This document shows positions 1 to 64,000 of a stretch of DNA of 64,000 nt, piece after piece. The notes beneath the pieces are model-generated. The model saw only the letters and a program-made list of their open reading frames with translations. It was not told the DNA's origin and made no database searches. The DNA comes from an uncultured Anaerolineaceae bacterium (lineage in GTDB: Bacteria; Chloroflexota; Anaerolineae; Anaerolineales; Anaerolineaceae). The first letter of the stretch is position 1; the number at the start of each line of letters is the position of its first letter. The stretch spans positions 1 through 64,000 of the forward strand of contig CAKMKJ010000048.1 in NCBI GenBank assembly GCA_927443345.1. Direction: 5' to 3'. The translations under genes and the position numbers were made by a program.

Positions 1-1
1 T

Positions 2-109
2 ATCATTCGGGAGGCTTTTTCCGTTGATCTAGTCACTGTGGTGGAGGGCGACGCCGCTGTTTCCCAAGAGCTGTTGACTCTACCATTTGACCATATCTCC
101 AGGAGTTAA
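2..109 (+). pseudogene. 3' remnant of a class 3 aldehyde dehydrogenase, broken
   Basis: The open frame entering from the left edge encodes 35 residues. The block IIREAF...[13 protein letters not shown] followed by LPFDHI matches the region just before the catalytic Glu/Cys part of class 3 aldehyde dehydrogenases, which normally continues FDHIFFTGS. Here the match stops after FDHI and the frame ends three codons later, so the NAD-binding loop and the whole catalytic half are missing. I infer a truncated gene at a rearrangement or deletion junction near position 97. The family call rests on motif memory, not on an alignment. Confidence 0.6.
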
Positions 110-211
110 CTTAAACTCTTCATTGATGTATGATGCAGGAATAATTTTCCCACTCTTCAAAACTATATTTGTCTGATCAGCGTCCTTTACCTCTACATTA
201 TCCTTTAACTC
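80..211 (-). other. Possible C-terminal coding remnant, unknown protein
   Basis: On the minus strand 43 sense codons run into a TAG at 80-82, with protein-like composition (it contains SGKIIPASYINEEF and ends PGDMVKW). An in-frame stop lies just upstream and there is no start codon with a ribosome binding site, so it would be a fragment. It overlaps the end of the aldehyde dehydrogenase remnant on the other strand; the two cannot both be intact there, which fits a junction. No family recognised. Confidence 0.22.
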
Positions 212-301
212 TTAAGATACAAGGGTGGGTCGCCAAGAGTGGCAATTTCAACAGACAAATACACACCCGTGGCAGATTATATTTTCCAGGCAGATAGGTC
301 G

Positions 302-335
302 ACCCACCATCTATTCCTTGTGTTTAATGGTGGGT
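302..335. repeat. Inverted repeat ACCCACCAT/ATGGTGGGT
   Basis: Nine-base perfect inverted repeat (302-310 and 327-335) with a 16-base loop. The same heptamer occurs a third time at 224-230, so two alternative hairpins are possible. No U-run follows, so it is not an obvious terminator. It may be part of a decayed mobile element end. Confidence 0.35.
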
Positions 336-444
336 ACAGAGATCGAACCCACTCTACCCCAAATTCATTCCTTGACAAAATAGAACAAAAGAACTAAAAA
401 TATTTTCTCGATCATCTGGTCACTAAAAGGAGAGAAATTGATTC

Positions 445-600
445 GTGCATAAATTCGAATATTCGTTTCCAACCGGAAAATTACGCGTAACTGTTCAACA
501 AATTGCTGAAAAGCTGAAAATTGAGATTTTGGAGGGTCTTCAAGCTAAAAAACATTCGTTTTACCTGTGCCCGAGCGGAGCGAAGGGTATTTGTTTCTGA
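445..600 (+). CDS. Doubtful small ORF, 51 residues
   Basis: GTG-initiated frame preceded by AAGGAG at 427-432, 12 bases upstream, which is rather far. The predicted product begins VHKFEYSFPTGKLRVTV and is lysine-rich; it has no signal peptide and no recognised family. The last codons come from a repeat-like stretch. It could be a remnant of a longer gene or chance. Confidence 0.18.
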   Translation: MHKFEYSFPTGKLRVTVQQIAEKLKIEILEGLQAKKHSFYLCPSGAKGICF

Positions 601-677
601 ATTTTTCTCGATACAAATACGAATCGATTTTCCTGATTACTGAGCCCTGATTACTGATTACTGCCCTTCCACCCCTC

Positions 678-705
678 TTGACAACGAACAAATGTTCTAT
701 ATAAT
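678..705 (+). promoter_or_regulatory. Sigma-70 type promoter of the RecA-like/PolB operon
   Basis: TTGACA at 678-683 and TATAAT at 700-705 with a 16-base spacer, both perfect consensus. The expected start of transcription is about 711-713, the same place as the ATG of the first gene at 712. The mRNA would therefore be leaderless or nearly so; there is no ribosome binding site before that ATG. Confidence 0.8.
685..698. promoter_or_regulatory. LexA/SOS operator (Cheo-box type)
   Basis: CGAACAAATGTTCT contains the palindrome GAAC-N4-GTTC used by LexA of Gram-positive bacteria (consensus CGAAC-N4-GTTCG). It lies wholly between the -35 and -10 boxes, where bound LexA would block RNA polymerase. 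The downstream genes are DNA-repair-like, which supports a working SOS box. LexA of this organism is not in the window, so its exact recognition sequence is not known. Confidence 0.72.
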
Positions 706-711
706 AAAGAT

Positions 712-1305
712 ATGGAACATGACTCACGCTCTGAACTGGCTTTGCCTCTCTCCAACGAACTGCTGGTGGTTTTTGGCCCGCACGCCGGGGGCAGGCGCAT
801 GCTCGATCTCTCCGCCCGGCTGACCCTGCGCGGACCCGTCTACATGCTTGATTGCGGCAACCGCAGTAACATGTACCATGTCGCCAAAGAGCTGCGCACC
901 CTGACCGGCGACCCGGTGGGCATGCTCAGGAATATTCGTCTTTCTCGCGCCTTTACCTGCTATCAGGTGCTTGCATTGCTTGAAAAAATTAGACCTGAAC
1001 CGGGGGTGCCGGTCTTGATCCTCGATCTGCTCAGCACCTTCATGGATGAGAGCGTGCATCTGGATGAAAGCGTCATGCTCTTTGAAAAGACCCTGGCCTG
1101 CATCCAGCGCGCCTGCCATTTGGTGCCGGTGGTGGTCAGCGCCAAACCGCTGCTCTCCATTTCCAGTCCGCGCCTGGTGCTGCTGGGTATGCTCAAACAG
1201 CAGGCCACCCACATCTGGGAGGAACTCTCCCTCAATCCGCCGCCTCCTGTTGAATACCAGCCAGCACTGTTCCCCGGGGCGTTATTGCCCAGAGAGGGCA
1301 GGTAG
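712..1305 (+). CDS. RecA-like fold protein, degenerate ATPase
   Basis: 197 residues. The layout resembles a minimal RecA/RadA core: a beta strand and P-loop-like turn at about residues 19-29 (FGPHAGGRR, where a Walker A would have GKS/GKT), then a strand reading YMLDCGN, and a Walker B-like hydrophobic strand ending in Asp105 (VLILDLL). The Walker A lysine is missing, so ATP hydrolysis is doubtful. It is the first gene of an SOS-box operon, with a probable leaderless start at the promoter, and ends 2 bases before the next gene. By analogy with ImuA/SulA-type RecA relatives it may link the polymerase at 1720 to RecA filaments or damaged DNA; that role is inference. No ImuB or DnaE2 is present here. 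Confidence 0.65.
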   Translation: MEHDSRSELALPLSNELLVVFGPHAGGRRMLDLSARLTLRGPVYMLDCGNRSNMYHVAKELRTLTGDPVGMLRNIRLSRAFTCYQVLALLEKIRPEPGVPVLILDLLSTFMDESVHLDESVMLFEKTLACIQRACHLVPVVVSAKPLLSISSPRLVLLGMLKQQATHIWEELSLNPPPPVEYQPALFPGALLPREGR

Positions 1306-1307
1306 CC

Positions 1308-1718
1308 ATGGGCAGAACCATCCAGTCCGCGACCCAGACCTGGGTTGAAGAAGACGCTGCCCTCCGGCGTTTCGTGCGCGCCCTGCGCAAGAGCGATCAG
1401 GTCTTGATTGATGAATTGATCGCCCTCTCGCATTCTCACGTCGCCGAGGCCTCCTACGCCAGCAACCTTTACCCCATGGATATTTACCTGGTCTCGATGC
1501 TGCTTGAGCTCTACAAAAAGGTCAAACAGCTTGAACTGAAGCTGGAGCAGAACGGCGTGCTGCCGGTCGCGGAGGTCAACCCCTCGCGCGGATTGGTCTC
1601 ACTGCTTGAACTGGTCAAGCAAGAAGAAGACACTCCCGCCGAAGAGCAGGCGTCTGCGCCTCTTGAAGACGATGAAGAGGCTCCCACCGAATACGTTGAC
1701 CTGCAGGAAGGCGCCTGA
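1308..1718 (+). CDS. Small helical protein of the PolB operon, unknown function
   Basis: 136 residues, predicted largely helical, with an acidic C-terminal tail (from about residue 100, many Glu and Asp). It has no signal peptide or membrane segment, and I recognise no family. It lies 2 bases after the RecA-like gene and 1 base before the polymerase start, so it is almost certainly co-translated with them. The acidic tail could be a protein interaction arm or a DNA mimic. A polymerase accessory or bridging subunit is the best guess from context only. Confidence 0.6.
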   Translation: MGRTIQSATQTWVEEDAALRRFVRALRKSDQVLIDELIALSHSHVAEASYASNLYPMDIYLVSMLLELYKKVKQLELKLEQNGVLPVAEVNPSRGLVSLLELVKQEEDTPAEEQASAPLEDDEEAPTEYVDLQEGA

Positions 1719-1719
1719 C

Positions 1720-4032
1720 ATGCCCGCCGCACTCCGCGGCTGGCTGCTCGATCTCTACGAAGACGCCGCAGACGGTCTGAGACTGTGGATCATCTCCGAA
1801 GAGGGTGAGCGCCTTTGCTTGAAGCAATCCATGCCGATCACCTTTTATGCCGCCGGTGAAGCGGAGCAGCTTCGCGGTCTGTGGAAGTTTCTGCGAAAAC
1901 AGCCGGGGGTGCTCTCACTCAGCCGCGAAACCCGGCGCGACGTCTTTCTGCCTGAACCCATTCCGGTGCTGCAGGCGGTGATTGACAATCCCATCCGTCA
2001 GACGCGGCTCTTCAGAGACGTGCAGAAGCAGTTTCCGCATCTCACCTATTACGACTCGGATATCAGCGTCACCACCCGTCACGCGGCCGCCTGGGGCACT
2101 TTTCCCATGGCCTTCTGCGAATTTGAAGCGGATGACGATGCCAACCTTCAGTCGCTACGCGTGCTCAACACCCGCTGGGACCTTTCTCCGGTATTCCCCG
2201 TCTTTCGCACGCTGGCCATTGAGCCGGATTGCGACCCCGTGCGCGGTACGCCCAAAACCATCAAACTGCACTTTCAGCAGCGCCAAAAATCCCTTTGTTT
2301 GGATGACCCCGCCGAATTGATCGCGCGCCTGAACGCCATCCTGGATGAGGTTGACCCCGATTTCATCCTCACTCAGTGGGGTGATAACTGGCTGATACCT
2401 GAATTGTTGAAATTGTCTGAGCAGGCCGGTGAGACGCTGCGCCTCAACCGTGACGCTGACCGCGACGTGCGCTGGCAGAAAGAACTGACTTACTTTTCTT
2501 ACGGGCAGATCATCTACCGCGGCGAAGAGGCGCATCTTTTTGGGCGCTGCCACATTGATCAGCGCAGTGCCATGATGTGGAAGGATTACGGTCTTGATGG
2601 CGTGCTCGAATCGGCGCGCGTCACTGCCCAATCCATTGAACGGGCCGCGCGCGTCTCCCCGGGGTCGGGCATTTCGGCCATGCAGATGCTCACCGCGCTT
2701 GAACATCAGATTCTGGTGCCCTGGCACAAGCAGCAGGTTGAAGCCTTCAAATCCGGCATGGATCTGATCCATCGTGACCGGGGCGGTCTGATCTACCAGC
2801 CCATTGTCGGGCTTCATTCTGATGTGGGTCAAATTGACTTTATCTCGATGTACCCGGCCATCATCATCAAGGGCAACATCTCTCCTGAGGTGCCGCTGCC
2901 CGACGGCATCATCCCCGCCAGCGACGAATTGGGGGTGGTGCCGCTGACCCTGAAGCCTTTATATGAAAAGCGAGTCGCGCTCAAGCTCAACCAGGCTAAT
3001 CTACGCAAGGGTGACCCGATTGCCAAAAGAGATTCGGCGCGCGCCTCGGCCTTGAAATGGCTGCTGGTGGTGTGCTTTGGTTTTCTGGGTTACAAGAACG
3101 CGCGCTTTGGACGCATTGAGGCGCACGAGGCGGTCACCAACGGCGGACGCGAGGTGCTCATCCGCGCCAAGGAGATTGCCGAATCCATGGGCTTTGAGGT
3201 GCTGCACCTCTTTGTGGATGCGCTGTGGCTCAAAAAACCCGGTGCGGTCAATAAGCGCGACTTTCAGGATGTGCTCAACGAGATCACTGAACAGACCGGT
3301 CTGGGCGTCTCATTGGATGGCGTCTACCGTTGGGTGGCCTTTCTGCCGTCGCGGGCCGACAGCCGCATTCCGGTTGCCAACCGCTACTTCGGCGTCTTTC
3401 AAGATGGCTCCTCAAAGGTGCGCGGCATTGAGGTGCGTCGGCGAGATACACCCCCCTGGGTCAGCGAAACTCAGACGCGCATGATGGATGCGCTCGCCAA
3501 GGCTTACACCCTTGAGGCGCTGCCCGAGAGGCTGAATGAGGCTTTTAATCTTTTTCGCAGCGCGCTGAGCGACATGCGTGAGGGCCGGGTGCCGCTGGAT
3601 AAACTGGTGGTGACCTGCCGCATCACCCACGAGCTCGAAGCCTATAAATCTCCCACGCCGGCGGTGCGCGCGGCGAAGCAGCTTCTTCAGCAGACCGGCA
3701 AACGCGTGCGTCCGGGACAGAAGATGCGCTTCATTTACACCCGCGGTGAGCAGGGTGTCAGCGCCTGGGAGGTGACCGAAAAACTGGATCCCTCCCGGCT
3801 GGATAGGGAGAAATACATTGAGTTAATGGCCAGGGCGGCCTCAAGCGTGCTTTATCCCTTTGGCATCGAGAACGAAGAATTGAAACAATGGGCACACTCC
3901 GCTACAATTATGTTGCCACTAAAATTTGAAAGGCAGGATGCCCATGTGCGGCCGATTTGCAATCATGTACGACCCGGAAGAGTTGAAAGACATGCTGGGG
4001 TTGGCAGACGTGCCAGCCGATCTGCAACCTAA
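1720..4032 (+). CDS. Family B DNA polymerase, divergent, probably repair-type
   Basis: 770 residues from the ATG at 1720, chosen because it follows the stop of the previous gene by one base; the frame is open further upstream but overlaps that gene. Polymerase motif A is clear (DFISMYPAI, Asp373). Motif B is present (Lys446 in ALKWLL, then FLGYKNARFG near 455-463). Motif C, normally YxDTDS, reads LFVDALWL at about 498-505, so the second Asp is replaced by Leu. In the exonuclease domain, Exo I (normally DIE) reads AIE at 166-168, while Exo II may keep Asp222 (QWGDNW). Proofreading is therefore probably lost. The last 89 bases overlap the SRAP gene in another frame. I recall a B-family clade linked to RecA-like genes from comparative surveys; this fits but I could not check it. 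Translesion or break repair synthesis is inference. Confidence 0.82.
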   Translation: MPAALRGWLLDLYEDAADGLRLWIISEEGERLCLKQSMPITFYAAGEAEQLRGLWKFLRKQPGVLSLSRETRRDVFLPEPIPVLQAVIDNPIRQTRLFRDVQKQFPHLTYYDSDISVTTRHAAAWGTFPMAFCEFEADDDANLQSLRVLNTRWDLSPVFPVFRTLAIEPDCDPVRGTPKTIKLHFQQRQKSLCLDDPAELIARLNAILDEVDPDFILTQWGDNWLIPELLKLSEQAGETLRLNRDADRDVRWQKELTYFSYGQIIYRGEEAHLFGRCHIDQRSAMMWKDYGLDGVLESARVTAQSIERAARVSPGSGISAMQMLTALEHQILVPWHKQQVEAFKSGMDLIHRDRGGLIYQPIVGLHSDVGQIDFISMYPAIIIKGNISPEVPLPDGIIPASDELGVVPLTLKPLYEKRVALKLNQANLRKGDPIAKRDSARASALKWLLVVCFGFLGYKNARFGRIEAHEAVTNGGREVLIRAKEIAESMGFEVLHLFVDALWLKKPGAVNKRDFQDVLNEITEQTGLGVSLDGVYRWVAFLPSRADSRIPVANRYFGVFQDGSSKVRGIEVRRRDTPPWVSETQTRMMDALAKAYTLEALPERLNEAFNLFRSALSDMREGRVPLDKLVVTCRITHELEAYKSPTPAVRAAKQLLQQTGKRVRPGQKMRFIYTRGEQGVSAWEVTEKLDPSRLDREKYIELMARAASSVLYPFGIENEELKQWAHSATIMLPLKFERQDAHVRPICNHVRPGRVERHAGVGRRASRSAT
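3880..3908 (+). promoter_or_regulatory. Possible internal promoter for the SRAP gene
   Basis: TTGAAA at 3880-3885 and TACAAT at 3903-3908 with a 17-base spacer, inside the 3' end of the polymerase gene and 36 bases before the SRAP start. No SOS box is seen here, so this could give basal SRAP expression independent of LexA. Confidence 0.45.
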
Positions 4033-4579
4033 TCCGAATGTCTCACCGGGGGATGGGGTGGCTGTGGTCACCGACGGCTTGAAACGCGGCGTGGATTTCT
4101 TCAGATGGGGTCTGGTGCCCGGTTGGGCCAAAGATATCTCCATTGGCAACAAACTGATCAATGCCAGAGCCGAGACCTTGGACGAAAAACCCTCATTCCG
4201 CAATGCATTTGCCAGAAGGCGCTGCCTGATCCCCGCCAGCGGATTCTACGAGTGGCGCGCAGAAGGCGGACGCAAGCAGCCTTATCTCTTCCAGCTTGCG
4301 GATCACAAAGTGCTCACTTTTGCCGGGCTTTGGGAGCACTGGGAAGACAATCAGGGCAATGAACTTTTTTCTTGCGTTATCATCACCACGGCGCCCAACA
4401 CCTTGGTGGCCGAGTATCACGATCGTATGCCAGTGATCTTTGATGCCGAGAATTGCTGGTCATGGCTCGAAGACAAACCGGTCAAAGAGTTGCAACCCCT
4501 GTTGCAGGCTTATCCGTCAGAGAAAATGGCAGAGCCAATACAAATGAATCCGCTGGATTTGCGCAGAATTGATAGGTAG
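3944..4579 (+). CDS. SRAP-family abasic-site crosslinking protein (HMCES/YedK type)
   Basis: 211 residues when started at ATG 3944, the start that places the catalytic cysteine at position 2 (MCGRF). The other family residues are visible: Asn in INARAET, Glu in GFYEWR and His in HDRMPVI. Family members form a thiazolidine link between Cys2 and abasic sites in single-stranded DNA, shielding them from error-prone bypass and breakage. The gene overlaps the polymerase by 89 bases in another frame and may also have its own promoter at 3880. Its place in an SOS-box operon with a PolB suggests a role in tolerating abasic sites during damage-induced synthesis. Confidence 0.92.
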   Translation: MCGRFAIMYDPEELKDMLGLADVPADLQPNPNVSPGDGVAVVTDGLKRGVDFFRWGLVPGWAKDISIGNKLINARAETLDEKPSFRNAFARRRCLIPASGFYEWRAEGGRKQPYLFQLADHKVLTFAGLWEHWEDNQGNELFSCVIITTAPNTLVAEYHDRMPVIFDAENCWSWLEDKPVKELQPLLQAYPSEKMAEPIQMNPLDLRRIDR

Positions 4580-4630
4580 AAAACCCCGGTTATCAGTATA
4601 ATAATCCAATCATTATGTATGGAGCCTAAA

Positions 4631-5485
4631 ATGTTGGATAAATCAAAAATTGCAATCATTGGTTATGGTGTCATGGGGAAGGCAATTGTCTCCAGTTTGA
4701 TCAGCGACGGAAAAGTAAAGCCTGAGAATCTGATTGTGGTGGAACCAACGTCTGATCGTTTGGAGGTTTTAAAACAAGAGTTTGGCATCACAGGCTATGC
4801 GGATAGCTCAGATGTGATCGGCCAGGCTGATATTGTCATTGTAGCTGTCAAGCCTCAAGGGTTGGGCCAGCTTTCAAAATCAGTAAAGGGCAACATTAAG
4901 CCAGATGCTTTGGTTATATCCATTATGGCTGGTGTATCTCTGGCGACGTTGATAGAGAAATTAGGGGTGGAGCAGATTATCCGCGCCATGCCCAATACAC
5001 CCGCTCAAGTGGGCATGGGCATTACCGTTTGGGTTAAGACGCCGCAGGTCAGTGACGCAAAGAAAGAAATGGCCTCTGAGATCATTAAGACCCTCGGGGA
5101 TGAGGTCTTTGTAGATGATGAAAGTTATCTGGATATGGCGACCGCATTATCTGGTTCAGGTCCGGCATATGTGTTTCTCTTTATGGAATCAATGATTGAT
5201 GCAGGCGTGCATATGGGCTTTCCACGGCGTATAGCCGAAAAACTGGTGACGCAAACGGTTCGCGGCAGCGCGGAATTTTTCATGCAGAATCATGAACATC
5301 CTGCCAGGCTGCGCAATGATGTGACTTCTCCCGGCGGCACATCCGCTGAAGCACTGTATTATCTTGAAAAGGCAGGGTTCAGAACAGCCATCTCGCGCGC
5401 CATTTGGGCTGCCTATGAGCGCTCCACCGAATTAGGCAAAGGTAAAAGCAAACTGGTTGTTGACGACAAAAGCAAACCAGAATAA
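4631..5485 (+). CDS. proC: Pyrroline-5-carboxylate reductase
   Basis: 284 residues. ATG 4631 is preferred over 4619 because GGAG at 4621-4624 is then correctly spaced. It reduces 1-pyrroline-5-carboxylate to L-proline with NAD(P)H in the cytoplasm. The N-terminal Rossmann fold reads IAIIGYGVMGKAI. The family signature lies near the C-terminus (SGSGPAYVFLFMESM, then DVTSPGGTSAEAL). Normal length. It is followed after 18 bases by glpD, with which it is probably co-transcribed although the pathways are unrelated. Confidence 0.95.
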   Translation: MLDKSKIAIIGYGVMGKAIVSSLISDGKVKPENLIVVEPTSDRLEVLKQEFGITGYADSSDVIGQADIVIVAVKPQGLGQLSKSVKGNIKPDALVISIMAGVSLATLIEKLGVEQIIRAMPNTPAQVGMGITVWVKTPQVSDAKKEMASEIIKTLGDEVFVDDESYLDMATALSGSGPAYVFLFMESMIDAGVHMGFPRRIAEKLVTQTVRGSAEFFMQNHEHPARLRNDVTSPGGTSAEALYYLEKAGFRTAISRAIWAAYERSTELGKGKSKLVVDDKSKPE

Positions 5486-5503
5486 ATTTCAACGAGGACG
5501 GAT

Positions 5504-7168
5504 ATGGATCGAAAATCAATCATTGAAGCTATAAAGAAGAATCCAGAAATTGACGTTCTGGTCGTTGGCGCTGGAATTAATGGCGCTGGTACTTTTCGCG
5601 ATTTGGCCCTTAACGGCGTGAATGTGCTCCTGATCGACAGGGGTGATTTTTGTTCAGGCACCTCTGCCACTTCATCTCATATGGCACACGGGGGCATCCG
5701 CTATTTAGAAAACGGCGAATTTCGTCTGGTAGAAGAAGCGGTTGAAGAACGTAACCGCATGATTGAGAATGCACCTCATCTGGTGCAGCCTTTGCCAACC
5801 GTGATCCCGATCTTTAAGGTTTGGTCTGGATTGTTGAATGCACCTTTGAAATTCATCAACCTTTTAGATCGACCTTCAGAACGCGGTGCACTGGTAATCA
5901 AAATCGGATTAATCTTCTATGATTCATTTACGCGCAAACAGAAAACCGTACCTCGGCACAAATTCTTTGGTAAAACAGAAGCTTTGGCCAGATACCCTTT
6001 CCTGAATGAAAATATCAAATACGCTGCCCTTTATTACGACGGACACCTTTTATCACCAGAACGCATGACCGTTGAAATAATCCTGGATGGCGAGGATGAA
6101 GGCGATCACGCCAAGGCATTAAACTATGCCTCCTTCAACAAGATTGAAAACGGACAAGTTGTGATTAAGGATGAGGAGACTGGAGACTTAGTCTCGGTCA
6201 AACCAAAGTTCATCATCAATGCAGCCGGTCCGTGGATTGATTATGTCAATCAAAATGCCGGTGTTGAGACTAAATACATAGGTGGCACCAAGGGTTCACA
6301 CCTGGTTATCAAGAATGATGAACTGCGCAAAGCCGTTGGAGAATCTGAATTCTTCTTCGAAAACAAAGACGGACGCATCGTCTTGTGTCTGCCTTTCTAT
6401 GACAAGGTCATCGTTGGCACTTCCGATTTACCCATTGGCAACCCTGATGATGCCCGATGTACACCCGAAGAAGAAGAATATTTCATTGAATTGGTAGATC
6501 GCGTGTTTCCGACGATCAAAATTACCCGCGACCAAATTGTTTTTCGCTTTTCTGGTGTCAGACCGCTGGAATATCAGAAGGCAAAAACCACCGGACAGAT
6601 CACCCGCGACCACAGCGTCAAAGAAGATGTCATGCAGGGTCTTCCAGTGTTAAGTCTGGTCGGCGGCAAATGGACCAGTTTCAGAGCATTCTCTGAGCAG
6701 GTTGCCACAAAAGTGATGACTGGCTTGAGTAAAACCAAAACAATGAGCACAGAAAGCTTGCCGATTCGCGGCGGTATTAATTTGCCATTATCGAAAGTCC
6801 AAAAAGAAACTTACATCAAGAACCTTGTTTCAAAATATGGATTTGCTGAAGAATATGCCAGTGAATTACTAACCCGTTATGGCACCTATGCGGAAAAGAT
6901 TGCAGACCATATTGAGAAGAACAAGGGCAAGATGCTGAAATCTATCCCAAATTGGAATTCTGGAGAATTGACCTACATTCTACAGAACGAAAAACCATTA
7001 CACTTGGATGACTTGTTTGTGCGCAGGTCTACCATCATGTGGCTCGGTAACGCAAATGATGAAGTTATTGAAGAATTTGCTGACATCATGGCGGATGAAT
7101 ACAAATGGTCCGCGGCAAAGAAAAAAGACGAAATAAGTAAGGTGAAAAACATAATTGCGAATAGTTAG
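5504..7168 (+). CDS. glpD: FAD-dependent glycerol-3-phosphate dehydrogenase
   Basis: 554 residues. It oxidises glycerol 3-phosphate to dihydroxyacetone phosphate and passes electrons to the quinone pool at the membrane. The N-terminus has the FAD-binding dinucleotide fold (VLVVGAGINGAGTFRDLAL) followed by SGTSATSSHMAHGGIRYLE, typical of GlpD/GlpA; the C-terminal DAO cap domain is complete. GAGG precedes the start. No glpK or glpF is nearby. A strong hairpin terminator follows. Confidence 0.94.
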   Translation: MDRKSIIEAIKKNPEIDVLVVGAGINGAGTFRDLALNGVNVLLIDRGDFCSGTSATSSHMAHGGIRYLENGEFRLVEEAVEERNRMIENAPHLVQPLPTVIPIFKVWSGLLNAPLKFINLLDRPSERGALVIKIGLIFYDSFTRKQKTVPRHKFFGKTEALARYPFLNENIKYAALYYDGHLLSPERMTVEIILDGEDEGDHAKALNYASFNKIENGQVVIKDEETGDLVSVKPKFIINAAGPWIDYVNQNAGVETKYIGGTKGSHLVIKNDELRKAVGESEFFFENKDGRIVLCLPFYDKVIVGTSDLPIGNPDDARCTPEEEEYFIELVDRVFPTIKITRDQIVFRFSGVRPLEYQKAKTTGQITRDHSVKEDVMQGLPVLSLVGGKWTSFRAFSEQVATKVMTGLSKTKTMSTESLPIRGGINLPLSKVQKETYIKNLVSKYGFAEEYASELLTRYGTYAEKIADHIEKNKGKMLKSIPNWNSGELTYILQNEKPLHLDDLFVRRSTIMWLGNANDEVIEEFADIMADEYKWSAAKKKDEISKVKNIIANS

Positions 7169-7175
7169 ACAAAAA

Positions 7176-7205
7176 ACAGCTCTCCAGCGATGGAGAGTTG
7201 TTTTT
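7176..7205. terminator. Bidirectional intrinsic terminator between glpD and the protease gene
   Basis: Eleven-base stem (ACAGCTCTCCA with TGGAGAGTTGT, one G-U pair), four-base loop GCGA, then TTTTT on the plus strand and an A-run on the left that serves as a U-run for the convergent gene. Confidence 0.8.
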
Positions 7206-7213
7206 ACTAATGA

Positions 7214-8317
7214 TTAGTCTTCAGATTCTTTCCAAATTGGATCACGAAGTATCAGCAATGTGATTAGAAAGAGTACGATGATTGATGGCCAGCCAATGCC
7301 AAAAGAGGTCGCTGTATCTATCGGTGTGTAGATAACTCCCATAAAATAACTGATGGATTGATTAAATAGCGCATGTAAGAAGGCAGCCAGCCATACGGCT
7401 TTGGTTTTTAGCACTGCATAACCTAAAATGAAAGCCAGACCGATGCAGTAAAGAACGAACAGGAAGGATCCCAAAATAGGCTGTGAAGGGTAGTTATATC
7501 CCATCCAAATGATCGGCATATGCCAGACACCCCAAATGATGCCGACCAGCAAAACTGCCTTAACCTTGCCAATTTTTATCAAAGCAGACTGCAGGTAACC
7601 TCGCCAGCCATATTCTTCACCAAAGGTGACAACCAATCCGAGCAAGGGTCCAAGAATCAGTGTTTGAGCAGCGACAATAATCATAAAAACAGAATAACTC
7701 ATCCCGGATATGGCAGCTTGAGCTTGCAACATGGCCATATCAACAGGAGTGCCCATTTTGAAAAACCAGGATAAAACAGTTTGAAGACCAGCAAAAGCTA
7801 AAATACCGAGACCAAAAAGGAGCCACGAAATAGCCTTACCACCAGCCATATTGACGCTTGAGAAAGACTCTTTGCCACCAACAATGCGCAAAACTATCAG
7901 GAGGATTAATCCAAGAATCCCTGGAAGGAGAATGAGTGAATTGAGCGACAAAAGCAGAGAAGGATTGATTGATGTGGTAATGAAAATTGCCATGTACATC
8001 AATGTAAAAAACAAGAAATACCAGATAAACCATCTGGAAGTTGTATGATTAGTCTTGCAATATATTGAGCTGTCTTTGAAAAAGAACATACCCAGTACAA
8101 TGGCTGAAAAGGCCGGCAGCAGCATTTGCAGTTGAAGACCGATTCCTACAGAGGGATTGTTTAAACCACCATTGAGGTATATAGCAAGATCTAGTGACCA
8201 TGAAAGTACAAAGGTGAGGACAAGAAAAGTGGCGATTTGCTTCCAATTTACTTTGGAGCGTATTGTGGTTGATGAATCTGTTTCATCCTCATTAGCAACA
8301 AGAGAAAATGATTCCAT
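7214..8317 (-). CDS. CPBP family intramembrane metalloprotease (CAAX protease-like)
   Basis: 367 residues with about eight hydrophobic segments. Abi/CPBP motifs are visible: EEYGWRG at about residues 231-238 (EExxxR), HMPIIW, and a C-terminal HALFNQ. These supply the metal-binding Glu/His set of type II CAAX-like membrane proteases. AAGGA precedes the start. Bacterial members act in prenyl-protein-like processing, bacteriocin self-immunity or membrane stress; which one applies here cannot be told. It is a single gene converging on glpD and divergent from the glycosyltransferase at 8577. Confidence 0.82.
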   Translation of the reverse strand: MESFSLVANEDETDSSTTIRSKVNWKQIATFLVLTFVLSWSLDLAIYLNGGLNNPSVGIGLQLQMLLPAFSAIVLGMFFFKDSSIYCKTNHTTSRWFIWYFLFFTLMYMAIFITTSINPSLLLSLNSLILLPGILGLILLIVLRIVGGKESFSSVNMAGGKAISWLLFGLGILAFAGLQTVLSWFFKMGTPVDMAMLQAQAAISGMSYSVFMIIVAAQTLILGPLLGLVVTFGEEYGWRGYLQSALIKIGKVKAVLLVGIIWGVWHMPIIWMGYNYPSQPILGSFLFVLYCIGLAFILGYAVLKTKAVWLAAFLHALFNQSISYFMGVIYTPIDTATSFGIGWPSIIVLFLITLLILRDPIWKESED

Positions 8318-8576
8318 ATTTTCCTTCTTAGAATAATTTGCTAATTAATTTGTAGCCAACTTATTATAATCGGCAAGATTTAGAAAATATTTACATTTTT
8401 TATATCCTTTTACTGGTTCTTTTTATAGCAATTTTATATTTTTGATTAATTATGTGGCTATACTTCTTAATTAGTGAAACAATGTGATTAGCGAAGACTA
8501 ATAACATTTTTGGTTTTAATTCGGATATTTGTAATTTTTAATGCATGACTGGGATTAAGAAAAATTGAGGATAGAA

Positions 8577-10538
8577 ATGAGTTTAAAAAATCATTTATCA
8601 ACAGATTTGGATCTTTCTGATAAAGATACACAAAAAAAAGCAAGAGATGCCTATGATAAAGGGGATTATATTGGGGCATACAATCTATATCTTTCAATAT
8701 ACCAGAATGAAAACAATCCCCGGGGATTGCAGCTCAGTATTGCCTTATGCCTGTTAAAAATGAATAAGAGGCGTCAAGCAAGATTATTTGCATTTAAAGA
8801 GTTATTGGATTATCCAGACAACGAAACTGCTACCAAATTAATTATTGACCAAAGCTCAAAAGTTGTTGGAAAAACAATTTATCGAAGATTCGACAATTCA
8901 GTTCGTCCAGAAAAATTTCCTGATATTTCACTGGTACTAATCGTTAAAAATGAAGAGAAAGACCTGCCAAGATGTTTGGAGTCTTTTAAGGATATAGTAA
9001 AAGAAATTGTAGTAGTCGATACCGGCTCAACTGATAGAACAGTCGAAATTGCAAAAAGCTATGGTGCAAGAGTTGAGTTTTTTGAATGGACGAATGATTT
9101 TGCTGAAGCAAGAAATGTAAGTTTAAGTTTTGCGAGTTGTGAGTGGATTCTTCGTACAGATGCTGATGAATATATTGAAGAACCCGAAAAAGCAAAATTG
9201 CTTCATTGTGTTAATAGTGGCGTGGCAGATATATATTTATGCCCAACAGTCAGCAAACTAAAGGTAGGTGAGCAAACAGTCGAAAACGTCCGGTTAATTA
9301 AAAATCATTTAGGTGTTGTCTATCATTACCCAATCCATGAGACAGTGGCGCTTAGTGCTGCAAAATTGGGGTTGCTTCAATGTTTGACAAATATCAAATT
9401 TTTACATAGCGGATACGAATTTGTTGAAGAAGGTTCTTCTGAAAGAAAAACCGAACGCAATATTAGTGTGTGTTCACAATATTTAGATAAACATCCTGAG
9501 GATTTTTATGTTCGCCTTGTTCGAGGTTTATTGCTTCTTAATACTCCAAGAAAAGCAGATGCGATAAGTGATTTAGAACGGGGTGTTAAAGACATACCAG
9601 ATGATGCTTCGCCGGTTAAATATATGGGATTGGCATATATTGGCTTATGTCAGCAATACGCGTTTGAAAATAGAGAAATTGATTTAATTAATATACTTTT
9701 AGATGCTCAGGTAGATTTCAATGTTTATTCTTGTATGATGCAGTTTATTGGTCAAGTTTATTGTTTTACTAGAGGAGACTGGAAGCGTGCAAACAAAATA
9801 TTCGAGTGGACGCTAAAAAGATATACAACGAAGCTAACCTTTTCAGACGTACTAATTGCGGAAAAATTCAACGAAGTTGAATGTTCAAAGCTCATGGCAG
9901 AAACGTGTGTGTTATTAAAAGACTATGAAAAAGCACGTAAGTATTATCTTCAAGCCAAGAAATTAAAGAAAAAAATAAGTGAACAATCTGAAAATCCAAA
10001 TAATGAAAAACATTATGAAGATGTTGACTCGTTTTCGGCTGAGCAACTGCGCATCTTGGCAAAAACACCTAAAGAAAATTTACAATATTTTGAAACTTAC
10101 TCTAACATTCTAAGGGCTGCTTCAAAAAGCGAACTTACTGCTCAAGATTATTTGGATTTGGCAAATTGTCAAATTCAAATTAACAACTTAAAATTTGCCC
10201 AAGTATTAATTGATGCATCTCGCTTGATAAATCCAAATATGGCAATGGGCAATAATCTTGAATCGTTAATTGCTTTAAAACAAAAAGATACTCAAAAAGG
10301 ATTGGAAAAGGCAATTGAAGCCTTTATTCAAGACCCTGGAAATGAGAAATACCAACAAAATGTGGAGACAGTTGCAAGTATATTAAAAATGTCTCCAGTA
10401 GAGGCTCTAAGAAAAACTGGGCTCGAGTGGATAACTTCTGGAAAAGTTCAGAATGGAATTTATACTTTAATGATGTATTCAAAATTCCAACCGGATGATC
10501 AAGAGATAAAAAGCTTTTTAGCAAAGTATCTAAAATAA
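8577..10538 (+). CDS. TPR-containing family 2 glycosyltransferase
   Basis: 653 residues from ATG 8577, preferred over TTG 8565 because GAGG at 8567-8570 serves it. An N-terminal TPR-like helical part (about residues 15-95) precedes a GT-A domain with ISLVLIVKNEE, VDTGSTDRT and the metal-binding RTDADEY. From about residue 270 on, the C-terminal half is TPR-like helical repeats. No signal peptide, so cytoplasmic. GT2-TPR proteins of this type (SunS relatives) often glycosylate peptides or flagellin. It heads the sugar locus that ends just before fliC, which makes flagellin a plausible acceptor. Confidence 0.78.
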   Translation: MSLKNHLSTDLDLSDKDTQKKARDAYDKGDYIGAYNLYLSIYQNENNPRGLQLSIALCLLKMNKRRQARLFAFKELLDYPDNETATKLIIDQSSKVVGKTIYRRFDNSVRPEKFPDISLVLIVKNEEKDLPRCLESFKDIVKEIVVVDTGSTDRTVEIAKSYGARVEFFEWTNDFAEARNVSLSFASCEWILRTDADEYIEEPEKAKLLHCVNSGVADIYLCPTVSKLKVGEQTVENVRLIKNHLGVVYHYPIHETVALSAAKLGLLQCLTNIKFLHSGYEFVEEGSSERKTERNISVCSQYLDKHPEDFYVRLVRGLLLLNTPRKADAISDLERGVKDIPDDASPVKYMGLAYIGLCQQYAFENREIDLINILLDAQVDFNVYSCMMQFIGQVYCFTRGDWKRANKIFEWTLKRYTTKLTFSDVLIAEKFNEVECSKLMAETCVLLKDYEKARKYYLQAKKLKKKISEQSENPNNEKHYEDVDSFSAEQLRILAKTPKENLQYFETYSNILRAASKSELTAQDYLDLANCQIQINNLKFAQVLIDASRLINPNMAMGNNLESLIALKQKDTQKGLEKAIEAFIQDPGNEKYQQNVETVASILKMSPVEALRKTGLEWITSGKVQNGIYTLMMYSKFQPDDQEIKSFLAKYLK

Positions 10539-10616
10539 ATTATTGAGTGTCAAAATCAAACAAACATATAGAGTTAATCTTAAATTATTTTTTTGCGCTT
10601 ATTGTGAGGATAATAA

Positions 10617-12287
10617 ATGGCCAAACCAAGTAACCCATCAGTGAAAAACCATGCTACAAGAAATGCCGCTGGACATAGTGCAAAGAACCATGAGGAAGTT
10701 AATCAAATACTAACTTCAAGTGTTAAAGATTGTAATGATGAATTAGAGCCAAAGGAGGATAAGCAATGGGTATTTATAACTGAAAATACTGATAATAAAA
10801 AATCAATTCCTGCTGGAAATGGCTTGAATGAGACGAGAAGAAATCGAATCGTAGCATCACTTGGAACAAATTCTGAAATGGTTAGTATTGTTGTTCAATC
10901 GTACAACCGGTTGGATAAAACACAAAAATGTGTTAACAACATTTTAAAATATACATCAGATATTAATTATGAACTAATCTTGATAGATAACGGCTCAACG
11001 GATGGAACTTTGCAATATTTCAAGTCAGTTGACCATCCCTTAAAAACGATCATGCACGTAACGAAAAATATTAGTAGTTATGTTCCATTAATTTATCAAT
11101 TACGTGGAATGTATATAGTTAATGTTACTAATGATACATATGTCACTAAGGACTGGTTGAAAAATCTTCTTATCTGCATGAAAAGCGATGACTCAATTGG
11201 CATGGCTGTACCAGCAGTATCTAACGGTAGTAATATGCAAGGCGCCGATATTACATTCAATTCGTTGGAAGAGATGGAAGAAAAGGCAGCCAGGCATAAT
11301 ATTTCCAATCCTTGTTTGTGGCATGAAAGAATGCGTCTGGTTTATCAACTGGTAATTTATAGAAGAGAAATATTTGACATTGTAGGTATCATTGATTATG
11401 GATTTTTCCATGATTTTGTAGAAGATGATATATCTTTTAGAATTCGTAGAGCAGGTTATAAAACTGTTTTGTGCAAAGATACTTTTGTGCACCATGATCA
11501 TGTTCGCAAAAATATGACCCCTGACGAAACGGCTCATTTTAATAATTCAATTGAAGCTGGTAAACGCGATTTTAAGAATAAATATTATGGTATAGATGCA
11601 TGGGATGATGTAAATAACTATGAACCTAATATAATGGCAATGGTTAATCCTAAAGAGCATGATAGTGATAAGGAGATCAATATATTAGGTGTTGATGTTT
11701 TATGCGGAAGCCCCATTCTTGAATTAAAAAATAAATTAAGAGAAAATTATATATTTAATCCGTATCTATCTGGATTTTCTACAGATCCAAAATATTGGCT
11801 TGATCTCAAAACCATTTGTAACAAAGAAGTAGTTGTCGATAGAATTGAACAGTTTAATCAATACTTTTCCAATGAATCTTTTGATTATATTGTTTTGGGA
11901 AAACCCATAAATAATTATTCAAATTCTTTTCAATTATTAAATTATTTGATCAAAAGACTAAAGAGCAAAGGCCATCTATATTTAAAACTATATAACTCTT
12001 TTGATTTTACTAATTTAATTAAATCCCTTGGAGGTAATTTCAATTCAGGAAGAATAAATGAAGTGGGTTTGTATTATTTCAATTACAGTATTGATGATCT
12101 ATTGAGTGAGCTTGATCGACTTGGTTTCAGATCTAATAAAACAATTGCTGAAAATTGGCCAATGGATGAAAATTTTCATTCTTTTATCAAAAAGATAGTT
12201 GACACTTCAAGTATTAACCCTAATAAAAGTATTACATTAGCAAGATCAACTGTGAAGAATTATTGTTTGGATATTATCGCGAAGTAA
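10617..12287 (+). CDS. Family 2 glycosyltransferase with extra C-terminal domain
   Basis: 556 residues. After a polar, low-complexity N-terminus of about 85 residues there is a GT-A fold (VSIVVQSYNRLDK, IDNGSTDGT). The usual DxD position reads NDT in VTNDTYV, and EDDISFRIRRAGYK follows, typical of GT2 enzymes. From about residue 350 a second domain looks like a Rossmann-type methyltransferase remnant (ILGVDVLCGSP, FDYIVLGKP, LKSKGHLYLKL) without a clear SAM motif. TGAGGA precedes the start. AT-rich like the rest of the sugar locus. Confidence 0.75.
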   Translation: MAKPSNPSVKNHATRNAAGHSAKNHEEVNQILTSSVKDCNDELEPKEDKQWVFITENTDNKKSIPAGNGLNETRRNRIVASLGTNSEMVSIVVQSYNRLDKTQKCVNNILKYTSDINYELILIDNGSTDGTLQYFKSVDHPLKTIMHVTKNISSYVPLIYQLRGMYIVNVTNDTYVTKDWLKNLLICMKSDDSIGMAVPAVSNGSNMQGADITFNSLEEMEEKAARHNISNPCLWHERMRLVYQLVIYRREIFDIVGIIDYGFFHDFVEDDISFRIRRAGYKTVLCKDTFVHHDHVRKNMTPDETAHFNNSIEAGKRDFKNKYYGIDAWDDVNNYEPNIMAMVNPKEHDSDKEINILGVDVLCGSPILELKNKLRENYIFNPYLSGFSTDPKYWLDLKTICNKEVVVDRIEQFNQYFSNESFDYIVLGKPINNYSNSFQLLNYLIKRLKSKGHLYLKLYNSFDFTNLIKSLGGNFNSGRINEVGLYYFNYSIDDLLSELDRLGFRSNKTIAENWPMDENFHSFIKKIVDTSSINPNKSITLARSTVKNYCLDIIAK

Positions 12288-12298
12288 AAAGAGGACAA

Positions 12299-13075
12299 AT
12301 GAAGGTAGTAATATTGGCAGGTGGATTGGGAACTCGGATTTCTGAAGAAAGCCATTTAACACCTAAACCGATGATAGAAATTGGTGGAAAACCAATTCTT
12401 TGGCATATTATGAAGATTTATTCACAATATGGATATAACGATTTCATCATTTGTGCCGGATACAAGCAAAATATTATTAAACAGTATTTCGCAAATTATT
12501 TCCTTTTTACTTCTGACATTACATTTAATATGGCTGACAATTCAGTGGTTGTTCACGATAAACATGCAGAATCGTGGAAAGTAACTATAGTTGATACTGG
12601 ATTAAATACCATGACTGGGGGAAGAATAAAGAGGATTCAACCTTTTATAGGTCAAGAACCTTTTATGATGACATATGGAGATGCAGTTTCAGATATTGAT
12701 ATTAGTAAAGTTGTTGATTTTCATAGGTCACATGGCAAAACGGTTACTTTAACTGCTGTTCAGCCTGGAGGTCGTTTTGGATTGCTTGAAATAGATGAAT
12801 CTAACACTATTCATCAGTTCAAAGAAAAAAATAAAGAGGATGGCGGTTGGATAAATGCAGGGTTTATGGTTATCCAACCAGAGGTTTTTGATTATATTGA
12901 AGGTGACTACACTACTTTTGAACAAGAACCCCTTGCAAAAATTGCGAATGATGAGAACTTAAAAGCCTATTATCATTCTGGATTCTGGCAGTGTATGGAT
13001 ACATTACGTGAAAAAGAAAGGTTGGAAGAATTACTTGCTACCGATACAGCACCTTGGAAGGTCTGGGCAGATTGA
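12299..13075 (+). CDS. rfbF: Glucose-1-phosphate cytidylyltransferase
   Basis: 258 residues from ATG 12299; the frame is open upstream but would overlap the previous gene, and AGAGGA lies at the right distance. It makes CDP-glucose from CTP and glucose 1-phosphate. The nucleotidyltransferase signature is intact (VVILAGGLGTRISEE, then KPMIEIGGKPILWHI). The acidic metal site is in TYGDAVSDID. The stop codon overlaps the start of rfbG (ATGA). Confidence 0.93.
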   Translation: MKVVILAGGLGTRISEESHLTPKPMIEIGGKPILWHIMKIYSQYGYNDFIICAGYKQNIIKQYFANYFLFTSDITFNMADNSVVVHDKHAESWKVTIVDTGLNTMTGGRIKRIQPFIGQEPFMMTYGDAVSDIDISKVVDFHRSHGKTVTLTAVQPGGRFGLLEIDESNTIHQFKEKNKEDGGWINAGFMVIQPEVFDYIEGDYTTFEQEPLAKIANDENLKAYYHSGFWQCMDTLREKERLEELLATDTAPWKVWAD

Positions 13076-14139
13076 TGAACACCCTGGATTTTTACAAAGG
13101 AAAAAAAGTCTTTATTTCTGGTCACACTGGATTTAAAGGAAGTTGGTTATGTAGAACGCTCTTAAAAGCAGGTGCGATAATTACTGGATTTTCACTTGAG
13201 CCTCCAACTGATCCAAACCTTTATTACCTGGCTGGGATTCAGGACAGAATTAAAAGCACAATAGGTGATATAAGGGATTTTGAATTCCTCAAATCGTCCT
13301 TTGCATCAGCCCAACCAGAAATTGTTATTCATTTGGCAGCACAACCCATTGTTCGAGACAGCTACATATATCCTCGCGTAACTTATGAAACAAATGTAAT
13401 GGGGACAGTAAATATTCTTGAGTGTATTCGCGAAAATAGCTGTGTAAAAAGCTTCCTCAACGTCACTACTGATAAGGTTTATAAGAATAATGAATGGGAG
13501 TGGGGCTATCGAGAGAACGAACCATTGGAAGGATTTGATCCATATTCAAACAGCAAAAGTTGTTCAGAACTTGTGACCCATAGTTATAACAACAGTTTTT
13601 TTAATGACACGTTGGCAGCAATTTCTACTGCACGGGCAGGCAATGTAATCGGTGGGGGAGATTTTGCAAAGGATCGATTAATTCCTGATTGTGTTCGTGC
13701 GTTGAAAGATAATGAAGTAGTTATTGTGAGAAATCCAGCTTCAATTCGTCCTTATCAGCATGTTCTTGAGCCAATCTTTGCTTATCTATATATTTGTCAG
13801 AAACAATATTTGGATAAACGGTTGTCAGGTTATTACAATGTTGGACCAGATGAAGTGGATTGTGTCACTTCTGGTGATCTGGTAAGTATGTTTTGTTCGG
13901 CTTGGTCAGAAAAAGCCAAATGGAATAATGTTTCAGATAAGAATGCACCACACGAAGCTGGTTATTTAAAGCTTGATTGTTCCAAAATAAAAAATTCTTT
14001 GGGGTGGTACCCTCGATGGCATATTGAAGAAGCAATCGAGAAAACATGCACATGGTCGAAAGCCTGGCTTGCAAAAGAAGATATTCCTTCTCTTATGGAT
14101 CAGCAAATTGAAGAATATCTTGGCGAAAGAAAGCAATGA
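13075..14139 (+). CDS. rfbG: CDP-glucose 4,6-dehydratase
   Basis: 354 residues from ATG 13075, overlapping the rfbF stop by one base. Extended short-chain dehydrogenase: the NAD motif GHTGFKGSWL is characteristic of RfbG rather than RmlB, and the YxxxK pair lies in DPYSNSKSCSE. It converts CDP-glucose to CDP-4-keto-6-deoxyglucose, the branch point for CDP-linked deoxysugars. It overlaps the next gene by 4 bases. Confidence 0.92.
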   Translation: MNTLDFYKGKKVFISGHTGFKGSWLCRTLLKAGAIITGFSLEPPTDPNLYYLAGIQDRIKSTIGDIRDFEFLKSSFASAQPEIVIHLAAQPIVRDSYIYPRVTYETNVMGTVNILECIRENSCVKSFLNVTTDKVYKNNEWEWGYRENEPLEGFDPYSNSKSCSELVTHSYNNSFFNDTLAAISTARAGNVIGGGDFAKDRLIPDCVRALKDNEVVIVRNPASIRPYQHVLEPIFAYLYICQKQYLDKRLSGYYNVGPDEVDCVTSGDLVSMFCSAWSEKAKWNNVSDKNAPHEAGYLKLDCSKIKNSLGWYPRWHIEEAIEKTCTWSKAWLAKEDIPSLMDQQIEEYLGERKQ

Positions 14140-15065
14140 AAAAAGCGATTGTAACAGGCGCAAATGGATTTATTGGAAGAGCAGTTGTTTCTGAGCTCAT
14201 AAACCAAAATGTTCAAGTTTGGGCACTTACTCGACATGGAGATGAAAACAATTTTCTTCAAAGTGACAAGATAAAAGGTATTCAATTTGACCTTTCAAAT
14301 ATCACTCTCATAAAAAAAAGTATTCCATTCGATGATTATGATGTTTTTTACCATTTAGCATGGGATGGAACTTCTGGTTCCGCACGAAATGATATTGATT
14401 TGCAATTGAAGAATGCTCAATGGACAGTAGATGCATTGCGCGTAGCAAAAGAATTGGGGTGCAAGCGATTTGTTGGAGTGGGAAGTATCATGGAAGATGA
14501 AACAATAGCTGCTGCATTTTCACAAGGAAATAAACCTGGGATGAGCTACATCTACGGTGGAGGAAAATTAATTGCCCATGTAATGTGTAAGTCTGTAGCT
14601 GCGGAAATCGACTTTGATTTGATTTGGTGTAAGATAACGAATGCCTACGGTAAAGGTGAAACAAGTCCACGGCTAATCAATTCAACCATTCGGAAGATTA
14701 TTGCGGGTGAGACACCTCGATTTACTTCAGGTACACAGAATTATGATTTTATTTATATTGACGACGTAGCAAGAGCTTTTCATTTAATTGGCGAACTTGG
14801 AAAGCCATTTCATGAGTATCTCATTGGTAGTTCAAAGTCTGGTCCATTGCGTGAATTCTTGCTTCAAATGAAAGCCGCAATTGCTCCAAATGTGGACTTC
14901 ATTTTTGGCGATGTACCATTTTCAGGAATCAACCTGGATATTTCAAAATTTGATTGTTCAAAAACAGAAATTGACACTGGTTTTAAAGCAGAAGTCTCTT
15001 TTTCTGAGGGTGTAAAATTAACAAAAGATTGGATTGAAAGCAATAATGGAGGCAGTACAATATGA
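14136..15065 (+). CDS. NAD(P)-dependent sugar epimerase/reductase
   Basis: 309 residues, extended SDR family. The Rossmann motif is VTGANGFIGRAV; the catalytic Tyr/Lys pair is in SYIYGGGKL (Tyr-x3-Lys), preceded by GVGSIMEDE. Sitting between rfbG and an RfbC-like gene, it probably reduces or epimerises C4 of the CDP-4-keto-6-deoxyhexose to give the finished CDP-6-deoxysugar. The exact sugar cannot be read from the sequence. It overlaps both neighbours by 4 bases, so translation is coupled. Confidence 0.8.
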   Translation: MKKAIVTGANGFIGRAVVSELINQNVQVWALTRHGDENNFLQSDKIKGIQFDLSNITLIKKSIPFDDYDVFYHLAWDGTSGSARNDIDLQLKNAQWTVDALRVAKELGCKRFVGVGSIMEDETIAAAFSQGNKPGMSYIYGGGKLIAHVMCKSVAAEIDFDLIWCKITNAYGKGETSPRLINSTIRKIIAGETPRFTSGTQNYDFIYIDDVARAFHLIGELGKPFHEYLIGSSKSGPLREFLLQMKAAIAPNVDFIFGDVPFSGINLDISKFDCSKTEIDTGFKAEVSFSEGVKLTKDWIESNNGGSTI

Positions 15066-15631
15066 TCAAAAAGTTTGATTTTACTTTGACTGAAATTTCA
15101 GGGTTATATAAAATACAACCTTTTTGTGCATATGATGAGCGGGGTTATTTTCTGAAGGATTATTCGAAAGAGATATTTAAAGAAAATGGCATCGAATATG
15201 ATTTGATGGAAGTATTTTATACGAGCTCGATAAAAGGGGTAGTTAGAGCATTACACTTTCAACGGATTATGCAGCAACCAAAGCTTGTTCGCTGTGTTTT
15301 TGGGAAAGTTTTTGACGTAGTCGTAGATTTGCGCAAAGATAGTCCTACGTATTCAAAATGGATTAGCTTTGAATTGAGTGAAAGTAATCAGTACGAGTTG
15401 TTGATACCATCAGGATGTGCACATGGGTATCTGGTTTTAGAAAAATCGATCGTTTCTTACAAATGTTGTGAGAAGTTTATAAGTGAGTATGATGATGGAA
15501 TTTTTTGGAATGACCCGGAAATAGGAATTAATTGGCCGCTTGAAAGCGTTGATAACAAAGTAACATTATCTGAAAAAGATAAGCGGTTAATGAGTTTTAG
15601 CCAGTTTAAGGAAATAATCGGTGGATTCTAA
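15062..15631 (+). CDS. RfbC-like NDP-4-keto-6-deoxyhexose 3- or 3,5-epimerase
   Basis: 189 residues, a cupin of the RmlC family. The catalytic histidine is in VRALHFQ; the family strands VFGKVFDVVVDLRKDSPTY and IPSGCAHGYLVLE are clear. Classical RmlC acts on dTDP-sugars, but with CDP-sugar genes on its left it more likely acts on the CDP intermediate, as in ascarylose or 6-deoxyaltrose routes. No rfbH-type 3-dehydrase is present, so a 3-deoxy sugar is not expected from this locus alone. Confidence 0.85.
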   Translation: MIKKFDFTLTEISGLYKIQPFCAYDERGYFLKDYSKEIFKENGIEYDLMEVFYTSSIKGVVRALHFQRIMQQPKLVRCVFGKVFDVVVDLRKDSPTYSKWISFELSESNQYELLIPSGCAHGYLVLEKSIVSYKCCEKFISEYDDGIFWNDPEIGINWPLESVDNKVTLSEKDKRLMSFSQFKEIIGGF

Positions 15632-16796
15632 ATTGATTGAAGCGGACTGTTTGATTATTGGTTGTGGACTTTCTGGAAGCGTGATAGCTCGTTTTTTGGC
15701 CGAAGAATTAGATAAACGAGTGGTTATCTGGGAAAGACGCAATCATATTGCTGGTAACATGTATGATTTCAAGGATAGTCATGGAATATTAGTTCATAAA
15801 TATGGTCCCCATGCATTTCACACAAAGAAAGAATACTTATATGATTACATTAATCGATTTGGAGATTGGAACCCATTCTACCTAACCTGTTTAGCCAAGA
15901 TTGATGGTATTTTTACGCCAAGTCCCTTTAATTTTCAAACAATTGATGATTTTTATTTACCAGAAGAAGCAAAAGAGATAAAAGATCATTTATTACTGGC
16001 ATATCCAGATCGGCAGCGAGCTACAATTCTCGAATTATTTGAGAATTCTGATATAGTGATTAAAAATTTTGCAAAATTTTTATTTGAAAAAGATTACAGA
16101 CCGTATACTGCAAAACAATGGGGAATTGATCCCTCAAAATTGGATACCAGTATTTTGAAGCGAGTTCCAATATTTTTTTCGTATGACAGAGAATATTTTG
16201 ACGATCCTTATCAAATAATTCCACAAGAAAGTTACACTAGTATTTTTCATTCAATATTAAATCACAACAATATTCGCGTTGAGTTGGAGGTAGAAGCCCT
16301 CGACTATTTGAGTGTTTCCCCTGGTGGAAATGAGATGCTTTTGAATGGTAATGATATTGATATACCAATAATATATACCGGTGCATTAGATGAGTTGTTT
16401 CAGGGGTCAGGAGAATCTTTACCATATAGATCATTACTATTTGATTGGAAGTATGAAGAAATAGAAAGTTTTCAAGATGCTCCTGTCGTAGCATATCCAC
16501 AAGCTGAGGGGTTCACTCGAATAACTGAATACAAGAAACTTCCTGTTCAATTAGTTCATGGCACTACATATGCAATTGAATATCCTGTTGATTATAAAGT
16601 TGCCGAAAATGAACCGTATTACCCTGTACTTACAGAGCAAAGCCAGGCTGATTATGCGAAATATAAATCATTTGCAGAGAAAATAAGAAATTTTTATTTT
16701 TGTGGTCGTTTGGCAGATTATAAATATTACAATATGGATCAAACATTAGAAAGGGCATTGGAACTTTGTCAAAAACTAAAATCTGAAATTATCTAA
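15621..16796 (+). CDS. glf: UDP-galactopyranose mutase
   Basis: 391 residues. GTG start at 15621 overlaps the preceding stop; AAGG lies 9 bases upstream. The FAD-binding N-terminus reads CLIIGCGLSGSVIARFLAE, followed by ERRNHIAGNMYD and GPHAFHT, which are diagnostic of Glf. It isomerises UDP-galactopyranose to UDP-galactofuranose, implying galactofuranose in a surface glycan or on flagellin. Last gene of the sugar operon; a terminator follows. Confidence 0.95.
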   Translation: MDSKLIEADCLIIGCGLSGSVIARFLAEELDKRVVIWERRNHIAGNMYDFKDSHGILVHKYGPHAFHTKKEYLYDYINRFGDWNPFYLTCLAKIDGIFTPSPFNFQTIDDFYLPEEAKEIKDHLLLAYPDRQRATILELFENSDIVIKNFAKFLFEKDYRPYTAKQWGIDPSKLDTSILKRVPIFFSYDREYFDDPYQIIPQESYTSIFHSILNHNNIRVELEVEALDYLSVSPGGNEMLLNGNDIDIPIIYTGALDELFQGSGESLPYRSLLFDWKYEEIESFQDAPVVAYPQAEGFTRITEYKKLPVQLVHGTTYAIEYPVDYKVAENEPYYPVLTEQSQADYAKYKSFAEKIRNFYFCGRLADYKYYNMDQTLERALELCQKLKSEII

Positions 16797-16845
16797 AAGA
16801 TTCGAGTAGAATCATAAATTAGATCAAATAAACAAGCAGCATTTT

Positions 16846-16886
16846 AAAAATCTTTTCTTCAATAAAAGAAAAGGTTTTTGTTTGTT
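16846..16886 (+). terminator. Intrinsic terminator after glf
   Basis: Fourteen-base A/T-rich stem (AAAAATCTTTTCTT paired with AAGAAAAGGTTTTT) with a six-base loop, followed by TTTTTGTTTGTT. It separates the sugar operon from fliC. Confidence 0.65.
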
Positions 16887-17014
16887 ATTTGGACTAATAA
16901 ATTGATTTAAGAAAATCTGATGATGAAATTGATATCATTTGTATAGTTTGCGTAGCCTCTTCCAAGCCAATTATGAAGATTAAATATTAGCAATTTTTCA
17001 TTAAAACTTCATGC

Positions 17015-17041
17015 TCAAGTTTTTTGTGTACCTGTCGTTAA
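17015..17041 (+). promoter_or_regulatory. Sigma-28 (FliA) promoter of fliC
   Basis: TCAA at 17015-17018, 15 bases, then GTCGTTAA at 17034-17041. It has the same spacing as the promoters before fliD, fliS and flgM and resembles the sigma-28 consensus TAAA-N15-GCCGATAA. It implies a leader of about 170 bases. Confidence 0.65.
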
Positions 17042-17117
17042 TAAGAGTATAAATTTATGGATTAGCTAAGGAGATCGCTTATCGAGGAATTTACGAAATT
17101 TCTAAAAAAGCAATAAA

Positions 17118-17188
17118 AGTATCGGAACCCTGGAGCTGAATCCCGGTACTTGATGAAAACAGCTCACCCAAATGGGGAAGGATCCCCA
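17118..17188 (+). promoter_or_regulatory. Structured fliC leader with CsrA-type hairpins
   Basis: Two hairpins. The first pairs AGTATCGG (17118-17125) with CCGGTACT (17143-17150) and exposes TGGAG in the loop. The second is TGGGG-AAGGAT-CCCCA at 17173-17188, a five-base stem whose hexaloop matches the CsrA core ARGGAU. A third GGA is in the ribosome binding site (GGAGG, 17208-17212). Multiple GGA sites including the Shine-Dalgarno are how CsrA represses flagellin in Bacillus; csrA is encoded at 35131 in this window. Confidence 0.55.
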
Positions 17189-17218
17189 AACAGATTTACT
17201 CAAACATGGAGGTTTGAA

Positions 17219-18781
17219 ATGGCTGATAATGATGTAACTAGAATTGCTGGCAATATTGGCGCTATGAACGCGCTGTATGCGTTGACCAACATCAACAAAC
17301 AACTTTCTATTCACCAGACTCGTCTGGCAACTGGTAGAAGAATCAATAGCGCTGCAGATGATCCCGCTGGTTTGGCGATCTCTACCAAAATGATGTCTCG
17401 TAGTGAAGGTTTGAAAGTTGCTCTTTCAAACATTGGCGACGCAAAGAACCTTTTGGCTGTTGCTGAATCAGGTTTAGGTCGTTTGACCGACATCTTGAGT
17501 TCAATGCGTAATATTTCAGAAAATGCTGCAAACGACACCAATGGAACTGAAGAACGCGCCATCGTTAAAGAACAATTGTTGTCTTATGCACAGCAAATTA
17601 ACGACATTGTGGCACAAACCAAATGGAGCGACAAAAAACTCATTGGTGGTGATTACAATGCCGAAAGTGCAGCCTTAACCTTCCAGACAGGCGCCGATTA
17701 TGGTGAGACCACTAAGTTATTTGGTCTGGCCGATATGCAGGCATCCGCTTTGGGACTTCTGAATGATGCCACTGCTGCCGCTTCTGCTGAAATCGCACAG
17801 GCTAGTATTGGTACAGTATATACCGCCAGCGTTGTTGCTGCAACAGGCACTGAAGCTGCCGCAGGAACTTACACTGTGACGACTACTATTTCTGGAAATT
17901 CCACTGATGGCTATACCTATTCTTCACAACTCTCTCTTGGTGGTTCAGCAGTAGGTAGCGCAGTTACAGGCACTTATGATGCTTCTGCTGGCTCTACGAT
18001 CAACTTTGGTAACGGTATTTCAGTTGCCTTGGCAAGTGGACAGGTTGGTGACGATCCTGTAGCCGCAACCATCAGCACCTCGGCTATTGGCACTGGAATT
18101 ACTGCTTCATTAGATGGAACTGCTACAAATGGTTTAGCTTTCGTTGATGGCAGCTACACAGTGTCTTACGTAGTTTCAGCTGGTGGCACCGAGGTCACAG
18201 CTACATTGTTAGACAGCCTGGGGGACGCTTACGGAAGTGCGGTAACCGTCGCTTATGATTCAGCTACTGCGGGTGCAACTATCGATTTTGGTAATGGCTT
18301 GGCAGTTTCATTAGGAACCGGACTTGCAGCAGATGCAACAGCCGCAAGTAATTCATTTGACTTGACTGCAGCAGTTGCCGCGACTCCTGCAACTGCAACG
18401 AGTGGTTCATTCAGCTATACTGCCTCAGTTGCTGCAGCTGCCTCTGGGGTGAACATGGGGATGAACGGGTTGAATGGGACGGTAGCAGTATCTAATGCAG
18501 ATGACTTCGCCTTGTATATGAAGAAAATTGATGAAGCAATGGTTTTGGTCAATTCACAACTTTCCAAAATCGGTTCATTGACTGGTTCATTGACCTTCAA
18601 AGAAGATCAAGTTTCTTCATCCCAGATCAACATTGAAGCCTCATACAACCGAATCATGAACGCGAATATGGCTGAAGAGCAAGTGAATGCAAGCAAATTG
18701 ATGATTCTGCAGCAGACCTCTACTGCAATGTTAGCCCAGGCTAACGCGGCTCCTCAATTTCTCCTCTCACTCTTCAAATAA
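17219..18781 (+). CDS. fliC: Flagellin
   Basis: 520 residues from ATG 17219, with GGAGG six bases upstream; an upstream in-frame ATG at 17150 lies in the leader and is rejected. N-terminal D0/D1 (NALYALTNINKQLSIHQTRLATGRRINSAADDPAGLA) and C-terminal D0 (ending AAPQFLLSLFK) are typical. The centre (about residues 197-385) is Ala/Thr/Gly-rich and made of two tandem repeats of some 90 residues that also occur in the hook protein at 31152. It forms the filament outside the cell. Own sigma-28 promoter, structured leader and terminator. Confidence 0.96.
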   Translation: MADNDVTRIAGNIGAMNALYALTNINKQLSIHQTRLATGRRINSAADDPAGLAISTKMMSRSEGLKVALSNIGDAKNLLAVAESGLGRLTDILSSMRNISENAANDTNGTEERAIVKEQLLSYAQQINDIVAQTKWSDKKLIGGDYNAESAALTFQTGADYGETTKLFGLADMQASALGLLNDATAAASAEIAQASIGTVYTASVVAATGTEAAAGTYTVTTTISGNSTDGYTYSSQLSLGGSAVGSAVTGTYDASAGSTINFGNGISVALASGQVGDDPVAATISTSAIGTGITASLDGTATNGLAFVDGSYTVSYVVSAGGTEVTATLLDSLGDAYGSAVTVAYDSATAGATIDFGNGLAVSLGTGLAADATAASNSFDLTAAVAATPATATSGSFSYTASVAAAASGVNMGMNGLNGTVAVSNADDFALYMKKIDEAMVLVNSQLSKIGSLTGSLTFKEDQVSSSQINIEASYNRIMNANMAEEQVNASKLMILQQTSTAMLAQANAAPQFLLSLFK

Positions 18782-18798
18782 TTAAAATAAGTTCTTTA

Positions 18799-18837
18799 GG
18801 AGCCGGCTCATTTCTAATGAGTCGGCTCCATTTTTTT
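18799..18837 (+). terminator. Intrinsic terminator of fliC
   Basis: GC-rich stem GGAGCCGGCTCATT paired with AATGAGTCGGCTCC (one G-U pair), three-base loop, then ATTTTTTT. Confidence 0.9.
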
Positions 18838-18885
18838 ATTCAAAAAGCAATTGAGAAAATTTAAGATATTGGTCATCATATTAGT

Positions 18886-18912
18886 TAAAGTTTATTCAGT
18901 TTCGTCCGTTAA
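18886..18912 (+). promoter_or_regulatory. Sigma-28 promoter of fliD
   Basis: TAAA at 18886-18889, 15-base spacer, TCCGTTAA at 18905-18912. It matches the fliC, fliS and flgM promoters in both boxes and in spacing. Confidence 0.65.
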
Positions 18913-19009
18913 TATGAGTAGGTATAAAAGCATAGTTTTGACAATTAAGAAAGACCGGTAATTGAAGCAAGCTTCCGGATTAATTAAAAGCTTCATAAGA
19001 GGTGAAATA

Positions 19010-20770
19010 ATGGCCACAACAACCGCAACAACCGCAACAACATCATCAACAGGCATTACATCATTAGACTCAACTTATCAGTCTTTAATTGAATATCAAA
19101 TTAAAATGGAAAGTGCCCCGTTAACCAAGCTTGAAACCCAGCAAACTGCATTACAAAAACAACGTGAAGTTTACAACGAGCTTAAAACTAAATTGGATCT
19201 ACTGAGATCCACAAGCAAAGCATTGATTAGCACAGATGCATTTTATACACTAAAACCAGGACGTACTGTTTCAGTATCAAATATTGAAACAGGATCAACC
19301 GTAATTAGCGCGGCATCATCCAGTTTTGCAGTTGCTTCCTCATATGATATTGCAAATATTCAATTAGCTTTAGCAGATCGTGTTAGATCTGATCAACAAG
19401 AATATTCTGACCAGGCATTATCAAAAAGCGGGACAATCTATATTGGAGGCACTCAAAACCGTAGTGCAGTTGCTAACCTTCAATCGATGGACACTATTTC
19501 AAAAATAGAAACAAGTGAAACGATTGCCGCAGGCCAAAAAGAACTTGGAAATGATAACTATTTCATTGAAACACAACAAAGTGCTACTGGAGTTTGGCAG
19601 TTTAGACTTGTTGATAGCGAAGGAACAGCAGCAAGAATTGCAAATGGGACCAGTTCAACCAATTTTACAAATGCATGGCAAAACATTCCAACCGATGGAA
19701 ACACATATTCTACCGGACGAGGAATAAACATTGATTTTGGAACTGATTCATCAAAATTTGTTGCCAATACTAAACTAGGTGGAGCAACAAGCTTCAATTA
19801 TCAAGCAAAAGGCGCTGATATTTTAATTACCGAAAGTATGTCTCTAAATGATATAGCGTTCGCCATAAACTCAGGGACTTTTGCATCAGGAAATGAAGTC
19901 ATAGCAACTGTGGTCAATAAGCAATTATTACTAAGTTCTAAACTTACCGGAGAGAGTCACAAAATTCAAGCCAGCGGAAGTGTATTGGAAGATTTAGGCG
20001 TCTTGTCTGGTTCAAGCTTTAAAAACGTTATGCAATCGGCACGTAATTCTACTTTTACAGTGAATGGTCTTCCGATTGTTCGGTCTCAGAATTCTGCTCT
20101 TACAGATGTGATTAGTGGCGTTACATTAAATCTCGCCTCTGATGCAGACGGCAAATCGGCTACCCTGAATATCAATTCTGATAACACTGCTCAAAAAACA
20201 GCGATAAATTCTTTTATTACTAATTTTAATAGTTTGCAAAGTTTTATTAACACAAATCTGGCAATTACAAAGAACGCTGATAACTCTTATTCAAGAGGTT
20301 CGTTATCTGGCGATCAGTCGATCGTGAGCCTTAGAAATTCACTTTTCAATTTGGTAGGTAGTTACGATTCAACGGCTACGGTTTTTAAATCATTGCAAAG
20401 CATCGGGATTACCGTGGATAGCAAATTGACAATGGCGATTACGGATAGCAGCAAATTGGATGATGCGTTGAAAAACAATTATTCTGAGGTTATTTCTGTG
20501 ATGGATCGCGTAATGAGTTCAGTCACTTCAAAATTAGATAGGTATACTGGAACAAAATCTTATGTTGATCAGCTTATTAAGTCTAATGCCACACAAACAA
20601 TTAATATTGGAAATTCTATCGTAAGCATAAATAAAAGATTAGACGCTCGAGAGCAATCTCTAATTCTTTATTATGCTGATATTCAAGCGCAAATGGATAT
20701 GTTAACCAATACTCAGAATACTAACTCAGCGTGGATAACATCATTGTATAGTAGTCTTTACTCAAGGTAA
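19010..20770 (+). CDS. fliD: Flagellar filament cap protein
   Basis: 586 residues from ATG 19010, preceded by AGAGGTGA. The Thr/Ala-rich start leads into the coiled-coil N-terminal domain (IEYQIKMESAPLTKLETQQTAL). The C-terminal region (NNYSEVISVMDRVMSS, then a helical end) is typical FliD_C. It caps the growing filament and folds flagellin. Expressed from its own sigma-28 promoter, with flaG after a short hairpin. Confidence 0.93.
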   Translation: MATTTATTATTSSTGITSLDSTYQSLIEYQIKMESAPLTKLETQQTALQKQREVYNELKTKLDLLRSTSKALISTDAFYTLKPGRTVSVSNIETGSTVISAASSSFAVASSYDIANIQLALADRVRSDQQEYSDQALSKSGTIYIGGTQNRSAVANLQSMDTISKIETSETIAAGQKELGNDNYFIETQQSATGVWQFRLVDSEGTAARIANGTSSTNFTNAWQNIPTDGNTYSTGRGINIDFGTDSSKFVANTKLGGATSFNYQAKGADILITESMSLNDIAFAINSGTFASGNEVIATVVNKQLLLSSKLTGESHKIQASGSVLEDLGVLSGSSFKNVMQSARNSTFTVNGLPIVRSQNSALTDVISGVTLNLASDADGKSATLNINSDNTAQKTAINSFITNFNSLQSFINTNLAITKNADNSYSRGSLSGDQSIVSLRNSLFNLVGSYDSTATVFKSLQSIGITVDSKLTMAITDSSKLDDALKNNYSEVISVMDRVMSSVTSKLDRYTGTKSYVDQLIKSNATQTINIGNSIVSINKRLDAREQSLILYYADIQAQMDMLTNTQNTNSAWITSLYSSLYSR

Positions 20771-20773
20771 TTT

Positions 20774-20791
20774 AACCAGACGGACCTGGTT
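20774..20791 (+). promoter_or_regulatory. Hairpin with GGA hexaloop between fliD and flaG
   Basis: Perfect six-base stem AACCAG/CTGGTT with hexaloop ACGGAC. The ANGGAN core in a hexaloop is the preferred CsrA target. It lies 3 bases after the fliD stop and about 48 bases before flaG. No U-run follows, so it is not a terminator. Confidence 0.4.
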
Positions 20792-20839
20792 ATTGCAACA
20801 CTCAGATTTAAGATCTCAGGCATGATGCCGGAGGAAAAA

Positions 20840-21166
20840 ATGTCAGTAAATTCGGTAAATAAAGTTGGGCAAGTAGATTTTGGCTCTGGACCTGTTCAGG
20901 TTGAAGCGCCAAAACCAGTCGAAGTATCGACAAAAAGTGAAAGTGTTCAGATTGATAAACCATCTGAACAACCAAAAGGTGCTGAACAAGCAGCTTCTGC
21001 TCCAGTGTTGAATGGTGATGTGCGTCTTAAATTTATTGTTGACGCCAAAACGAATGATGTTACGGTATTGGTTTTAGATAAAACAAGCCGACAGATCATT
21101 CGAACCATTCCTACGGATGAGCTTAAAAACTTAACCCGTGGTGATTTGGTAACTATTTTTGCATGA
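20840..21166 (+). CDS. flaG: FlaG family protein
   Basis: 108 residues from ATG 20840, with GGAGG at 20829-20833. A disordered polar N-terminus precedes the FlaG domain (LKFIVDAKTNDVTVLVLDK, then IRTIPTDE). Family members influence filament length and sit between fliD and fliS, as here. Confidence 0.9.
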   Translation: MSVNSVNKVGQVDFGSGPVQVEAPKPVEVSTKSESVQIDKPSEQPKGAEQAASAPVLNGDVRLKFIVDAKTNDVTVLVLDKTSRQIIRTIPTDELKNLTRGDLVTIFA

Positions 21167-21205
21167 GGATTATTTTTCTTTTTATCTAATTTCCCCGGAA
21201 TGATC

Positions 21206-21232
21206 TAAAGTTGCGATCATATTGGCCGATAA
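21206..21232 (+). promoter_or_regulatory. Sigma-28 promoter of fliS
   Basis: TAAA at 21206-21209, 15-base spacer, GCCGATAA at 21225-21232: essentially perfect consensus, and the best example in the window. Confidence 0.8.
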
Positions 21233-21273
21233 TATAGATATAAGAAACAATAATTCTTAGCAGGAGCATTAAA

Positions 21274-21642
21274 ATGTTTCAACAACCTTTCAGAAGTCAA
21301 GAGTATCGACAAAACGATGTTTTAGGAGCGAGCCCGCTTCGTTTAGTGGTCATGGCATATGATTTAGCCATTCAATCCTGCGAAAGACAAGATTTTGAAA
21401 AAGCCACTCGTGCCATAAGCGTTTTGCGTGATGCATTGAATTTTGAATATCAAGACGTTGCTTTGGGTCTATTTAGAGTTTATCAATGGTGTCTAGATTG
21501 TATTAGGCAAGGTGATTACAATAACGCTATTTCAGCACTAAGTGAATTAAGAGATGCTTGGGTGCAAACTGAAAAAAAAATGACGCCGGTCAGAGTAGCT
21601 AATGTTCAACCCTCAAGAATTGCTTTAGAAACACCGGCATAA
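21274..21642 (+). CDS. fliS: Flagellin export chaperone
   Basis: 122 residues, all helical. FliS features: ASPLRLVVMAYDLAIQSCERQDFEKA and a C-terminal helical bundle with LRDAWVQ. It binds the C-terminus of unfolded flagellin in the cytoplasm and prevents early polymerisation. Start supported by CAGGAGC. Separate sigma-28 promoter and a following hairpin make it monocistronic. Confidence 0.9.
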   Translation: MFQQPFRSQEYRQNDVLGASPLRLVVMAYDLAIQSCERQDFEKATRAISVLRDALNFEYQDVALGLFRVYQWCLDCIRQGDYNNAISALSELRDAWVQTEKKMTPVRVANVQPSRIALETPA

Positions 21643-21666
21643 ATAATTAATTTCTATTCCAGGTTT

Positions 21667-21689
21667 GGACACTAAGAAAATTAGTGTCC
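21667..21689 (+). terminator. Probable terminator hairpin after fliS
   Basis: Perfect eight-base stem GGACACTA/TAGTGTCC with a seven-base loop. The following GATTTGGATATTT is only weakly U-rich, so termination may be partial. Confidence 0.5.
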
Positions 21690-21773
21690 GATTTGGATAT
21701 TTAATTCCTTCACGCGTTTTTTATTTGAAGTTCATATCCTCTTTACTGATTCATCATGCTCCACATGTTAATA

Positions 21774-21809
21774 TGACTCCATAGTAAACCGTTGCTGGTT
21801 AAGGAGTCA
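21774..21809 (+). promoter_or_regulatory. Leader structure sequestering the flgC ribosome binding site
   Basis: TGACTCC (21774-21780) pairs with GGAGTCA (21803-21809), which contains the ribosome binding site AAGGAG of flgC. Between them a second stem, AACC/GGTT (21787-21790 with 21797-21800), compacts the loop. The structure ends 2 bases before the start codon of the first gene of the 13-kb rod/hook operon, so it could gate translation of that operon. No clear promoter consensus was found upstream. Confidence 0.45.
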
Positions 21810-21811
21810 CT

Positions 21812-22267
21812 ATGAGTTTCTGGAGTAATATGCGTGTTAGTTCAGCTGCCTTGTCTGCCCAAAGGCTGCGTTTGGATTTAATTTCTAATAACATAGCCAA
21901 TGCACAAACTACAAGTACAGAAGCAGGTGGACCTTACAAGAGACAAGATGTTTTTTTTCAAGCCCAAGGAAATAAGGCTGGATTACCAGATTTTATAGCT
22001 AATCGATTAGCCAGTAAAATGCCAATTGCAGAAAGTCAATATGGTGTGCAAGTGGCGCAAATTGTTACAGATCAAACAACTGGAGCGAAAGTATATGATC
22101 CCAGTCATCCTGATTCTGACGCAGAAGGATATGTGACATATCCTAACGTTGACTTGGTAACAGAAATGACCAATATGTTATCTGCCACTAGATCTTACGA
22201 AGCTAATTTAGCTGTTGTTGATGCCAGCAAAAATTTGGCTTATAAAGCCTTAAATATTGGCAAATAA
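21812..22267 (+). CDS. flgC: Flagellar basal-body rod protein FlgC
   Basis: 151 residues. The rod signature is present near the N-terminus (LDLISNNIANAQTT, preceded by SSAALSAQRLR), and the C-terminal helix reads NMLSATRSYEANLAVVDASKN. It forms part of the proximal rod. Normally preceded by flgB, which is instead found 6 kb away at 28411. Confidence 0.94.
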   Translation: MSFWSNMRVSSAALSAQRLRLDLISNNIANAQTTSTEAGGPYKRQDVFFQAQGNKAGLPDFIANRLASKMPIAESQYGVQVAQIVTDQTTGAKVYDPSHPDSDAEGYVTYPNVDLVTEMTNMLSATRSYEANLAVVDASKNLAYKALNIGK

Positions 22268-22283
22268 TGCCAGAGGATAAAAA

Positions 22284-22589
22284 ATGACTATTCCATCTAT
22301 TTCACCATTAACTACTTCTGGATTGCAGGGTGTTGCACAAGGATTAAAAACCACTGCCACAACCAAAACTGAAACGATTGGTGAAACCTTCAATCAAGTA
22401 TTGAACAATTTAAACGAATCATCAACTAATGGTGATTCCTTAATGAAGCAACTTGCAAGTGGAAAAGATGTTGATATTGCGGATATGATGATTGCTTCCA
22501 CTCAAAATGATGTAAATTTTCGCGTAGCCATGGCTATTAGGGATAAGTTAGTGGAGACTTATCGTGAAGTAATGCGTATGAACATATAG
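22284..22589 (+). CDS. fliE: Flagellar hook-basal body protein FliE
   Basis: 101 residues, of usual length. FliE pattern: polar N-terminus, then FNQVLNNLNES, and the C-terminal DIADMMIASTQNDVNFRVAMAIRDKLVETYREVMRMNI type helix. It joins the MS ring to the rod. Starts 17 bases after flgC, with AGAGGA upstream. Confidence 0.93.
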   Translation: MTIPSISPLTTSGLQGVAQGLKTTATTKTETIGETFNQVLNNLNESSTNGDSLMKQLASGKDVDIADMMIASTQNDVNFRVAMAIRDKLVETYREVMRMNI

Positions 22590-22607
22590 TGTAGAGGAAT
22601 TATCAAT

Positions 22608-24230
22608 ATGAATGCCATTTTGCAACAATTCCAGGCTTTATGGAAAAGACAAAAAACTAGCCAGAAGGTGACTCTGGTTTCTTTGTTTTTAGCCGCCGCC
22701 ATCTTGATACCAATACTAATTACTTGGGGAACACAAACGACATATGCAGTGGCGTTTAGTGGATTGTCTGAAGGAGATGCAGGTGCGATTGTCGAAGAAT
22801 TAACGACCCAGGGTGTTTCATACAAACTAGAAGGTTCTTCAACTATCCTTGTACCCTCAGATCAAGTCTATAATGTCAGACTTAAAATGGCTTCAGCTGG
22901 TTTACCTCAAAAGGGCACTACTGTTGGTTATGAATTGTTTGATGCTAGTTCGTTGGGGATGACAGAATTCACACAAAAGGTAAATTATCAACGAGCAGTT
23001 CAAGGTGAACTAGAAAGAACTATCGGCAGCCTTAATTCTGTTGAAGCCGTAAGCGTTCACATTGTTGTACCTGAGAAGACTTTGTTATCTTCTTCTCAGC
23101 AAGAGCCGACCGCCTCTATTATGGTAAAAACAAAATCTGGCACAGCTTTGGATGCCGGACAAGTAAGGTCCATTACACATCTAGTTGCAGCCAGTATTGA
23201 GGGGTTAAAATCAGAGAATGTGGTTGTTGTTGATAGCGAGGGTAACATGCTTGCGTCAGGTGCAACAACTGGATCTGAAGCAGCAGCGGCAGCAGTAACA
23301 GACAGCCGCAGATTAGCAGAATTGTCCGCGTCAAAAGATATTCAAAATAAAGCCCAACTAATGTTGGATTCTGTGTTAGGCCCCGATAAAGCCATTGTTC
23401 AAGCAAATGTTACTTTAGATTGGACCCAAAGAGAGTTCACCTCACAAACATATGAGCCAAACCCTTCTGCGGTTCGGTCATCCTCAACTACATCTGAAAC
23501 ATATTCAACAGATGGTTCGACTGTGGGTGGCATCCCTGGAGCAGAAAGTAATTTACCCGATCCTGTAAATGAAACCACTACTGGAACTGGCACAAGTAAT
23601 TATCAAAGAACAGATACGACCACAAATTTTGAACTTGCTTCTACACAATCGCATGAAATTATTGAACCTGGACAAATCAAACAGATATCCGTTTCAGTTT
23701 TGGTTGATTCTATAACAGATCCAACCCAGTTAAACGTATTGAAAAATGCAGTTTCTGCAGCAGTAGGGATTGACGCAGAGCGTGGTGATTCCTTGGCTGT
23801 AGAGTCTATCGTTTTTGACCGAACTTTCTATACTGATCAAGTCGAACAAATGGAAACCGCTTCAAAAACCAACATGTATATCAAATACGGCCAAATTGGC
23901 GGAGCCGTATTGTTGTTTGTTATTTTATTGCTTTATGTGCAAAAATTGCTAAAGAATTTAAAATTAGCATCTACTGATGCCTGGGTGCCAGTGATGAAAA
24001 ATGTGTCAGATAATTCATTGAGAGCCCCGCAAATGGCTCCAATGATCAGTCCGACTATACCTGTGCCTCAAATGGCAACTATTGCTCCCGTTATTGAAAT
24101 GCCAACACCAAAACAGAAAATTTCTCCTGAAGATGAGCAAATTCAGAAGGTCATGACGCGATTGAGCGAAGATTCTCCTGCTAGCGTGGCCGAAATCATT
24201 CAGCTTTGGTTGGCTGAGGATGAGAAGTAA
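22608..24230 (+). CDS. fliF: Flagellar MS-ring protein
   Basis: 540 residues. Membrane segments at about residues 22-45 and 422-445 flank a periplasm-side YscJ/FliF ring region (YKLEGSSTILVPSDQVYNVR, GTTVGYELFD). The C-terminal tail is the FliG-binding end (SPASVAEIIQLWLAEDEK). It builds the MS ring on which the motor and export gate assemble. The central linker is Ser/Thr-rich, as usual. Confidence 0.95.
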   Translation: MNAILQQFQALWKRQKTSQKVTLVSLFLAAAILIPILITWGTQTTYAVAFSGLSEGDAGAIVEELTTQGVSYKLEGSSTILVPSDQVYNVRLKMASAGLPQKGTTVGYELFDASSLGMTEFTQKVNYQRAVQGELERTIGSLNSVEAVSVHIVVPEKTLLSSSQQEPTASIMVKTKSGTALDAGQVRSITHLVAASIEGLKSENVVVVDSEGNMLASGATTGSEAAAAAVTDSRRLAELSASKDIQNKAQLMLDSVLGPDKAIVQANVTLDWTQREFTSQTYEPNPSAVRSSSTTSETYSTDGSTVGGIPGAESNLPDPVNETTTGTGTSNYQRTDTTTNFELASTQSHEIIEPGQIKQISVSVLVDSITDPTQLNVLKNAVSAAVGIDAERGDSLAVESIVFDRTFYTDQVEQMETASKTNMYIKYGQIGGAVLLFVILLLYVQKLLKNLKLASTDAWVPVMKNVSDNSLRAPQMAPMISPTIPVPQMATIAPVIEMPTPKQKISPEDEQIQKVMTRLSEDSPASVAEIIQLWLAEDEK

Positions 24231-24232
24231 AC

Positions 24233-25249
24233 ATGAGTAATTACGCAACTGCCACGGGTCTTGAAAAAGCATCAGTACTTTTATTGAGTTTGGGTGTTGA
24301 TAATTCATCCAAAGTACTCCAATATCTGGGAGAGAGTGAAATTGAACGAGTTTTAATGGCGCTGTCAAAAGCCTCTTCCATACCCACTGAAATTAGAAGT
24401 ATTGCTTTGCAAGAAGCCTATGAATTGGCACAAGCTGAAACAGGATTACACGGTGGTGGCGTTGAATATAGCCGACAATTATTAGCGCGTGCAGTTGGCC
24501 CCCGCAGAGGAGCGGAAATCCTCGAGCGTATATCAGCACATCAAACGTTGTCTTCTTTTGAGATGCTGCGAAGTGCTGATCCATCTCAGGTAGCATCGTT
24601 ACTTGAAGATGAAATGCCACAGACCATTGCGTTGGTTTTATCTTATCTAGAAGCAAAAGTTGCTGCAGATATATTAACTTCAATGCCAAAAGATTTGCAA
24701 ATTGAAGTTGTATTGCGCCTTGCAGGAATGGATCGAGTATCTCCACAAGTGGTGCAAGTTGTTGAAAAAGACCTAAAAAACAAACTTTCCGGTGTGATGA
24801 ATGAAGCTGATTTCAGAGCGACTGGTGGTGTTTCTTTCCTGGTTAAAATGCTTAATCAGGTTGATCGCGGCGTTCAAAAAACCATCTTTGAAGCACTTGA
24901 TACCACCAATCCAAAATTAGTTGAAGAAATTCATTCCAATATGTTTACATTTGATGATTTGAGTAAATTGGATGAAAAGACGATGCAACGAGTCTTACGG
25001 GATGTCAGTAAAGCAGATCTGGCCCTCGCATTGAAAGCCGCAAACGACAAGCTAAAAGAATTGATTTTTAAATGCTTGTCAGAAAGAGCACGCGACAATC
25101 TGCAGGAAGAAATAGAAATTCTTGGGCCTCAATTGGCAAAGAACGTTTATGCCTCTCAAAGGCGACTTGTTGATGCAGTTAGAGCCCTGGAAGAAGCTGG
25201 CGAAATTGTGGTTGCTGGCGGCGGAGAAGATTATGAGATCATCCAATAG
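24233..25249 (+). CDS. fliG: Flagellar motor switch protein FliG
   Basis: 338 residues. Three-domain FliG: N-terminal FliF-binding part (LEKASVLLLSLGVDNSSKVLQYL), the middle domain, and a C-terminal torque domain with the charged helix (FTFDDLSKLDEKTMQRVLRDV) that contacts MotA. It overlaps fliH by 17 bases. Confidence 0.96.
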   Translation: MSNYATATGLEKASVLLLSLGVDNSSKVLQYLGESEIERVLMALSKASSIPTEIRSIALQEAYELAQAETGLHGGGVEYSRQLLARAVGPRRGAEILERISAHQTLSSFEMLRSADPSQVASLLEDEMPQTIALVLSYLEAKVAADILTSMPKDLQIEVVLRLAGMDRVSPQVVQVVEKDLKNKLSGVMNEADFRATGGVSFLVKMLNQVDRGVQKTIFEALDTTNPKLVEEIHSNMFTFDDLSKLDEKTMQRVLRDVSKADLALALKAANDKLKELIFKCLSERARDNLQEEIEILGPQLAKNVYASQRRLVDAVRALEEAGEIVVAGGGEDYEIIQ

Positions 25250-26111
25250 CATAATTCGGGCAAGGGATAACCTGTCTAGAGTGCAAGCATGGTCTCCAGT
25301 TGAATTCGAACAGGAAGAATTATTTTCGAATGAATTGATATATTCAAGCGCTTTAAACTTTTTCGGAATTAAGTCAGGGGAATCAAAAGAAAAGACCAAG
25401 AATCTTGTAAAAGCGAGCCAGAGTGAAGAATTTTTTCAAACCTGGCAGCCGGGTGAAATGAATACTAGCAGTTCCAAACTTGAAGAAGACAACTTGGCGA
25501 CAACTAGTTGGGAACCATTTCTGGAACAGCCAAACCCTCGAAAAATAGCTGATCAGATTATTATTGAAGCTAAAAATAAGGCTGATGAACTCATTAATTC
25601 TGCAAGTGCTTCTGTAGAGCAACGCAGACAAGAAGCATACAATCAAGGCATGGAAGCTGCAAAAGCCGAGATGCGAGAATCATTGCAGGCAGCAGCATCG
25701 GTGATCAATGTAGCCAGAGAATGGCGTGTTGACATGATGAACCAGGCAGAGCCAATGATCATGGATTTAGTCAAGAAAATGGCTCAAAAAATGTTTGGAG
25801 ATGGTGTTGAACTCGAAAATGCGGCTTTACAACATCATTTTGCAGCGGTAATGGAATCAGCCCGGTCTCTTGGTGATCTTCGTGTTTATCTGAATCCAAA
25901 AGATGCAATCTTGCTGGGACCGGATTGGCGAGAATATCAAGCCTCAATGTTAGGTAACAAAGTTGAAATTGCCTCAAACGAGTCGATTAAACAAGGTGGT
26001 TGCTACATTCAAGGAGAATGGGGAACAGCCGATGCGTTGGTTGAAACTCAACTAGCTGCTATCCTTGACCAGTTCTCTGAAGTTGAAGATCCTGATAAAG
26101 GAGACGATTAA
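25233..26111 (+). CDS. fliH: Flagellar export regulator FliH
   Basis: 292 residues from ATG 25233, with GGAG upstream; earlier in-frame starts lie deep inside fliG. Variable N-terminus, a helical middle with EAKNKADELINSASA and YNQGMEAAKAEMRE, and a C-terminal domain with VYLNPKDAILL typical of FliH/YscL. It binds and restrains the ATPase FliI. Position between fliG and fliI is canonical. Confidence 0.88.
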   Translation: MRSSNSIIRARDNLSRVQAWSPVEFEQEELFSNELIYSSALNFFGIKSGESKEKTKNLVKASQSEEFFQTWQPGEMNTSSSKLEEDNLATTSWEPFLEQPNPRKIADQIIIEAKNKADELINSASASVEQRRQEAYNQGMEAAKAEMRESLQAAASVINVAREWRVDMMNQAEPMIMDLVKKMAQKMFGDGVELENAALQHHFAAVMESARSLGDLRVYLNPKDAILLGPDWREYQASMLGNKVEIASNESIKQGGCYIQGEWGTADALVETQLAAILDQFSEVEDPDKGDD

Positions 26112-27436
26112 TGCAAATCGACCTCCCTGATATTTCTCGTTATTCAACGGCATTGAAAGAGGTTAACACAACCCGTAATTCAGGTAAGGTTGTACAGGTA
26201 TTGGGTTTGACGATTGAAGCAATTGGTTTGGATTGTCAAATTGGTGAAGTATGTATGATCACCACCAGTCTTGGTGTAACAATTATGTCAGAAGTAATCG
26301 GGTTCAAAGAAGAACGTGTCTTACTTATGCCCCTTGGTGATATGCAAGGCATTCAACCTGGAAGCACGGTTTTTCCAATATCAAAATCTTTCAGAGCACC
26401 TGTCGGGACTGTTTTGTTGGGCAGGGTTTTAGATGGGTTAGGAAGACCAATGGATGGCGGACCAGAATTAGATACCGTCAAAAAAGTTTCCACTTATGCA
26501 ATTCCGCCGCATCCGCTGGAACGTGCACCAATAACCAGCCCTCTGGTGACTGGCGTCCGTGTTATTGATGGATTGTTAACTTGTGGTAAAGGTCAGCGTA
26601 TGGGCATTTTCGCTGGTTCTGGAGTAGGAAAAAGTACTTTGATGGGCGCATTGGCTCGAAGTTCGCGTTCAGACGTCAGCGTAATAGCATTAGTCGGCGA
26701 ACGTGGACGTGAAGTAAGAGAGTTTCTTGAGCGTGATTTAGGTCCAGAGGGTTTGGCTAGATCAGTTGTAGTGGTTTCAACATCAGATCAACCAGCTTTG
26801 GTGCGGTTAAAAGCCGCTTCAATTGCCATGACAATTGCAGAACATTTTCGTGACCTTGGCATGGACGTTACATTCTTAATGGATTCAGTAACTCGTTTCG
26901 CAATGGCTCAACGAGAAATTGGTTTGGCTATTGGTGAGCCTCCTGCCTCAAAAGGATACACGCCTTCTGTTTTTGCTTTATTACCTCGTTTATTAGAACG
27001 GGCTGGTGCCGGAAAAATCGGAACAATCACAGGCTTTTTTACAGTTTTAGTTGAAGGTGATGATTTCAACGAACCCATTTGTGACGCAGCCAGAGGTATT
27101 TTAGATGGACATATCATTTTAAGCCGCGAATTGGCTGCCAGAAATCACTATCCTGCAATTGATGTGCTTAATAGTGTGAGCAGGGTTATGCCGGCAGTTA
27201 CATCCAGAGATCACATCATTTCAGCCGGGCAAGCTAGAAAGCACCTTGCAACATACGAAAAAGCAAGAGATCTGATCAATATCGGGGCATATGTCTCAGG
27301 TTCTGACTCAGATATAGACTCAGCATTGCGTGTAATGCCGACGCTTACTGGTTTTCTACAGCAAAATATGCGCGATGTAACACCATTTGAAGATACATTG
27401 AATACTTTAATGGTAATGCGTTCAGAGGAAGTATAA
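26111..27436 (+). CDS. fliI: Flagellum-specific export ATPase
   Basis: 441 residues. F1-beta-like fold with the P-loop GIFAGSGVGKSTLMG (about 164-178), GERGREVREFLERDLG and the Walker B region VTFLMDSVTRFAMAQREIG. It drives unfolding and entry of export substrates at the base of the type III export apparatus. The start overlaps the fliH stop (TAATG). Confidence 0.96.
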   Translation: MQIDLPDISRYSTALKEVNTTRNSGKVVQVLGLTIEAIGLDCQIGEVCMITTSLGVTIMSEVIGFKEERVLLMPLGDMQGIQPGSTVFPISKSFRAPVGTVLLGRVLDGLGRPMDGGPELDTVKKVSTYAIPPHPLERAPITSPLVTGVRVIDGLLTCGKGQRMGIFAGSGVGKSTLMGALARSSRSDVSVIALVGERGREVREFLERDLGPEGLARSVVVVSTSDQPALVRLKAASIAMTIAEHFRDLGMDVTFLMDSVTRFAMAQREIGLAIGEPPASKGYTPSVFALLPRLLERAGAGKIGTITGFFTVLVEGDDFNEPICDAARGILDGHIILSRELAARNHYPAIDVLNSVSRVMPAVTSRDHIISAGQARKHLATYEKARDLINIGAYVSGSDSDIDSALRVMPTLTGFLQQNMRDVTPFEDTLNTLMVMRSEEV

Positions 27437-27437
27437 T

Positions 27438-27902
27438 ATGGCCCCTAAATTTTCTTTACAAACCGTGTTGGATGTAAGACATAACCGTGCTGAAGCGCTT
27501 GAAATTGAGTTTAGTAAGCTGCTTCAACGTGAAAAAGTTATTTTTAGTGAAATCGAAACTCTTGAAAACAATAAACAGTCATTAATGTTTAAATTGCATG
27601 AACAGATGACGGGCGATATGGATCTTTTTACCGTTGCACATTTGCGCGCCAATATTAATCAACACACTACCGCTGTAGACAATTGCCATTTAGCTTTGGC
27701 TAATTTGCAGGTTGAAATAGAAGGCAAAAGACGGCAATTGATTTCAGCCCGACAGGCTGAAGAAACACTTGATATTTTAAAACGTAATGAGATAAAGAAA
27801 TTTAAAGAAAAAGAAGTAATCCACGAAAATAAAGAACAGGATGACGTCTACATATCGCGCAACTTCCAAAAAAGGCAGGAGGTTGAAATCCAAAATGATT
27901 GA
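27438..27902 (+). CDS. fliJ: Flagellar export protein FliJ
   Basis: 154 residues, almost entirely coiled coil ([29 protein letters not shown] at the start). FliJ is the gamma-subunit-like central stalk of the FliI ring and a chaperone escort. It starts 1 base after fliI and overlaps the transglycosylase gene by 8 bases. Confidence 0.85.
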
Positions 27903-28401
27903 CACATCTTTCAATACCAATATGCAATTAATGATGATGAATTTGTTGATGAAACTGTTGGAAAATCAATCTGAAGAGAGCCAAGATAACAGTTCATCGA
28001 CAACTAATTCTGATTCAAATAATGTGTTTTCAGATTTGATTAAGCAAGCATCTGAAAAATATGGTGTGGATGAAAAATTGATTAACTCAGTGATGCAAGC
28101 TGAATCAAATTTCAATTCAACAGCCGTATCGTCAAGTGGCGCACAAGGATTGATGCAGTTAATGCCAGCTACCGCAGCCGGACTAGGGGTAACTAATTCC
28201 TTTGACCCTGCACAAAATATTTATGGCGGAACCTTGTACTTGAAACAAATGTTGAATCGATATGACGGTGATGTTGAAAAAGCACTTGCTGCGTATAATG
28301 CCGGACCGGGTGCTGTAAATAAATATGATGGAATTCCACCTTACCAGGAAACGCTTTCATATGTTTCAAAGGTGATTGGTTTATACAAAAGCCAAAACTA
28401 A
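27895..28401 (+). CDS. Lytic transglycosylase (SLT domain) of the flagellar operon
   Basis: 168 residues from ATG 27895 (AGGAGG about 12 bases upstream). A Met/Leu-rich start and a Ser/Asn linker precede an SLT domain from about residue 46: catalytic Glu in [10 protein letters not shown], then [13 protein letters not shown] and [12 protein letters not shown]. It cleaves peptidoglycan glycan strands. There is no cleavable signal peptide, so export through the flagellar apparatus is possible. It sits where the rod must cross the wall and may take over the role of the missing FlgJ. Confidence 0.88.
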
Positions 28402-28410
28402 GGAGGTAGT

Positions 28411-28821
28411 ATGAGTAGTTCACTTTTTTCTGATGATGCACTTAGTGCTGCCACACTGGCACTTAAAGGTTTGACTGCCAGGCATCAAACCATTAGCAGT
28501 AATATCGCCAACGTCGACACACCTGGGTACAGTGCGAAACAAGTTGACTTTGAAACTACATTGCAGCGCAGTCTTAATAGTCCTAAAAACTTGACCTCAA
28601 TGGCCAAGACCAATAAATTGCACCTGGACTCAAGTACTTCTACAGCGTCATTTCTGACCACAAGCAACAGAGCTGGTGGTACATATCGTGAAGATGGAAA
28701 TAATGTCGATATTGATACAGAATTGATGGATATGGCAGAAACAAATATCAAATATCAAGCTATCAGCCAGAGAATCAGTGGAAAACTGCTTCTATTAAAA
28801 GCTATTGCCCAAGGAGGCTAA
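28411..28821 (+). CDS. flgB: Flagellar basal-body rod protein FlgB
   Basis: 136 residues. Rod signature TISSNIANVDTPGYSAKQVDFE, and C-terminal ELMDMAETNIKYQAISQRISGKLLLLKAIAQGG. AAGGAGG precedes the start. It forms the most proximal rod. Unusually it lies after fliJ and the transglycosylase rather than directly before flgC. Confidence 0.94.
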   Translation: MSSSLFSDDALSAATLALKGLTARHQTISSNIANVDTPGYSAKQVDFETTLQRSLNSPKNLTSMAKTNKLHLDSSTSTASFLTTSNRAGGTYREDGNNVDIDTELMDMAETNIKYQAISQRISGKLLLLKAIAQGG

Positions 28822-28823
28822 AA

Positions 28824-30215
28824 ATGAAAAATTTTGTTGAAGTTGCATGTTCATCTCCACCAAATGTGATGAATGCAACAAAACCGGCTGCGCAAGCAGT
28901 GCAGGTTGCCGATCAAGATCAATTTGGTCTTGTATTGAAAAAGGCATCAGAGCGGATTGTGAATGATAAACAATCTGACAGTGTCAGTAATAGTAGAGAT
29001 TCAAGAACCATAGATAGGGCAAATGGGTCTGATTCTTCTGCCTATAGCAAAGTATCTGAGAATAAGAATGAAAGGGAGATTGATAGATTAAACAAAGCTG
29101 ATAAAAACGAAAAGTCAAATGATTCTGAAGAGACCGAAAAAATATCTGATATAGAAGCCAAAGCTGATCAGGAAACAGTGGTATATGGTCTTGCATCACC
29201 GACCGGTATAGTAGTCGAAAATACTGTTTCAGCCACAACGGTTGATTCTGATACAACAGGTGAAGTGGGTGAACAAGTTGTTCAACCAAGCAATTTGATC
29301 CATATTACTTCCACTCCAGCCGTTGATGAAGAATCACAACTATCTGGTAACAAAGCCGCCACGGCTCAGACAACCTCAGCTCAGGCAACCTCAGCAACAT
29401 CAGTGGTCGTAAATGAAGAACCTCAAGAGACTCAAGTCGAGCTTGAAACAAAAATAGCATTTACTGAGTCACTAAAAAAAGGTGCAAAGGTTGATGAAAA
29501 AACGACCACTGATTTGAAACCTGTAATTGATGATTCAAATGTAAAAGCATCAGATGGTGCAAAAGTAAACGTTAGCACCAGTACAAATTCTAATGGAGAA
29601 GCTGTTATCAGCATCGCCAGAAATAATCAGGAGGTAACACTAAAAACGGATGTTGAGGCCGAGAAAAACGTAATTTCTGTGGATGTTGGTCCCGGGCAGC
29701 AAAATGCTCCGCCTGGTAATCCGAATGGGACTACGGCAGTAACTGCTAATGCAACAGTCCAAAACGTAACTCAAATTAGTGAGCCGGCCCGCTTGGCGGA
29801 AGCTCCTAAAAATGAAGCCATCACACAAGTTGCAGATCAGATTAACCAGATGGTTAAATCCAACCGGACTTCTGTTCGCATGCAACTGTATCCCGAAGAA
29901 TTGGGACACATCGATTTGAGAATCGTAACTACCAAAAATGGCATCGGTGTGACAATGGTGGCAGACAAGGTTTCAACTCAACTAGCACTTAAGTCCGAAA
30001 TGGATTTATTGCGACAGAGTATAGAGCAGGCTGGCATCCAACTGTCAAATCTGAATATCAATCAGGGTAATAATTCAAACAGACAACAATCGTTTGAACA
30101 TAGACAAAACTTGTCAAATGGTTCATACCCCGCAACGAATTCAGATAACTCAAATTCCACATCTAATGAACCAAGAGTTCACTTGAAATCTTCGGTCGTG
30201 GATTATCGAGTATAG
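28824..30215 (+). CDS. fliK: Flagellar hook-length control protein
   Basis: 463 residues. A long low-complexity Ser/Thr/Glu/Lys-rich N-terminal ruler part, then the Flg_hook domain at about 325-425 (VRMQLYPEELGHIDLRIVT, LKSEMDLLRQSIEQAGIQL). The secreted ruler measures hook length and switches export specificity via FlhB. AGGAGG upstream; 2 bases after flgB. Confidence 0.9.
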   Translation: MKNFVEVACSSPPNVMNATKPAAQAVQVADQDQFGLVLKKASERIVNDKQSDSVSNSRDSRTIDRANGSDSSAYSKVSENKNEREIDRLNKADKNEKSNDSEETEKISDIEAKADQETVVYGLASPTGIVVENTVSATTVDSDTTGEVGEQVVQPSNLIHITSTPAVDEESQLSGNKAATAQTTSAQATSATSVVVNEEPQETQVELETKIAFTESLKKGAKVDEKTTTDLKPVIDDSNVKASDGAKVNVSTSTNSNGEAVISIARNNQEVTLKTDVEAEKNVISVDVGPGQQNAPPGNPNGTTAVTANATVQNVTQISEPARLAEAPKNEAITQVADQINQMVKSNRTSVRMQLYPEELGHIDLRIVTTKNGIGVTMVADKVSTQLALKSEMDLLRQSIEQAGIQLSNLNINQGNNSNRQQSFEHRQNLSNGSYPATNSDNSNSTSNEPRVHLKSSVVDYRV

Positions 30216-30224
30216 GAGGATTTA

Positions 30225-30647
30225 ATGGCATCAAGTACAATCAGTTCGGTACTATCTTCAATGAACACGATCAATACAACGACAAAAGATCAGACCACCA
30301 TAGACAATGATGATTTTATGACATTATTGTTTGCGCAGCTCAAAAATCAAGACCCGATGAAGCCCATGGATAGCTCTGAAATGATGAGTCAAATTGCTAC
30401 TCTAAATTCACTTAATGCATTAATGGCGATAAAAGACAGCATTAACTCATTAAATGATTCTCAAACCTTAAGCTATGCATCCAGCCTAATTGGAAAAACA
30501 ATTAATGCCGTTCCAGATGCAAGTGATACATCAAAAATTGTTACCGGGGTTGTTACCTCGATGACAACATACAATGGTGAAACTTTAGTCCAAATTGGAA
30601 ACACTGATGTAAAACTTTCAACCATTGTTTCAATTTCGAATGGATAA
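30225..30647 (+). CDS. flgD: Hook assembly scaffolding protein FlgD
   Basis: 140 residues. The conserved N-terminal motif FMTLLFAQLKNQDPMKPMDSSEMMSQIATLNS is clear. The protein ends soon after, without the C-terminal Ig-like/tudor part of enterobacterial FlgD; short versions are common in Gram-positive bacteria. It caps the growing hook. AGGAGG precedes ATG. Confidence 0.93.
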   Translation: MASSTISSVLSSMNTINTTTKDQTTIDNDDFMTLLFAQLKNQDPMKPMDSSEMMSQIATLNSLNALMAIKDSINSLNDSQTLSYASSLIGKTINAVPDASDTSKIVTGVVTSMTTYNGETLVQIGNTDVKLSTIVSISNG

Positions 30648-30652
30648 ACCTT

Positions 30653-31084
30653 ATGGTAGATGAGATGAAGATTCAGTCAAATCCGGGCATAATCCCGACT
30701 ACAGCAACTCAATCAACCACTGCTGTAAACAAAACCGACAATGGTGCAAGTGGCATGAGTTTTGCTGATACCTTGTCTCAGACTCAGAATCTGCGGTTCT
30801 CAAATCACGCACAAAAGAGATTGGAAGCACGCAACATTAGCCTGACTGATGATGGCATCAACAGATTGTCAAATGCAGTCGACAAAGCTGAAAAACGTGG
30901 TGGAAAAGAATCGCTGGTAATGGTTGATGACATGGCGTTTATCGTCAATGTACGTGACCGCATGGTTGTCACAGCTCTTGATTCAAAAACGCGTGGTGAA
31001 GGCGTCTTCACACAGATTGACAGTGTGGTATTTGCCGAGCCATCCGATAATGATAAGAGCAGTTCAATTGATATTGCAAAGTAA
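30653..31084 (+). CDS. Flagellar operon protein, TIGR02530-like
   Basis: 143 residues; a start at 30665 is equally possible. The core motif LRFSNHAQKRLEARNISL and then MVVTALDSKTRGEGVFTQIDSVVF define a small family found between flgD and flgE in Gram-positive flagellar operons. Its function is not established; a role in hook assembly is assumed from position. Confidence 0.8.
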   Translation: MVDEMKIQSNPGIIPTTATQSTTAVNKTDNGASGMSFADTLSQTQNLRFSNHAQKRLEARNISLTDDGINRLSNAVDKAEKRGGKESLVMVDDMAFIVNVRDRMVVTALDSKTRGEGVFTQIDSVVFAEPSDNDKSSSIDIAK

Positions 31085-31100
31085 TTAATCAAAATTCAGA

Positions 31101-31131
31101 TGCAGGCCGGCCCTCTTGGAGGAAGCCTGCA
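31101..31131 (+). other. Hairpin before flgE
   Basis: TGCAGGC (31101-31107) pairs with GCCTGCA (31125-31131) around a 17-base loop rich in CGGCC and GGAGG. It lacks a U-run and ends 10 bases before the flgE ribosome binding site. It may stabilise or modulate hook mRNA. Confidence 0.4.
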
Positions 31132-31151
31132 GTTACCTACAGGAGAGTATC

Positions 31152-33050
31152 ATGATTCGCTCAATGTTTACCGCAATCAGTTCGTTAAATTTAAACCAAA
31201 CCTTTTTGGATGTCATATCTGACAACCTCGCCAATGCCAATACCACTGGATTCAAAGCAAGCCGTGTGATCTTTCAAGATCAGTTCGCTCAGATAATGAG
31301 TTCTGGAGCGGCCCCCATCGGAAACGTTGGTGGTATCAATCCAACTCAAATCGGTTTGGGCGTCAAATTGGGATATGTTTCTCCTACTTTTACACAAGGT
31401 ATGATGCAATCCACAGGCCGAAGTACTGATCTGGCTGTTCAAGGAAATGGTTTCTTTACCTACACCAATGGACAGGAAACACGTTATTCTCGCGAAGGCT
31501 CACTTGAAATTGATGCCGACGGATACCTTGTCAATAATTCGACCGGTATGCGCATCATGGGATGGATGATTAACCCTGGTACATCAACTGTTGTTGACAC
31601 AAACCAACCTACAACAGCAATGCAGATTTCTTTGGATGCAACCATTGCGCGAGCGACATCTGCCGCTTCACTTGGCGGTAATTTAGATTCAGGATTGCCA
31701 TTCGAAATCGCCCCGGCTGTTGCAACTGTAGATACAACAAGCATTGGCACAAATTACATAGCCGCAGTATCTCCTCCAACAAGCATTGCAATTGAATTAG
31801 CAAGTGGCAACTACTCAATGAGAACAGTTATTTCTGCGAATTCATTAGGTGGATATACATATACAGCACAATTGCGGAACAGCTCAGGAACCAGCGTCGG
31901 TGCGCCAATATCAGGTACATATGTTAATTCTCCAGTTAACCCTGGCGACCCGGGTGCAATAATCGATGTTGGAAGAGGCCTGACCTTTACTTTGGATAGT
32001 GGTTTAGCTGCCACTATGACCACAACTACACCTGGAACGCAATATTCTGCAACCTTGTCGCCGCTTGGCATTGGTGTAGCAGAACTGGCAAGTGGTGCAT
32101 ATACCGTTTCATATGCGACCACTTCAAATGGAGCGAGTGGTTATAATTACAGTATTCAGTTATCGGGCAGCGCTGCTGTTACTGGTGTTTATAACAATCT
32201 TACAGGTTCAACTATAGATTTAGGAAATGGTATTTCAATTAATTTGGCAGCAGGCCTTGGTGTTAATTCAGCTAGTGATTTGGCATTTACTTACACTCAT
32301 TCTGGTTCTCCTGGCACCGATCAGTCAATCACAAGTGGTACTGTAGGATATACCCATTCAGTCGCAGCAGAAACTTCAGACTCAAGGTCAACAACGATTG
32401 CTGTTTATGACTCATTGGGAGCCTCTCACACCCCCACCATTCAATTTACGCGTACAGCAGACCCATTAGTATGGACTTGGGCGGTAACTGATCCTGTGGG
32501 CTCTTCTGGGAATGGAACCATCACGTTTACTTCAGATGGAAGATTCAACAATTCATCGCTAGCAAATCCAGTTGTTATTCCTGGGAATGATGGCGCGGAT
32601 CCTATCGATATTGACCTTGACTTGTCAAAACTCACAATGCTTTCTGCAGATACTACTCTTTCACCACGCAGTCAGAATGGTCTTGCTGCTGGATCTGTAT
32701 CAGAATTATATGGTGCTCCAAACTCAGGTGAAATGTACCTTGTCTATTCAAATGGTTTGAAACAACTGGTTGGACAACTCGCTCTCGCACATTTCACAAA
32801 TCCTTCTGGTTTACTTCGGGCTGGTGGAAACCAATACAAGATCGGTTTGAACTCAGGCGAACCTCAAATCGGAACTGCCAACACAGGCGGACGCGGTGCT
32901 ATTTCTTCTGGTTATCTTGAAGCGTCAAACGTGGATATGGCTCAAGAATTTACAAACATGATTTTGGCACAGAGAGCTTTTCAAGCTTCAACTCGTGTGA
33001 TCACTACTTCAGATCAAATCCTGCAAGAATTGGTTAATCTCAAGAATTAA
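31152..33050 (+). CDS. flgE: Flagellar hook protein
   Basis: 632 residues from ATG 31152, served by AGGAGAG at 31141. N-terminal rod/hook motif (FLDVISDNLANANTTGFKASRVIFQDQF) and C-terminal SGYLEASNVDMAQEFTNMILAQRAFQASTRVITTSDQIL. The insert at about residues 197-390 contains two tandem ~90-residue repeats (each with a GYxYxxQL and a later GxGLxxxL motif) that closely resemble the repeats in flagellin at 17219. It is longer than the ~400-residue enterobacterial hook protein because of this insert. Confidence 0.95.
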   Translation: MIRSMFTAISSLNLNQTFLDVISDNLANANTTGFKASRVIFQDQFAQIMSSGAAPIGNVGGINPTQIGLGVKLGYVSPTFTQGMMQSTGRSTDLAVQGNGFFTYTNGQETRYSREGSLEIDADGYLVNNSTGMRIMGWMINPGTSTVVDTNQPTTAMQISLDATIARATSAASLGGNLDSGLPFEIAPAVATVDTTSIGTNYIAAVSPPTSIAIELASGNYSMRTVISANSLGGYTYTAQLRNSSGTSVGAPISGTYVNSPVNPGDPGAIIDVGRGLTFTLDSGLAATMTTTTPGTQYSATLSPLGIGVAELASGAYTVSYATTSNGASGYNYSIQLSGSAAVTGVYNNLTGSTIDLGNGISINLAAGLGVNSASDLAFTYTHSGSPGTDQSITSGTVGYTHSVAAETSDSRSTTIAVYDSLGASHTPTIQFTRTADPLVWTWAVTDPVGSSGNGTITFTSDGRFNNSSLANPVVIPGNDGADPIDIDLDLSKLTMLSADTTLSPRSQNGLAAGSVSELYGAPNSGEMYLVYSNGLKQLVGQLALAHFTNPSGLLRAGGNQYKIGLNSGEPQIGTANTGGRGAISSGYLEASNVDMAQEFTNMILAQRAFQASTRVITTSDQILQELVNLKN

Positions 33051-33060
33051 GCATTAGAAT

Positions 33061-33089
33061 ATGCCGGCCTGTAAACAACAGGCCGGCAT
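33061..33089 (+). other. Strong hairpin after flgE
   Basis: Twelve-base perfect stem ATGCCGGCCTGT/ACAGGCCGGCAT with a five-base loop. It is followed by TGTAAAAGC, not a U-run, so it is more likely an RNA-stability or processing element than a full terminator inside the operon. Confidence 0.5.
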
Positions 33090-33109
33090 TGTAAAAGCTG
33101 AAAAATAAA

Positions 33110-34486
33110 ATGCTAAATATTACTGGTCCAATCCAATCAAGTCTTCCTCCCTCTCAGGGTAGTACTGATCAATTCCTGAAGGTAAATCAGCGGATTTCTG
33201 GTGAAATCATCAGTGTTACAAATGAAAATGTTGTTTTAGCTATAAATGGGGTTCAAGTTGTGGCAAAAATGACTTCCGCTGAGCAATTGGCTTTGCTCCT
33301 TGACCAGCGTTTTGCAAATTTTATAGTCAAAGATATCGCTAATAATCAAATCACACTTCAATTAACTGCTTCACCAGCTCAAAAATCCAATATTCAAAAA
33401 TCTTCCACAAATAATTCACTCGGTATGGCTTTATTGGAGCAGTTTGGGATGCCAATTGATGAAGCCAATAAATCCATTGTTCAAGCAGCATTGAACAGAG
33501 GATTGAAAATTACACCAGAGCTGATAAATCAATTGAGACAGGTATTGGATGGTACTGCAGGTTGGACTCAAGCCGATGTTAATTTGGCGGTTGCTATTAA
33601 ATCAGCAGGACTTCCATTAACCGAGGGTAGTTTAAATTTAGCACAGAGTTCTGTAAAAAATATACCTGCAAATTTCCTCATTTTGATAAGTCAAATGAAT
33701 GAAGCTTTAAACCGCCCGGGTTTGCCTGCAGAAATTCAACAAATGATTCGATCTACCCTTGCTGCGCTTCAAAACACGATGGTGCAGGGTGGAGGGACAA
33801 AAGAGAATATTGAACAAAACTTGATGGCATCAATAAAAGGTCTTGGTTCATCAATTGAGAATGAAATTAGTAAAATAATAACCCAAAATATTAAAGTGAG
33901 CCAAACTTCAGAATTTAATAATGTCTTACTTAATTTAGCAAGTTTACGGCATGAATTGGCCAATACTAATATGGGGAGGCTATTTTTGGCAATCGATCGT
34001 TTTATAGAAGGCATGCGATGGACTCATTTTGTTAATATTGATCCAGACCAGCCTATTGCCAAGGGGCAGTGGACACAGATGGATTTGCCTGTCTCATTTG
34101 GATTTAATCATTTAAACCAGGCTCAACAGGATTCTATTCATAATCTTCAAATTAGAGTCGCTCATCAAGAGGATGATGAAGAAGGTAGTAAAATAAATCC
34201 AAACTACACAAGGTTGGTTATTCAGGTGGATCTTGAAGAAAATGAAATGATCAAAGTTGATTTGTCGATCGTATCACAAATGATTGGAGCTGATATCACT
34301 GGGTCTAATAGTGAAATTTGCTCAAAAGCTTCAGAAGAATTGGACGAATTAAAGTTAGGTTTATCAAATCTCGGTTATACTTTAAAGACAAGTAAGATTG
34401 AGTTGGGAGATACTGTACTAGAAATGGATTTGAATGAGTCAGGCAAATCTCTTCCAACTATTTCTTCTGTTGATCTAGGAGTATAA
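33110..34486 (+). CDS. YlqG-like flagellar operon protein, unknown function
   Basis: 458 residues without signal peptide. The N-terminus looks like a small beta-barrel (ISGEIISVTNENVVLAINGVQVVAKM). The middle is helical. The C-terminus, from about residue 300, has a fold resembling FliK-type proteins (MDLPVSFGFNHLN, LVIQVDLEENEMIKVDLSIV). Position directly before an FlhB-like gene matches ylqG-ylqH of Bacilli. A second hook-length-control-like protein is possible. Function unknown. Confidence 0.55.
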   Translation: MLNITGPIQSSLPPSQGSTDQFLKVNQRISGEIISVTNENVVLAINGVQVVAKMTSAEQLALLLDQRFANFIVKDIANNQITLQLTASPAQKSNIQKSSTNNSLGMALLEQFGMPIDEANKSIVQAALNRGLKITPELINQLRQVLDGTAGWTQADVNLAVAIKSAGLPLTEGSLNLAQSSVKNIPANFLILISQMNEALNRPGLPAEIQQMIRSTLAALQNTMVQGGGTKENIEQNLMASIKGLGSSIENEISKIITQNIKVSQTSEFNNVLLNLASLRHELANTNMGRLFLAIDRFIEGMRWTHFVNIDPDQPIAKGQWTQMDLPVSFGFNHLNQAQQDSIHNLQIRVAHQEDDEEGSKINPNYTRLVIQVDLEENEMIKVDLSIVSQMIGADITGSNSEICSKASEELDELKLGLSNLGYTLKTSKIELGDTVLEMDLNESGKSLPTISSVDLGV

Positions 34487-34488
34487 AT

Positions 34489-34794
34489 ATGACTTCTCTT
34501 CATATTCATACTGACAGCAATGATGATAAGGTAAAAGCTGTAGCGCTTGGATACGATCAAAATAAAGACGAAGCTCCTCGCGTGCTGGCATCGGGTAAAA
34601 ATAAAATTGCAGAACAAATAATTGCAGTAGCAAAACAAAATGGCATTCCAATCAGAGATGATCCTGTGTTAACTGCGGCATTAATGGAGATTGATATAAA
34701 TCAAACCATTCCACCAGAATTATATAGAGTTGTCGCGGAAGTACTTTCGTATATCTATCGAATCCAACATAAAACTGGCAAGGTGAATAACTAA
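34489..34794 (+). CDS. fhlB: FlhB C-terminal domain homolog (YlqH/FhlB)
   Basis: 101 residues, corresponding to the cytoplasmic domain of FlhB without the membrane part (VKAVALGYD, APRVLASGKNKIAEQIIAVAKQNGIPI, ELYRVVAEVLSYIYRI). The autocleavage motif NPTH of true FlhB is not present. Known homologs can partly replace the FlhB C-terminus in export switching. The stop overlaps the next start (ATG within TAATG). Confidence 0.88.
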   Translation: MTSLHIHTDSNDDKVKAVALGYDQNKDEAPRVLASGKNKIAEQIIAVAKQNGIPIRDDPVLTAALMEIDINQTIPPELYRVVAEVLSYIYRIQHKTGKVNN

Positions 34795-35126
34795 TGAGTG
34801 ATTCAACTAATCAAAACGATGATCGAAGACAAAATTACCGAATCATTTATCCAGAAACTTATCATCCGAGCTTGATGATAAGAAATATTCAATATGATAT
34901 CTTAGATCTTAGTGAAACAGGAGTGCGTTTTAAATTAAAAGAAAACGTAAAACTTCCTGGAGATTTGTTTCATGCGGAAGTAAAGCTTCATAATGATTCG
35001 AATGTTGAAATTTTAGGCAGAATTATTAGAATTACTGGCCAGCATGCAGCCATGTTTATGGTCGTAAAAAAGATACCATATCAAATTATTCTCGCTGAAC
35101 AGGCATATCTAAGAAATATGAATTAA
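34794..35126 (+). CDS. PilZ domain protein, probable cyclic-di-GMP sensor
   Basis: 110 residues. PilZ ligand motifs are present: RRQNYR near the N-terminus (RxxxR) and DLSETGVRF (DxSxxG). It probably binds cyclic di-GMP and affects motor or export function, though it lacks the YcgR N-terminal domain. Last gene of the plus-strand flagellar operon; its stop lies only 4 bases from the end of the convergent csrA, with no terminator between. Confidence 0.82.
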   Translation: MSDSTNQNDDRRQNYRIIYPETYHPSLMIRNIQYDILDLSETGVRFKLKENVKLPGDLFHAEVKLHNDSNVEILGRIIRITGQHAAMFMVVKKIPYQIILAEQAYLRNMN

Positions 35127-35130
35127 TTGT

Positions 35131-35388
35131 CTATTTTTCTGCGGAAAATTCTGATTCTAGCAATTCTCTTAAATTTTTAAACGATTCAGGTTCAGGCCCT
35201 TCAACAAGAAGGGCTTTTAATTTGTCTTGAGATTTAAGTGCCTCAACAATTTCTCCGCGTAGAATGGTTATTTCACGGGGTGCTGAAATGCCTATCTTAA
35301 CTTTATCCCCTTCAACCCCAAGAACGGTAATGAAAATTTCATCACCGATTTGAATGGTTTCATTGGTTCGTCTCGAAAGCACCAGCAT
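35131..35388 (-). CDS. csrA: Carbon storage regulator, RNA-binding translational repressor
   Basis: 85 residues. Canonical N-terminus [16 protein letters not shown] and core [18 protein letters not shown], plus a C-terminal tail about 20 residues longer than E. coli CsrA. It binds GGA motifs in mRNA hairpins and in Gram-positive bacteria represses flagellin translation. Last gene of the flgM-flgN-flgK-flgL-csrA operon. The antagonist gene fliW, usual between flgL and csrA, is absent here. A candidate target hairpin lies in the fliC leader. Confidence 0.95.
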
Positions 35389-35400
35389 AAAATATTGCCT

Positions 35401-36288
35401 TTACCGTAATGTGTCAAATAGATTTAAAGCAGAGATAGATCTGGAGCAAATTTCTAAGACAGTTTGATAGGTGGTTTGTTGCAAATTGAACATTGAAATT
35501 GCTTCAGCCATATTAGCATCTTCTTTGATTGATAATAATCCCTTTAGTTCATTTTGCGTGATCGTTAAATGTTCATTACTTGTTTTTATTTGTCTGAGAA
35601 TTGCGGCATTATTTGTTCGAGATACGTTCATGTCGGTTAATGCAGTATTGATACTTGATAAGGCATTATTCATTTCTGTCATATCATTTGTTTCGAGGCC
35701 GTGTTTTGCCAGGATCAAAGCATCATAGAATGTGTTGAATGCGGTCACACCGTTAGTATTGATCGTAACAGTTACACCTGGAGCGAGATCGCGTTTCATA
35801 GTTCCTGTATCACCTGCATAATTTACAACTGTCCCATCAGTTGCTAAATCAAATGGTTTTGTTTTAACTGTGTTACCTGAAAACAAGTAAGTGTCGTTGA
35901 TAGAAGTATTTCCAACCGATATTGCCTGGTTAAGGATTTGTGTAATCTGAACAGCATAATCGTTGGCACGTTCACTCGCGCCGACTGTATCAGAGACACC
36001 CTTTAGCATGATTGAATTTGCCTGGCCAATAAGATCATTCATCAAATTGAATGAGGTCTCATTACTTTCCATCCAGGCTTGGGCAGTGGTTCCTGTTGAG
36101 ATGTATCCACTGCTGACCAAAATACTTGAGCGCAATACAAGGGCCGATGAAACCAGACTTGGATCATCAGAAGAATTTGCGAAATTCTTAAAAGTGGAGG
36201 CTCTTTCGGCGTACTTGTCCAATATCGCTTTAGATTGATTCATATAGCGAATGGCATTGTTATAGGTCATGCTATCGGGAACTCTCAT
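35401..36288 (-). CDS. flgL: Hook-filament junction protein FlgL
   Basis: 295 residues. Flagellin-like N-terminus (MTYNNAIRYMNQSKAILDKYAERASTF) and C-terminus (INEDANMAEAISMFNLQQTTYQTVLE type, ending SALNLFDTLR). It forms the second junction layer between hook and filament. Starts 11 bases after flgK. Part of the sigma-28 operon begun at flgM. Confidence 0.93.
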   Translation of the reverse strand: MRVPDSMTYNNAIRYMNQSKAILDKYAERASTFKNFANSSDDPSLVSSALVLRSSILVSSGYISTGTTAQAWMESNETSFNLMNDLIGQANSIMLKGVSDTVGASERANDYAVQITQILNQAISVGNTSINDTYLFSGNTVKTKPFDLATDGTVVNYAGDTGTMKRDLAPGVTVTINTNGVTAFNTFYDALILAKHGLETNDMTEMNNALSSINTALTDMNVSRTNNAAILRQIKTSNEHLTITQNELKGLLSIKEDANMAEAISMFNLQQTTYQTVLEICSRSISALNLFDTLR

Positions 36289-36299
36289 AATAATTTATC

Positions 36300-37700
36300 C
36301 TATCTACCAGCGCCCATATTGTTAATTACTGTATTAAGCATTTCATCGATAACACTAATAACTCTGGCTGCAGCTTCATATGCTTTTTGGGACTTTGCGA
36401 TATTTGCAGCTTCTTCGTTAAGGCTTACACCAGTCACTGCTTCACGTTGAGAAACAAGCGCTTGAGCAACCAGTGATCGATCACGAGCGTTTGTTGTTGC
36501 TCTCTGTACCGTTAGACCTAATTTTGAAATTTGGTCATTATAATACTGACTAAAAGTCATAGTATCTGAATTCATTGTGCCAGTTGTTCTTAGTTTAAAA
36601 ATCTCTCTTCCAATTTCATTATTGCCGGGCTCGTCTACCGCAGAAGATAGGGCAATTTTTGATACATTTTCAAGGTCGTCATTAACCTTGAAGTTTCCGG
36701 CATTTGTACCTTCAAAGAAATTTATTTGCGTTGAATTGTCCAAACCATAACCATTAAAGTGGATCGCGTTTACTTGATCCTTAATCATCATGGAAAGAGC
36801 GTTTAAGCCGGTTCGTTGGTCTTCAAAAATGGTGTCTCGGGCTTCAATTACACCAGCCAGTTCACCAGAAGTGGGAACCATGTTTTTTCCATCACTCCAA
36901 ACAATCTTGGTTAAATTTTCATTTGTGGGGTCAATTTCGGTCTGCAAACGATAGATGTCATGTCCACCGACCAGGATATGCCCATTAATTGAAACGCTGA
37001 CCTCGCCATTCTCTTGTTTAAATGAAGTAGCACCTGCGATTTCTGACAAACGATCAAGAGCAACATCACGCGCGTCAAGTAAATCGTTTGGTGAGTCGCC
37101 AATAGACAGGATACGAGAAATCTCTCGATTAAGGCCTGCAATATTTTCTGCAATAAGGTTTATTTCTTGAATACTTTGATTAATTCGTAAATCTTGTTCA
37201 GATCGAATTGATTCAATTTGTACATATCTGGTATTAATCGAACTGGCTAATTCTTTTGCGCTATCAAGAAGCTGGCGGCGAACGCTCGTATTCGTGGGAT
37301 TATCAGAAGCAGCCTGCCAATTGCTGAAGTAAGCTTCAATTTTTGGAAGGAGGCCATCGGTGGAGGTTTCGAGCAACGATGCCTCAAGTTGAGCGACGAT
37401 TTCACTTTGCGTAGACCATTTGCTCGCTTGCTGATTTTCAAGGCGATAACGAGTATCATAAAAATCAACGGCATAGCGGTGAATTGCTGATACATAGACA
37501 CCAGATCCCATTTGACCAACACCGGTTCCATAATAGGAGTTCGAAAGTGAAACAGCAGGGCCTGCTGAAACTCTTGCAAATTGTCTGTGATAACCAGGTG
37601 TGTTTACATTGGCAACATTGTGTGCATGAACTGTGCTTGCCTGTGAATGGCTTAGCAGGGCAGTTAGCGCTACATTGATACTTGCAAGTAGGTTAGCCAT
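36300..37700 (-). CDS. flgK: Hook-filament junction protein FlgK
   Basis: 466 residues. The N-terminus carries the rod/hook motif (HAHNVANVNTPGYHRQFARVS); the C-terminus reads GVSLNEEAANIAKSQKAYEAAARVISVIDEMLNTVI. First junction layer on top of the hook. AGAGGAAAG precedes the start. Confidence 0.95.
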   Translation of the reverse strand: MANLLASINVALTALLSHSQASTVHAHNVANVNTPGYHRQFARVSAGPAVSLSNSYYGTGVGQMGSGVYVSAIHRYAVDFYDTRYRLENQQASKWSTQSEIVAQLEASLLETSTDGLLPKIEAYFSNWQAASDNPTNTSVRRQLLDSAKELASSINTRYVQIESIRSEQDLRINQSIQEINLIAENIAGLNREISRILSIGDSPNDLLDARDVALDRLSEIAGATSFKQENGEVSVSINGHILVGGHDIYRLQTEIDPTNENLTKIVWSDGKNMVPTSGELAGVIEARDTIFEDQRTGLNALSMMIKDQVNAIHFNGYGLDNSTQINFFEGTNAGNFKVNDDLENVSKIALSSAVDEPGNNEIGREIFKLRTTGTMNSDTMTFSQYYNDQISKLGLTVQRATTNARDRSLVAQALVSQREAVTGVSLNEEAANIAKSQKAYEAAARVISVIDEMLNTVINNMGAGR

Positions 37701-37710
37701 GATCTTTCCT

Positions 37711-38232
37711 CTAGGCTTTCATTCCCAAATCACCAATAGTGTTACTTTCAAGCGACCGCTTGACGCCAGGAGGAGAATATCCCTCAGACGGATTGGTGAT
37801 ACTGAGTAAAAAGGATTGGGCAGAGATCAACCATTCCAGTGCTGTACGAGCAAGGGCTTGATTACCATAATTTAGATCTCTTGATTGTTGCACCAGCATA
37901 CTAATTCCATCATTTAAGCGATGCAATCGATCAGATTCTTCTGAATCAAGACCGGAATAGAGTTCATCAATTGAAACTTCAGTGAGTTTTATGCTTAATT
38001 CATTCGCAATGGAAGTAATGAACATTCTGCGTTTTTCTTCAAGAAGGCCAAATTGGTCTAGCAAACCTTCTTTTTCTTCAACGATCGTCATGATCGCGTC
38101 AGGGTCTTTTTTGTTTAGCAGAACTCGTTCTTGTTTGGTCGCTCCAATTAATGATTGTAGCGTGCGAAATTCTTGAACTAAGACATTCTCCAATGAATTA
38201 AGGAGATCTTGTACTTGCGGATTGTGTTCCAT
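37711..38232 (-). CDS. flgN: Flagellar export chaperone FlgN
   Basis: 173 residues, largely helical/coiled coil (LLNSLENVLVQEFRTLQSLIGATKQER and VEEKEGLLDQFGLLEEKRR, a typical FlgN core). It escorts FlgK and FlgL to the export gate. Between flgM and flgK, the usual place. Confidence 0.88.
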   Translation of the reverse strand: MEHNPQVQDLLNSLENVLVQEFRTLQSLIGATKQERVLLNKKDPDAIMTIVEEKEGLLDQFGLLEEKRRMFITSIANELSIKLTEVSIDELYSGLDSEESDRLHRLNDGISMLVQQSRDLNYGNQALARTALEWLISAQSFLLSITNPSEGYSPPGVKRSLESNTIGDLGMKA

Positions 38233-38259
38233 TTGCCCATCCTAATCATCACAGGTTGA

Positions 38260-38562
38260 TTATTTCAGGCCAAGCTTGGCGTACATTTTGTCAGCTAAAT
38301 CCTGATAGGGGATGTTGTATTCACCTTTTTGAATTTTTGCTTTGAGATCATCAACCTTGGCTTGATCTACTTCTGGAGTTTCATTTAATGCAACGCGAGC
38401 TTTTGATAATAGTTTGGCATTATCAGAAAGTTCTGCTTTGTCTTTATTTGACACTGCAGACGTATTATTGGACGAAGAGGCAGAATATTGCTTTTCTACC
38501 TGGTTCGTCGCTTCAGTTTTGTTGAAATTTGCATTACTAATATTATTATTTTCTATTTTCAT
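38260..38562 (-). CDS. flgM: Anti-sigma-28 factor FlgM
   Basis: 100 residues. Disordered, Asn/Ser-rich N-terminus and the C-terminal sigma-binding helices (LLSKARVALNETPEVDQAKVDDLKAKIQKGEYNIPYQDLADKM). It binds FliA until exported by the finished hook-basal body. First gene after the sigma-28 promoter at 38614-38640, so it is itself under FliA control. Confidence 0.92.
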   Translation of the reverse strand: MKIENNNISNANFNKTEATNQVEKQYSASSSNNTSAVSNKDKAELSDNAKLLSKARVALNETPEVDQAKVDDLKAKIQKGEYNIPYQDLADKMYAKLGLK

Positions 38563-38613
38563 CTTCCACTACCTCCGACTATAAGGGCAAATAAACATCA
38601 ACCTGTACTCTTA

Positions 38614-38640
38614 TCATCGGCCACTCTTCTAAAAACTTTA
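38614..38640 (-). promoter_or_regulatory. Sigma-28 promoter of flgM-flgN-flgK-flgL-csrA
   Basis: On the minus strand TAAA (38640-38637), 15 bases, GCCGATGA (38621-38614). It overlaps the last codon of flgG and lies about 50 bases before flgM, so the late genes can be transcribed separately from the long upstream operon. Confidence 0.75.
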
Positions 38641-39378
38641 CACTTTTCTTAAGTGAATTGCACTGTCAATCATTTCAGCGGTGGTTTGAAAAGCTTTGGA
38701 AGCCAATTGGAATGAGCGTTGAATGACAATCATGTGTGTCATTTCATCCGCCATATTGACATTTGAACTTTCAAGAGTCCCTGGAGCAAGAGTACCTAAG
38801 TTCGTGGTTCCTGGTGCTCCTGTTTGTGGTGTTCCTGAGTTCAAACTTTCTGACCAAAGATTGCTCCCAAAATTCGTTAATCCGCCAGGATTGGTGAAAC
38901 GTGTAAGTTGAATAGTGCCGGCCATAACCCAGGCATCTTCTACCAATGCATGGATTGTGCCATTTTGGTCAATGGTTACTTCTGTTGCGGTCGCCGGAAT
39001 TGTTCCTTGAAAATTGATTGGATATCCGCTGCCGTTTAACAATTTTTTGTTTTTATCGAGTAAAAATGAACCATCTCTGGTGTAAGCTGTCGTGCCATCG
39101 GGCAGAGTTACTGCAAAGAACCCTTCACCATTAATGGCTACATCCGATAATATACCGGTGTTTTGAAGTTTGCCTTGTGTCATCATTACCTGCGAAGCAC
39201 TAACTTTTACACCAGAACGGGTGACCCCATCCAGTAGTTCTTGAAAATTCAATCGTGAGCTTTTGTAACCCGTTGTGTTGATATTAGCCAGTGAATTGCT
39301 CGAGTTGCTTAAATCGGCAATTCTCGAGTTCATATCCTGACTGGAAATATTTAGTACCTGGAAAAGTGATGGTGACAT
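38638..39378 (-). CDS. flgG: Flagellar distal rod protein FlgG
   Basis: 246 residues. Rod motif SNSLANINTTGYKSSRLNFQELL; FlgG-specific features TQGKLQNTGILSDVAINGEGFFAV, YTRDGSFLLD and LESSNVNMADEMTHMIVIQRSFQLASKAFQTTAEM. It closely follows the FlgG pattern, hence this assignment rather than FlgF. Forms the distal rod. There are no ring genes flgH or flgI beside it. Confidence 0.85.
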   Translation of the reverse strand: MSPSLFQVLNISSQDMNSRIADLSNSSNSLANINTTGYKSSRLNFQELLDGVTRSGVKVSASQVMMTQGKLQNTGILSDVAINGEGFFAVTLPDGTTAYTRDGSFLLDKNKKLLNGSGYPINFQGTIPATATEVTIDQNGTIHALVEDAWVMAGTIQLTRFTNPGGLTNFGSNLWSESLNSGTPQTGAPGTTNLGTLAPGTLESSNVNMADEMTHMIVIQRSFQLASKAFQTTAEMIDSAIHLRKV

Positions 39379-39395
39379 TTTTTACCTCTTTTTCT

Positions 39396-40151
39396 CTAAC
39401 TGACTCTGCCAAGAGTAGAAATTGCTTTACCTAACAATTCATCTTGGTTTTGAACCATCTTTTGGGCAGCCTGGTAAGATCTTGAAATTTCAATCATTTG
39501 TGTCATTAATTGAGCAGAATCAACATTGGATTGCTCAAGGGTGTTTTGAATAATTGTGCCGCCACCGGTTGTAGCTGGGGCAGCAGTGCTGGTAAATGTG
39601 TTTTCATCTGAACGCGTTAATGTAGAAAGGTCAGCAAAATAAGCTAAGCCTATTGTTCCACCAGCCACTCCATTTACAAAAATTTCACCATTTGTTGATA
39701 TGGTGGGATCACCTTCAGCTAATTTGATAGGTTGTCCATTAGCTGAAAGGACAAGATTGCCATCCACTGTAACTAATTGCCCAGTAGCGTCTTTGCTGAA
39801 TCGACCATCTCGAGTAAATCGATCACCTTCAGGCGTACGAATTCTGAAGAATCCATCACCGCTTATGGCAAGATCCAATGGACTATCTGTGTTTTTCAAT
39901 GTTCCTTGGGCGAAATCTGTGGTTTCGGGTGCCGCCATGACACCGAGCCCCATGTTTCCTAAGTATGTAATTTGATTAACATTGTTTCGAGTAGATTGCG
40001 TATAGGCACTGGTGAGGTCAAATTCATCTAATGAAGTCAGAATTTGTTTGAATCCAGGGGTGTTAACGTTGGCTACATCATGAGCAACAGCCTGCTGCCT
40101 ATAGACACCGGTAATCATCGCTGATGCAGCTGCATAAAGTCCTTTTATCAT
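39396..40151 (-). CDS. flgF: Flagellar rod protein FlgF (FlgG paralog)
   Basis: 251 residues. N-terminus MIKGLYAAASAMITGVYRQQ and rod motif HDVANVNTPGFKQ; LGVMAAPETTDFAQGTLKNTDSPLDLAISGDGFFRI and LEQSNVDSAQLMTQMIEISRSYQAAQKM. The N-terminus favours FlgF, though FlgF and FlgG are hard to tell apart by eye. It overlaps the upstream gene by 4 bases. Confidence 0.82.
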   Translation of the reverse strand: MIKGLYAAASAMITGVYRQQAVAHDVANVNTPGFKQILTSLDEFDLTSAYTQSTRNNVNQITYLGNMGLGVMAAPETTDFAQGTLKNTDSPLDLAISGDGFFRIRTPEGDRFTRDGRFSKDATGQLVTVDGNLVLSANGQPIKLAEGDPTISTNGEIFVNGVAGGTIGLAYFADLSTLTRSDENTFTSTAAPATTGGGTIIQNTLEQSNVDSAQLMTQMIEISRSYQAAQKMVQNQDELLGKAISTLGRVS

Positions 40152-40567
40152 TTCTTCACCTCCAAGCTAGCAGATGATGCTTTTCCCATATTGAGTACCA
40201 GGTTTACTTCATCCCTGGTCATGCCCAATTGCCTTGCTATGTCAACATCAGGCATACTTCCTTCGGCCATCGCTTTTACAATCATGTTTCTTTCACTAAT
40301 CCCAAGGGTAGGGATGGTTCTTTCTGTTGGTGTTGTTTTTTGTGCAGCACTTAGTAGTGTTTGAAAATCATTTTGTGCCATGATTCCGGTGGGTTCAGTT
40401 GAGGTAACTGGATTTTTGGCAGTAGTGACTGCAGTTCGTAATTCTTCTACGACAGGGGTAAGTTTCTTTGCCTGATTTTCTTTTCCTAATACCAGAGCTG
40501 TCTCTCGGGCAAGAGTGACCATGTTTAGGGTGTCGCTTAGCAGTCCTGGAATGGTATTTGACATCAT
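40148..40567 (-). CDS. Small protein with C-terminal helix-turn-helix, unknown
   Basis: 139 residues; the second Met (40564) fits the AGGAG ribosome binding site better than the first. The N-terminal half is helical and Thr-rich. The C-terminal part (IVKAMAEGSMPDVDIARQLGMTRDEVNLVLNMGK) is a helix-turn-helix resembling the end of DUF2802 proteins of flagellar operons. It lies between fliA and flgF and could be a DNA-binding regulator or export-associated factor. Confidence 0.6.
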   Translation of the reverse strand: MMSNTIPGLLSDTLNMVTLARETALVLGKENQAKKLTPVVEELRTAVTTAKNPVTSTEPTGIMAQNDFQTLLSAAQKTTPTERTIPTLGISERNMIVKAMAEGSMPDVDIARQLGMTRDEVNLVLNMGKASSASLEVKK

Positions 40568-40573
40568 TACTCC

Positions 40574-41341
40574 TTACGCTAACATCGCTTGCAAATTAAG
40601 AATAGCTTGCGAATGAATCTGGCAAGCTCTAGATTCAGAAACTTCCAATACTTTTCCAATTTCTTTTAGAGTGAGGTCTTCAAAATAATAGAGTGATAAT
40701 ACAAGTTGGTCTCTTTCAGGTAATTTTTTCAAGCAACCCACCATGCGCCTTTTAAGATCATTTTCTGTTGCAATTTCGGCCGGGTCTTCCTGATTATCAT
40801 CTGCAAGTGTATCGTAGAGAGAGGTTTCGCTATCTTCATCATTATTTACCAAGGCATCTAATGAAACAATAATTTTGTTTGAATCAAGCAAACCTTGATG
40901 AACCTTATCAACATCAATACCGAGGAATTCAGATATCTGTTGTTCATTGGGAGGTACGCTAGTTTCATTGGTGATGGTTTGAATCGCTTTTTGAATAGAT
41001 TTTGAGCGATGTCGAGCTGTGCGTGACAACCAGTCAATGGAACGTAAATAGTCCAGTACTTTTCCTCTAATGCGCACAGTAGCGTATGTGGAAAATTGAG
41101 TGCCGAATCCTGGGTTATATCGATCAACGGCGTCAATCAAACCAAGTAACCCCTGGTGAACAAGGTCTTCATAGTCCATACCCATATCTGATAAAACACC
41201 GAGTCGGCCAAGAACATAATGGATCAAAGATACGTGTCTCAACACCAATTCTTCTCGGAGTGCAGGAGAACGTGAAACCAGAAATTGATTTAGTAAATCA
41301 AGATCGGTTTGTTTGGTGTTAGTGTCAACTGTTGCTATCAT
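40574..41341 (-). CDS. fliA: RNA polymerase sigma-28 factor for flagellar genes
   Basis: 255 residues. Region 2 (LVLRHVSLIHYVLGRLG, GMDYEDLVHQGLLGLIDAVDRYNPGFGTQFSTYA, RIRGKVLDYLRSIDW), region 3, and region 4 helix-turn-helix (LTLKEIGKVLEVSESRACQIHSQA). The signature VRIRGKVLDYLR is typical of FliA/SigD. It should recognise the TNAA-N15-NYCGWTRA promoters before fliC, fliD, fliS and flgM. Starts by a 4-base overlap with the gene upstream. Confidence 0.95.
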   Translation of the reverse strand: MIATVDTNTKQTDLDLLNQFLVSRSPALREELVLRHVSLIHYVLGRLGVLSDMGMDYEDLVHQGLLGLIDAVDRYNPGFGTQFSTYATVRIRGKVLDYLRSIDWLSRTARHRSKSIQKAIQTITNETSVPPNEQQISEFLGIDVDKVHQGLLDSNKIIVSLDALVNNDEDSETSLYDTLADDNQEDPAEIATENDLKRRMVGCLKKLPERDQLVLSLYYFEDLTLKEIGKVLEVSESRACQIHSQAILNLQAMLA

Positions 41342-41664
41342 GCATTAGTGTCCATTGAAATACCGGATGAAGCATTTTCAATATCTTCTGCTTCTTTGAG
41401 CATACTTCTGGCTGATTCAATTACGCCTTTTGATACAATCCAAGAAGCAAACCAAACGATCAACCCTAATCCTAGTACTGTAACACCGCCTCGCAGCAAA
41501 GCCATCCAATATGGATTTCCATTTGCAAAGGTCAGTACCATAACAATAACTCCAACCAGTACAACAGTCAATTTAGACAGCGTAAAAACCAACTCAAGCA
41601 AGACAGGAAGTTTCAAATCTTGGTTCGTTGTTGTTTTTTGAGGTTGTGATTGTTTTTTAGCCAT
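41338..41664 (-). CDS. Small two-span membrane protein, unknown
   Basis: 108 residues. Basic start (MAKKQSQPQKTTTNQDLK), two hydrophobic segments at about 20-45 and 53-78, then a short acidic tail. I recognise no family. It lies between flhF and fliA, overlapping fliA by 4 bases. Several flagellar operons hold small membrane proteins here, with unknown role. Confidence 0.6.
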   Translation of the reverse strand: MAKKQSQPQKTTTNQDLKLPVLLELVFTLSKLTVVLVGVIVMVLTFANGNPYWMALLRGGVTVLGLGLIVWFASWIVSKGVIESARSMLKEAEDIENASSGISMDTNA

Positions 41665-41672
41665 TTTTTACA

Positions 41673-42968
41673 CTATTTTTCTGGGTAATCGCCATCAACA
41701 ACTGCACAAGCAAGTTGTTCAGGGTTGCCGGGTTTGAGATTGCCAAAGATTTGGTGTCCAGTTGAAACAAAGTAGAGAGATAATTTGCTTTGCCATAACA
41801 GGTTAAAACTGGCTCCAAATGATCCAGTTTCATCAGTTTTGGTCAAGATCACTCCTTTAAGGCCAAATTGTTTTAACGTTTTTTCCGTTTGGCTTAGGTC
41901 TTGTTCTTTTGTGGTTGCAGAGGCAACGAGATAGGTGCAACCTGATGGGATCACAGAGAGAAAAGATCCAAGCTCTACAACGTTATCTTCACTGCGGGGA
42001 TTGCAACCGGCAGTATCAATAAGAATTAAATCAGCATCTTTTTGAGATTCAAGTAATTCTGCTAATTCCTGTGGGGTGTATGCCAGGAACAGAGGAATTC
42101 CAAGTGTCTCAGCATAGGTTCGAGCTTCGGATATAGCAGAAGTTCGAACTGTATCTGCTTCAATCCAAACCACCTTTTTGCCCATTGTGATCATGTAAAA
42201 CGCAGCCAACTTGGCACAGCAAGAGGTTTTACCACATCCACTTAAACCAGTTAAGGCCATTACTTTACTAGGTACATACGCTAGTGATTTTGTAGTTGGA
42301 GGCAAGCATGCTGTTAATTGATGTTTGATAAAGCGATCCAAACGAGAAAAATCATCAAGAATAGCGGGACTTAATGCGTCAAGATTGGTGTCAATAATTT
42401 TGTTGACAAGTAGAGTATTAACTCCTTGATCAATTAAGCTTTGTTTTATCGCAAGTAAAACAGAGGGAAACTCAGGCACTGCTTTCTTTTCAATCACCAC
42501 TGATGTTGCTTTGGCTAATGCTTCTTCAGATTTTTCAGATATAAGATTTATTTGCTCTTCAGTGGGTTTGCGAAAGGCTTTGAAATCTGCTAAATCAAAA
42601 TGTGAATCTCCAGATTCAGATTGTTGCGATGAATTCTGTGATTGTTCTTTTTTACGCCCCACCACAGGCAAAGGAGGGGTGGGAGCAGGAATTTTTTGTC
42701 CGGTCATCAGCAATTTTAAATTTTCAATTTCTTTTTTTAAATCTTCTTGAGTTGGTGTGCCTTTATTTTCTTGTGTTGTTGCTGAGCTGTGATCGGTTTT
42801 TGTTGCTTTTGAAGCAATGACTTCGACACATGGTTTTTTCCATGCCGCCCAGATAGGGCCGGCTGGAACTTCACGCATCGATATGATCATCGCATCGGAA
42901 CCAAGATCGGTTTGAACATTTTTTAACGCTATTAACATGTTTGGGGCACGAAACGTTTTAGTTAACAT
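41673..42968 (-). CDS. flhF: SRP-type GTPase FlhF
   Basis: 431 residues. N-terminal basic region beginning MLTKTFRAPNMLIALKNVQTDLGSDAMII, a variable middle, then the NG domain with P-loop GLSGCGKTSCCAKLA, DTAGCNPR and TKTDETGSFG. It controls flagellar number and placement. The partner FlhG (MinD-like) does not follow and is not in the window. It sits between flhA and fliA in transcription order. Confidence 0.93.
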   Translation of the reverse strand: MLTKTFRAPNMLIALKNVQTDLGSDAMIISMREVPAGPIWAAWKKPCVEVIASKATKTDHSSATTQENKGTPTQEDLKKEIENLKLLMTGQKIPAPTPPLPVVGRKKEQSQNSSQQSESGDSHFDLADFKAFRKPTEEQINLISEKSEEALAKATSVVIEKKAVPEFPSVLLAIKQSLIDQGVNTLLVNKIIDTNLDALSPAILDDFSRLDRFIKHQLTACLPPTTKSLAYVPSKVMALTGLSGCGKTSCCAKLAAFYMITMGKKVVWIEADTVRTSAISEARTYAETLGIPLFLAYTPQELAELLESQKDADLILIDTAGCNPRSEDNVVELGSFLSVIPSGCTYLVASATTKEQDLSQTEKTLKQFGLKGVILTKTDETGSFGASFNLLWQSKLSLYFVSTGHQIFGNLKPGNPEQLACAVVDGDYPEK

Positions 42969-42982
42969 AATCTACTTTTCCT

Positions 42983-45067
42983 TTAGTCAATTTCGACCAT
43001 TCCGTGAGCTTTTACGCGTGTTCCAGCGCTAACTTCTGAGAAAGCAAGGCAGACCAAATTCGGTAATGACATATCTACAAGTTTATGAAACGCTAAGCGC
43101 AATTCTCTGGGGCATAATAAAACAGGCTGTTTTCCATTTTGCGCCATTTTTTCCATTTGTTCGCCTGTGTGGGTCAGAATGGTTTGGGCCAGTGAAGCAT
43201 CAATTTGGAAACCAACGCCATTTTCATTTGCTCCTAAGGAGCTTCGAAGCGCAGATTCTAGCTGAGGTGACAAAGTAAATACATGCAATGTGTTCGTTTC
43301 GTCTCTATATAAACCCGAAATTGTATTCGCCAATGATTGGCGGACAGCTTCAGCTAGTATTGCTGGGTCTCTTGTGATGTTTGCGTTGTTTGCAATCACT
43401 TCAAGAATTCCGCCTAGATCGCGGATTGGAACGCGTTCTTTTACTATATTGCGCAGAACACTGAGAACATCATTCAAACTAACCATTTCAGGAACAACAC
43501 CCTCTACTGAAGCTGGGCTCTTTGATTTCAATTGATTTAACATCTCTTGAACCATCTGACGATTTAATAATTCAGACGCATGGGTTCGAACAACTTCGGT
43601 AAGGTGAGTTGACAACACAGAAACCGGGTTAACAACTGTATAACCCATTAATTCTGCTCTTCCACGTTCTCCTTCAGAAACCCACAAAGCGGGTAATCCA
43701 AATGCTGGTTCCATGGTTTCGATGCCCTTCAATTCTTCATCTGTTTCATTGCCTGGAATTGCCAGTAATCGATCCAGCAATAAATCACCATGCGCTACTT
43801 CTTGCCCACGAATTTTTATGCGGTAAGCTTGCGGTTGAAGCCTTAGATTGTCACGAATGCGAACGACTGGCAAGACCAAGCCAAGTTCTAACATCATTTG
43901 CCTACGGATTCCTGTAATTCTTTTTAATAAATTATCTGGCATTTCATCATCAATTAAAGGTATTAAGCTGTATCCAATTTCCAATTCCATGGCATCGATA
44001 ACAATTAACTCCATCATGTCCTCGGGCGTTTCTGCTTCAGATGATTTGGTTATTTCTTGTATTGAAGGATTACTATCTGCTTCTTTCCTTTTTAAGCGTC
44101 CAACATAAATAGCTGCTCCTCCAAGAACACCACTCACTGCAATGAATGGCAATTTTGGTAAGCCAGGAACCAATACAAGGGCTCCCATAATCACTGCACC
44201 TACAGTTAAAACACTAAAATTTGAAAGTTGCTTAAAAAGATCAGTGCCTAATGAATCTTCTGATGTTGAACGCGTCACAATCAAACCGGATGCAGCAGAG
44301 ATTAGCAACGCAGGGATTTGAACTGCTAAGCCAGCTCCAATTGTGATTAATGCATAATTTTGGAGGGCTGTCATAGCATCCATGCCTTTTTGAAGCATGC
44401 CAATAACAAAACCAGCCAGAATGTTTACCAACATAATAATAATTGCTGCAATCGAATCGCCACGGACAAATTTAGAAGCACCATCCATGGCACCGTAAAA
44501 ATCAGCTTCTGACTCAATTGATTTACGACGAGCTCTGGCTTGCATTTCATCAATCAAACCGGCATTTAAATCTGCATCAATAGACATCTGTTTGCCGGGC
44601 ATGGCATCCAAAGTAAACCTGGCAGAAACCTCGGCAACCCTGCCAGCACCACTGTTAATGACAACAAATTGGATAATCATCAAAATGAGGAAAATAACCA
44701 CGCCAACGACATAATTGCCGCCAATAATCATATTGCCAAATGCTGAAACCACTGCGCCAGCATTGCCTTCAAGAAGGATTAAATAACTTGTACGAATATT
44801 TATACCTAATCGAAAAAGTGTAACCAGCAGCAATACAGTAGGAAATACTGAAAATTCCATTGGCTGTTTGATGTACATTGTCAGCAATAGAATGCCAATT
44901 GAAATTGAAAGATTGACAACAATCAAAATGTCAACAATTGGAGCCGGAAGCGGAACAATTAATAATGAAACTATAATGACTAGGCCGACTGCCATTGCCA
45001 TATCTTTTCGGCCAAGAAGTTTCCGAAGGCTAAATGTTGAGGTTGGAGTTTGTGTAGTTGTGGTCAT
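42983..45067 (-). CDS. flhA: Flagellar export gate protein FlhA
   Basis: 694 residues, with about eight N-terminal membrane segments and a large cytoplasmic C-terminal half. The FHIPEP signature region reads RVAEVSARFTLDAMPGKQMSIDADLNAGLI. It is the main component of the export gate and docks chaperone-substrate complexes. GAGGATAA precedes the start. Confidence 0.96.
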   Translation of the reverse strand: MTTTTQTPTSTFSLRKLLGRKDMAMAVGLVIIVSLLIVPLPAPIVDILIVVNLSISIGILLLTMYIKQPMEFSVFPTVLLLVTLFRLGINIRTSYLILLEGNAGAVVSAFGNMIIGGNYVVGVVIFLILMIIQFVVINSGAGRVAEVSARFTLDAMPGKQMSIDADLNAGLIDEMQARARRKSIESEADFYGAMDGASKFVRGDSIAAIIIMLVNILAGFVIGMLQKGMDAMTALQNYALITIGAGLAVQIPALLISAASGLIVTRSTSEDSLGTDLFKQLSNFSVLTVGAVIMGALVLVPGLPKLPFIAVSGVLGGAAIYVGRLKRKEADSNPSIQEITKSSEAETPEDMMELIVIDAMELEIGYSLIPLIDDEMPDNLLKRITGIRRQMMLELGLVLPVVRIRDNLRLQPQAYRIKIRGQEVAHGDLLLDRLLAIPGNETDEELKGIETMEPAFGLPALWVSEGERGRAELMGYTVVNPVSVLSTHLTEVVRTHASELLNRQMVQEMLNQLKSKSPASVEGVVPEMVSLNDVLSVLRNIVKERVPIRDLGGILEVIANNANITRDPAILAEAVRQSLANTISGLYRDETNTLHVFTLSPQLESALRSSLGANENGVGFQIDASLAQTILTHTGEQMEKMAQNGKQPVLLCPRELRLAFHKLVDMSLPNLVCLAFSEVSAGTRVKAHGMVEID

Positions 45068-45082
45068 TCGTTATCCTCTTTA

Positions 45083-46156
45083 TTAGGCTTGCGCTTTTGC
45101 TGGGCGGGGTATGCGGCCTTTTAACCGATAAATGTAGGCTAAAATTTCAGCAACCGCTATGTAGAGATCAGATGGTATTTGTTGTTCAACTTCAACTGTC
45201 TTAAATATTGTTCTTGCTAGTGGAATATTTTGAACCACTGGAATATTGTTTTCTCGAGCTAAGTCAACTATACGTTGCGCTATCAAGTTTGCACCTTTAG
45301 CTAAAACTTTGGGTGCAGACATATTCGTTCCGTTATATTCAATTGCAATTGCGATATGCGTTGGGTTGGTGATTACAACGGTGGCTTTCGGAACATTAGA
45401 CATCATGCGATTACGGGCGAGGGCTCTTTGTTGAGAGCGAATACGGCCACGCATAAATGGATCGCCTTCAGACCGTTTGAAATCTTCTTTAATTTCTTCT
45501 TTTGACATTTTCATTGATTTATTGAATTCGTAACGTTGGTATGCATAATCTGCGATAGCAATGACAAGGTAAGTCGCCCCTACTCTAACGGCAAGTGCAG
45601 AAGCAAGATCAGTCAATGATTGTATCCCTGAACGTAGGTCTACGTTTCCTAACCAGGCCAAATCATAAACTTTTCCTTTAATAAATGAAAATGCAACCCA
45701 GCCAATGACGCCTAGTTTTAACATTGCTTTTGCTAGTTCAACTAAGCCCTGGCCTGAGAAAAGTCTTTTGAAGCCTTGTATTGGATTAACTTTTTTCAAA
45801 TCAAATTTTTTGCGTTTGGACGACCAAAGGAATTTAGTTTGCGCAAGAGTGATAAGTGCGCCAGTTAATAATATGATTACAAGCAATATCCCCAACTTTG
45901 GAAGGAGTCCTAGCGAAATTTGAATAAACATTTCACGAGCTGCGATTGGAGTCAGTTCTTTGGTTGATAGATTGGTAATAGTTTCGACTAAATATGTTTC
46001 TGTCCATTGGAAAATTGCTTTCCCTTGTCCCATGAGTAAAAGGGGGCCAAGCATTAATACTGCAGCAGAATTTAACTCAATACTCTTTGCTACGCGGCCT
46101 TCTTCGCGAGCTTCTTCTAATCTTTTTGGAGTTGGGGCTTCAGTTTTATCTGCCAT
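45083..46156 (-). CDS. flhB: Flagellar export switch protein FlhB
   Basis: 357 residues. Typical start (MADKTEAPTPKRLEEAREEGRVAKS), four membrane segments, and the autocleavage motif NPTH in VVITNPTHIAIAIEY, then APKVLAKGANLIAQRI. It switches export from hook to filament proteins after FliK measures hook length. A second FlhB-tail homolog is encoded at 34489. Confidence 0.96.
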   Translation of the reverse strand: MADKTEAPTPKRLEEAREEGRVAKSIELNSAAVLMLGPLLLMGQGKAIFQWTETYLVETITNLSTKELTPIAAREMFIQISLGLLPKLGILLVIILLTGALITLAQTKFLWSSKRKKFDLKKVNPIQGFKRLFSGQGLVELAKAMLKLGVIGWVAFSFIKGKVYDLAWLGNVDLRSGIQSLTDLASALAVRVGATYLVIAIADYAYQRYEFNKSMKMSKEEIKEDFKRSEGDPFMRGRIRSQQRALARNRMMSNVPKATVVITNPTHIAIAIEYNGTNMSAPKVLAKGANLIAQRIVDLARENNIPVVQNIPLARTIFKTVEVEQQIPSDLYIAVAEILAYIYRLKGRIPRPAKAQA

Positions 46157-46162
46157 TTATCC

Positions 46163-46927
46163 TCAGAAAGCAACCATGCTTAGCATTCGCGCACCAAGAT
46201 TTGAAAATAAGTCTCGTAAATAGGGAAAGAATATCGAGATAGATAAGCCAAATGCAAAAAGGCTTAAACCAATCTTGAGTGGTAGACCAAGGAAGTAAAC
46301 TTGTACTTGCGGTGCGACTCTGGAAAGTAACCCCAGCGTAATATCGGTTAATAAAAGGGCTGCGAAAATAGGAAAAGCAATTTGAATTCCGACGGCAATC
46401 AATTGTGCAGTTGTTCGCAACAAAGTTTCCACAGAAAATAACGGAAGTGGAGAATTGACAGGAAGTATGGAAAGTGATTTTTGTAAAGCCACAAGAGAAA
46501 TATGGTGACCATTTACGGCCATAAAATATAGCATCGAAATGACCACAAACAGTTGTCCAATTGGGGTAACGGATGCTTCAAGGGCGGGGTTAAAAATTCT
46601 ATCAGACTCAAAACCGCTTCCAATGCCCATGGTTTCACCGGCAATGGAAATCACTGCAAAAGTTATAATGGCAGCATATCCAATAAATGTTCCGATAATT
46701 ATTTCTTTCAGAATTGCAGCAGCGAAGGTTAGTAAAGCCATGCTTTCCACATCAGCACTCAGTAATGTGGTCCATGGAACAAGTATTGCTGCTAAAATTA
46801 AACCAAGACCAATTCTAATTTGGGTCGGTATTGTTTGACCACCAAGGTTGGGAATATGAATAATTACTGCCAACACTCGCGTGAGAACCAAAAAGAAAAC
46901 CTGGGCTTGGGCAATCGAAATCAACAT
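46163..46927 (-). CDS. fliR: Flagellar export apparatus protein FliR
   Basis: 254 residues with about six membrane segments. FliR pattern: LISIAQAQVFFLVLTRVLAVIIHIPNLGGQTIPTQIRIGLG and LPLKIGLSLFAFGLSISIFFPYL. Part of the FliPQR export pore. It is separated from fliQ by two regulatory genes and a 129-base gap. Confidence 0.93.
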   Translation of the reverse strand: MLISIAQAQVFFLVLTRVLAVIIHIPNLGGQTIPTQIRIGLGLILAAILVPWTTLLSADVESMALLTFAAAILKEIIIGTFIGYAAIITFAVISIAGETMGIGSGFESDRIFNPALEASVTPIGQLFVVISMLYFMAVNGHHISLVALQKSLSILPVNSPLPLFSVETLLRTTAQLIAVGIQIAFPIFAALLLTDITLGLLSRVAPQVQVYFLGLPLKIGLSLFAFGLSISIFFPYLRDLFSNLGARMLSMVAF

Positions 46928-47056
46928 ACTAAATAAAGTGGTTACCTCTACAATGAGGATAACCTTACTCAGTTTTATTGTCAGTAAAGGGGGGATGAAG
47001 CGAATCTAAAATAAACGTAAAAAACGCTAAAGTATTTTAAAAAACAGCCGACAATA
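46928..47056 (-). other. Gap upstream of fliR, no clear signal
   Basis: 129 bases between the CheY-like gene and fliR, the largest gap in the minus-strand operon. I see no convincing terminator or sigma-28 promoter. A secondary promoter is possible but not supported by a clean -35/-10 pair. Confidence 0.3.
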
Positions 47057-47437
47057 TTAAATTTTTAACATAAACCTAACTCTTGTCGAAAACTCTTCTA
47101 TGTCTATTGGTTTTATCATGAATTCTTGAACACCAGAATCTTTTGCTTGTTGGATAATATCTGAAAAGCCAAAGGAAGAGATTAATAAGACCTTTGTGTT
47201 TTTTAAAAACTTTTTTTGGTTCAATTCCTTAATAACTTCAAGGCCACTTGTGCCTGGCAAAAAAGTATCCAAAATTAATAATGAGGGATGATCTTTGGCA
47301 ATAATAGTTGAGATTGTATCGTAATTGCGCGTAGATAATACTTGACACCCAATTCGTTGAAGACATAATTGAATTAAATCACGTTGAACTGTATCAGATT
47401 CCACAATCAATACTAATGGGATTGGATTAGCAGTCAT
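47057..47437 (-). CDS. CheY-like single-domain response regulator
   Basis: 126 residues, receiver domain only: acidic pocket in IVESD, phosphoacceptor Asp57 in LLILDTFLPG, Ser in LLISSFG and Lys in IKPID. No output domain. Placed between the HDOD gene and fliR inside the export operon, it may act on the motor switch or on the HDOD protein. It starts 1 base after the HDOD stop. Confidence 0.88.
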   Translation of the reverse strand: MTANPIPLVLIVESDTVQRDLIQLCLQRIGCQVLSTRNYDTISTIIAKDHPSLLILDTFLPGTSGLEVIKELNQKKFLKNTKVLLISSFGFSDIIQQAKDSGVQEFMIKPIDIEEFSTRVRFMLKI

Positions 47438-47438
47438 T

Positions 47439-48272
47439 TTAACCAGAGGAAAGCATGTAGTTGGTTAGCTGAACATGCATCTGATCAATTCTATCTTGCG
47501 AAATATTCAAAATTTGATAAGTCTCAGGATGAATGGAGCGTTCGAAAAACAAAGCACTTTGGTTGCCTGTATTTTCAAAATAAGAATTTGCAACATTGAC
47601 GATTGCTGGTAGTCGTTGGTTCGAACGTGCAAAAGAAGGAGTGTGATGATATCGAATTGCATCTACCAAAACGACCGGGAAGTTCCATTTTTCAGCTATT
47701 AGGCCGCCAACTTTTGCGTGATCAATACCGAGTAATTGTTCCTCAGCCATATAAAGCGTAAGCTTATACTTAAGCATCAAATCAACGATGCGGGTGTAAT
47801 CTGAAAAAACAAATTGATCAAGAAATAATTTACCCATATCATGCAAAAGACCTGCTGTATATGCTTCTTCAGGGTCAGGGTAGCGAAGTTCTCGAGCGAC
47901 CCATTCGGCAGAAACTGCTGTAGCAATTGAGTGATTCCAGAGTTCGCCAGCACCAAACCGATAGCCTTTTAAGCTTTGGTTAAATGGACCAACAGCTGCA
48001 ATACCAAGAATTAGCCCCTTGAGACGTTTGAATCCAAGTCGCATCACAGCTTCTGAAAGCTTTGAGCAATCAGTTGAAAATCCCATGGATACAGAATTTG
48101 CTGACTGAAGGATAGAAGCTGAAAGTGCTTGATCTAAACCAATGATCTCAGAAATTTCAACAGAAGTCGCACTGGAGTCTTCTATAGCCCTTAAAGCCCG
48201 CGTAATGCTTGTGGGCATAGGGCGTAAATTTTCCACCGTTTTGATGATCGTGTCTACTTTTGATAGTGACAT
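47439..48272 (-). CDS. HDOD domain signalling protein
   Basis: 277 residues covering one HDOD domain from about residue 10 (LRPMPTSITRALRAIEDSS), with AGLLHDMGKL retaining the HD pair and HHTP later. HDOD proteins act in signalling and RNA or nucleotide-linked control; in many proteobacteria they affect motility. It lacks a receiver domain of its own, but the next gene encodes one, so the two may function as a split pair. Embedded between fliQ and fliR. Confidence 0.87.
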   Translation of the reverse strand: MSLSKVDTIIKTVENLRPMPTSITRALRAIEDSSATSVEISEIIGLDQALSASILQSANSVSMGFSTDCSKLSEAVMRLGFKRLKGLILGIAAVGPFNQSLKGYRFGAGELWNHSIATAVSAEWVARELRYPDPEEAYTAGLLHDMGKLFLDQFVFSDYTRIVDLMLKYKLTLYMAEEQLLGIDHAKVGGLIAEKWNFPVVLVDAIRYHHTPSFARSNQRLPAIVNVANSYFENTGNQSALFFERSIHPETYQILNISQDRIDQMHVQLTNYMLSSG

Positions 48273-48297
48273 AGTTACATCCGATGATTGATCAAGA

Positions 48298-48567
48298 TTA
48301 TCTTACGAAATTTGGCAAGCTGTTGAATATCCCGGCTGTAAAAACAAGAAGCTGCTGCATCATCCAAGACCCCAACAAAAGTAATATCAAACCAATACCT
48401 ACTAATTTTGGAATAAATGTCATGGTTACTTCATTGACCTGGGTTGCTGCTTGAATTAGACTAATTATAGTACCAATTAATAAACTAATGAGCAAAATTG
48501 GACCAGCTATCACCAACATTAATGTTATTGCGTTTTGAGAAAGAGTAATTAAATAGGCTTCATCCAT
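48298..48567 (-). CDS. fliQ: Flagellar export apparatus protein FliQ
   Basis: 89 residues from ATG 48567, one base after the fliP stop, which gives the standard FliQ length; a TTG at 48582 is also in frame. Two membrane segments, with SLIQAATQVNEVTMTFIPKLVG between them as in FliQ/SpaQ. Part of the export pore. Confidence 0.93.
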   Translation of the reverse strand: MDEAYLITLSQNAITLMLVIAGPILLISLLIGTIISLIQAATQVNEVTMTFIPKLVGIGLILLLLGSWMMQQLLVFTAGIFNSLPNFVR

Positions 48568-48568
48568 T

Positions 48569-49339
48569 TTATCCACCACCAAAACTTAACATCAATGAAC
48601 GCGTGATGAGATACCAACCATCAACCATCACAAACAATAGTAATTTAAATGGAAGTGATATTAGTGATGGCGGCAACATCATCATACCCAAAGATAGCAG
48701 AATGCTTGAGATCAATAGATCAATAATGAGAAATGGTATATATAAAAGAAATCCCATGGTTAATGCAGTTTTAAGTTCGCTGATGACAAAAGCAGGAAAC
48801 AATGCGGTAGTTGGAATATCTGCAATCGTTGCTGGTTGAGCATCACCGCTCATTTCCATAAACAGTTGGATATCTTTCTCTCTGGTTTGTTTGAACATGA
48901 ACTCTCTTACAGGTTCCATTGCATTAGTCAGTGCTGTCGTTTGAGAAATTTGTTTGTTCATGAAAGGTTTAATAGCATTCTCATTAATTTCTGTATAGAC
49001 AGGACCCATCACGAAAAATGTTAAGAGTAAAGATAGTCCTATGACCACCTGGTTAGGTGGAATAGCAGGTGTACCAATTGCATTACGTACCATTGATATA
49101 ACGATGACAATTCGTGTAAACGAGGTTCCTAAAATTAGGATCGACGGCGCTAAGGATAGCACCGTTAAGAGAACAAGAAGTTGAACACCTGTCGTTACTT
49201 GTTCTGGCTGATCGGCAGGTGAGACTGAAAAACTCACACCTGGAGCTGATAACTCAGAGGATGTATCACAAGATGTTAAGCCAAATAGAACAAAAGATAA
49301 GGCTGTTATCAGTAAAATGATTTTGAGGTTTTTTTTCAT
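48569..49339 (-). CDS. fliP: Flagellar export apparatus protein FliP
   Basis: 256 residues. The FliP core is clear (VLLTVLSLAPSILILGTSFTRIVIVISMVRNAIGTPAIPPNQV and LPFKLLLFVMVDGWYL). The N-terminal signal peptide ends in a lipobox-like LTSC, with Cys24, so processing as a lipoprotein is possible; FliP normally has an ordinary signal peptide. Confidence 0.94.
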   Translation of the reverse strand: MKKNLKIILLITALSFVLFGLTSCDTSSELSAPGVSFSVSPADQPEQVTTGVQLLVLLTVLSLAPSILILGTSFTRIVIVISMVRNAIGTPAIPPNQVVIGLSLLLTFFVMGPVYTEINENAIKPFMNKQISQTTALTNAMEPVREFMFKQTREKDIQLFMEMSGDAQPATIADIPTTALFPAFVISELKTALTMGFLLYIPFLIIDLLISSILLSLGMMMLPPSLISLPFKLLLFVMVDGWYLITRSLMLSFGGG

Positions 49340-49345
49340 AATGAT

Positions 49346-49852
49346 CTATTCATCATTTTTTTTATTTTTTGCTTTGTCCAAGAAATCGGAAAAATTTTGA
49401 GAAGTAGGTATTTGTTGATACTGTGTCTCATTTTCTGAATTGGACAATTGATAAAGGTTTGTCATAGATTGATCCGTTGCACCAATGAGTATTTTTTGAT
49501 TATCAATACTGACAAGATATAACGTCCGATGTGGGGTAAGATGAACGGTTTCAATGATTCCAACAAGTTTTGTTGAAGTTGCCTGTCCTTTTACTTGCAT
49601 TTGACGGATTACAATCGCAATCCCTGCAATTATGAGAACAACAACACCTAGTTTCAAAAAAACGCTGAAAGCGAATCCAGTGGAATTTACATAAGAAACA
49701 TCACCTGGGGAGGGGGAGGTTTGAGGCAATAACAAAAACATAGCCCCACCGAGGAGCACTATTGCGCCAACTGTGATCCCAATTAATGCCCAGCGCGGAA
49801 GTTTCCGCAAGTAAACAATGATTGCCATCAAACGTTCATTACCTTTGTTCAT
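49346..49852 (-). CDS. fliO: FliO-like flagellar biosynthesis protein
   Basis: 168 residues. Two hydrophobic stretches (about 19-41 and 65-84); the second precedes the FliO-type domain with LVGIIETVHLTPHRTLYLVSIDNQKILIGATDQ. Classical FliO has only one span, so the first is an extension. It assists FliP assembly. Position between fliN and fliP is canonical and it overlaps fliN by 4 bases. Confidence 0.85.
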   Translation of the reverse strand: MNKGNERLMAIIVYLRKLPRWALIGITVGAIVLLGGAMFLLLPQTSPSPGDVSYVNSTGFAFSVFLKLGVVVLIIAGIAIVIRQMQVKGQATSTKLVGIIETVHLTPHRTLYLVSIDNQKILIGATDQSMTNLYQLSNSENETQYQQIPTSQNFSDFLDKAKNKKNDE

Positions 49853-50169
49853 GCCTTTTCACCCTGAGCATTATCTTTATTCGAATTTGAAAACAACTCA
49901 GTAATGCGAACTGCAAATTTATCGTCAACCACAACGACTTCGCCGCGAGCTATCAGTCTTTCATTTACAAACACATCAATTGGATCACCAGCAAGACGGC
50001 TTAATTCAATAACCGAACCCTGGTTTAACTCTAATGCTTGTTTTAAAGTCATTTCGGTACGACCAAGTTCAATTGTGACGGTTAGCGGTACATCCATCAA
50101 CATTTCTATGTTTGCTTGAAATCCATTGTTTGAAGTTGCAGTTTCTGGAACTGCGGCATTGTTATCCAT
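49849..50169 (-). CDS. fliN: Flagellar motor switch protein FliN
   Basis: 106 residues, a single SpoA domain (MLMDVPLTVTIELGRTEMTLKQALELNQGSVIELSRLAGDPIDVFVN, GEVVVVDDKFAVRITEL). C-ring component that also recruits FliH-FliI. It is the short form, without the CheC-like part of Bacillus FliY. Confidence 0.95.
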   Translation of the reverse strand: MDNNAAVPETATSNNGFQANIEMLMDVPLTVTIELGRTEMTLKQALELNQGSVIELSRLAGDPIDVFVNERLIARGEVVVVDDKFAVRITELFSNSNKDNAQGEKA

Positions 50170-50184
50170 ATTTTTACCTCTTCT

Positions 50185-51222
50185 CTAGAACAATTTTTCA
50201 ACTCGATTAACCGAGACAACTTGTACTGCGATATTTTTACCAATTTTTCCAATTTGAACATTAAAAAGGTCTTCATTGGCGACACGCATGATTAATGGAT
50301 TCTTGATATTTGTATCGGTTTGAATCACATCACCAATAGTAAGATTGGCAACATCTCCAAGTGATAATCTGGTTTTGCCCACAGTTACTTTTACTGGAAG
50401 TTTTACAGGATATAGCAAGTCCAATGTCATTTGTTTGGCAGCAGAATTGGATTGTTTTTCTTTGCGCCCAGTAACCCAAACTGCAGGATTTAAATTTGCT
50501 GAAATAGGTTTTAATGAACTAAATGGGATATAAATATTCATGGTTCCGGTTATCATATTAATTGATAACTCAAAGGTCAAAAGCAGAACACGTTCATTTC
50601 CCATTAACATCTGAACCCAATGTTGGTTTACCGTACTGTCATCTAATTGAGGTTCAATTGAGGCAACTTTACTCCATGCACTTTTTAAGTCATTCAACAT
50701 ATGTTCAACCAATCCACGCAGCAATGATTGGTCAATATCAGTCAATGCCCTAATACTCGGTTCACCTTCCATTTTGCCACCAAGTCGCTGTTCAAGGATG
50801 ACATGGCAGACGTTTGGGCTGATGGTAAGTATCATTTGTCCGGGCAATGGTGCCAATGTGATTAAATGGAAAAGACTTTGTTCAGGAAGATCCTTTAAAA
50901 AATCATGAAAACGTCCTTGTTCAGTATGGACCAATCTGGGGCGTAATGCTGTTCTAATGAACGTAGGGAGGGATGTTGCCAGGCGTTCAGCCAAATCTTC
51001 ATGGACAAGTTCTACCGCTCTTATTTGTTCCTTTGAAAACCTTTCTGGAGACCAGAAATTGTAGGCTTGTATTTTCTTTGATGGATCAGAAGATTTATTA
51101 ATTGGGGCTGAGTTGCTGGGAGACCCCATAATTTCAGCAAGGTTGACGCTACCACCGCCATCCTTTTCTTCAATTTCTATTGCGCCTTTTAGTAGGGCAT
51201 CAATTTCTGATTGACTGAGCAT
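50185..51222 (-). CDS. fliM: Flagellar motor switch protein FliM
   Basis: 345 residues. The CheY-binding N-terminal peptide LSQSEIDALL is intact. The CheC-like middle domain and C-terminal SpoA domain (LGDVANLTIGDVIQ) follow. C-ring component that receives the phospho-CheY signal. Confidence 0.95.
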   Translation of the reverse strand: MLSQSEIDALLKGAIEIEEKDGGGSVNLAEIMGSPSNSAPINKSSDPSKKIQAYNFWSPERFSKEQIRAVELVHEDLAERLATSLPTFIRTALRPRLVHTEQGRFHDFLKDLPEQSLFHLITLAPLPGQMILTISPNVCHVILEQRLGGKMEGEPSIRALTDIDQSLLRGLVEHMLNDLKSAWSKVASIEPQLDDSTVNQHWVQMLMGNERVLLLTFELSINMITGTMNIYIPFSSLKPISANLNPAVWVTGRKEKQSNSAAKQMTLDLLYPVKLPVKVTVGKTRLSLGDVANLTIGDVIQTDTNIKNPLIMRVANEDLFNVQIGKIGKNIAVQVVSVNRVEKLF

Positions 51223-51233
51223 AGATCTCCATA

Positions 51234-51827
51234 TTACTGAACAACAAATTCAGTTAAGTATACTGAAAGGATATGATAATCTGGCAATCGTTGAGTGATT
51301 AAATTTGATAATTCAAGACGCAGAGTTTCTTTCCCCTGAGCTGTATATAATTCTTCAAAAGTTTTGGAGGAAATCAATGTGACTACCGCATCATCAATAA
51401 TTGGCAATTTGGCTGTTACTTCAGAAGTGAATTCTGCCACGTAGGCCGATTTTTCTTCAACTGGCATTTCGTGATATGTCGTTTGGGATGGAGCAAACTC
51501 AATTACGATCGTAATTCGAATATATTTTCGACCAAGAGGGTCTGATAAATTCACAATTTTTGACCCGGTATTGATCATGATTCCTTCGCCAGCAACATAA
51601 ACATGATTTGATTCTATTGCTGTCGGTTCTATGCCTTCTGCAGCCATAGTCGCATCGACTGGCGTGGTTGGGTAGTTATATTGTAAATAGAATGGTTTTG
51701 GCAAGTTATCTGGTGCAAAAATGATATAAGCCGCAGCCAACCCGGTTAATGAAAAAATACCCATTAGTACTAGAGCAAATATTTGCAAGATTTTTGGCAA
51801 AATTGAAGTTTTCTTTGGATTTTCCAT
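51234..51827 (-). CDS. fliL: Flagellar basal body-associated protein FliL
   Basis: 197 residues. One N-terminal membrane anchor (IFALVLMGIFSLTGLAAAYIIF), then the FliL domain (KYIRITIVIEFAP, ETLRLELSNLITQRLPDYHILSVYLTEFVVQ). It supports stator units. Adjacent to fliM and motB, as usual. Confidence 0.9.
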   Translation of the reverse strand: MENPKKTSILPKILQIFALVLMGIFSLTGLAAAYIIFAPDNLPKPFYLQYNYPTTPVDATMAAEGIEPTAIESNHVYVAGEGIMINTGSKIVNLSDPLGRKYIRITIVIEFAPSQTTYHEMPVEEKSAYVAEFTSEVTAKLPIIDDAVVTLISSKTFEELYTAQGKETLRLELSNLITQRLPDYHILSVYLTEFVVQ

Positions 51828-51839
51828 ATAAATTCCTTT

Positions 51840-52607
51840 TTATTGAAGAGAACCACCCGTTGTAAAGCTGCTGGATGTATCAGGATAAATAATTACAATT
51901 TCTGCACGGCTATTCATTGAACGATGTTCATCTGTGTCGTTTGGAAAAATCGGAGCATATTCACTTTTACCCGAAATTGATAATCGTGCAGGATCTATGC
52001 CCTTGCCAATTAAATATTGAGCAACAACATTGGCACGCGCAACTGAAAGCTCAAAATTATTAGCATATTTACTGTCTGTCGGCGGTGTATTATCGGTGTG
52101 GCCAATAATTCTCAATTGATTTTGCATTGAATTCAGCATACCGATAATTCCATCCAAAACTGGATATCCTTGCGGATAAAGATTTGCTGTACCCGGATAA
52201 AAGATCAAGCTTTCACTGAGTGAAATAAGAACTCCTTCAATGTTTGTTTGAACGCTTACACCTGATCCCATATTCATTTCATTTAGCATGGCAGTTAATT
52301 GACTTGCTACATCATCAGATTGGGGTGGTTTTGAAGGCATTCCTGGTATGGTGATCGGTGCCGGTGCACTATTTGGATCGGTACCACCACCACCGGAACT
52401 AATAGGATTGGAGACAACACTTACCGCACCGCCAAAAGAAAATGCCGCGCGCATACTTTCTGCTAATATTTTGTATTTTTCAACATCAACCTGTCCTAGT
52501 GACCAGAGCACAACGAATAAAACAAATAGAAGTGTAATGAAGTCAGCATAGCTCACTAGCCAACGCTCATCTGCATGTCCTTCTTCATGCTTTTTGCGTT
52601 TGCTCAT
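51840..52607 (-). CDS. motB: Stator protein MotB
   Basis: 255 residues. Lys-rich start, one membrane helix with the ion-binding Asp23 in SYADFITLLFVLFVVLW, and a C-terminal OmpA-like peptidoglycan-binding domain (IIGHTDNTPP, LSVARANVVAQYLIGKGID). Anchors MotA to the cell wall. Whether H+ or Na+ is used cannot be decided from sequence alone. Confidence 0.95.
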   Translation of the reverse strand: MSKRKKHEEGHADERWLVSYADFITLLFVLFVVLWSLGQVDVEKYKILAESMRAAFSFGGAVSVVSNPISSGGGGTDPNSAPAPITIPGMPSKPPQSDDVASQLTAMLNEMNMGSGVSVQTNIEGVLISLSESLIFYPGTANLYPQGYPVLDGIIGMLNSMQNQLRIIGHTDNTPPTDSKYANNFELSVARANVVAQYLIGKGIDPARLSISGKSEYAPIFPNDTDEHRSMNSRAEIVIIYPDTSSSFTTGGSLQ

Positions 52608-52609
52608 TG

Positions 52610-53422
52610 CTAAGCCTTTACTTTTTCTGTTGATGCAGTTGTAGATTTTTTCTTGCCATCTTCAGATTTTATTTCCTTAGGTGCAAGAAATGCATTTAAT
52701 TTTTCTCTGACAATACGTGGGTTTTCACCGGCTTGTAAGGCGAGAATTCCTTCAGTAAGTAGATAGCGATAATGAACTTCTTCTTGGCTTTTAGCTTTTA
52801 ACTTATTCCCGAGGGGGAGAAAAATTAGGTTAGCCCATAATAACCCCCATAGCGTTGCCAGAAATGCGCCAGCAATGGCTTCAGCAAGTTTTTTGGGATC
52901 ATCTAATAGTTTCAACGCATGCATTAAACCCATAACAGTACCAATAATTCCAAAAGTTGGTGAGAACCCTCCAGCGTTGATAAATAACGCTGCGCCTTTT
53001 TTATGTCTCTCTTCTAGGTTTTCGATATTTATTTCAAGAATTGATCTTACCTGCGCCGGATCAACGCCATCCACGACCAACATGATTCCTTTTTGTAAAA
53101 ACGGGTCTTTAATTTTTTTACTTTCTTCTTCTAGCGCTAGCAATCCTTCTCTTCTTGCTTTATCTGCCATCCGGGTTAAAAGTTCGATTGCTTCAGATGG
53201 GTCAGATTTGTGCTGGAAGAAGGTGGCTGTTAACAATTTTGGCAGCGTCTTAAAGACTTTTGTTCCAACCGAAATAGCTGTTGCTGACATCGAACCCGAG
53301 AAAATCAAGAAGATTGATTGTGGAACAGAAAACAGATCTCCAAAGTGTCCACCGTCTAATATCAAGACAACCACTACGGTACCAAAACCTATAACCAATC
53401 CTAAGAGAGTAGAAAGATCCAT
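52610..53422 (-). CDS. motA: Stator protein MotA
   Basis: 270 residues, four membrane segments. The conserved proline region reads FSPTFGIIGTVMGLMHAL, followed by LATLWGLLWANLIFLPLGNKL. Ion channel with MotB that drives rotation against FliG. The C-terminus carries a Lys/Ser-rich tail. It starts 9 bases after flbD. Confidence 0.96.
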   Translation of the reverse strand: MDLSTLLGLVIGFGTVVVVLILDGGHFGDLFSVPQSIFLIFSGSMSATAISVGTKVFKTLPKLLTATFFQHKSDPSEAIELLTRMADKARREGLLALEEESKKIKDPFLQKGIMLVVDGVDPAQVRSILEINIENLEERHKKGAALFINAGGFSPTFGIIGTVMGLMHALKLLDDPKKLAEAIAGAFLATLWGLLWANLIFLPLGNKLKAKSQEEVHYRYLLTEGILALQAGENPRIVREKLNAFLAPKEIKSEDGKKKSTTASTEKVKA

Positions 53423-53431
53423 TATTCCTCT

Positions 53432-53647
53432 TTATTTTTTATTTTCTAAACTATCCCGGAATTCAGCACCCCGAACTAGCTGTTGATATTTCATTATTCT
53501 TTCGAGGATTTGCTCAGCAGTATCTCGCACGATAATTTTGTAATCAGTGGTTAAAGTAATTACGGTATCAGGAGTGTGTTCAATTGACCTGATTAATTCT
53601 GCATTTACAAAGAATGTTGATCCATCAAACCTGGTAACAAGAATCAC
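53432..53647 (-). CDS. flbD: FlbD family protein
   Basis: 71 residues. GTG start at 53647; the neighbouring ATG is out of frame and stops at once. Family pattern ILVTRFDGSTFFVNAELI, then TDYKIIVRDTAEQILERIMKYQ. Small protein usually encoded before motA; function not established. First gene of the long minus-strand flagellar operon. Confidence 0.92.
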   Translation of the reverse strand: MILVTRFDGSTFFVNAELIRSIEHTPDTVITLTTDYKIIVRDTAEQILERIMKYQQLVRGAEFRDSLENKK

Positions 53648-53975
53648 ATTGTCCTACCTTTCTGATAGCAACGCCTGATAAAAGGGCTGCTAGTAGATAC
53701 TTTAGCATACCCATCCCCCAGATTCTGTAAATTGACCGTGAAAGGAGTGTTAAGAGCGTCTAAAAAAAATATTATCGGTCAAATAATTTAAATCATTAGC
53801 CCTTTAAGAGAAGATTTTAGTTTTTTGCTAAATTGATTATAATAATAATGGAAGAAGAAGCATTATTTGAAAATAATTAAATTTCCGTATAGCAATTAAT
53901 TAGACAGGCGCTTATAATGGATGTTATTATGATTACTGGTTCAACAGACAAAACAATCAAAGAGGGAGGGTATTG
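53648..53975. other. Divergent control region between flbD and the OmpR-type regulator
   Basis: 328 bases without a gene, AT-rich in the right half. It holds the flbD promoter candidate at 53704-53731 and a TATAAT at 53913-53918 with a weak TAGCAA 17 bases upstream, facing the regulator gene. A region of this kind could be shared by operator sites, but no clear palindrome stands out. Confidence 0.4.
53704..53731 (-). promoter_or_regulatory. Probable promoter of the minus-strand flagellar operon
   Basis: Reading the minus strand: TTTACA (53731-53726), 16-base spacer, TATGCT (53709-53704), about 57 bases before flbD. It resembles a housekeeping promoter, not the sigma-28 set. Confidence 0.45.
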
Positions 53976-54788
53976 ATGGAACAAGCAAATATCCTTGTAA
54001 TTGAAGATGACGATATTGTTTCGAGAACAATAGAACGATGTCTCCGGAGAGAAAATTACAAAGTTGCATTGGCGAGTTCTGGTGTTGAGGGTTTACAGTT
54101 GGCACATAAACGAATACCTGAACTAGTTATTCTGGATGTTATTATGCCAGGAATGGATGGATATACTGTTTGTAGAGAAATGCGAGCAGATCCGTTATTA
54201 GTAAATGTCCCAATTCTTTTTTTAACTGCAAAAACCAAAGACGAAGACAAAATCATGGGGTTTAATGCTGGAGCAGACGATTATCTTGGCAAACCTTTCA
54301 ATTTGGATGAATTAACTTTACGTGTAAAAGCCATAATTCGGCGAACCAAAGCAGTCCAAAAAGAATTTGATAACGAAACAGAAAGTAAAGGTTTTTCTAT
54401 TAGTAATATTTTTTCCAAAAATAAAAATTCTTCAAAAGAAACGAAATTGGATCAAAAACCATTGATTCCTTTATATTGCATTCAATTGCAAGGTTATGTG
54501 CTAGACACAAAAACTTATGAATTATCAATTCCTGGAAACACAAAAATTAGACTTACCCCCATCCAATATGATCTTCTCTATCATTTGATGAGCCATCCTG
54601 GAGAAATTTTTTCGCCCAACCGTTTATTGGATGAAGTATGGGATTATCCCTCAGATACAGGAAGTCCGGACTTGGTTCGAGTTCATATCAAAAACCTCAG
54701 AGAAAGGGTTGAACTTGATCCGCATATACCCAATTTTATAGAAACAGTGCCAGGCTACGGTTATACAATAAAGACAGAACGCACGTAA
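53976..54788 (+). CDS. OmpR-family response regulator
   Basis: 270 residues from ATG 53976, with GGGAGGG upstream (a TTG 3 bases earlier is less likely). Receiver domain (IEDDD, Asp54 in VILDVIMPGMDG, Lys in GKPFN), then an unusually long Lys/Ser-rich linker of about 45 residues, then a winged-helix DNA-binding domain (IQYDLLYHLMSHPGEIFSPNRLLDEVW). It pairs with the histidine kinase 30 bases downstream. Targets unknown. Confidence 0.92.
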   Translation: MEQANILVIEDDDIVSRTIERCLRRENYKVALASSGVEGLQLAHKRIPELVILDVIMPGMDGYTVCREMRADPLLVNVPILFLTAKTKDEDKIMGFNAGADDYLGKPFNLDELTLRVKAIIRRTKAVQKEFDNETESKGFSISNIFSKNKNSSKETKLDQKPLIPLYCIQLQGYVLDTKTYELSIPGNTKIRLTPIQYDLLYHLMSHPGEIFSPNRLLDEVWDYPSDTGSPDLVRVHIKNLRERVELDPHIPNFIETVPGYGYTIKTERT

Positions 54789-54818
54789 TATATTCTTAGT
54801 CTCTTATTGTATCTATAT

Positions 54819-56888
54819 ATGTCATCTGAACTCAATAAGCTAGATCTCGTTTCAAAATTAGATATTGCCATTTGTGAAGCTGATTCGCTTCGTGGTGTAA
54901 TTAAAATAGGGCTTCCAGGTTTGCTTGAAGTATTGAATCGTGAAAATGGGGGCATTTTCATTCCAAAAACTTATAAAAAAAGAGAACCAATTTGGTTGAC
55001 TTTATCTCCTTTAGACGCATGGGTGGATGGTAATAGAAATATTTCGGCTCAATTATTATATGAAATAACCAATTTTATTGAAGGAAAATCCAGAGAAGAA
55101 AAAAGTTATCGACGTGAATTATTTCAATTATTTCCTCTTTATTGGAAACAAGAAATCCAGGCAATAATTGTCCTAGATTCACAAGATATTCCCAAAAAAG
55201 ACTTACTCCTTTTAAACTTGGTGAGAAACAGTATTGCGAGAGAATTATTCATTCATCAAACAAAAGTTACGACCATAAGCAGTGAACAATATCTTACGAC
55301 ATTAAGGATTATTTCTGCCACACAAAGCTCAGAATTGAACCTGAACGATGTTCAATTATGGATATTAAAGGGAATAAAAGATACTTTTAAAGGTGAAATG
55401 GCTGGTTTGGTTCTGCTAGATCCAGAAAATCCATCCATTGCTCAAAAAAAGATGGTTGGAACAGGTTCAGAATGGCTAATAAACGATACAATCCGGTTTG
55501 AAAAAGGCATATTAAAAAATTGTGTAGAAAAGAGCCTTTTTTATCAAGTTGTTGATGTATTAAATGACCAGATGTTTGATTATGAAACGGATTCATGTCG
55601 AGATATTACAAAAAGATCGATGATTTGTTCTCCAATTATTATTAATTCTGTTACTGTTGGCGTAATCACAATTTATAACTCGCCACATACACCACTAGAT
55701 GCTTTTGATCAGGGTTTATTGGTTTCATTGGCAACTTCATTGGCGAACAGCATCTATAACAATCAATTGATTCAACAACTAAAAATAGCAAATGCTGACC
55801 TCGAAGCTAGTGGCTGGGAATTGTTAAATTCTCGCAATACATTAAGGGCGCTTTTTGATAGCATTCCGGCCTCTTTCTACATCATTGACCGAAATTATGC
55901 ATTAGTCGCTATAAATCGAAGCCGAGCAACCCGTGCTGGAATTGCTCCAAATCTGCTTGTAGGTAAGCGATGTTATGAAGCTTTGCATCATCAAAGTTCA
56001 CCTTGTCCGGGGTGTAAAGTTGCCGAGACTTTGTATAACGGTGGTTTGACCAACCGCAATCAAAGGTTTTGGGGAGATAACGATACCTCTACAGAATGGG
56101 AAATCAGTACATATCCAATTTTAGATAATAATGAATTAGCTATTCAGGCCATTTTGTTTGAACAAGATGTTACAGAAAAACGGCATCTTGAAACAGAATT
56201 AATTCAAAGCGAAAAACTGGCGGCAGTAGGGCAATTAGCCGCTGGTGTTGCACATGAAATTAATAATCCTCTTGCTGCTGTGATCGCAAACGCACAAATC
56301 CTCATGCGTGATTTGCCGAAAGACGAAGATGATTGGATAGAATCTGTAAAGTTAATAGAGACAGCAGGGCAGAGGGCTGGAAATGTAGTTAAGAATTTGC
56401 TTGGATTGGCGAGGAAAGAGTTATACGAGTTCTTGCCAATAAACCTCAATGAATCCATTCAAAATGCATTGAATCTGCTATCTCATGAATTGTTAGTCCA
56501 TCCAGTTACTATTAATTTTGATGCCGGAGAAGGTTTTCCGATGTTGGTTGCTAGTAAAGAAAACATGCAAAGTGTGTGGATAAACATAATAATGAATGCA
56601 ATTGAGGCTATTGGAGAGAATGAAGGAAATATTATTGTTAGTACTCGATATAGAGATGGAGAATTCAATATCACCATACGCGATAATGGACCCGGTATAC
56701 CAGAAAATCAAGTTGGCAAAATATTCGAACCATTTTTTACTACAAAAAGCCCATTAAAAGGAACAGGATTAGGTTTATCAGTGGTTCATAGAATTATAAA
56801 ATCACATGGTGGGCGGATTTTGGTTGAAAGTGAATTGGGTAGGGGTACCCAATTCACTATTTTACTTCCTGAAAATAAACAATATTAA
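54819..56888 (+). CDS. Sensor histidine kinase with GAF-like and PAS domains
   Basis: 689 residues from ATG 54819 (no ribosome binding site seen; a TTG at 54807 is in frame). No membrane segment, so cytoplasmic. GAF-like regions at about 10-150 and 165-320, a PAS domain at about 345-455 containing a CPGC motif, then the kinase core with His479 in AAGVAHEINNPLAAV, and N, G1 and G2 boxes (IIMNAIEAI, IRDNGPGIP, GTGLGLSVVHRII). It likely phosphorylates the regulator just upstream. The signal is not evident; CPGC could bind metal or sense redox. Confidence 0.9.
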   Translation: MSSELNKLDLVSKLDIAICEADSLRGVIKIGLPGLLEVLNRENGGIFIPKTYKKREPIWLTLSPLDAWVDGNRNISAQLLYEITNFIEGKSREEKSYRRELFQLFPLYWKQEIQAIIVLDSQDIPKKDLLLLNLVRNSIARELFIHQTKVTTISSEQYLTTLRIISATQSSELNLNDVQLWILKGIKDTFKGEMAGLVLLDPENPSIAQKKMVGTGSEWLINDTIRFEKGILKNCVEKSLFYQVVDVLNDQMFDYETDSCRDITKRSMICSPIIINSVTVGVITIYNSPHTPLDAFDQGLLVSLATSLANSIYNNQLIQQLKIANADLEASGWELLNSRNTLRALFDSIPASFYIIDRNYALVAINRSRATRAGIAPNLLVGKRCYEALHHQSSPCPGCKVAETLYNGGLTNRNQRFWGDNDTSTEWEISTYPILDNNELAIQAILFEQDVTEKRHLETELIQSEKLAAVGQLAAGVAHEINNPLAAVIANAQILMRDLPKDEDDWIESVKLIETAGQRAGNVVKNLLGLARKELYEFLPINLNESIQNALNLLSHELLVHPVTINFDAGEGFPMLVASKENMQSVWINIIMNAIEAIGENEGNIIVSTRYRDGEFNITIRDNGPGIPENQVGKIFEPFFTTKSPLKGTGLGLSVVHRIIKSHGGRILVESELGRGTQFTILLPENKQY

Positions 56889-56890
56889 AA

Positions 56891-57700
56891 TTAAACCGAA
56901 CGGGCTAAACGGAAACCTAAAGCAGGCGAAACATAATCTGCTAATACATTCTCTCTAGCAGCACAACGCGCTAATTTGTGCGAATAATACCATGCGCCAC
57001 CTCTGACTACACATTTATTTGTAATAGCATCCTTTTCTTGAGAAGCTTGAAAAGGATAAGGAACCAAATAAGAACTCGTCCATTCCCAGACATTTCCGAC
57101 CATATCTGCTATACCGTAGACCGAATCGCCGCTTGGAGAGTAAGAACCATTTGTCGTAGTTGCGCGTTTAGCACTTTCCAATGTGTTACATCGCCATGGA
57201 TCAAAGAAATCACCCCATGGGTAAATTCTGGCTTCTGTACCTCGGGCAGCTTTTTCCCACTCGGCTTCATTTGGCAATCGGTATTGGGTTTTTAGGTTTT
57301 TTGATATCCAGTCACAATACGCAATTGCATCCGATTTAGAAACACCTGCGACTGGATAGTTCGCTTCTCCATCTGCATAATGAAATCCAATCCAATTTTT
57401 TGGAACTCGATGACCGGTATTGTAAATAAAAGAATAATATTCAATATTTGATACAGGATATTGACCAATTTCATATAGTGGGAGGTCAATTTTGTGTTGA
57501 GGTTGCTCCACTTGAAACATATTCTCTTCAACCCATTCCTCGGCCCATTTTTCAGTTTCCAACAATACTGCGATTTGTTGAGAACTGGTTCCCATTAAAA
57601 ATTCACCAGCAGGAATTTGAACCATTTGAGGTGGTTTCATAGATTCATTGATCTGATCTCTTCGATTTTGATCTTCTTTTTGGGCTTTTTCGTTTGACAT
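56891..57700 (-). CDS. Formylglycine-generating-enzyme family (SUMF1-like) protein
   Basis: 269 residues, no signal peptide. Family core: MVQIPAGEFLMGTS, YRLPNEAEWEKAARG, YPWGD, MVGNVWEWTSSYL, VVRGGAWYYS and GFRLARS. A Cys is present in RCAAREN, but no sulfatase gene is nearby, so the substrate is unlikely to be a sulfatase. Members are often used as lectin-like or modifying domains. It follows two glycosyltransferase genes with an 8-base gap, probably in one operon. Confidence 0.85.
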   Translation of the reverse strand: MSNEKAQKEDQNRRDQINESMKPPQMVQIPAGEFLMGTSSQQIAVLLETEKWAEEWVEENMFQVEQPQHKIDLPLYEIGQYPVSNIEYYSFIYNTGHRVPKNWIGFHYADGEANYPVAGVSKSDAIAYCDWISKNLKTQYRLPNEAEWEKAARGTEARIYPWGDFFDPWRCNTLESAKRATTTNGSYSPSGDSVYGIADMVGNVWEWTSSYLVPYPFQASQEKDAITNKCVVRGGAWYYSHKLARCAARENVLADYVSPALGFRLARSV

Positions 57701-57708
57701 ATTATCCT

Positions 57709-58764
57709 TTATGACGGTGTTTTAAGAATTTCAGTAAATGCAGTCAAAATTTCATTTATATGATCATCATTGTTCTGACTAATGGAAAATAAATAACCTT
57801 CGTCAGATTTGATTTGATGAACCATAGATTTTTGAATTACATTATCTAAGACTTCATACCAATTCATATGATTATGAATAATTAAACCATATTTTGATAA
57901 ATTCTGGTAACCACGTTCATCATTTAGTATCCATGGAATATGAAGCCCCATGAATTCTAGTATGTTTCTATAAAAAGCGCCTCTTAAAATCTGAGTATCC
58001 CAAAAAAAACCTAAATCTACTATAGGCAAGAAATCAGGCCAATTTCTTGTAATTCCAGAAGGTAAATCTGCCGGTTTAATTTCATTCAATAAATTAACTT
58101 TACAATTTGGAGAGCTCAAATTTATCCATTTGGTTTTTGGATAATTATCATTAATTCTGGCCATAACGGATTCGAGAAAATCATCCGGCTTTTTGGAATT
58201 CATAGAGATGGCAATAATAAATGATTCGTCTAAGATTCTTACTTTATCTCTTATGGACTCGTAATCAATAAATTCCGGTATTACCCTTACAGGGGCTGTT
58301 ACAGACCACAATTCTTGTTGTACTAATGAAGAAACTAAGATGCAATCTGCTAAATGCAGACCCCACCTGAATTTTTCTGATTGCTCGAGTCCACTCCCTG
58401 CATTTGATTGAAAATCTGAATAAATTTGCGAAATAGAAAATAGACCTTCTGATTTAGGATACAAATATTGACATTGAGTCTCAGAAAGAAGGGGGATATC
58501 AACTATTACTTTCTTTCCACGAGATTTCCAGTGGTTTGTTGTGTTTAACAAATCGGTTTCTGGTGACCCCTCAATAACGATTATATTGGAATTGATACAA
58601 ACCAGGTTAGCTTCTTTTGTTCTGTTGGTAAAATCTACAGAATTTATGAGTTCAACAGAATGTAAGCCCATTTTACGCAATGTATTAAATAGTAAAATGC
58701 CTCGCCACGCATAATTATTGTGTTTAGAAAATGTGGATTTGTTATAGACAAAAACTATATGCAC
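57709..58764 (-). CDS. Glycosyltransferase-like protein (GT-B type, divergent)
   Basis: 351 residues. The general architecture suggests GT-B: an N-terminal Rossmann-like half starting MHIVFVYNKSTFSKHNNYAWRG, an inter-domain VRVIPEFIDYESI typical of family 4 transferases, and a C-terminal half with FLPIVDLGFFWDTQILRGAFYRNILEFMGLHIPWI. The usual EGFG-type sugar nucleotide motif is not clear. Lies between the FGE-like gene and a TPR-glycosyltransferase. Confidence 0.6.
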   Translation of the reverse strand: MHIVFVYNKSTFSKHNNYAWRGILLFNTLRKMGLHSVELINSVDFTNRTKEANLVCINSNIIVIEGSPETDLLNTTNHWKSRGKKVIVDIPLLSETQCQYLYPKSEGLFSISQIYSDFQSNAGSGLEQSEKFRWGLHLADCILVSSLVQQELWSVTAPVRVIPEFIDYESIRDKVRILDESFIIAISMNSKKPDDFLESVMARINDNYPKTKWINLSSPNCKVNLLNEIKPADLPSGITRNWPDFLPIVDLGFFWDTQILRGAFYRNILEFMGLHIPWILNDERGYQNLSKYGLIIHNHMNWYEVLDNVIQKSMVHQIKSDEGYLFSISQNNDDHINEILTAFTEILKTPS

Positions 58765-58784
58765 TTTAATTTTCCATGGGTATT

Positions 58785-60455
58785 TTATTGTTTAGAATTT
58801 GCCACAACTTTATTAATAAGTGAAAACCATTGTTCACCAATAATTACATCTTCCCTTAACAATGCTTGTTTTTTACCAGCATGGCCAAGGGTTTTTCGCA
58901 ATTCTTGATCTTGAATAAACTGACGCAGGTAACTATGCCATTCATCAGGATTTTCTGCTGTCACACCGCCTGCTTGCCATCGTATATAGTCTGGCATTGG
59001 TGATGCAATCCAGGGAATTCCTTTTACGCTTGCCTGAACCAACAAACGATCTGTTGATACAAGATGGTAAGGTGTAGAATTTAGTGGAACCAATAAAACA
59101 TCAATTTGATTTAAAATGTATGGCATTTCTTCAGCAGGTACGCGGGGGAGAAAAACGCGACGATTTTCTGAAATATTTTCAAACAATTTATAAGTTACTG
59201 GATCACCGCAAACGACTAATCGAGTTTGTGGATATTCTCGCAAAATTCGAATAATAATTCGACGATATTTTTGAACATCTTCAAAATTTCCTTGAATTCC
59301 TACAAGGCCTATATTTACACTGGTGCGCAAAGCATTATACTTCTGCCACTGTTCATTTTTCTTTGACCATCCAAATGGAACAACTTCAACGTTGTATCCA
59401 GTTTCTTTGATATGGGCAGCCATTGATTCACCGGGTACGGTGATTAAGTTGGCAAATAGCATTGCTGCGGTATAAGATCTTGATTTTTCAAGAGAGCCTA
59501 ATCCTGCATTAGTATAATCTGGGTGGTTGATAGGCATATATTCAAAATCATCGTCTAAATCAAGAACCAATGGAATGCGTTGGGCAGAATAACTCGCCAT
59601 TTTCTCCATCATAGCGGGGTTTACATGTGCATTGAAAGAAACGACTAGATCAATATCTGATTTATTAAAATCTGGTTCAAAGTCAGCAAAAATGACATTC
59701 GTTCCGTTTTTTTCTAGGACGTTTTGAAAAGTAAGTATTCTTTCTGATTTGTTTTCTGAATCGGGAACAAGGAAAACAACATTAATAAGAACAGCTTTAG
59801 TTTCAATGTGAATGTCATTTGTTATTCTATTATTTTGGTCGATAGCCAAATTGGGTTCAACTTTTAGTGACTCAATATTCTCTTTCAAAGCTTGGAGCAT
59901 ATTGACAAGGTCAAAACGACGATCATTTTTTGCCTGGCGAATATTTAACTCAATTAAGGCAGGTAATAAAGTATCTATTTGTTCGAGATTTTTCGCTACT
60001 ATTTCAGCAGGATTGTGTGCGTGAACAATGCTATCTAACAAGGTAGCTGCAGAAAGAATTTCTGCTTCTGTAACCGGAGTTGGCCGACCAGTAATATCTT
60101 GAAGCATTTTAGAAACAGAAACTGAATCAGTTGGTATTTCTTCGGACGCATGAGTAGTAAGTTCGAATGCAGAAAGTTTTACACGTCTTTGGATAACCTC
60201 ATTATTGGGTTCCAAGGATAATGCTTTTTGATATAACTTTTCTGCTGATGGATAATCTTCATTTGCGATATAAAGATCACCCAAAAGGAGATATGATTCA
60301 ACGTCTTCAGGGTAATCAGATAAGATTTTTTTATAGACATTAACAGCTTCTTTGAAATTGTTATTTTCAAGGTGTGAGATGCCAGTAGTTTTACGTTGTT
60401 TTAAATCATTCATGTCATAGTCCATTATTTGCGGGTCTTCAATGACAATTTCCAT
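58785..60455 (-). CDS. TPR domain glycosyltransferase (family 4-like)
   Basis: 556 residues. N-terminal TPR pair at about 20-90 (NNFKEAVNVYKKILSDYPEDVESYLLLGDLYI), a helical linker, then a GT-B domain from about 215 with DLDDDFEYMP, VGIQGNFEDVQKYRRIIIRIL and a C-terminal region with LVSTDRLLVQASVKGIPWIASPMPDY. AAAGG precedes the start. First gene of the three-gene minus-strand operon; no signal peptide. Substrate unknown; flagellin or another surface protein is possible given the setting. Confidence 0.72.
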   Translation of the reverse strand: MEIVIEDPQIMDYDMNDLKQRKTTGISHLENNNFKEAVNVYKKILSDYPEDVESYLLLGDLYIANEDYPSAEKLYQKALSLEPNNEVIQRRVKLSAFELTTHASEEIPTDSVSVSKMLQDITGRPTPVTEAEILSAATLLDSIVHAHNPAEIVAKNLEQIDTLLPALIELNIRQAKNDRRFDLVNMLQALKENIESLKVEPNLAIDQNNRITNDIHIETKAVLINVVFLVPDSENKSERILTFQNVLEKNGTNVIFADFEPDFNKSDIDLVVSFNAHVNPAMMEKMASYSAQRIPLVLDLDDDFEYMPINHPDYTNAGLGSLEKSRSYTAAMLFANLITVPGESMAAHIKETGYNVEVVPFGWSKKNEQWQKYNALRTSVNIGLVGIQGNFEDVQKYRRIIIRILREYPQTRLVVCGDPVTYKLFENISENRRVFLPRVPAEEMPYILNQIDVLLVPLNSTPYHLVSTDRLLVQASVKGIPWIASPMPDYIRWQAGGVTAENPDEWHSYLRQFIQDQELRKTLGHAGKKQALLREDVIIGEQWFSLINKVVANSKQ

Positions 60456-60721
60456 TTTTACCTTTTATAAAAAATTAACACATGAACCTATACAAATTTG
60501 TGCATGATCCATTTATACATTTACTTTCAGAGATAAATTTATCAGATTCATAAGGATAGTGTAATAAAACTTCTCTGAAGCCTGCGTAAATACAAGATAA
60601 ACATGCATAAGTTACAAAATTCAATATATTAATAAATTCTATTGCAATGATGAGAATATTATTGATTCTTGGGTAGTTTTTTACATTGACTTTACTGAAC
60701 CTTCACTCTTCAAAGAATAAA
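60456..60721. other. Divergent AT-rich region, no gene seen
   Basis: 266 bases between the TPR-glycosyltransferase and the M23 peptidase. Very AT-rich with no clear promoter pair on either strand and no sigma-28 match. A TTG at 60686 is in frame with the peptidase but lies inside TTGACT and has no ribosome binding site. Confidence 0.3.
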
Positions 60722-61342
60722 ATGGAAATCATGACGAATATGATTGAATTGACCAAACGACAACAAAATATGATTCCAGAGATACCTTTTGTCTCAAAAC
60801 AAAATTATTTGTTGGCTGATTCCAGTTTTAACAATTTGTTTTCAACATTTATTGATGAGATTAATTCACCAACCAGTTTGGATGTAGAAAATGTGACATC
60901 AACCAACTTAATAAATCCAATAATGATGTTAATGTTCCAAAAGCTATTTGGTATTGAAAACCCCATACAATTAAATATTGATAATTCTCCGCAGGGGTCG
61001 CCAGTTAATGGTGTTTTGACGCAAACCAGTCGAGAAGGACATATTGCACTCGATTTTGGTGTTCCCGTTGGAACAAGTATAAAGTCAACAATGGATGGTA
61101 AGGTTACTTTCGCTGGTTGGAATACTGAAGGATATGGCAATTTGGTTATTGTTGAAAATGGAGAATATCAAACCTATTATGCACACCTGTCAGCAATTCC
61201 AGTAACTGTTGGTCAAAATGTCTCTTCAAGTGAAATTATCGGAATTTCAGGCAATACAGGAAATTCTACTGGTCCACATCTACATTATGAAGTAAGAAAA
61301 AATGGAGTTGCAATAGATCCAAGGGCTACATTAAGTCAGTAA
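60722..61342 (+). CDS. M23 family peptidoglycan endopeptidase
   Basis: 206 residues from ATG 60722; starts at 60731 or 60686 are also in frame. A polar N-terminal part of about 90 residues leads into a LytM/M23 domain with the metal ligands in GHIALDFG (HxxxD) and GPHLHYE (HxH), plus YAHLSAI. It cleaves peptide crosslinks. There is no signal peptide or membrane anchor, so either it leaves the cell by a flagellar-type route or the start is misjudged. Placed between glycosyltransferases and cheA. Confidence 0.82.
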   Translation: MEIMTNMIELTKRQQNMIPEIPFVSKQNYLLADSSFNNLFSTFIDEINSPTSLDVENVTSTNLINPIMMLMFQKLFGIENPIQLNIDNSPQGSPVNGVLTQTSREGHIALDFGVPVGTSIKSTMDGKVTFAGWNTEGYGNLVIVENGEYQTYYAHLSAIPVTVGQNVSSSEIIGISGNTGNSTGPHLHYEVRKNGVAIDPRATLSQ

Positions 61343-61464
61343 TTAATAGATTTATGCAACCTTTCCGATCTTTTTATATCTGATTTACGCAATTGATTGA
61401 TTCAAAATGCTAACCTTATTAGGTATAAATCGTTTTATATTTTGGTAGGCGGAAAGAATATTAT

Positions 61465-63759
61465 ATGGTTTTTGATATCAGTGAAGACGAACTTCCAATT
61501 TTTCAGGCTGAAACTGAAGATCACTTAACGACTCTCGAGGATGGTCTCGTTCGTCTTGAACAAGATGATAGAGATCCTGAATTGCTTCAAGCGTTGTTTA
61601 GATCGGCTCATACCATTAAGGGAACCGCAGGAATGATCGGTCATAAAAGACTTGTTGAGATTACTCATGTTCTTGAGAATGCGTTTGATGCCGTTAGAAA
61701 GAGCCAACTTCCTATTTCCACCAACCTTATTGATTTATGCCTTGATACAGTAGATATATTGCGGTCTTTACGTGATGAAGTAATTACCAGCGAGGCAAGC
61801 GCTTGTGATGTTCCACAGATGATTGAATCATTTAGAACTTTTTTAGATTCTACAATGGATTCTACAAAGGAACAAAAAAGCAAAATTGAAGAGAATTCGA
61901 AAACTAAATCGCAAGGTGTAACGCCAGTAGAAAAAGTAAGTGAAATTAAGCAAGCCGAAGAAATAAAGGGCAAAATAGTAACAAACGAACTCTCTGACTT
62001 AAAAAATGCAAATAATGAATTGCATATTGAAGTAGATATTTCTTCAACAAGTGTTGCATCTGCTGCTCGCGCATTCCAAATACTGATGGTTCTTCAAAGT
62101 GCTGGAGAGATAGTTCATTTAATTCCAACGCAAAAAACAATAGAAAGTGCTGCACCGGTTGGGCATCTTTCTGCGCGAATAATTCCTAGTAAATCAGAAG
62201 AAGAAATAAAAAAGGAAATTTTAGGTGTTCCTGAAATAGATAGACTGGTTTTCAAAAATGAAGTTATATCCCTGGTCGAAGCTAGAAGTGGAGAGAATAA
62301 TTCAAAAGCGGCTACCCAGCCAGAATTTGAAGTTTCCCGTCTAGGCGAATATTTATTATCGAAGAATTTTATTACTGCTGATGAATTAAAAACTGTTCTT
62401 GAAAAACAAAAAACTTATCCTCCAGATAGCGCTCCACTTCTTGGGCAGTTACTTGTTTCAATGGGATTGCTCACTCAATCTGTTGTTGATCATGCAATTG
62501 AAGAGACAATGAATCAAAAACGAACGGCGATCTTAACCGGAGGTGACAGTACCAAATCTGGCGACCATTTAATTGATCGCACTGTGAGAACTAGCGTTGA
62601 GCGATTGGACGCACTAATGAATCTGGTTGGAGAATTAATCACTGATCGAAATAGGTTGATCAAGATTCATTCTGCTTTTGAACGCGATTTTAGAGGCAAC
62701 GAAAACACAAATACTTTATCTGAAGCTGTTGTTCATATTGGAAGAATTACTGATCAATTACAAGAAGAGGTGATGCATATTCGGATGCTCCCTGTTGCAA
62801 ATGTTTTCAAAAAATTCCCACGCATGGTCAGGGATATGGCACAAAAGGTCGGCAAAGAAATAGACCTGGTGATTCGCGGTCAAGAAACAGAATTGGATAG
62901 ATCAGTAATAGAAGAAATAAATGATCCGCTCATTCACCTAATCAGAAATTCTGTTGACCACGGCATAGAATCTCCAGAAAAGCGATTGGAGGATGGAAAA
63001 GAAAAACGTGGAACCATTATTTTGTCAGCTCGTCACGATCAAGGCCGAATTGTAATAACCGTAGAAGACGATGGTGGGGGAATAAATATTGATAAGATAA
63101 AAGCCGCCTCAATTCGAAAAGGTGTTATTACACAAGCCGAAGCTGATGGCATGTCTGATGATAAAGCCATTGATCTCATCTTTGAGTCAGGACTTTCTAC
63201 TGCAGCCAAGGTGACCGACATATCAGGGCGGGGTGTTGGTATGGACATTGTCAGAAGTAATATTGAGCGCTTAAACGGTTCCATTCTAGTAGATTCGGTT
63301 CCAGGCAAGGGCTCTCAATTTCAAATTATTTTGCCGTTAACCCTGGCAATTGTGCCAACTTTATTGGTAAAAGTTCGTGAATCGGTTTTTGCGATTCCAC
63401 TTGTAACTGTAGTTGAAACTCAAAAGCTTATAGATCAAAAGTTTCAAACAGTTAATGGAAAATCCGTAGTTGTTTTGCGTGAAAAGATAATACCGCTAAT
63501 TAAACTGGCTGATGTTTTTGATCTTGCAGCAGATAAACATGAAACCAATTTTTCTTATGTAGTAGTTGTAAGAACAAGCAAACAAGAAGTTGGTATTATT
63601 GTAGAACATTTAGTTGGTGAAGAAGAGGTTGTTGTAAAATCTTTCGGACATGTAATAGGCGAAATACAAGGAGTTTCTAGTGCAGCAATTTTGGGAGATG
63701 GACAAATTGCATTAATTGTTGATGTACAAGGCTTAATTAAATTATCTGCAAATCACTAA
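61465..63759 (+). CDS. cheA: Chemotaxis histidine kinase CheA with additional domain
   Basis: 764 residues. P1 Hpt domain with His49 in FRSAHTIKGTAGMIG. A P2-like ferredoxin-type region follows at about 187-275 (ARAFQILMVLQSAGEIVHLIPT). At about 291-352 there is an extra module with RLGEYLLSKNFITADEL and LGQLLVSMGLLTQ, resembling MshEN/T2SSE N-terminal domains. Then P3 dimerisation, P4 kinase (LIRNSVDHGIE, VEDDGGGI, GRGVGMDIV) and P5 CheW-like. It controls phosphorylation of CheY. No methyl-accepting proteins are in the window. Confidence 0.93.
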   Translation: MVFDISEDELPIFQAETEDHLTTLEDGLVRLEQDDRDPELLQALFRSAHTIKGTAGMIGHKRLVEITHVLENAFDAVRKSQLPISTNLIDLCLDTVDILRSLRDEVITSEASACDVPQMIESFRTFLDSTMDSTKEQKSKIEENSKTKSQGVTPVEKVSEIKQAEEIKGKIVTNELSDLKNANNELHIEVDISSTSVASAARAFQILMVLQSAGEIVHLIPTQKTIESAAPVGHLSARIIPSKSEEEIKKEILGVPEIDRLVFKNEVISLVEARSGENNSKAATQPEFEVSRLGEYLLSKNFITADELKTVLEKQKTYPPDSAPLLGQLLVSMGLLTQSVVDHAIEETMNQKRTAILTGGDSTKSGDHLIDRTVRTSVERLDALMNLVGELITDRNRLIKIHSAFERDFRGNENTNTLSEAVVHIGRITDQLQEEVMHIRMLPVANVFKKFPRMVRDMAQKVGKEIDLVIRGQETELDRSVIEEINDPLIHLIRNSVDHGIESPEKRLEDGKEKRGTIILSARHDQGRIVITVEDDGGGINIDKIKAASIRKGVITQAEADGMSDDKAIDLIFESGLSTAAKVTDISGRGVGMDIVRSNIERLNGSILVDSVPGKGSQFQIILPLTLAIVPTLLVKVRESVFAIPLVTVVETQKLIDQKFQTVNGKSVVVLREKIIPLIKLADVFDLAADKHETNFSYVVVVRTSKQEVGIIVEHLVGEEEVVVKSFGHVIGEIQGVSSAAILGDGQIALIVDVQGLIKLSANH

Positions 63760-63771
63760 CAAAGGGAAAAA

Positions 63772-64000
63772 ATGACCGAGCTAAGATCAATTTTTACTGA
63801 TGAGTTTGTAAACCTTCTGACAAAGATTTCTAAAGAAGGAATAGAAAATGCCTCTAAAGGCTTTGCAGGTATGCTTGGGAAAGAATTAACAGTTAAAAGT
63901 TCCACTGCAAAATTAGTCAAACTTTTAGATATTCCTAAGATGCTAGGCGGACCTGAAGACGAAACTGTGGCTATCTATTTAAAAACAGAAGGTGGAATTG
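63772..64000 (+). CDS. cheC: CheC-like chemotaxis protein, cut by window end
   Basis: First 76 residues only; begins at ATG 63772, 12 bases after the cheA stop, with AAGGG upstream. The pattern EGIENASKGFAGMLGKELTV and then IPKMLGGPEDETVAIYLKTEGGI matches the CheC/CheX phosphatase fold, where the Glu/Asn pair acts on phospho-CheY (here GIENASKGF). The rest lies beyond the window. Confidence 0.75.
   Translation, partial: MTELRSIFTDEFVNLLTKISKEGIENASKGFAGMLGKELTVKSSTAKLVKLLDIPKMLGGPEDETVAIYLKTEGGI

Follow-up and report, generated by a model that had tools for sequence, protein, structure and literature searches.

The closest described relative of the locus analyzed here is the PolB2 mutasome, which comprises an inactive RadA homologue (iRadA), a small partner protein (PPB2) and a family B DNA polymerase (PolB2). 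The operon (arCOG07300) was noted previously (Makarova, 2014; PMC4104785), and a recent study described iRadA-PPB2-PolB2 together with mutasome models, in which a heteropentamer contains a PPB2 trimer, and reported that lexA and SRAP genes are enriched nearby (Timinskas, 2025; PMC11791011). In archaea, PolB2 (Dpo2) has been reported to be damage-inducible and mutagenic, and to extend after Dpo4.

Here, we analyzed a locus in a 64,000-nt stretch of DNA (the window) from an uncultured Anaerolineaceae bacterium, which is very probably a LexA-controlled operon encoding a bacterial PolB2 mutasome. A preliminary description had proposed a PolB-based damage-tolerance cassette in which SRAP protects abasic sites while the polymerase acts. 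The first part was supported but is not new, because the first three genes are the published PolB2 mutasome and the core hypothesis is therefore already in print; a standing place for SRAP in the cassette was not supported. Gene content, order, motifs, promoter layout, conservation and co-occurrence were observed directly. The locus shares with the published system its gene set and order, the MGRT arm, the lost DxD Asp, the lost P-loop and the putative clamp motif of iRadA, and SRAP and lexA are the enriched neighbors reported for that system (PMC11791011). On the other hand, it differs in a LexA box within a probably leaderless promoter, in a DinB-like gene with the same promoter type, in a SRAP gene overlapping PolB2 and, among relatives, in an operon that is split or headed by a LuxR-type gene.

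First, archaeal Dpo2 (Sulfolobus islandicus) resembles the locus in belonging to the PolB2 family, in having iRadA and PPB2 genes linked to it and in its reported damage-linked expression, whereas its regulation is archaeal rather than LexA-based and the clamp motif here appears to be of the bacterial QxxLF type. Second, Pol V and ImuABC are likewise SOS-inducible multi-subunit translesion systems with a RecA-fold partner, but their polymerase family differs and the only PF00817 match in our genome, a DinB-like gene, sits on another contig. The ImuABC-like layout with other catalytic parts, as suggested initially, was supported, as was the SOS-type promoter. An ImuA-ImuB-DnaE2 cassette proper was rejected in view of the family B polymerase, the lack of PF00817 in the operon and the one DinB-like match in the genome, and a Pol II-type SOS polymerase (proofreading, single subunit) because the Exo II Asp is lost and operon partners are present. 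Finally, SRAP belongs to the YedK/HMCES family, whose hallmark is a thiazolidine cross-link to abasic DNA, a trait that the window member may share; unlike YedK/HMCES, it closes a polymerase operon in one clade.

Gene content and motifs of the operon

The features of the locus are as follows (all on the + strand).

678-705, +: sigma-70 promoter TTGACA-16-TATAAT (12/12 consensus; layout shared by relatives)
686-697, +: putative LexA (SOS) box GAACAAATGTTC in the promoter spacer (conserved at operon heads)
712-1305, +: iRadA, inactive RadA/Rad51 homologue, 197 aa (profile, fold, no P-loop Lys)
775-798, +: degenerate Walker A of iRadA, GPHAGGRR (sequence)
1258-1272, +: predicted beta-clamp binding motif QPALF at the iRadA C-terminus (QxxL[FLW] conservation)
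1308-1718, +: PPB2, small helical partner of 136 aa whose tail is acidic (MGRT start, alignment, family searches)
1308-1319, +: MGRT N-terminal arm motif of PPB2 ([MVL]GRT in 95/99)
1720-4032, +: PolB2, family B DNA polymerase of 770 aa whose exonuclease has decayed (profile, alignment, model)
2836-2838, +: motif A Asp373, kept (D in 99/99)
3211-3219, +: motif C FVD, residues 498-500, first Asp of DxD replaced (aligned to archaeal PolB DTD)
3944-4579, +: SRAP (YedK/HMCES family), 211 aa; its start overlaps the last 89 nt of PolB2

The four genes (712-4579) are arranged in the order iRadA-PPB2-PolB2-SRAP on one strand behind a single promoter, with gaps of 2 nt (iRadA/PPB2) and 1 nt (PPB2/PolB2) and an 89-nt PolB2/SRAP overlap, as the PolB2 reading frame continues to 4032. 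This confirmed the packed four-gene arrangement with one LexA-box promoter noted before. Neither tRNA genes (positions 1-20000 of the window) nor Rfam matches (1-12000) were found. The gene order, whose conservation had been put forward as a check, was retained in all 99 PolB2 loci examined (a set with few of the partial or contig-end PolB2 matches), with iRadA and PPB2 preceding PolB2 in the same orientation. The proposed co-occurrence also held: among 251 genomes of the order, 120 had both PPB2 and PolB2, 9 PPB2 alone, 12 PolB2 alone and 110 neither, and in the family PPB2 was present in 107 of the 111 PolB2 genomes and never alone. In one of the 99 loci (L156), the iRadA and PPB2 matches fall in a single odd ORF.

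iRadA was assigned to RadA/Rad51 by profile (E 1.5e-7) and by predicted fold (Foldseek E 8.9e-8; structure prediction was of single chains), and consists of a RadA core that lacks both the ATPase site and the N-terminal domain. The missing Walker A lysine, recognized in the preliminary description, was borne out by GPHAGGRR, and GxxxxGK[ST] was absent from every one of the 99 iRadA ORFs, of which two are short. QxxL[FLW] occurred within the last 30 aa of 80 of the 99 iRadA proteins, compared with 5 of 516 internal 30-aa windows. PolB2 contained the clamp motif in only 4 of 99 cases, all four with one in iRadA as well, which matches the mutasome pattern of a beta-clamp motif in iRadA or PolB2 but rarely in both. 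The window PPB2 begins with MGRT, as mutasome members do; its acidic tail, also pointed out earlier, is real, yet only part of the relatives have one.

PolB2 matched PF00136 (1.2e-24). In the profile alignment, the D-x-E of Exo I appears as E-x-D, and Leu takes the place of the Exo II Asp (Exo III lies outside the alignment). The first position of motif C was Tyr in 79, Phe in 18 and Ile in 2 loci. Both the replaced first DxD Asp and the altered exonuclease site are mutasome features. The D(K/R) loop motif, also a mutasome feature, is represented by D353-R354 in the window; across loci, the Asp was found in 98/99, with K or R next in only 49/99, a point against the assignment. Residues 731-770, most of which lie in the SRAP overlap, were modelled at pLDDT <50. 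Because the first DxD Asp is lost in 99/99 and the exonuclease motifs are altered, one might regard PolB2 as catalytically dead and purely structural, as first proposed for the family in older work (PMC4104785). However, the motif A Asp, the motif B Lys and the last motif C Asp were each kept in 99/99, and an archaeal PolB2, which has lost the same Asp (IID), has been reported to be a robust polymerase, which makes a dead enzyme highly improbable.

SOS-type promoters at operon heads

In the window, the -35 element (TTGACA, 678-683) and the -10 element (TATAAT, 700-705) are separated by a 16-nt spacer containing GAACAAATGTTC, which differs from the genome's own recA box by one letter. The box follows GAACN4GTTC, presumably the Bacillus-type LexA box, and no novelty is claimed for the type. 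Because only 6 nt lie between the -10 element and the iRadA ATG (712), the operon transcript is probably leaderless. The window box alone is not significant (chance expectation of GAACN4GTTC in the window, 0.84), and the weight rests on position and conservation. A genome-wide exact scan was useless as a regulon finder, with 56 matches versus 72 for a control pattern. Among 15 other exact sites in the genome, none clearly headed a repair gene, as judged by the first residues of neighboring ORFs, and 11 were inside ORFs of >120 codons, some of which may be spurious.

Analysis of 94 operon heads (L074, L076, L112, L121 and L142 were dropped from the 99 loci for having <60 bp upstream) revealed the exact box in 48, compared with 0.27% of shuffles, a box with at most one mismatch in 81 (13.8% of shuffles), and a TTG[AT]/box (at most two mismatches)/TAnnnT promoter in 77 (1.7% of shuffles), kinship being ignored in all three comparisons. 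Chance accounts for some of the 81 matches, which lie outside the promoter (L066, L069). The other 13 heads, including the 79%-identical L062, have no box with one mismatch or fewer; in three of these (L067, L068 and L070) the right promoter contains a box with two mismatches. In 35 loci, the first gene of the operon is a small LuxR-type gene, preceded in 32 of them by a box with at most one mismatch; an earlier test restricted to the region upstream of iRadA gave only 32/94 exact boxes because this head gene shifts the promoter. In G577 the operon is split and each half has an exact box.

In this genome, recA, lexA and the dinB-like gene each carry a box with one mismatch in the -35/-10 spacer, in the same layout as the operon, although 10-14% of shuffled regions match equally well. 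A box that overlaps the promoter and is common to lexA and recA (one mismatch each) suggests that the operon belongs to the LexA regulon, and the SOS-type promoter of the preliminary description gains support from its conservation in place among relatives. The SOS promoter layout, LuxR-type heads and split operon are additions to the published mutasome description; the terms 'SOS box', 'promoter', 'LuxR' and 'Chloroflex' are absent from the main text of PMC11791011.

The SRAP gene at the operon end

The identity of SRAP as an HMCES-family protein, as first thought, was borne out by PF02586 (2.7e-68) and by a PDB sequence match to the family. The protein starts with MCGRF, and its FYEW and HDRMP segments could be aligned to the PDB relative, as expected for SRAP/YedK; the N-terminal Cys2 has a role in this family. 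Published work names Glu105 and His160 as catalytic residues.

Overlap with PolB2 was confined to the window and six near relatives (77-95 nt in 6/7 loci, those with a placeable start), and in G421 and G429 the two genes are on different contigs, showing that the overlap is not genus-wide. Other arrangements recur: SRAP precedes PolB2 by 0.9-1.7 kb in the same orientation in G399, G402, G415 and G425, lies between PPB2 and PolB2 on the opposite strand in G406, and is found just downstream of PolB2 in G481 and G544 (a partial match) of another family. SRAP was within 10 kb of PolB2 in 22 of 30 tabulated same-contig pairs, which are a chosen list, and absent from the flanks (up to 4.5 kb, some shorter) of 89/99 PolB2 loci. 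It was present in 63/64 good genomes of the family and in 26/36 family genomes without PolB2, and absent from 21/80 PolB2 genomes of the order; a standing cassette membership, as initially assumed, is thus not supported. Upstream of 40 sampled SRAP genes elsewhere (including G399, G402, G406, G415 and G425, where SRAP adjoins the operon, and G329 and G407, which lack PolB2), we found no exact box, two one-mismatch boxes and no TTG[AT]/box/TAnnnT promoter, and SRAP being normally SOS-controlled was rejected for want of an exact box in this sample.

Two readings of SRAP were weighed. The overlap in seven loci, the proximity in 22/30 chosen pairs (with varying neighbor positions) and the published enrichment near PolB2 (PMC11791011) would fit a dedicated partner of the polymerase complex that holds abasic sites while PolB2 acts. 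However, the 89/99 flanks without SRAP, its separation within the genus, the 21/80 PolB2 genomes lacking it and the 40 sampled genes without an exact box make such a partner rather improbable. In addition, SRAP has a GC3 of 0.42 versus 0.70-0.72 for the rest of the operon, and this difference suggests that it was a later addition. Because HMCES has been reported to inhibit mutagenic translesion synthesis (PMC9436759), protection during polymerase action is not the default reading either. Alternatively, SRAP may be a passenger that gained SOS control at the operon end and is tied to the mutasome by shared induction only, which is a reasonable possibility that we would stop short of calling probable. 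In agreement with this, its codon bias is unlike that of the operon, and the seven downstream SRAPs form one tree group beside SRAPs of genus g4 away from PolB2 loci (of 20 stretches, G416 had no usable ORF, and L234 was unused, being entered as L064). On the other hand, adjacency recurs in other arrangements and the 77-95-nt overlap has been retained. The SRAP-operon link is lineage-specific, recurrent yet sporadic, not core and uncertain in meaning.

Y-family polymerases and a working model

PolB2 occurred in 111/147 family genomes and PF00817 matches in 120/147, and replacement of Y-family polymerases by PolB2 is not borne out as a general rule. PolB2 was present in 14 of 20 listed family genomes without a PF00817 match, and genus g2 showed exclusivity, with only PolB2 in G104, G307, G310 and G312 and only PF00817 in G306, G308, G309 and G311.

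Upon DNA damage, activated RecA would lead to LexA cleavage and derepression of the promoter at 678-705, giving an mRNA, probably leaderless, that encodes iRadA, PPB2 and PolB2, as well as SRAP in this lineage. iRadA, having no ATPase site, would dock on PolB2 and tether it to the beta clamp via the C-terminal QPALF, while the MGRT arm of a PPB2 trimer may reach the iRadA/PolB2/DNA cleft. PolB2, without proofreading, would then extend distorted primer ends beyond the lesion; in this genome, the DinB-like polymerase would probably act before it. We infer the complex, extender role, damage induction and prior action of DinB from published models and from work on archaea; for insertion by DinB as the first step, caution is also needed because PolB2 occurs in some relatives that lack a Y-family gene. 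The role of SRAP is conjecture: coupled by the overlap and made simultaneously, it might cross-link abasic sites that lie in single-stranded DNA, and would more likely provide an alternative to bypass than act as a subunit. A wider scheme, in which the clade SRAP is a translation-coupled fourth SOS mutasome element setting abasic-site fate (cross-link or bypass), the mutasome is LexA-run with DinB, a LuxR-type second input operates in other Anaerolineae and PolB2 replaces Y-family polymerases in some genera, seems unlikely.

The promoter evidence favors membership in the SOS regulon for the PolB2 mutasome, which in bacteria is a computational proposal, and a presumed inserter (DinB-like) and a presumed extender (PolB2) appear behind the same promoter type in one genome. 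The question of SRAP is narrowed to a recurrent but sporadic association, and a model of bacterial bypass becomes testable.

Organization and conservation of the PolB2 operon

The preliminary description had placed a RecA-like, small-protein, PolB and SRAP cassette with a promoter and LexA box at 678-4579; these coordinates were confirmed and the cassette proved to be conserved.

Features of the window
678-4579: operon (promoter, then iRadA, PPB2, PolB2 and SRAP)
678-705: sigma-70 promoter, perfect match
686-697: LexA (SOS) box GAACAAATGTTC, in the promoter spacer
712-1305: iRadA
1308-1718: PPB2
1720-4032: PolB2
3944-4579: SRAP

The source assembly is 3.67 Mb, and its closest named relatives are metagenome bins of Chloroflexota and Anaerolineaceae. 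Downstream of SRAP lie proC-like and glycerol-3-phosphate oxidase-like genes, which were found near the operon in three and six, respectively, of eight relatives inspected.

First, a single-sequence query (E 1e-20) found PolB2 in 16 of 301 genomes of the phylum and 111 of 147 of the family, and a profile (E 1e-15) found it in 132 of 251 genomes of the order. Among these 251, 120 had both PPB2 and PolB2, 9 PPB2 only, 12 PolB2 only (several being fragments or contig ends) and 110 neither; in six of the nine PPB2-only genomes the match was weaker (E 1e-7 to 1e-20) and in several of these lacked the N-terminal MGRT arm; the other three came from the genus with a split operon. In all 99 loci examined, the window and 98 others chosen because their PolB2 match was nearly complete, iRadA and PPB2 preceded PolB2. 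In G577, a genome on one 4.5-Mb contig, a regulator-like gene, iRadA and PPB2 lie far from PolB2; the same split was seen in G609, with the halves on separate contigs. GC content was 58% in the operon (712-4032) and 39% in the rest of the window (4620-64000), and exceeded that of the flanks in 93/97 loci (mean +7.8 points).

Second, the protein assignments agreed with the preliminary description. iRadA matched RadA by profile (E 1.5e-7) and RadA/Rad51 in a fold search with its structure model (pLDDT 91), and lacks the Walker A lysine: its P-loop reads GPHAGGRR, and an intact P-loop was present in 0/99 loci. PolB2, described as divergent, matched archaeal PolB by sequence (E 3.6e-72) and fold (E 9.5e-39); at the alignment sites that we take to be motif C, Exo I and Exo II, archaeal DTD is changed to (Y/F)VD, D-x-E to E-x-D and Asp to Leu. 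The motif A Asp, motif B Lys and last motif C Asp were each kept in 99/99 loci and the first motif C Asp in none, and a clamp motif was found in iRadA in 80/99 loci versus 5/516 internal control windows (the 99-locus counts include two short iRadA ORFs). SRAP matched YedK and HMCES, the family originally proposed.

Neither Pfam nor NCBIfam gave a match to PPB2 up to E 1. The protein begins with MGRT, as do published PPB2 proteins (PMC11791011), and [MVL]GRT was present in 95/99 loci. The acidic tail attributed to it is real in the window (1572-1715), where a Shine-Dalgarno-like sequence ahead of PolB2 overlaps its end, but this long C-terminal extension was kept in only part of the relatives. 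Several genomes of the order, including G481 (L259), carry second PPB2-like genes without the MGRT arm, matching from about profile position 17; PPB2 duplications are already published.

SOS-type promoters at the operon head

In the stretch running from 250 bp before iRadA to 180 bp into the gene, an exact box was found in 32/94 loci. A LuxR-type (GerE) gene of about 134 codons, absent from the window, precedes iRadA in 35/99 loci (domain scanned in one member, L255:1861-2262), and its head carried an exact box in 21/35 and one with up to one mismatch in 32/35. At the true operon head, the box was exact in 48/94 loci versus 0.27% of shuffles, and within one mismatch in 81/94 versus 13.8%, leaving 13/94 without it; the LexA box of the preliminary description was further upheld by the layout TTG[AT], box (up to two mismatches) and TAnnnT, present at 77/94 heads versus 1.7% of shuffles (kinship among loci being ignored in all three comparisons), and by exact boxes upstream of each half of the split operons (L252 and L253 in G577, L255 and L256 in G609). 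A regular expression recovered -35, box, -10 and a close start codon directly before iRadA in 41/94 loci.

In the window, only 6 nt separate the -10 from the iRadA ATG; thus, transcription probably starts on or beside the start codon, giving a leaderless mRNA. The genome's own recA, lexA and DinB-like gene share this promoter layout, with one box mismatch each. The DinB-like gene (TTGACA-ATTA-GAACTGATGTGC-TAAAAT; L236:725-1909 on contig C52), the only Y-family polymerase gene found, has a GTG start and is probably also leaderless.

L062, a locus with 79% identity to the window, lacks this kind of promoter and box ahead of iRadA (about 1600-1746); its upstream sequence differs from that of the window, perhaps by an insertion.

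History of the SRAP association

Apart from the window, a SRAP gene overlapping PolB2 downstream was seen in just six relatives, of which five belong to the same genus and one to genus g190. In two genomes of the window's genus (G421, G429) the two genes lie on different contigs. Other arrangements also occur: in G399, G402, G415 and G425 SRAP precedes PolB2 on the same strand, in G406 it sits between PPB2 and PolB2 on the opposite strand, and in another family it lies downstream of PolB2 in G481 and G544 (the latter a partial match). G481 has a second SRAP directly after PolB2. SRAP was present in 130/147 family genomes, including 26 of the 36 without PolB2, and missing from 21/80 PolB2 genomes of the order. 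In the tree, the seven downstream SRAPs and five from genus g4 formed a supported set that was separate from SRAPs of the common type, and GC3 was 0.42 in the non-overlapping part of SRAP, 0.70-0.72 in the three mutasome genes and 0.46-0.49 in the next two genes. Thus, judging from distribution, tree placement and GC3, SRAP probably joined the operon later. Among 40 sampled SRAP upstream regions, neither an exact LexA box nor the promoter layout was found.

The recurrence of SRAP adjacency argues for some benefit. The idea that SRAP shields abasic sites while the polymerase acts fits poorly with the report that HMCES inhibits mutagenic translesion synthesis (PMC9436759); as a conjecture, a separate route for handling abasic sites is therefore a likelier role for SRAP than assistance to the polymerase.

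Implications for damage tolerance

The PolB-based damage-tolerance hypothesis was broadly correct, but it had been published before: the operon and its lexA link were noted in 2014 (PMC4104785), and PMC11791011 gives the three-gene operon, heteropentamer models, an archaeal origin by transfer, and enrichment of lexA and SRAP nearby. The operon is also mentioned as a proposed mutasome in PMC12926913. Beyond PMC11791011 and PMC12926913, our search found no literature holding both PolB2 and SRAP, and among the papers found (searches including PolB2 and Dpo2) only PMC11791011 named iRadA or PPB2. Relative to these three papers, the regulatory evidence, head gene, split operon and SRAP history appear to be additions.

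Archaeal Dpo2 is a damage-inducible mutagenic polymerase (PMC7390963) that extends mispaired ends and succeeds the Y-family Dpo4 past abasic sites (PMC8764526, PMC8721586). Two results speak against an inserter-plus-extender pairing as a general rule: PolB2 is present in 14 of the 20 genomes listed for the family as lacking a PF00817 (Y-family) match (seven further such genomes exist), and the two exclude each other in genus g2, where G104, G307, G310 and G312 have PolB2 only and G306, G308, G309 and G311 PF00817 only. For the window's organism, with a DinB-like gene and a PolB2 operon under the same promoter type, the simplest reading is that SOS induction would yield both an inserter, the DinB-like polymerase, and an extender, PolB2, which may be tethered to the clamp through iRadA.
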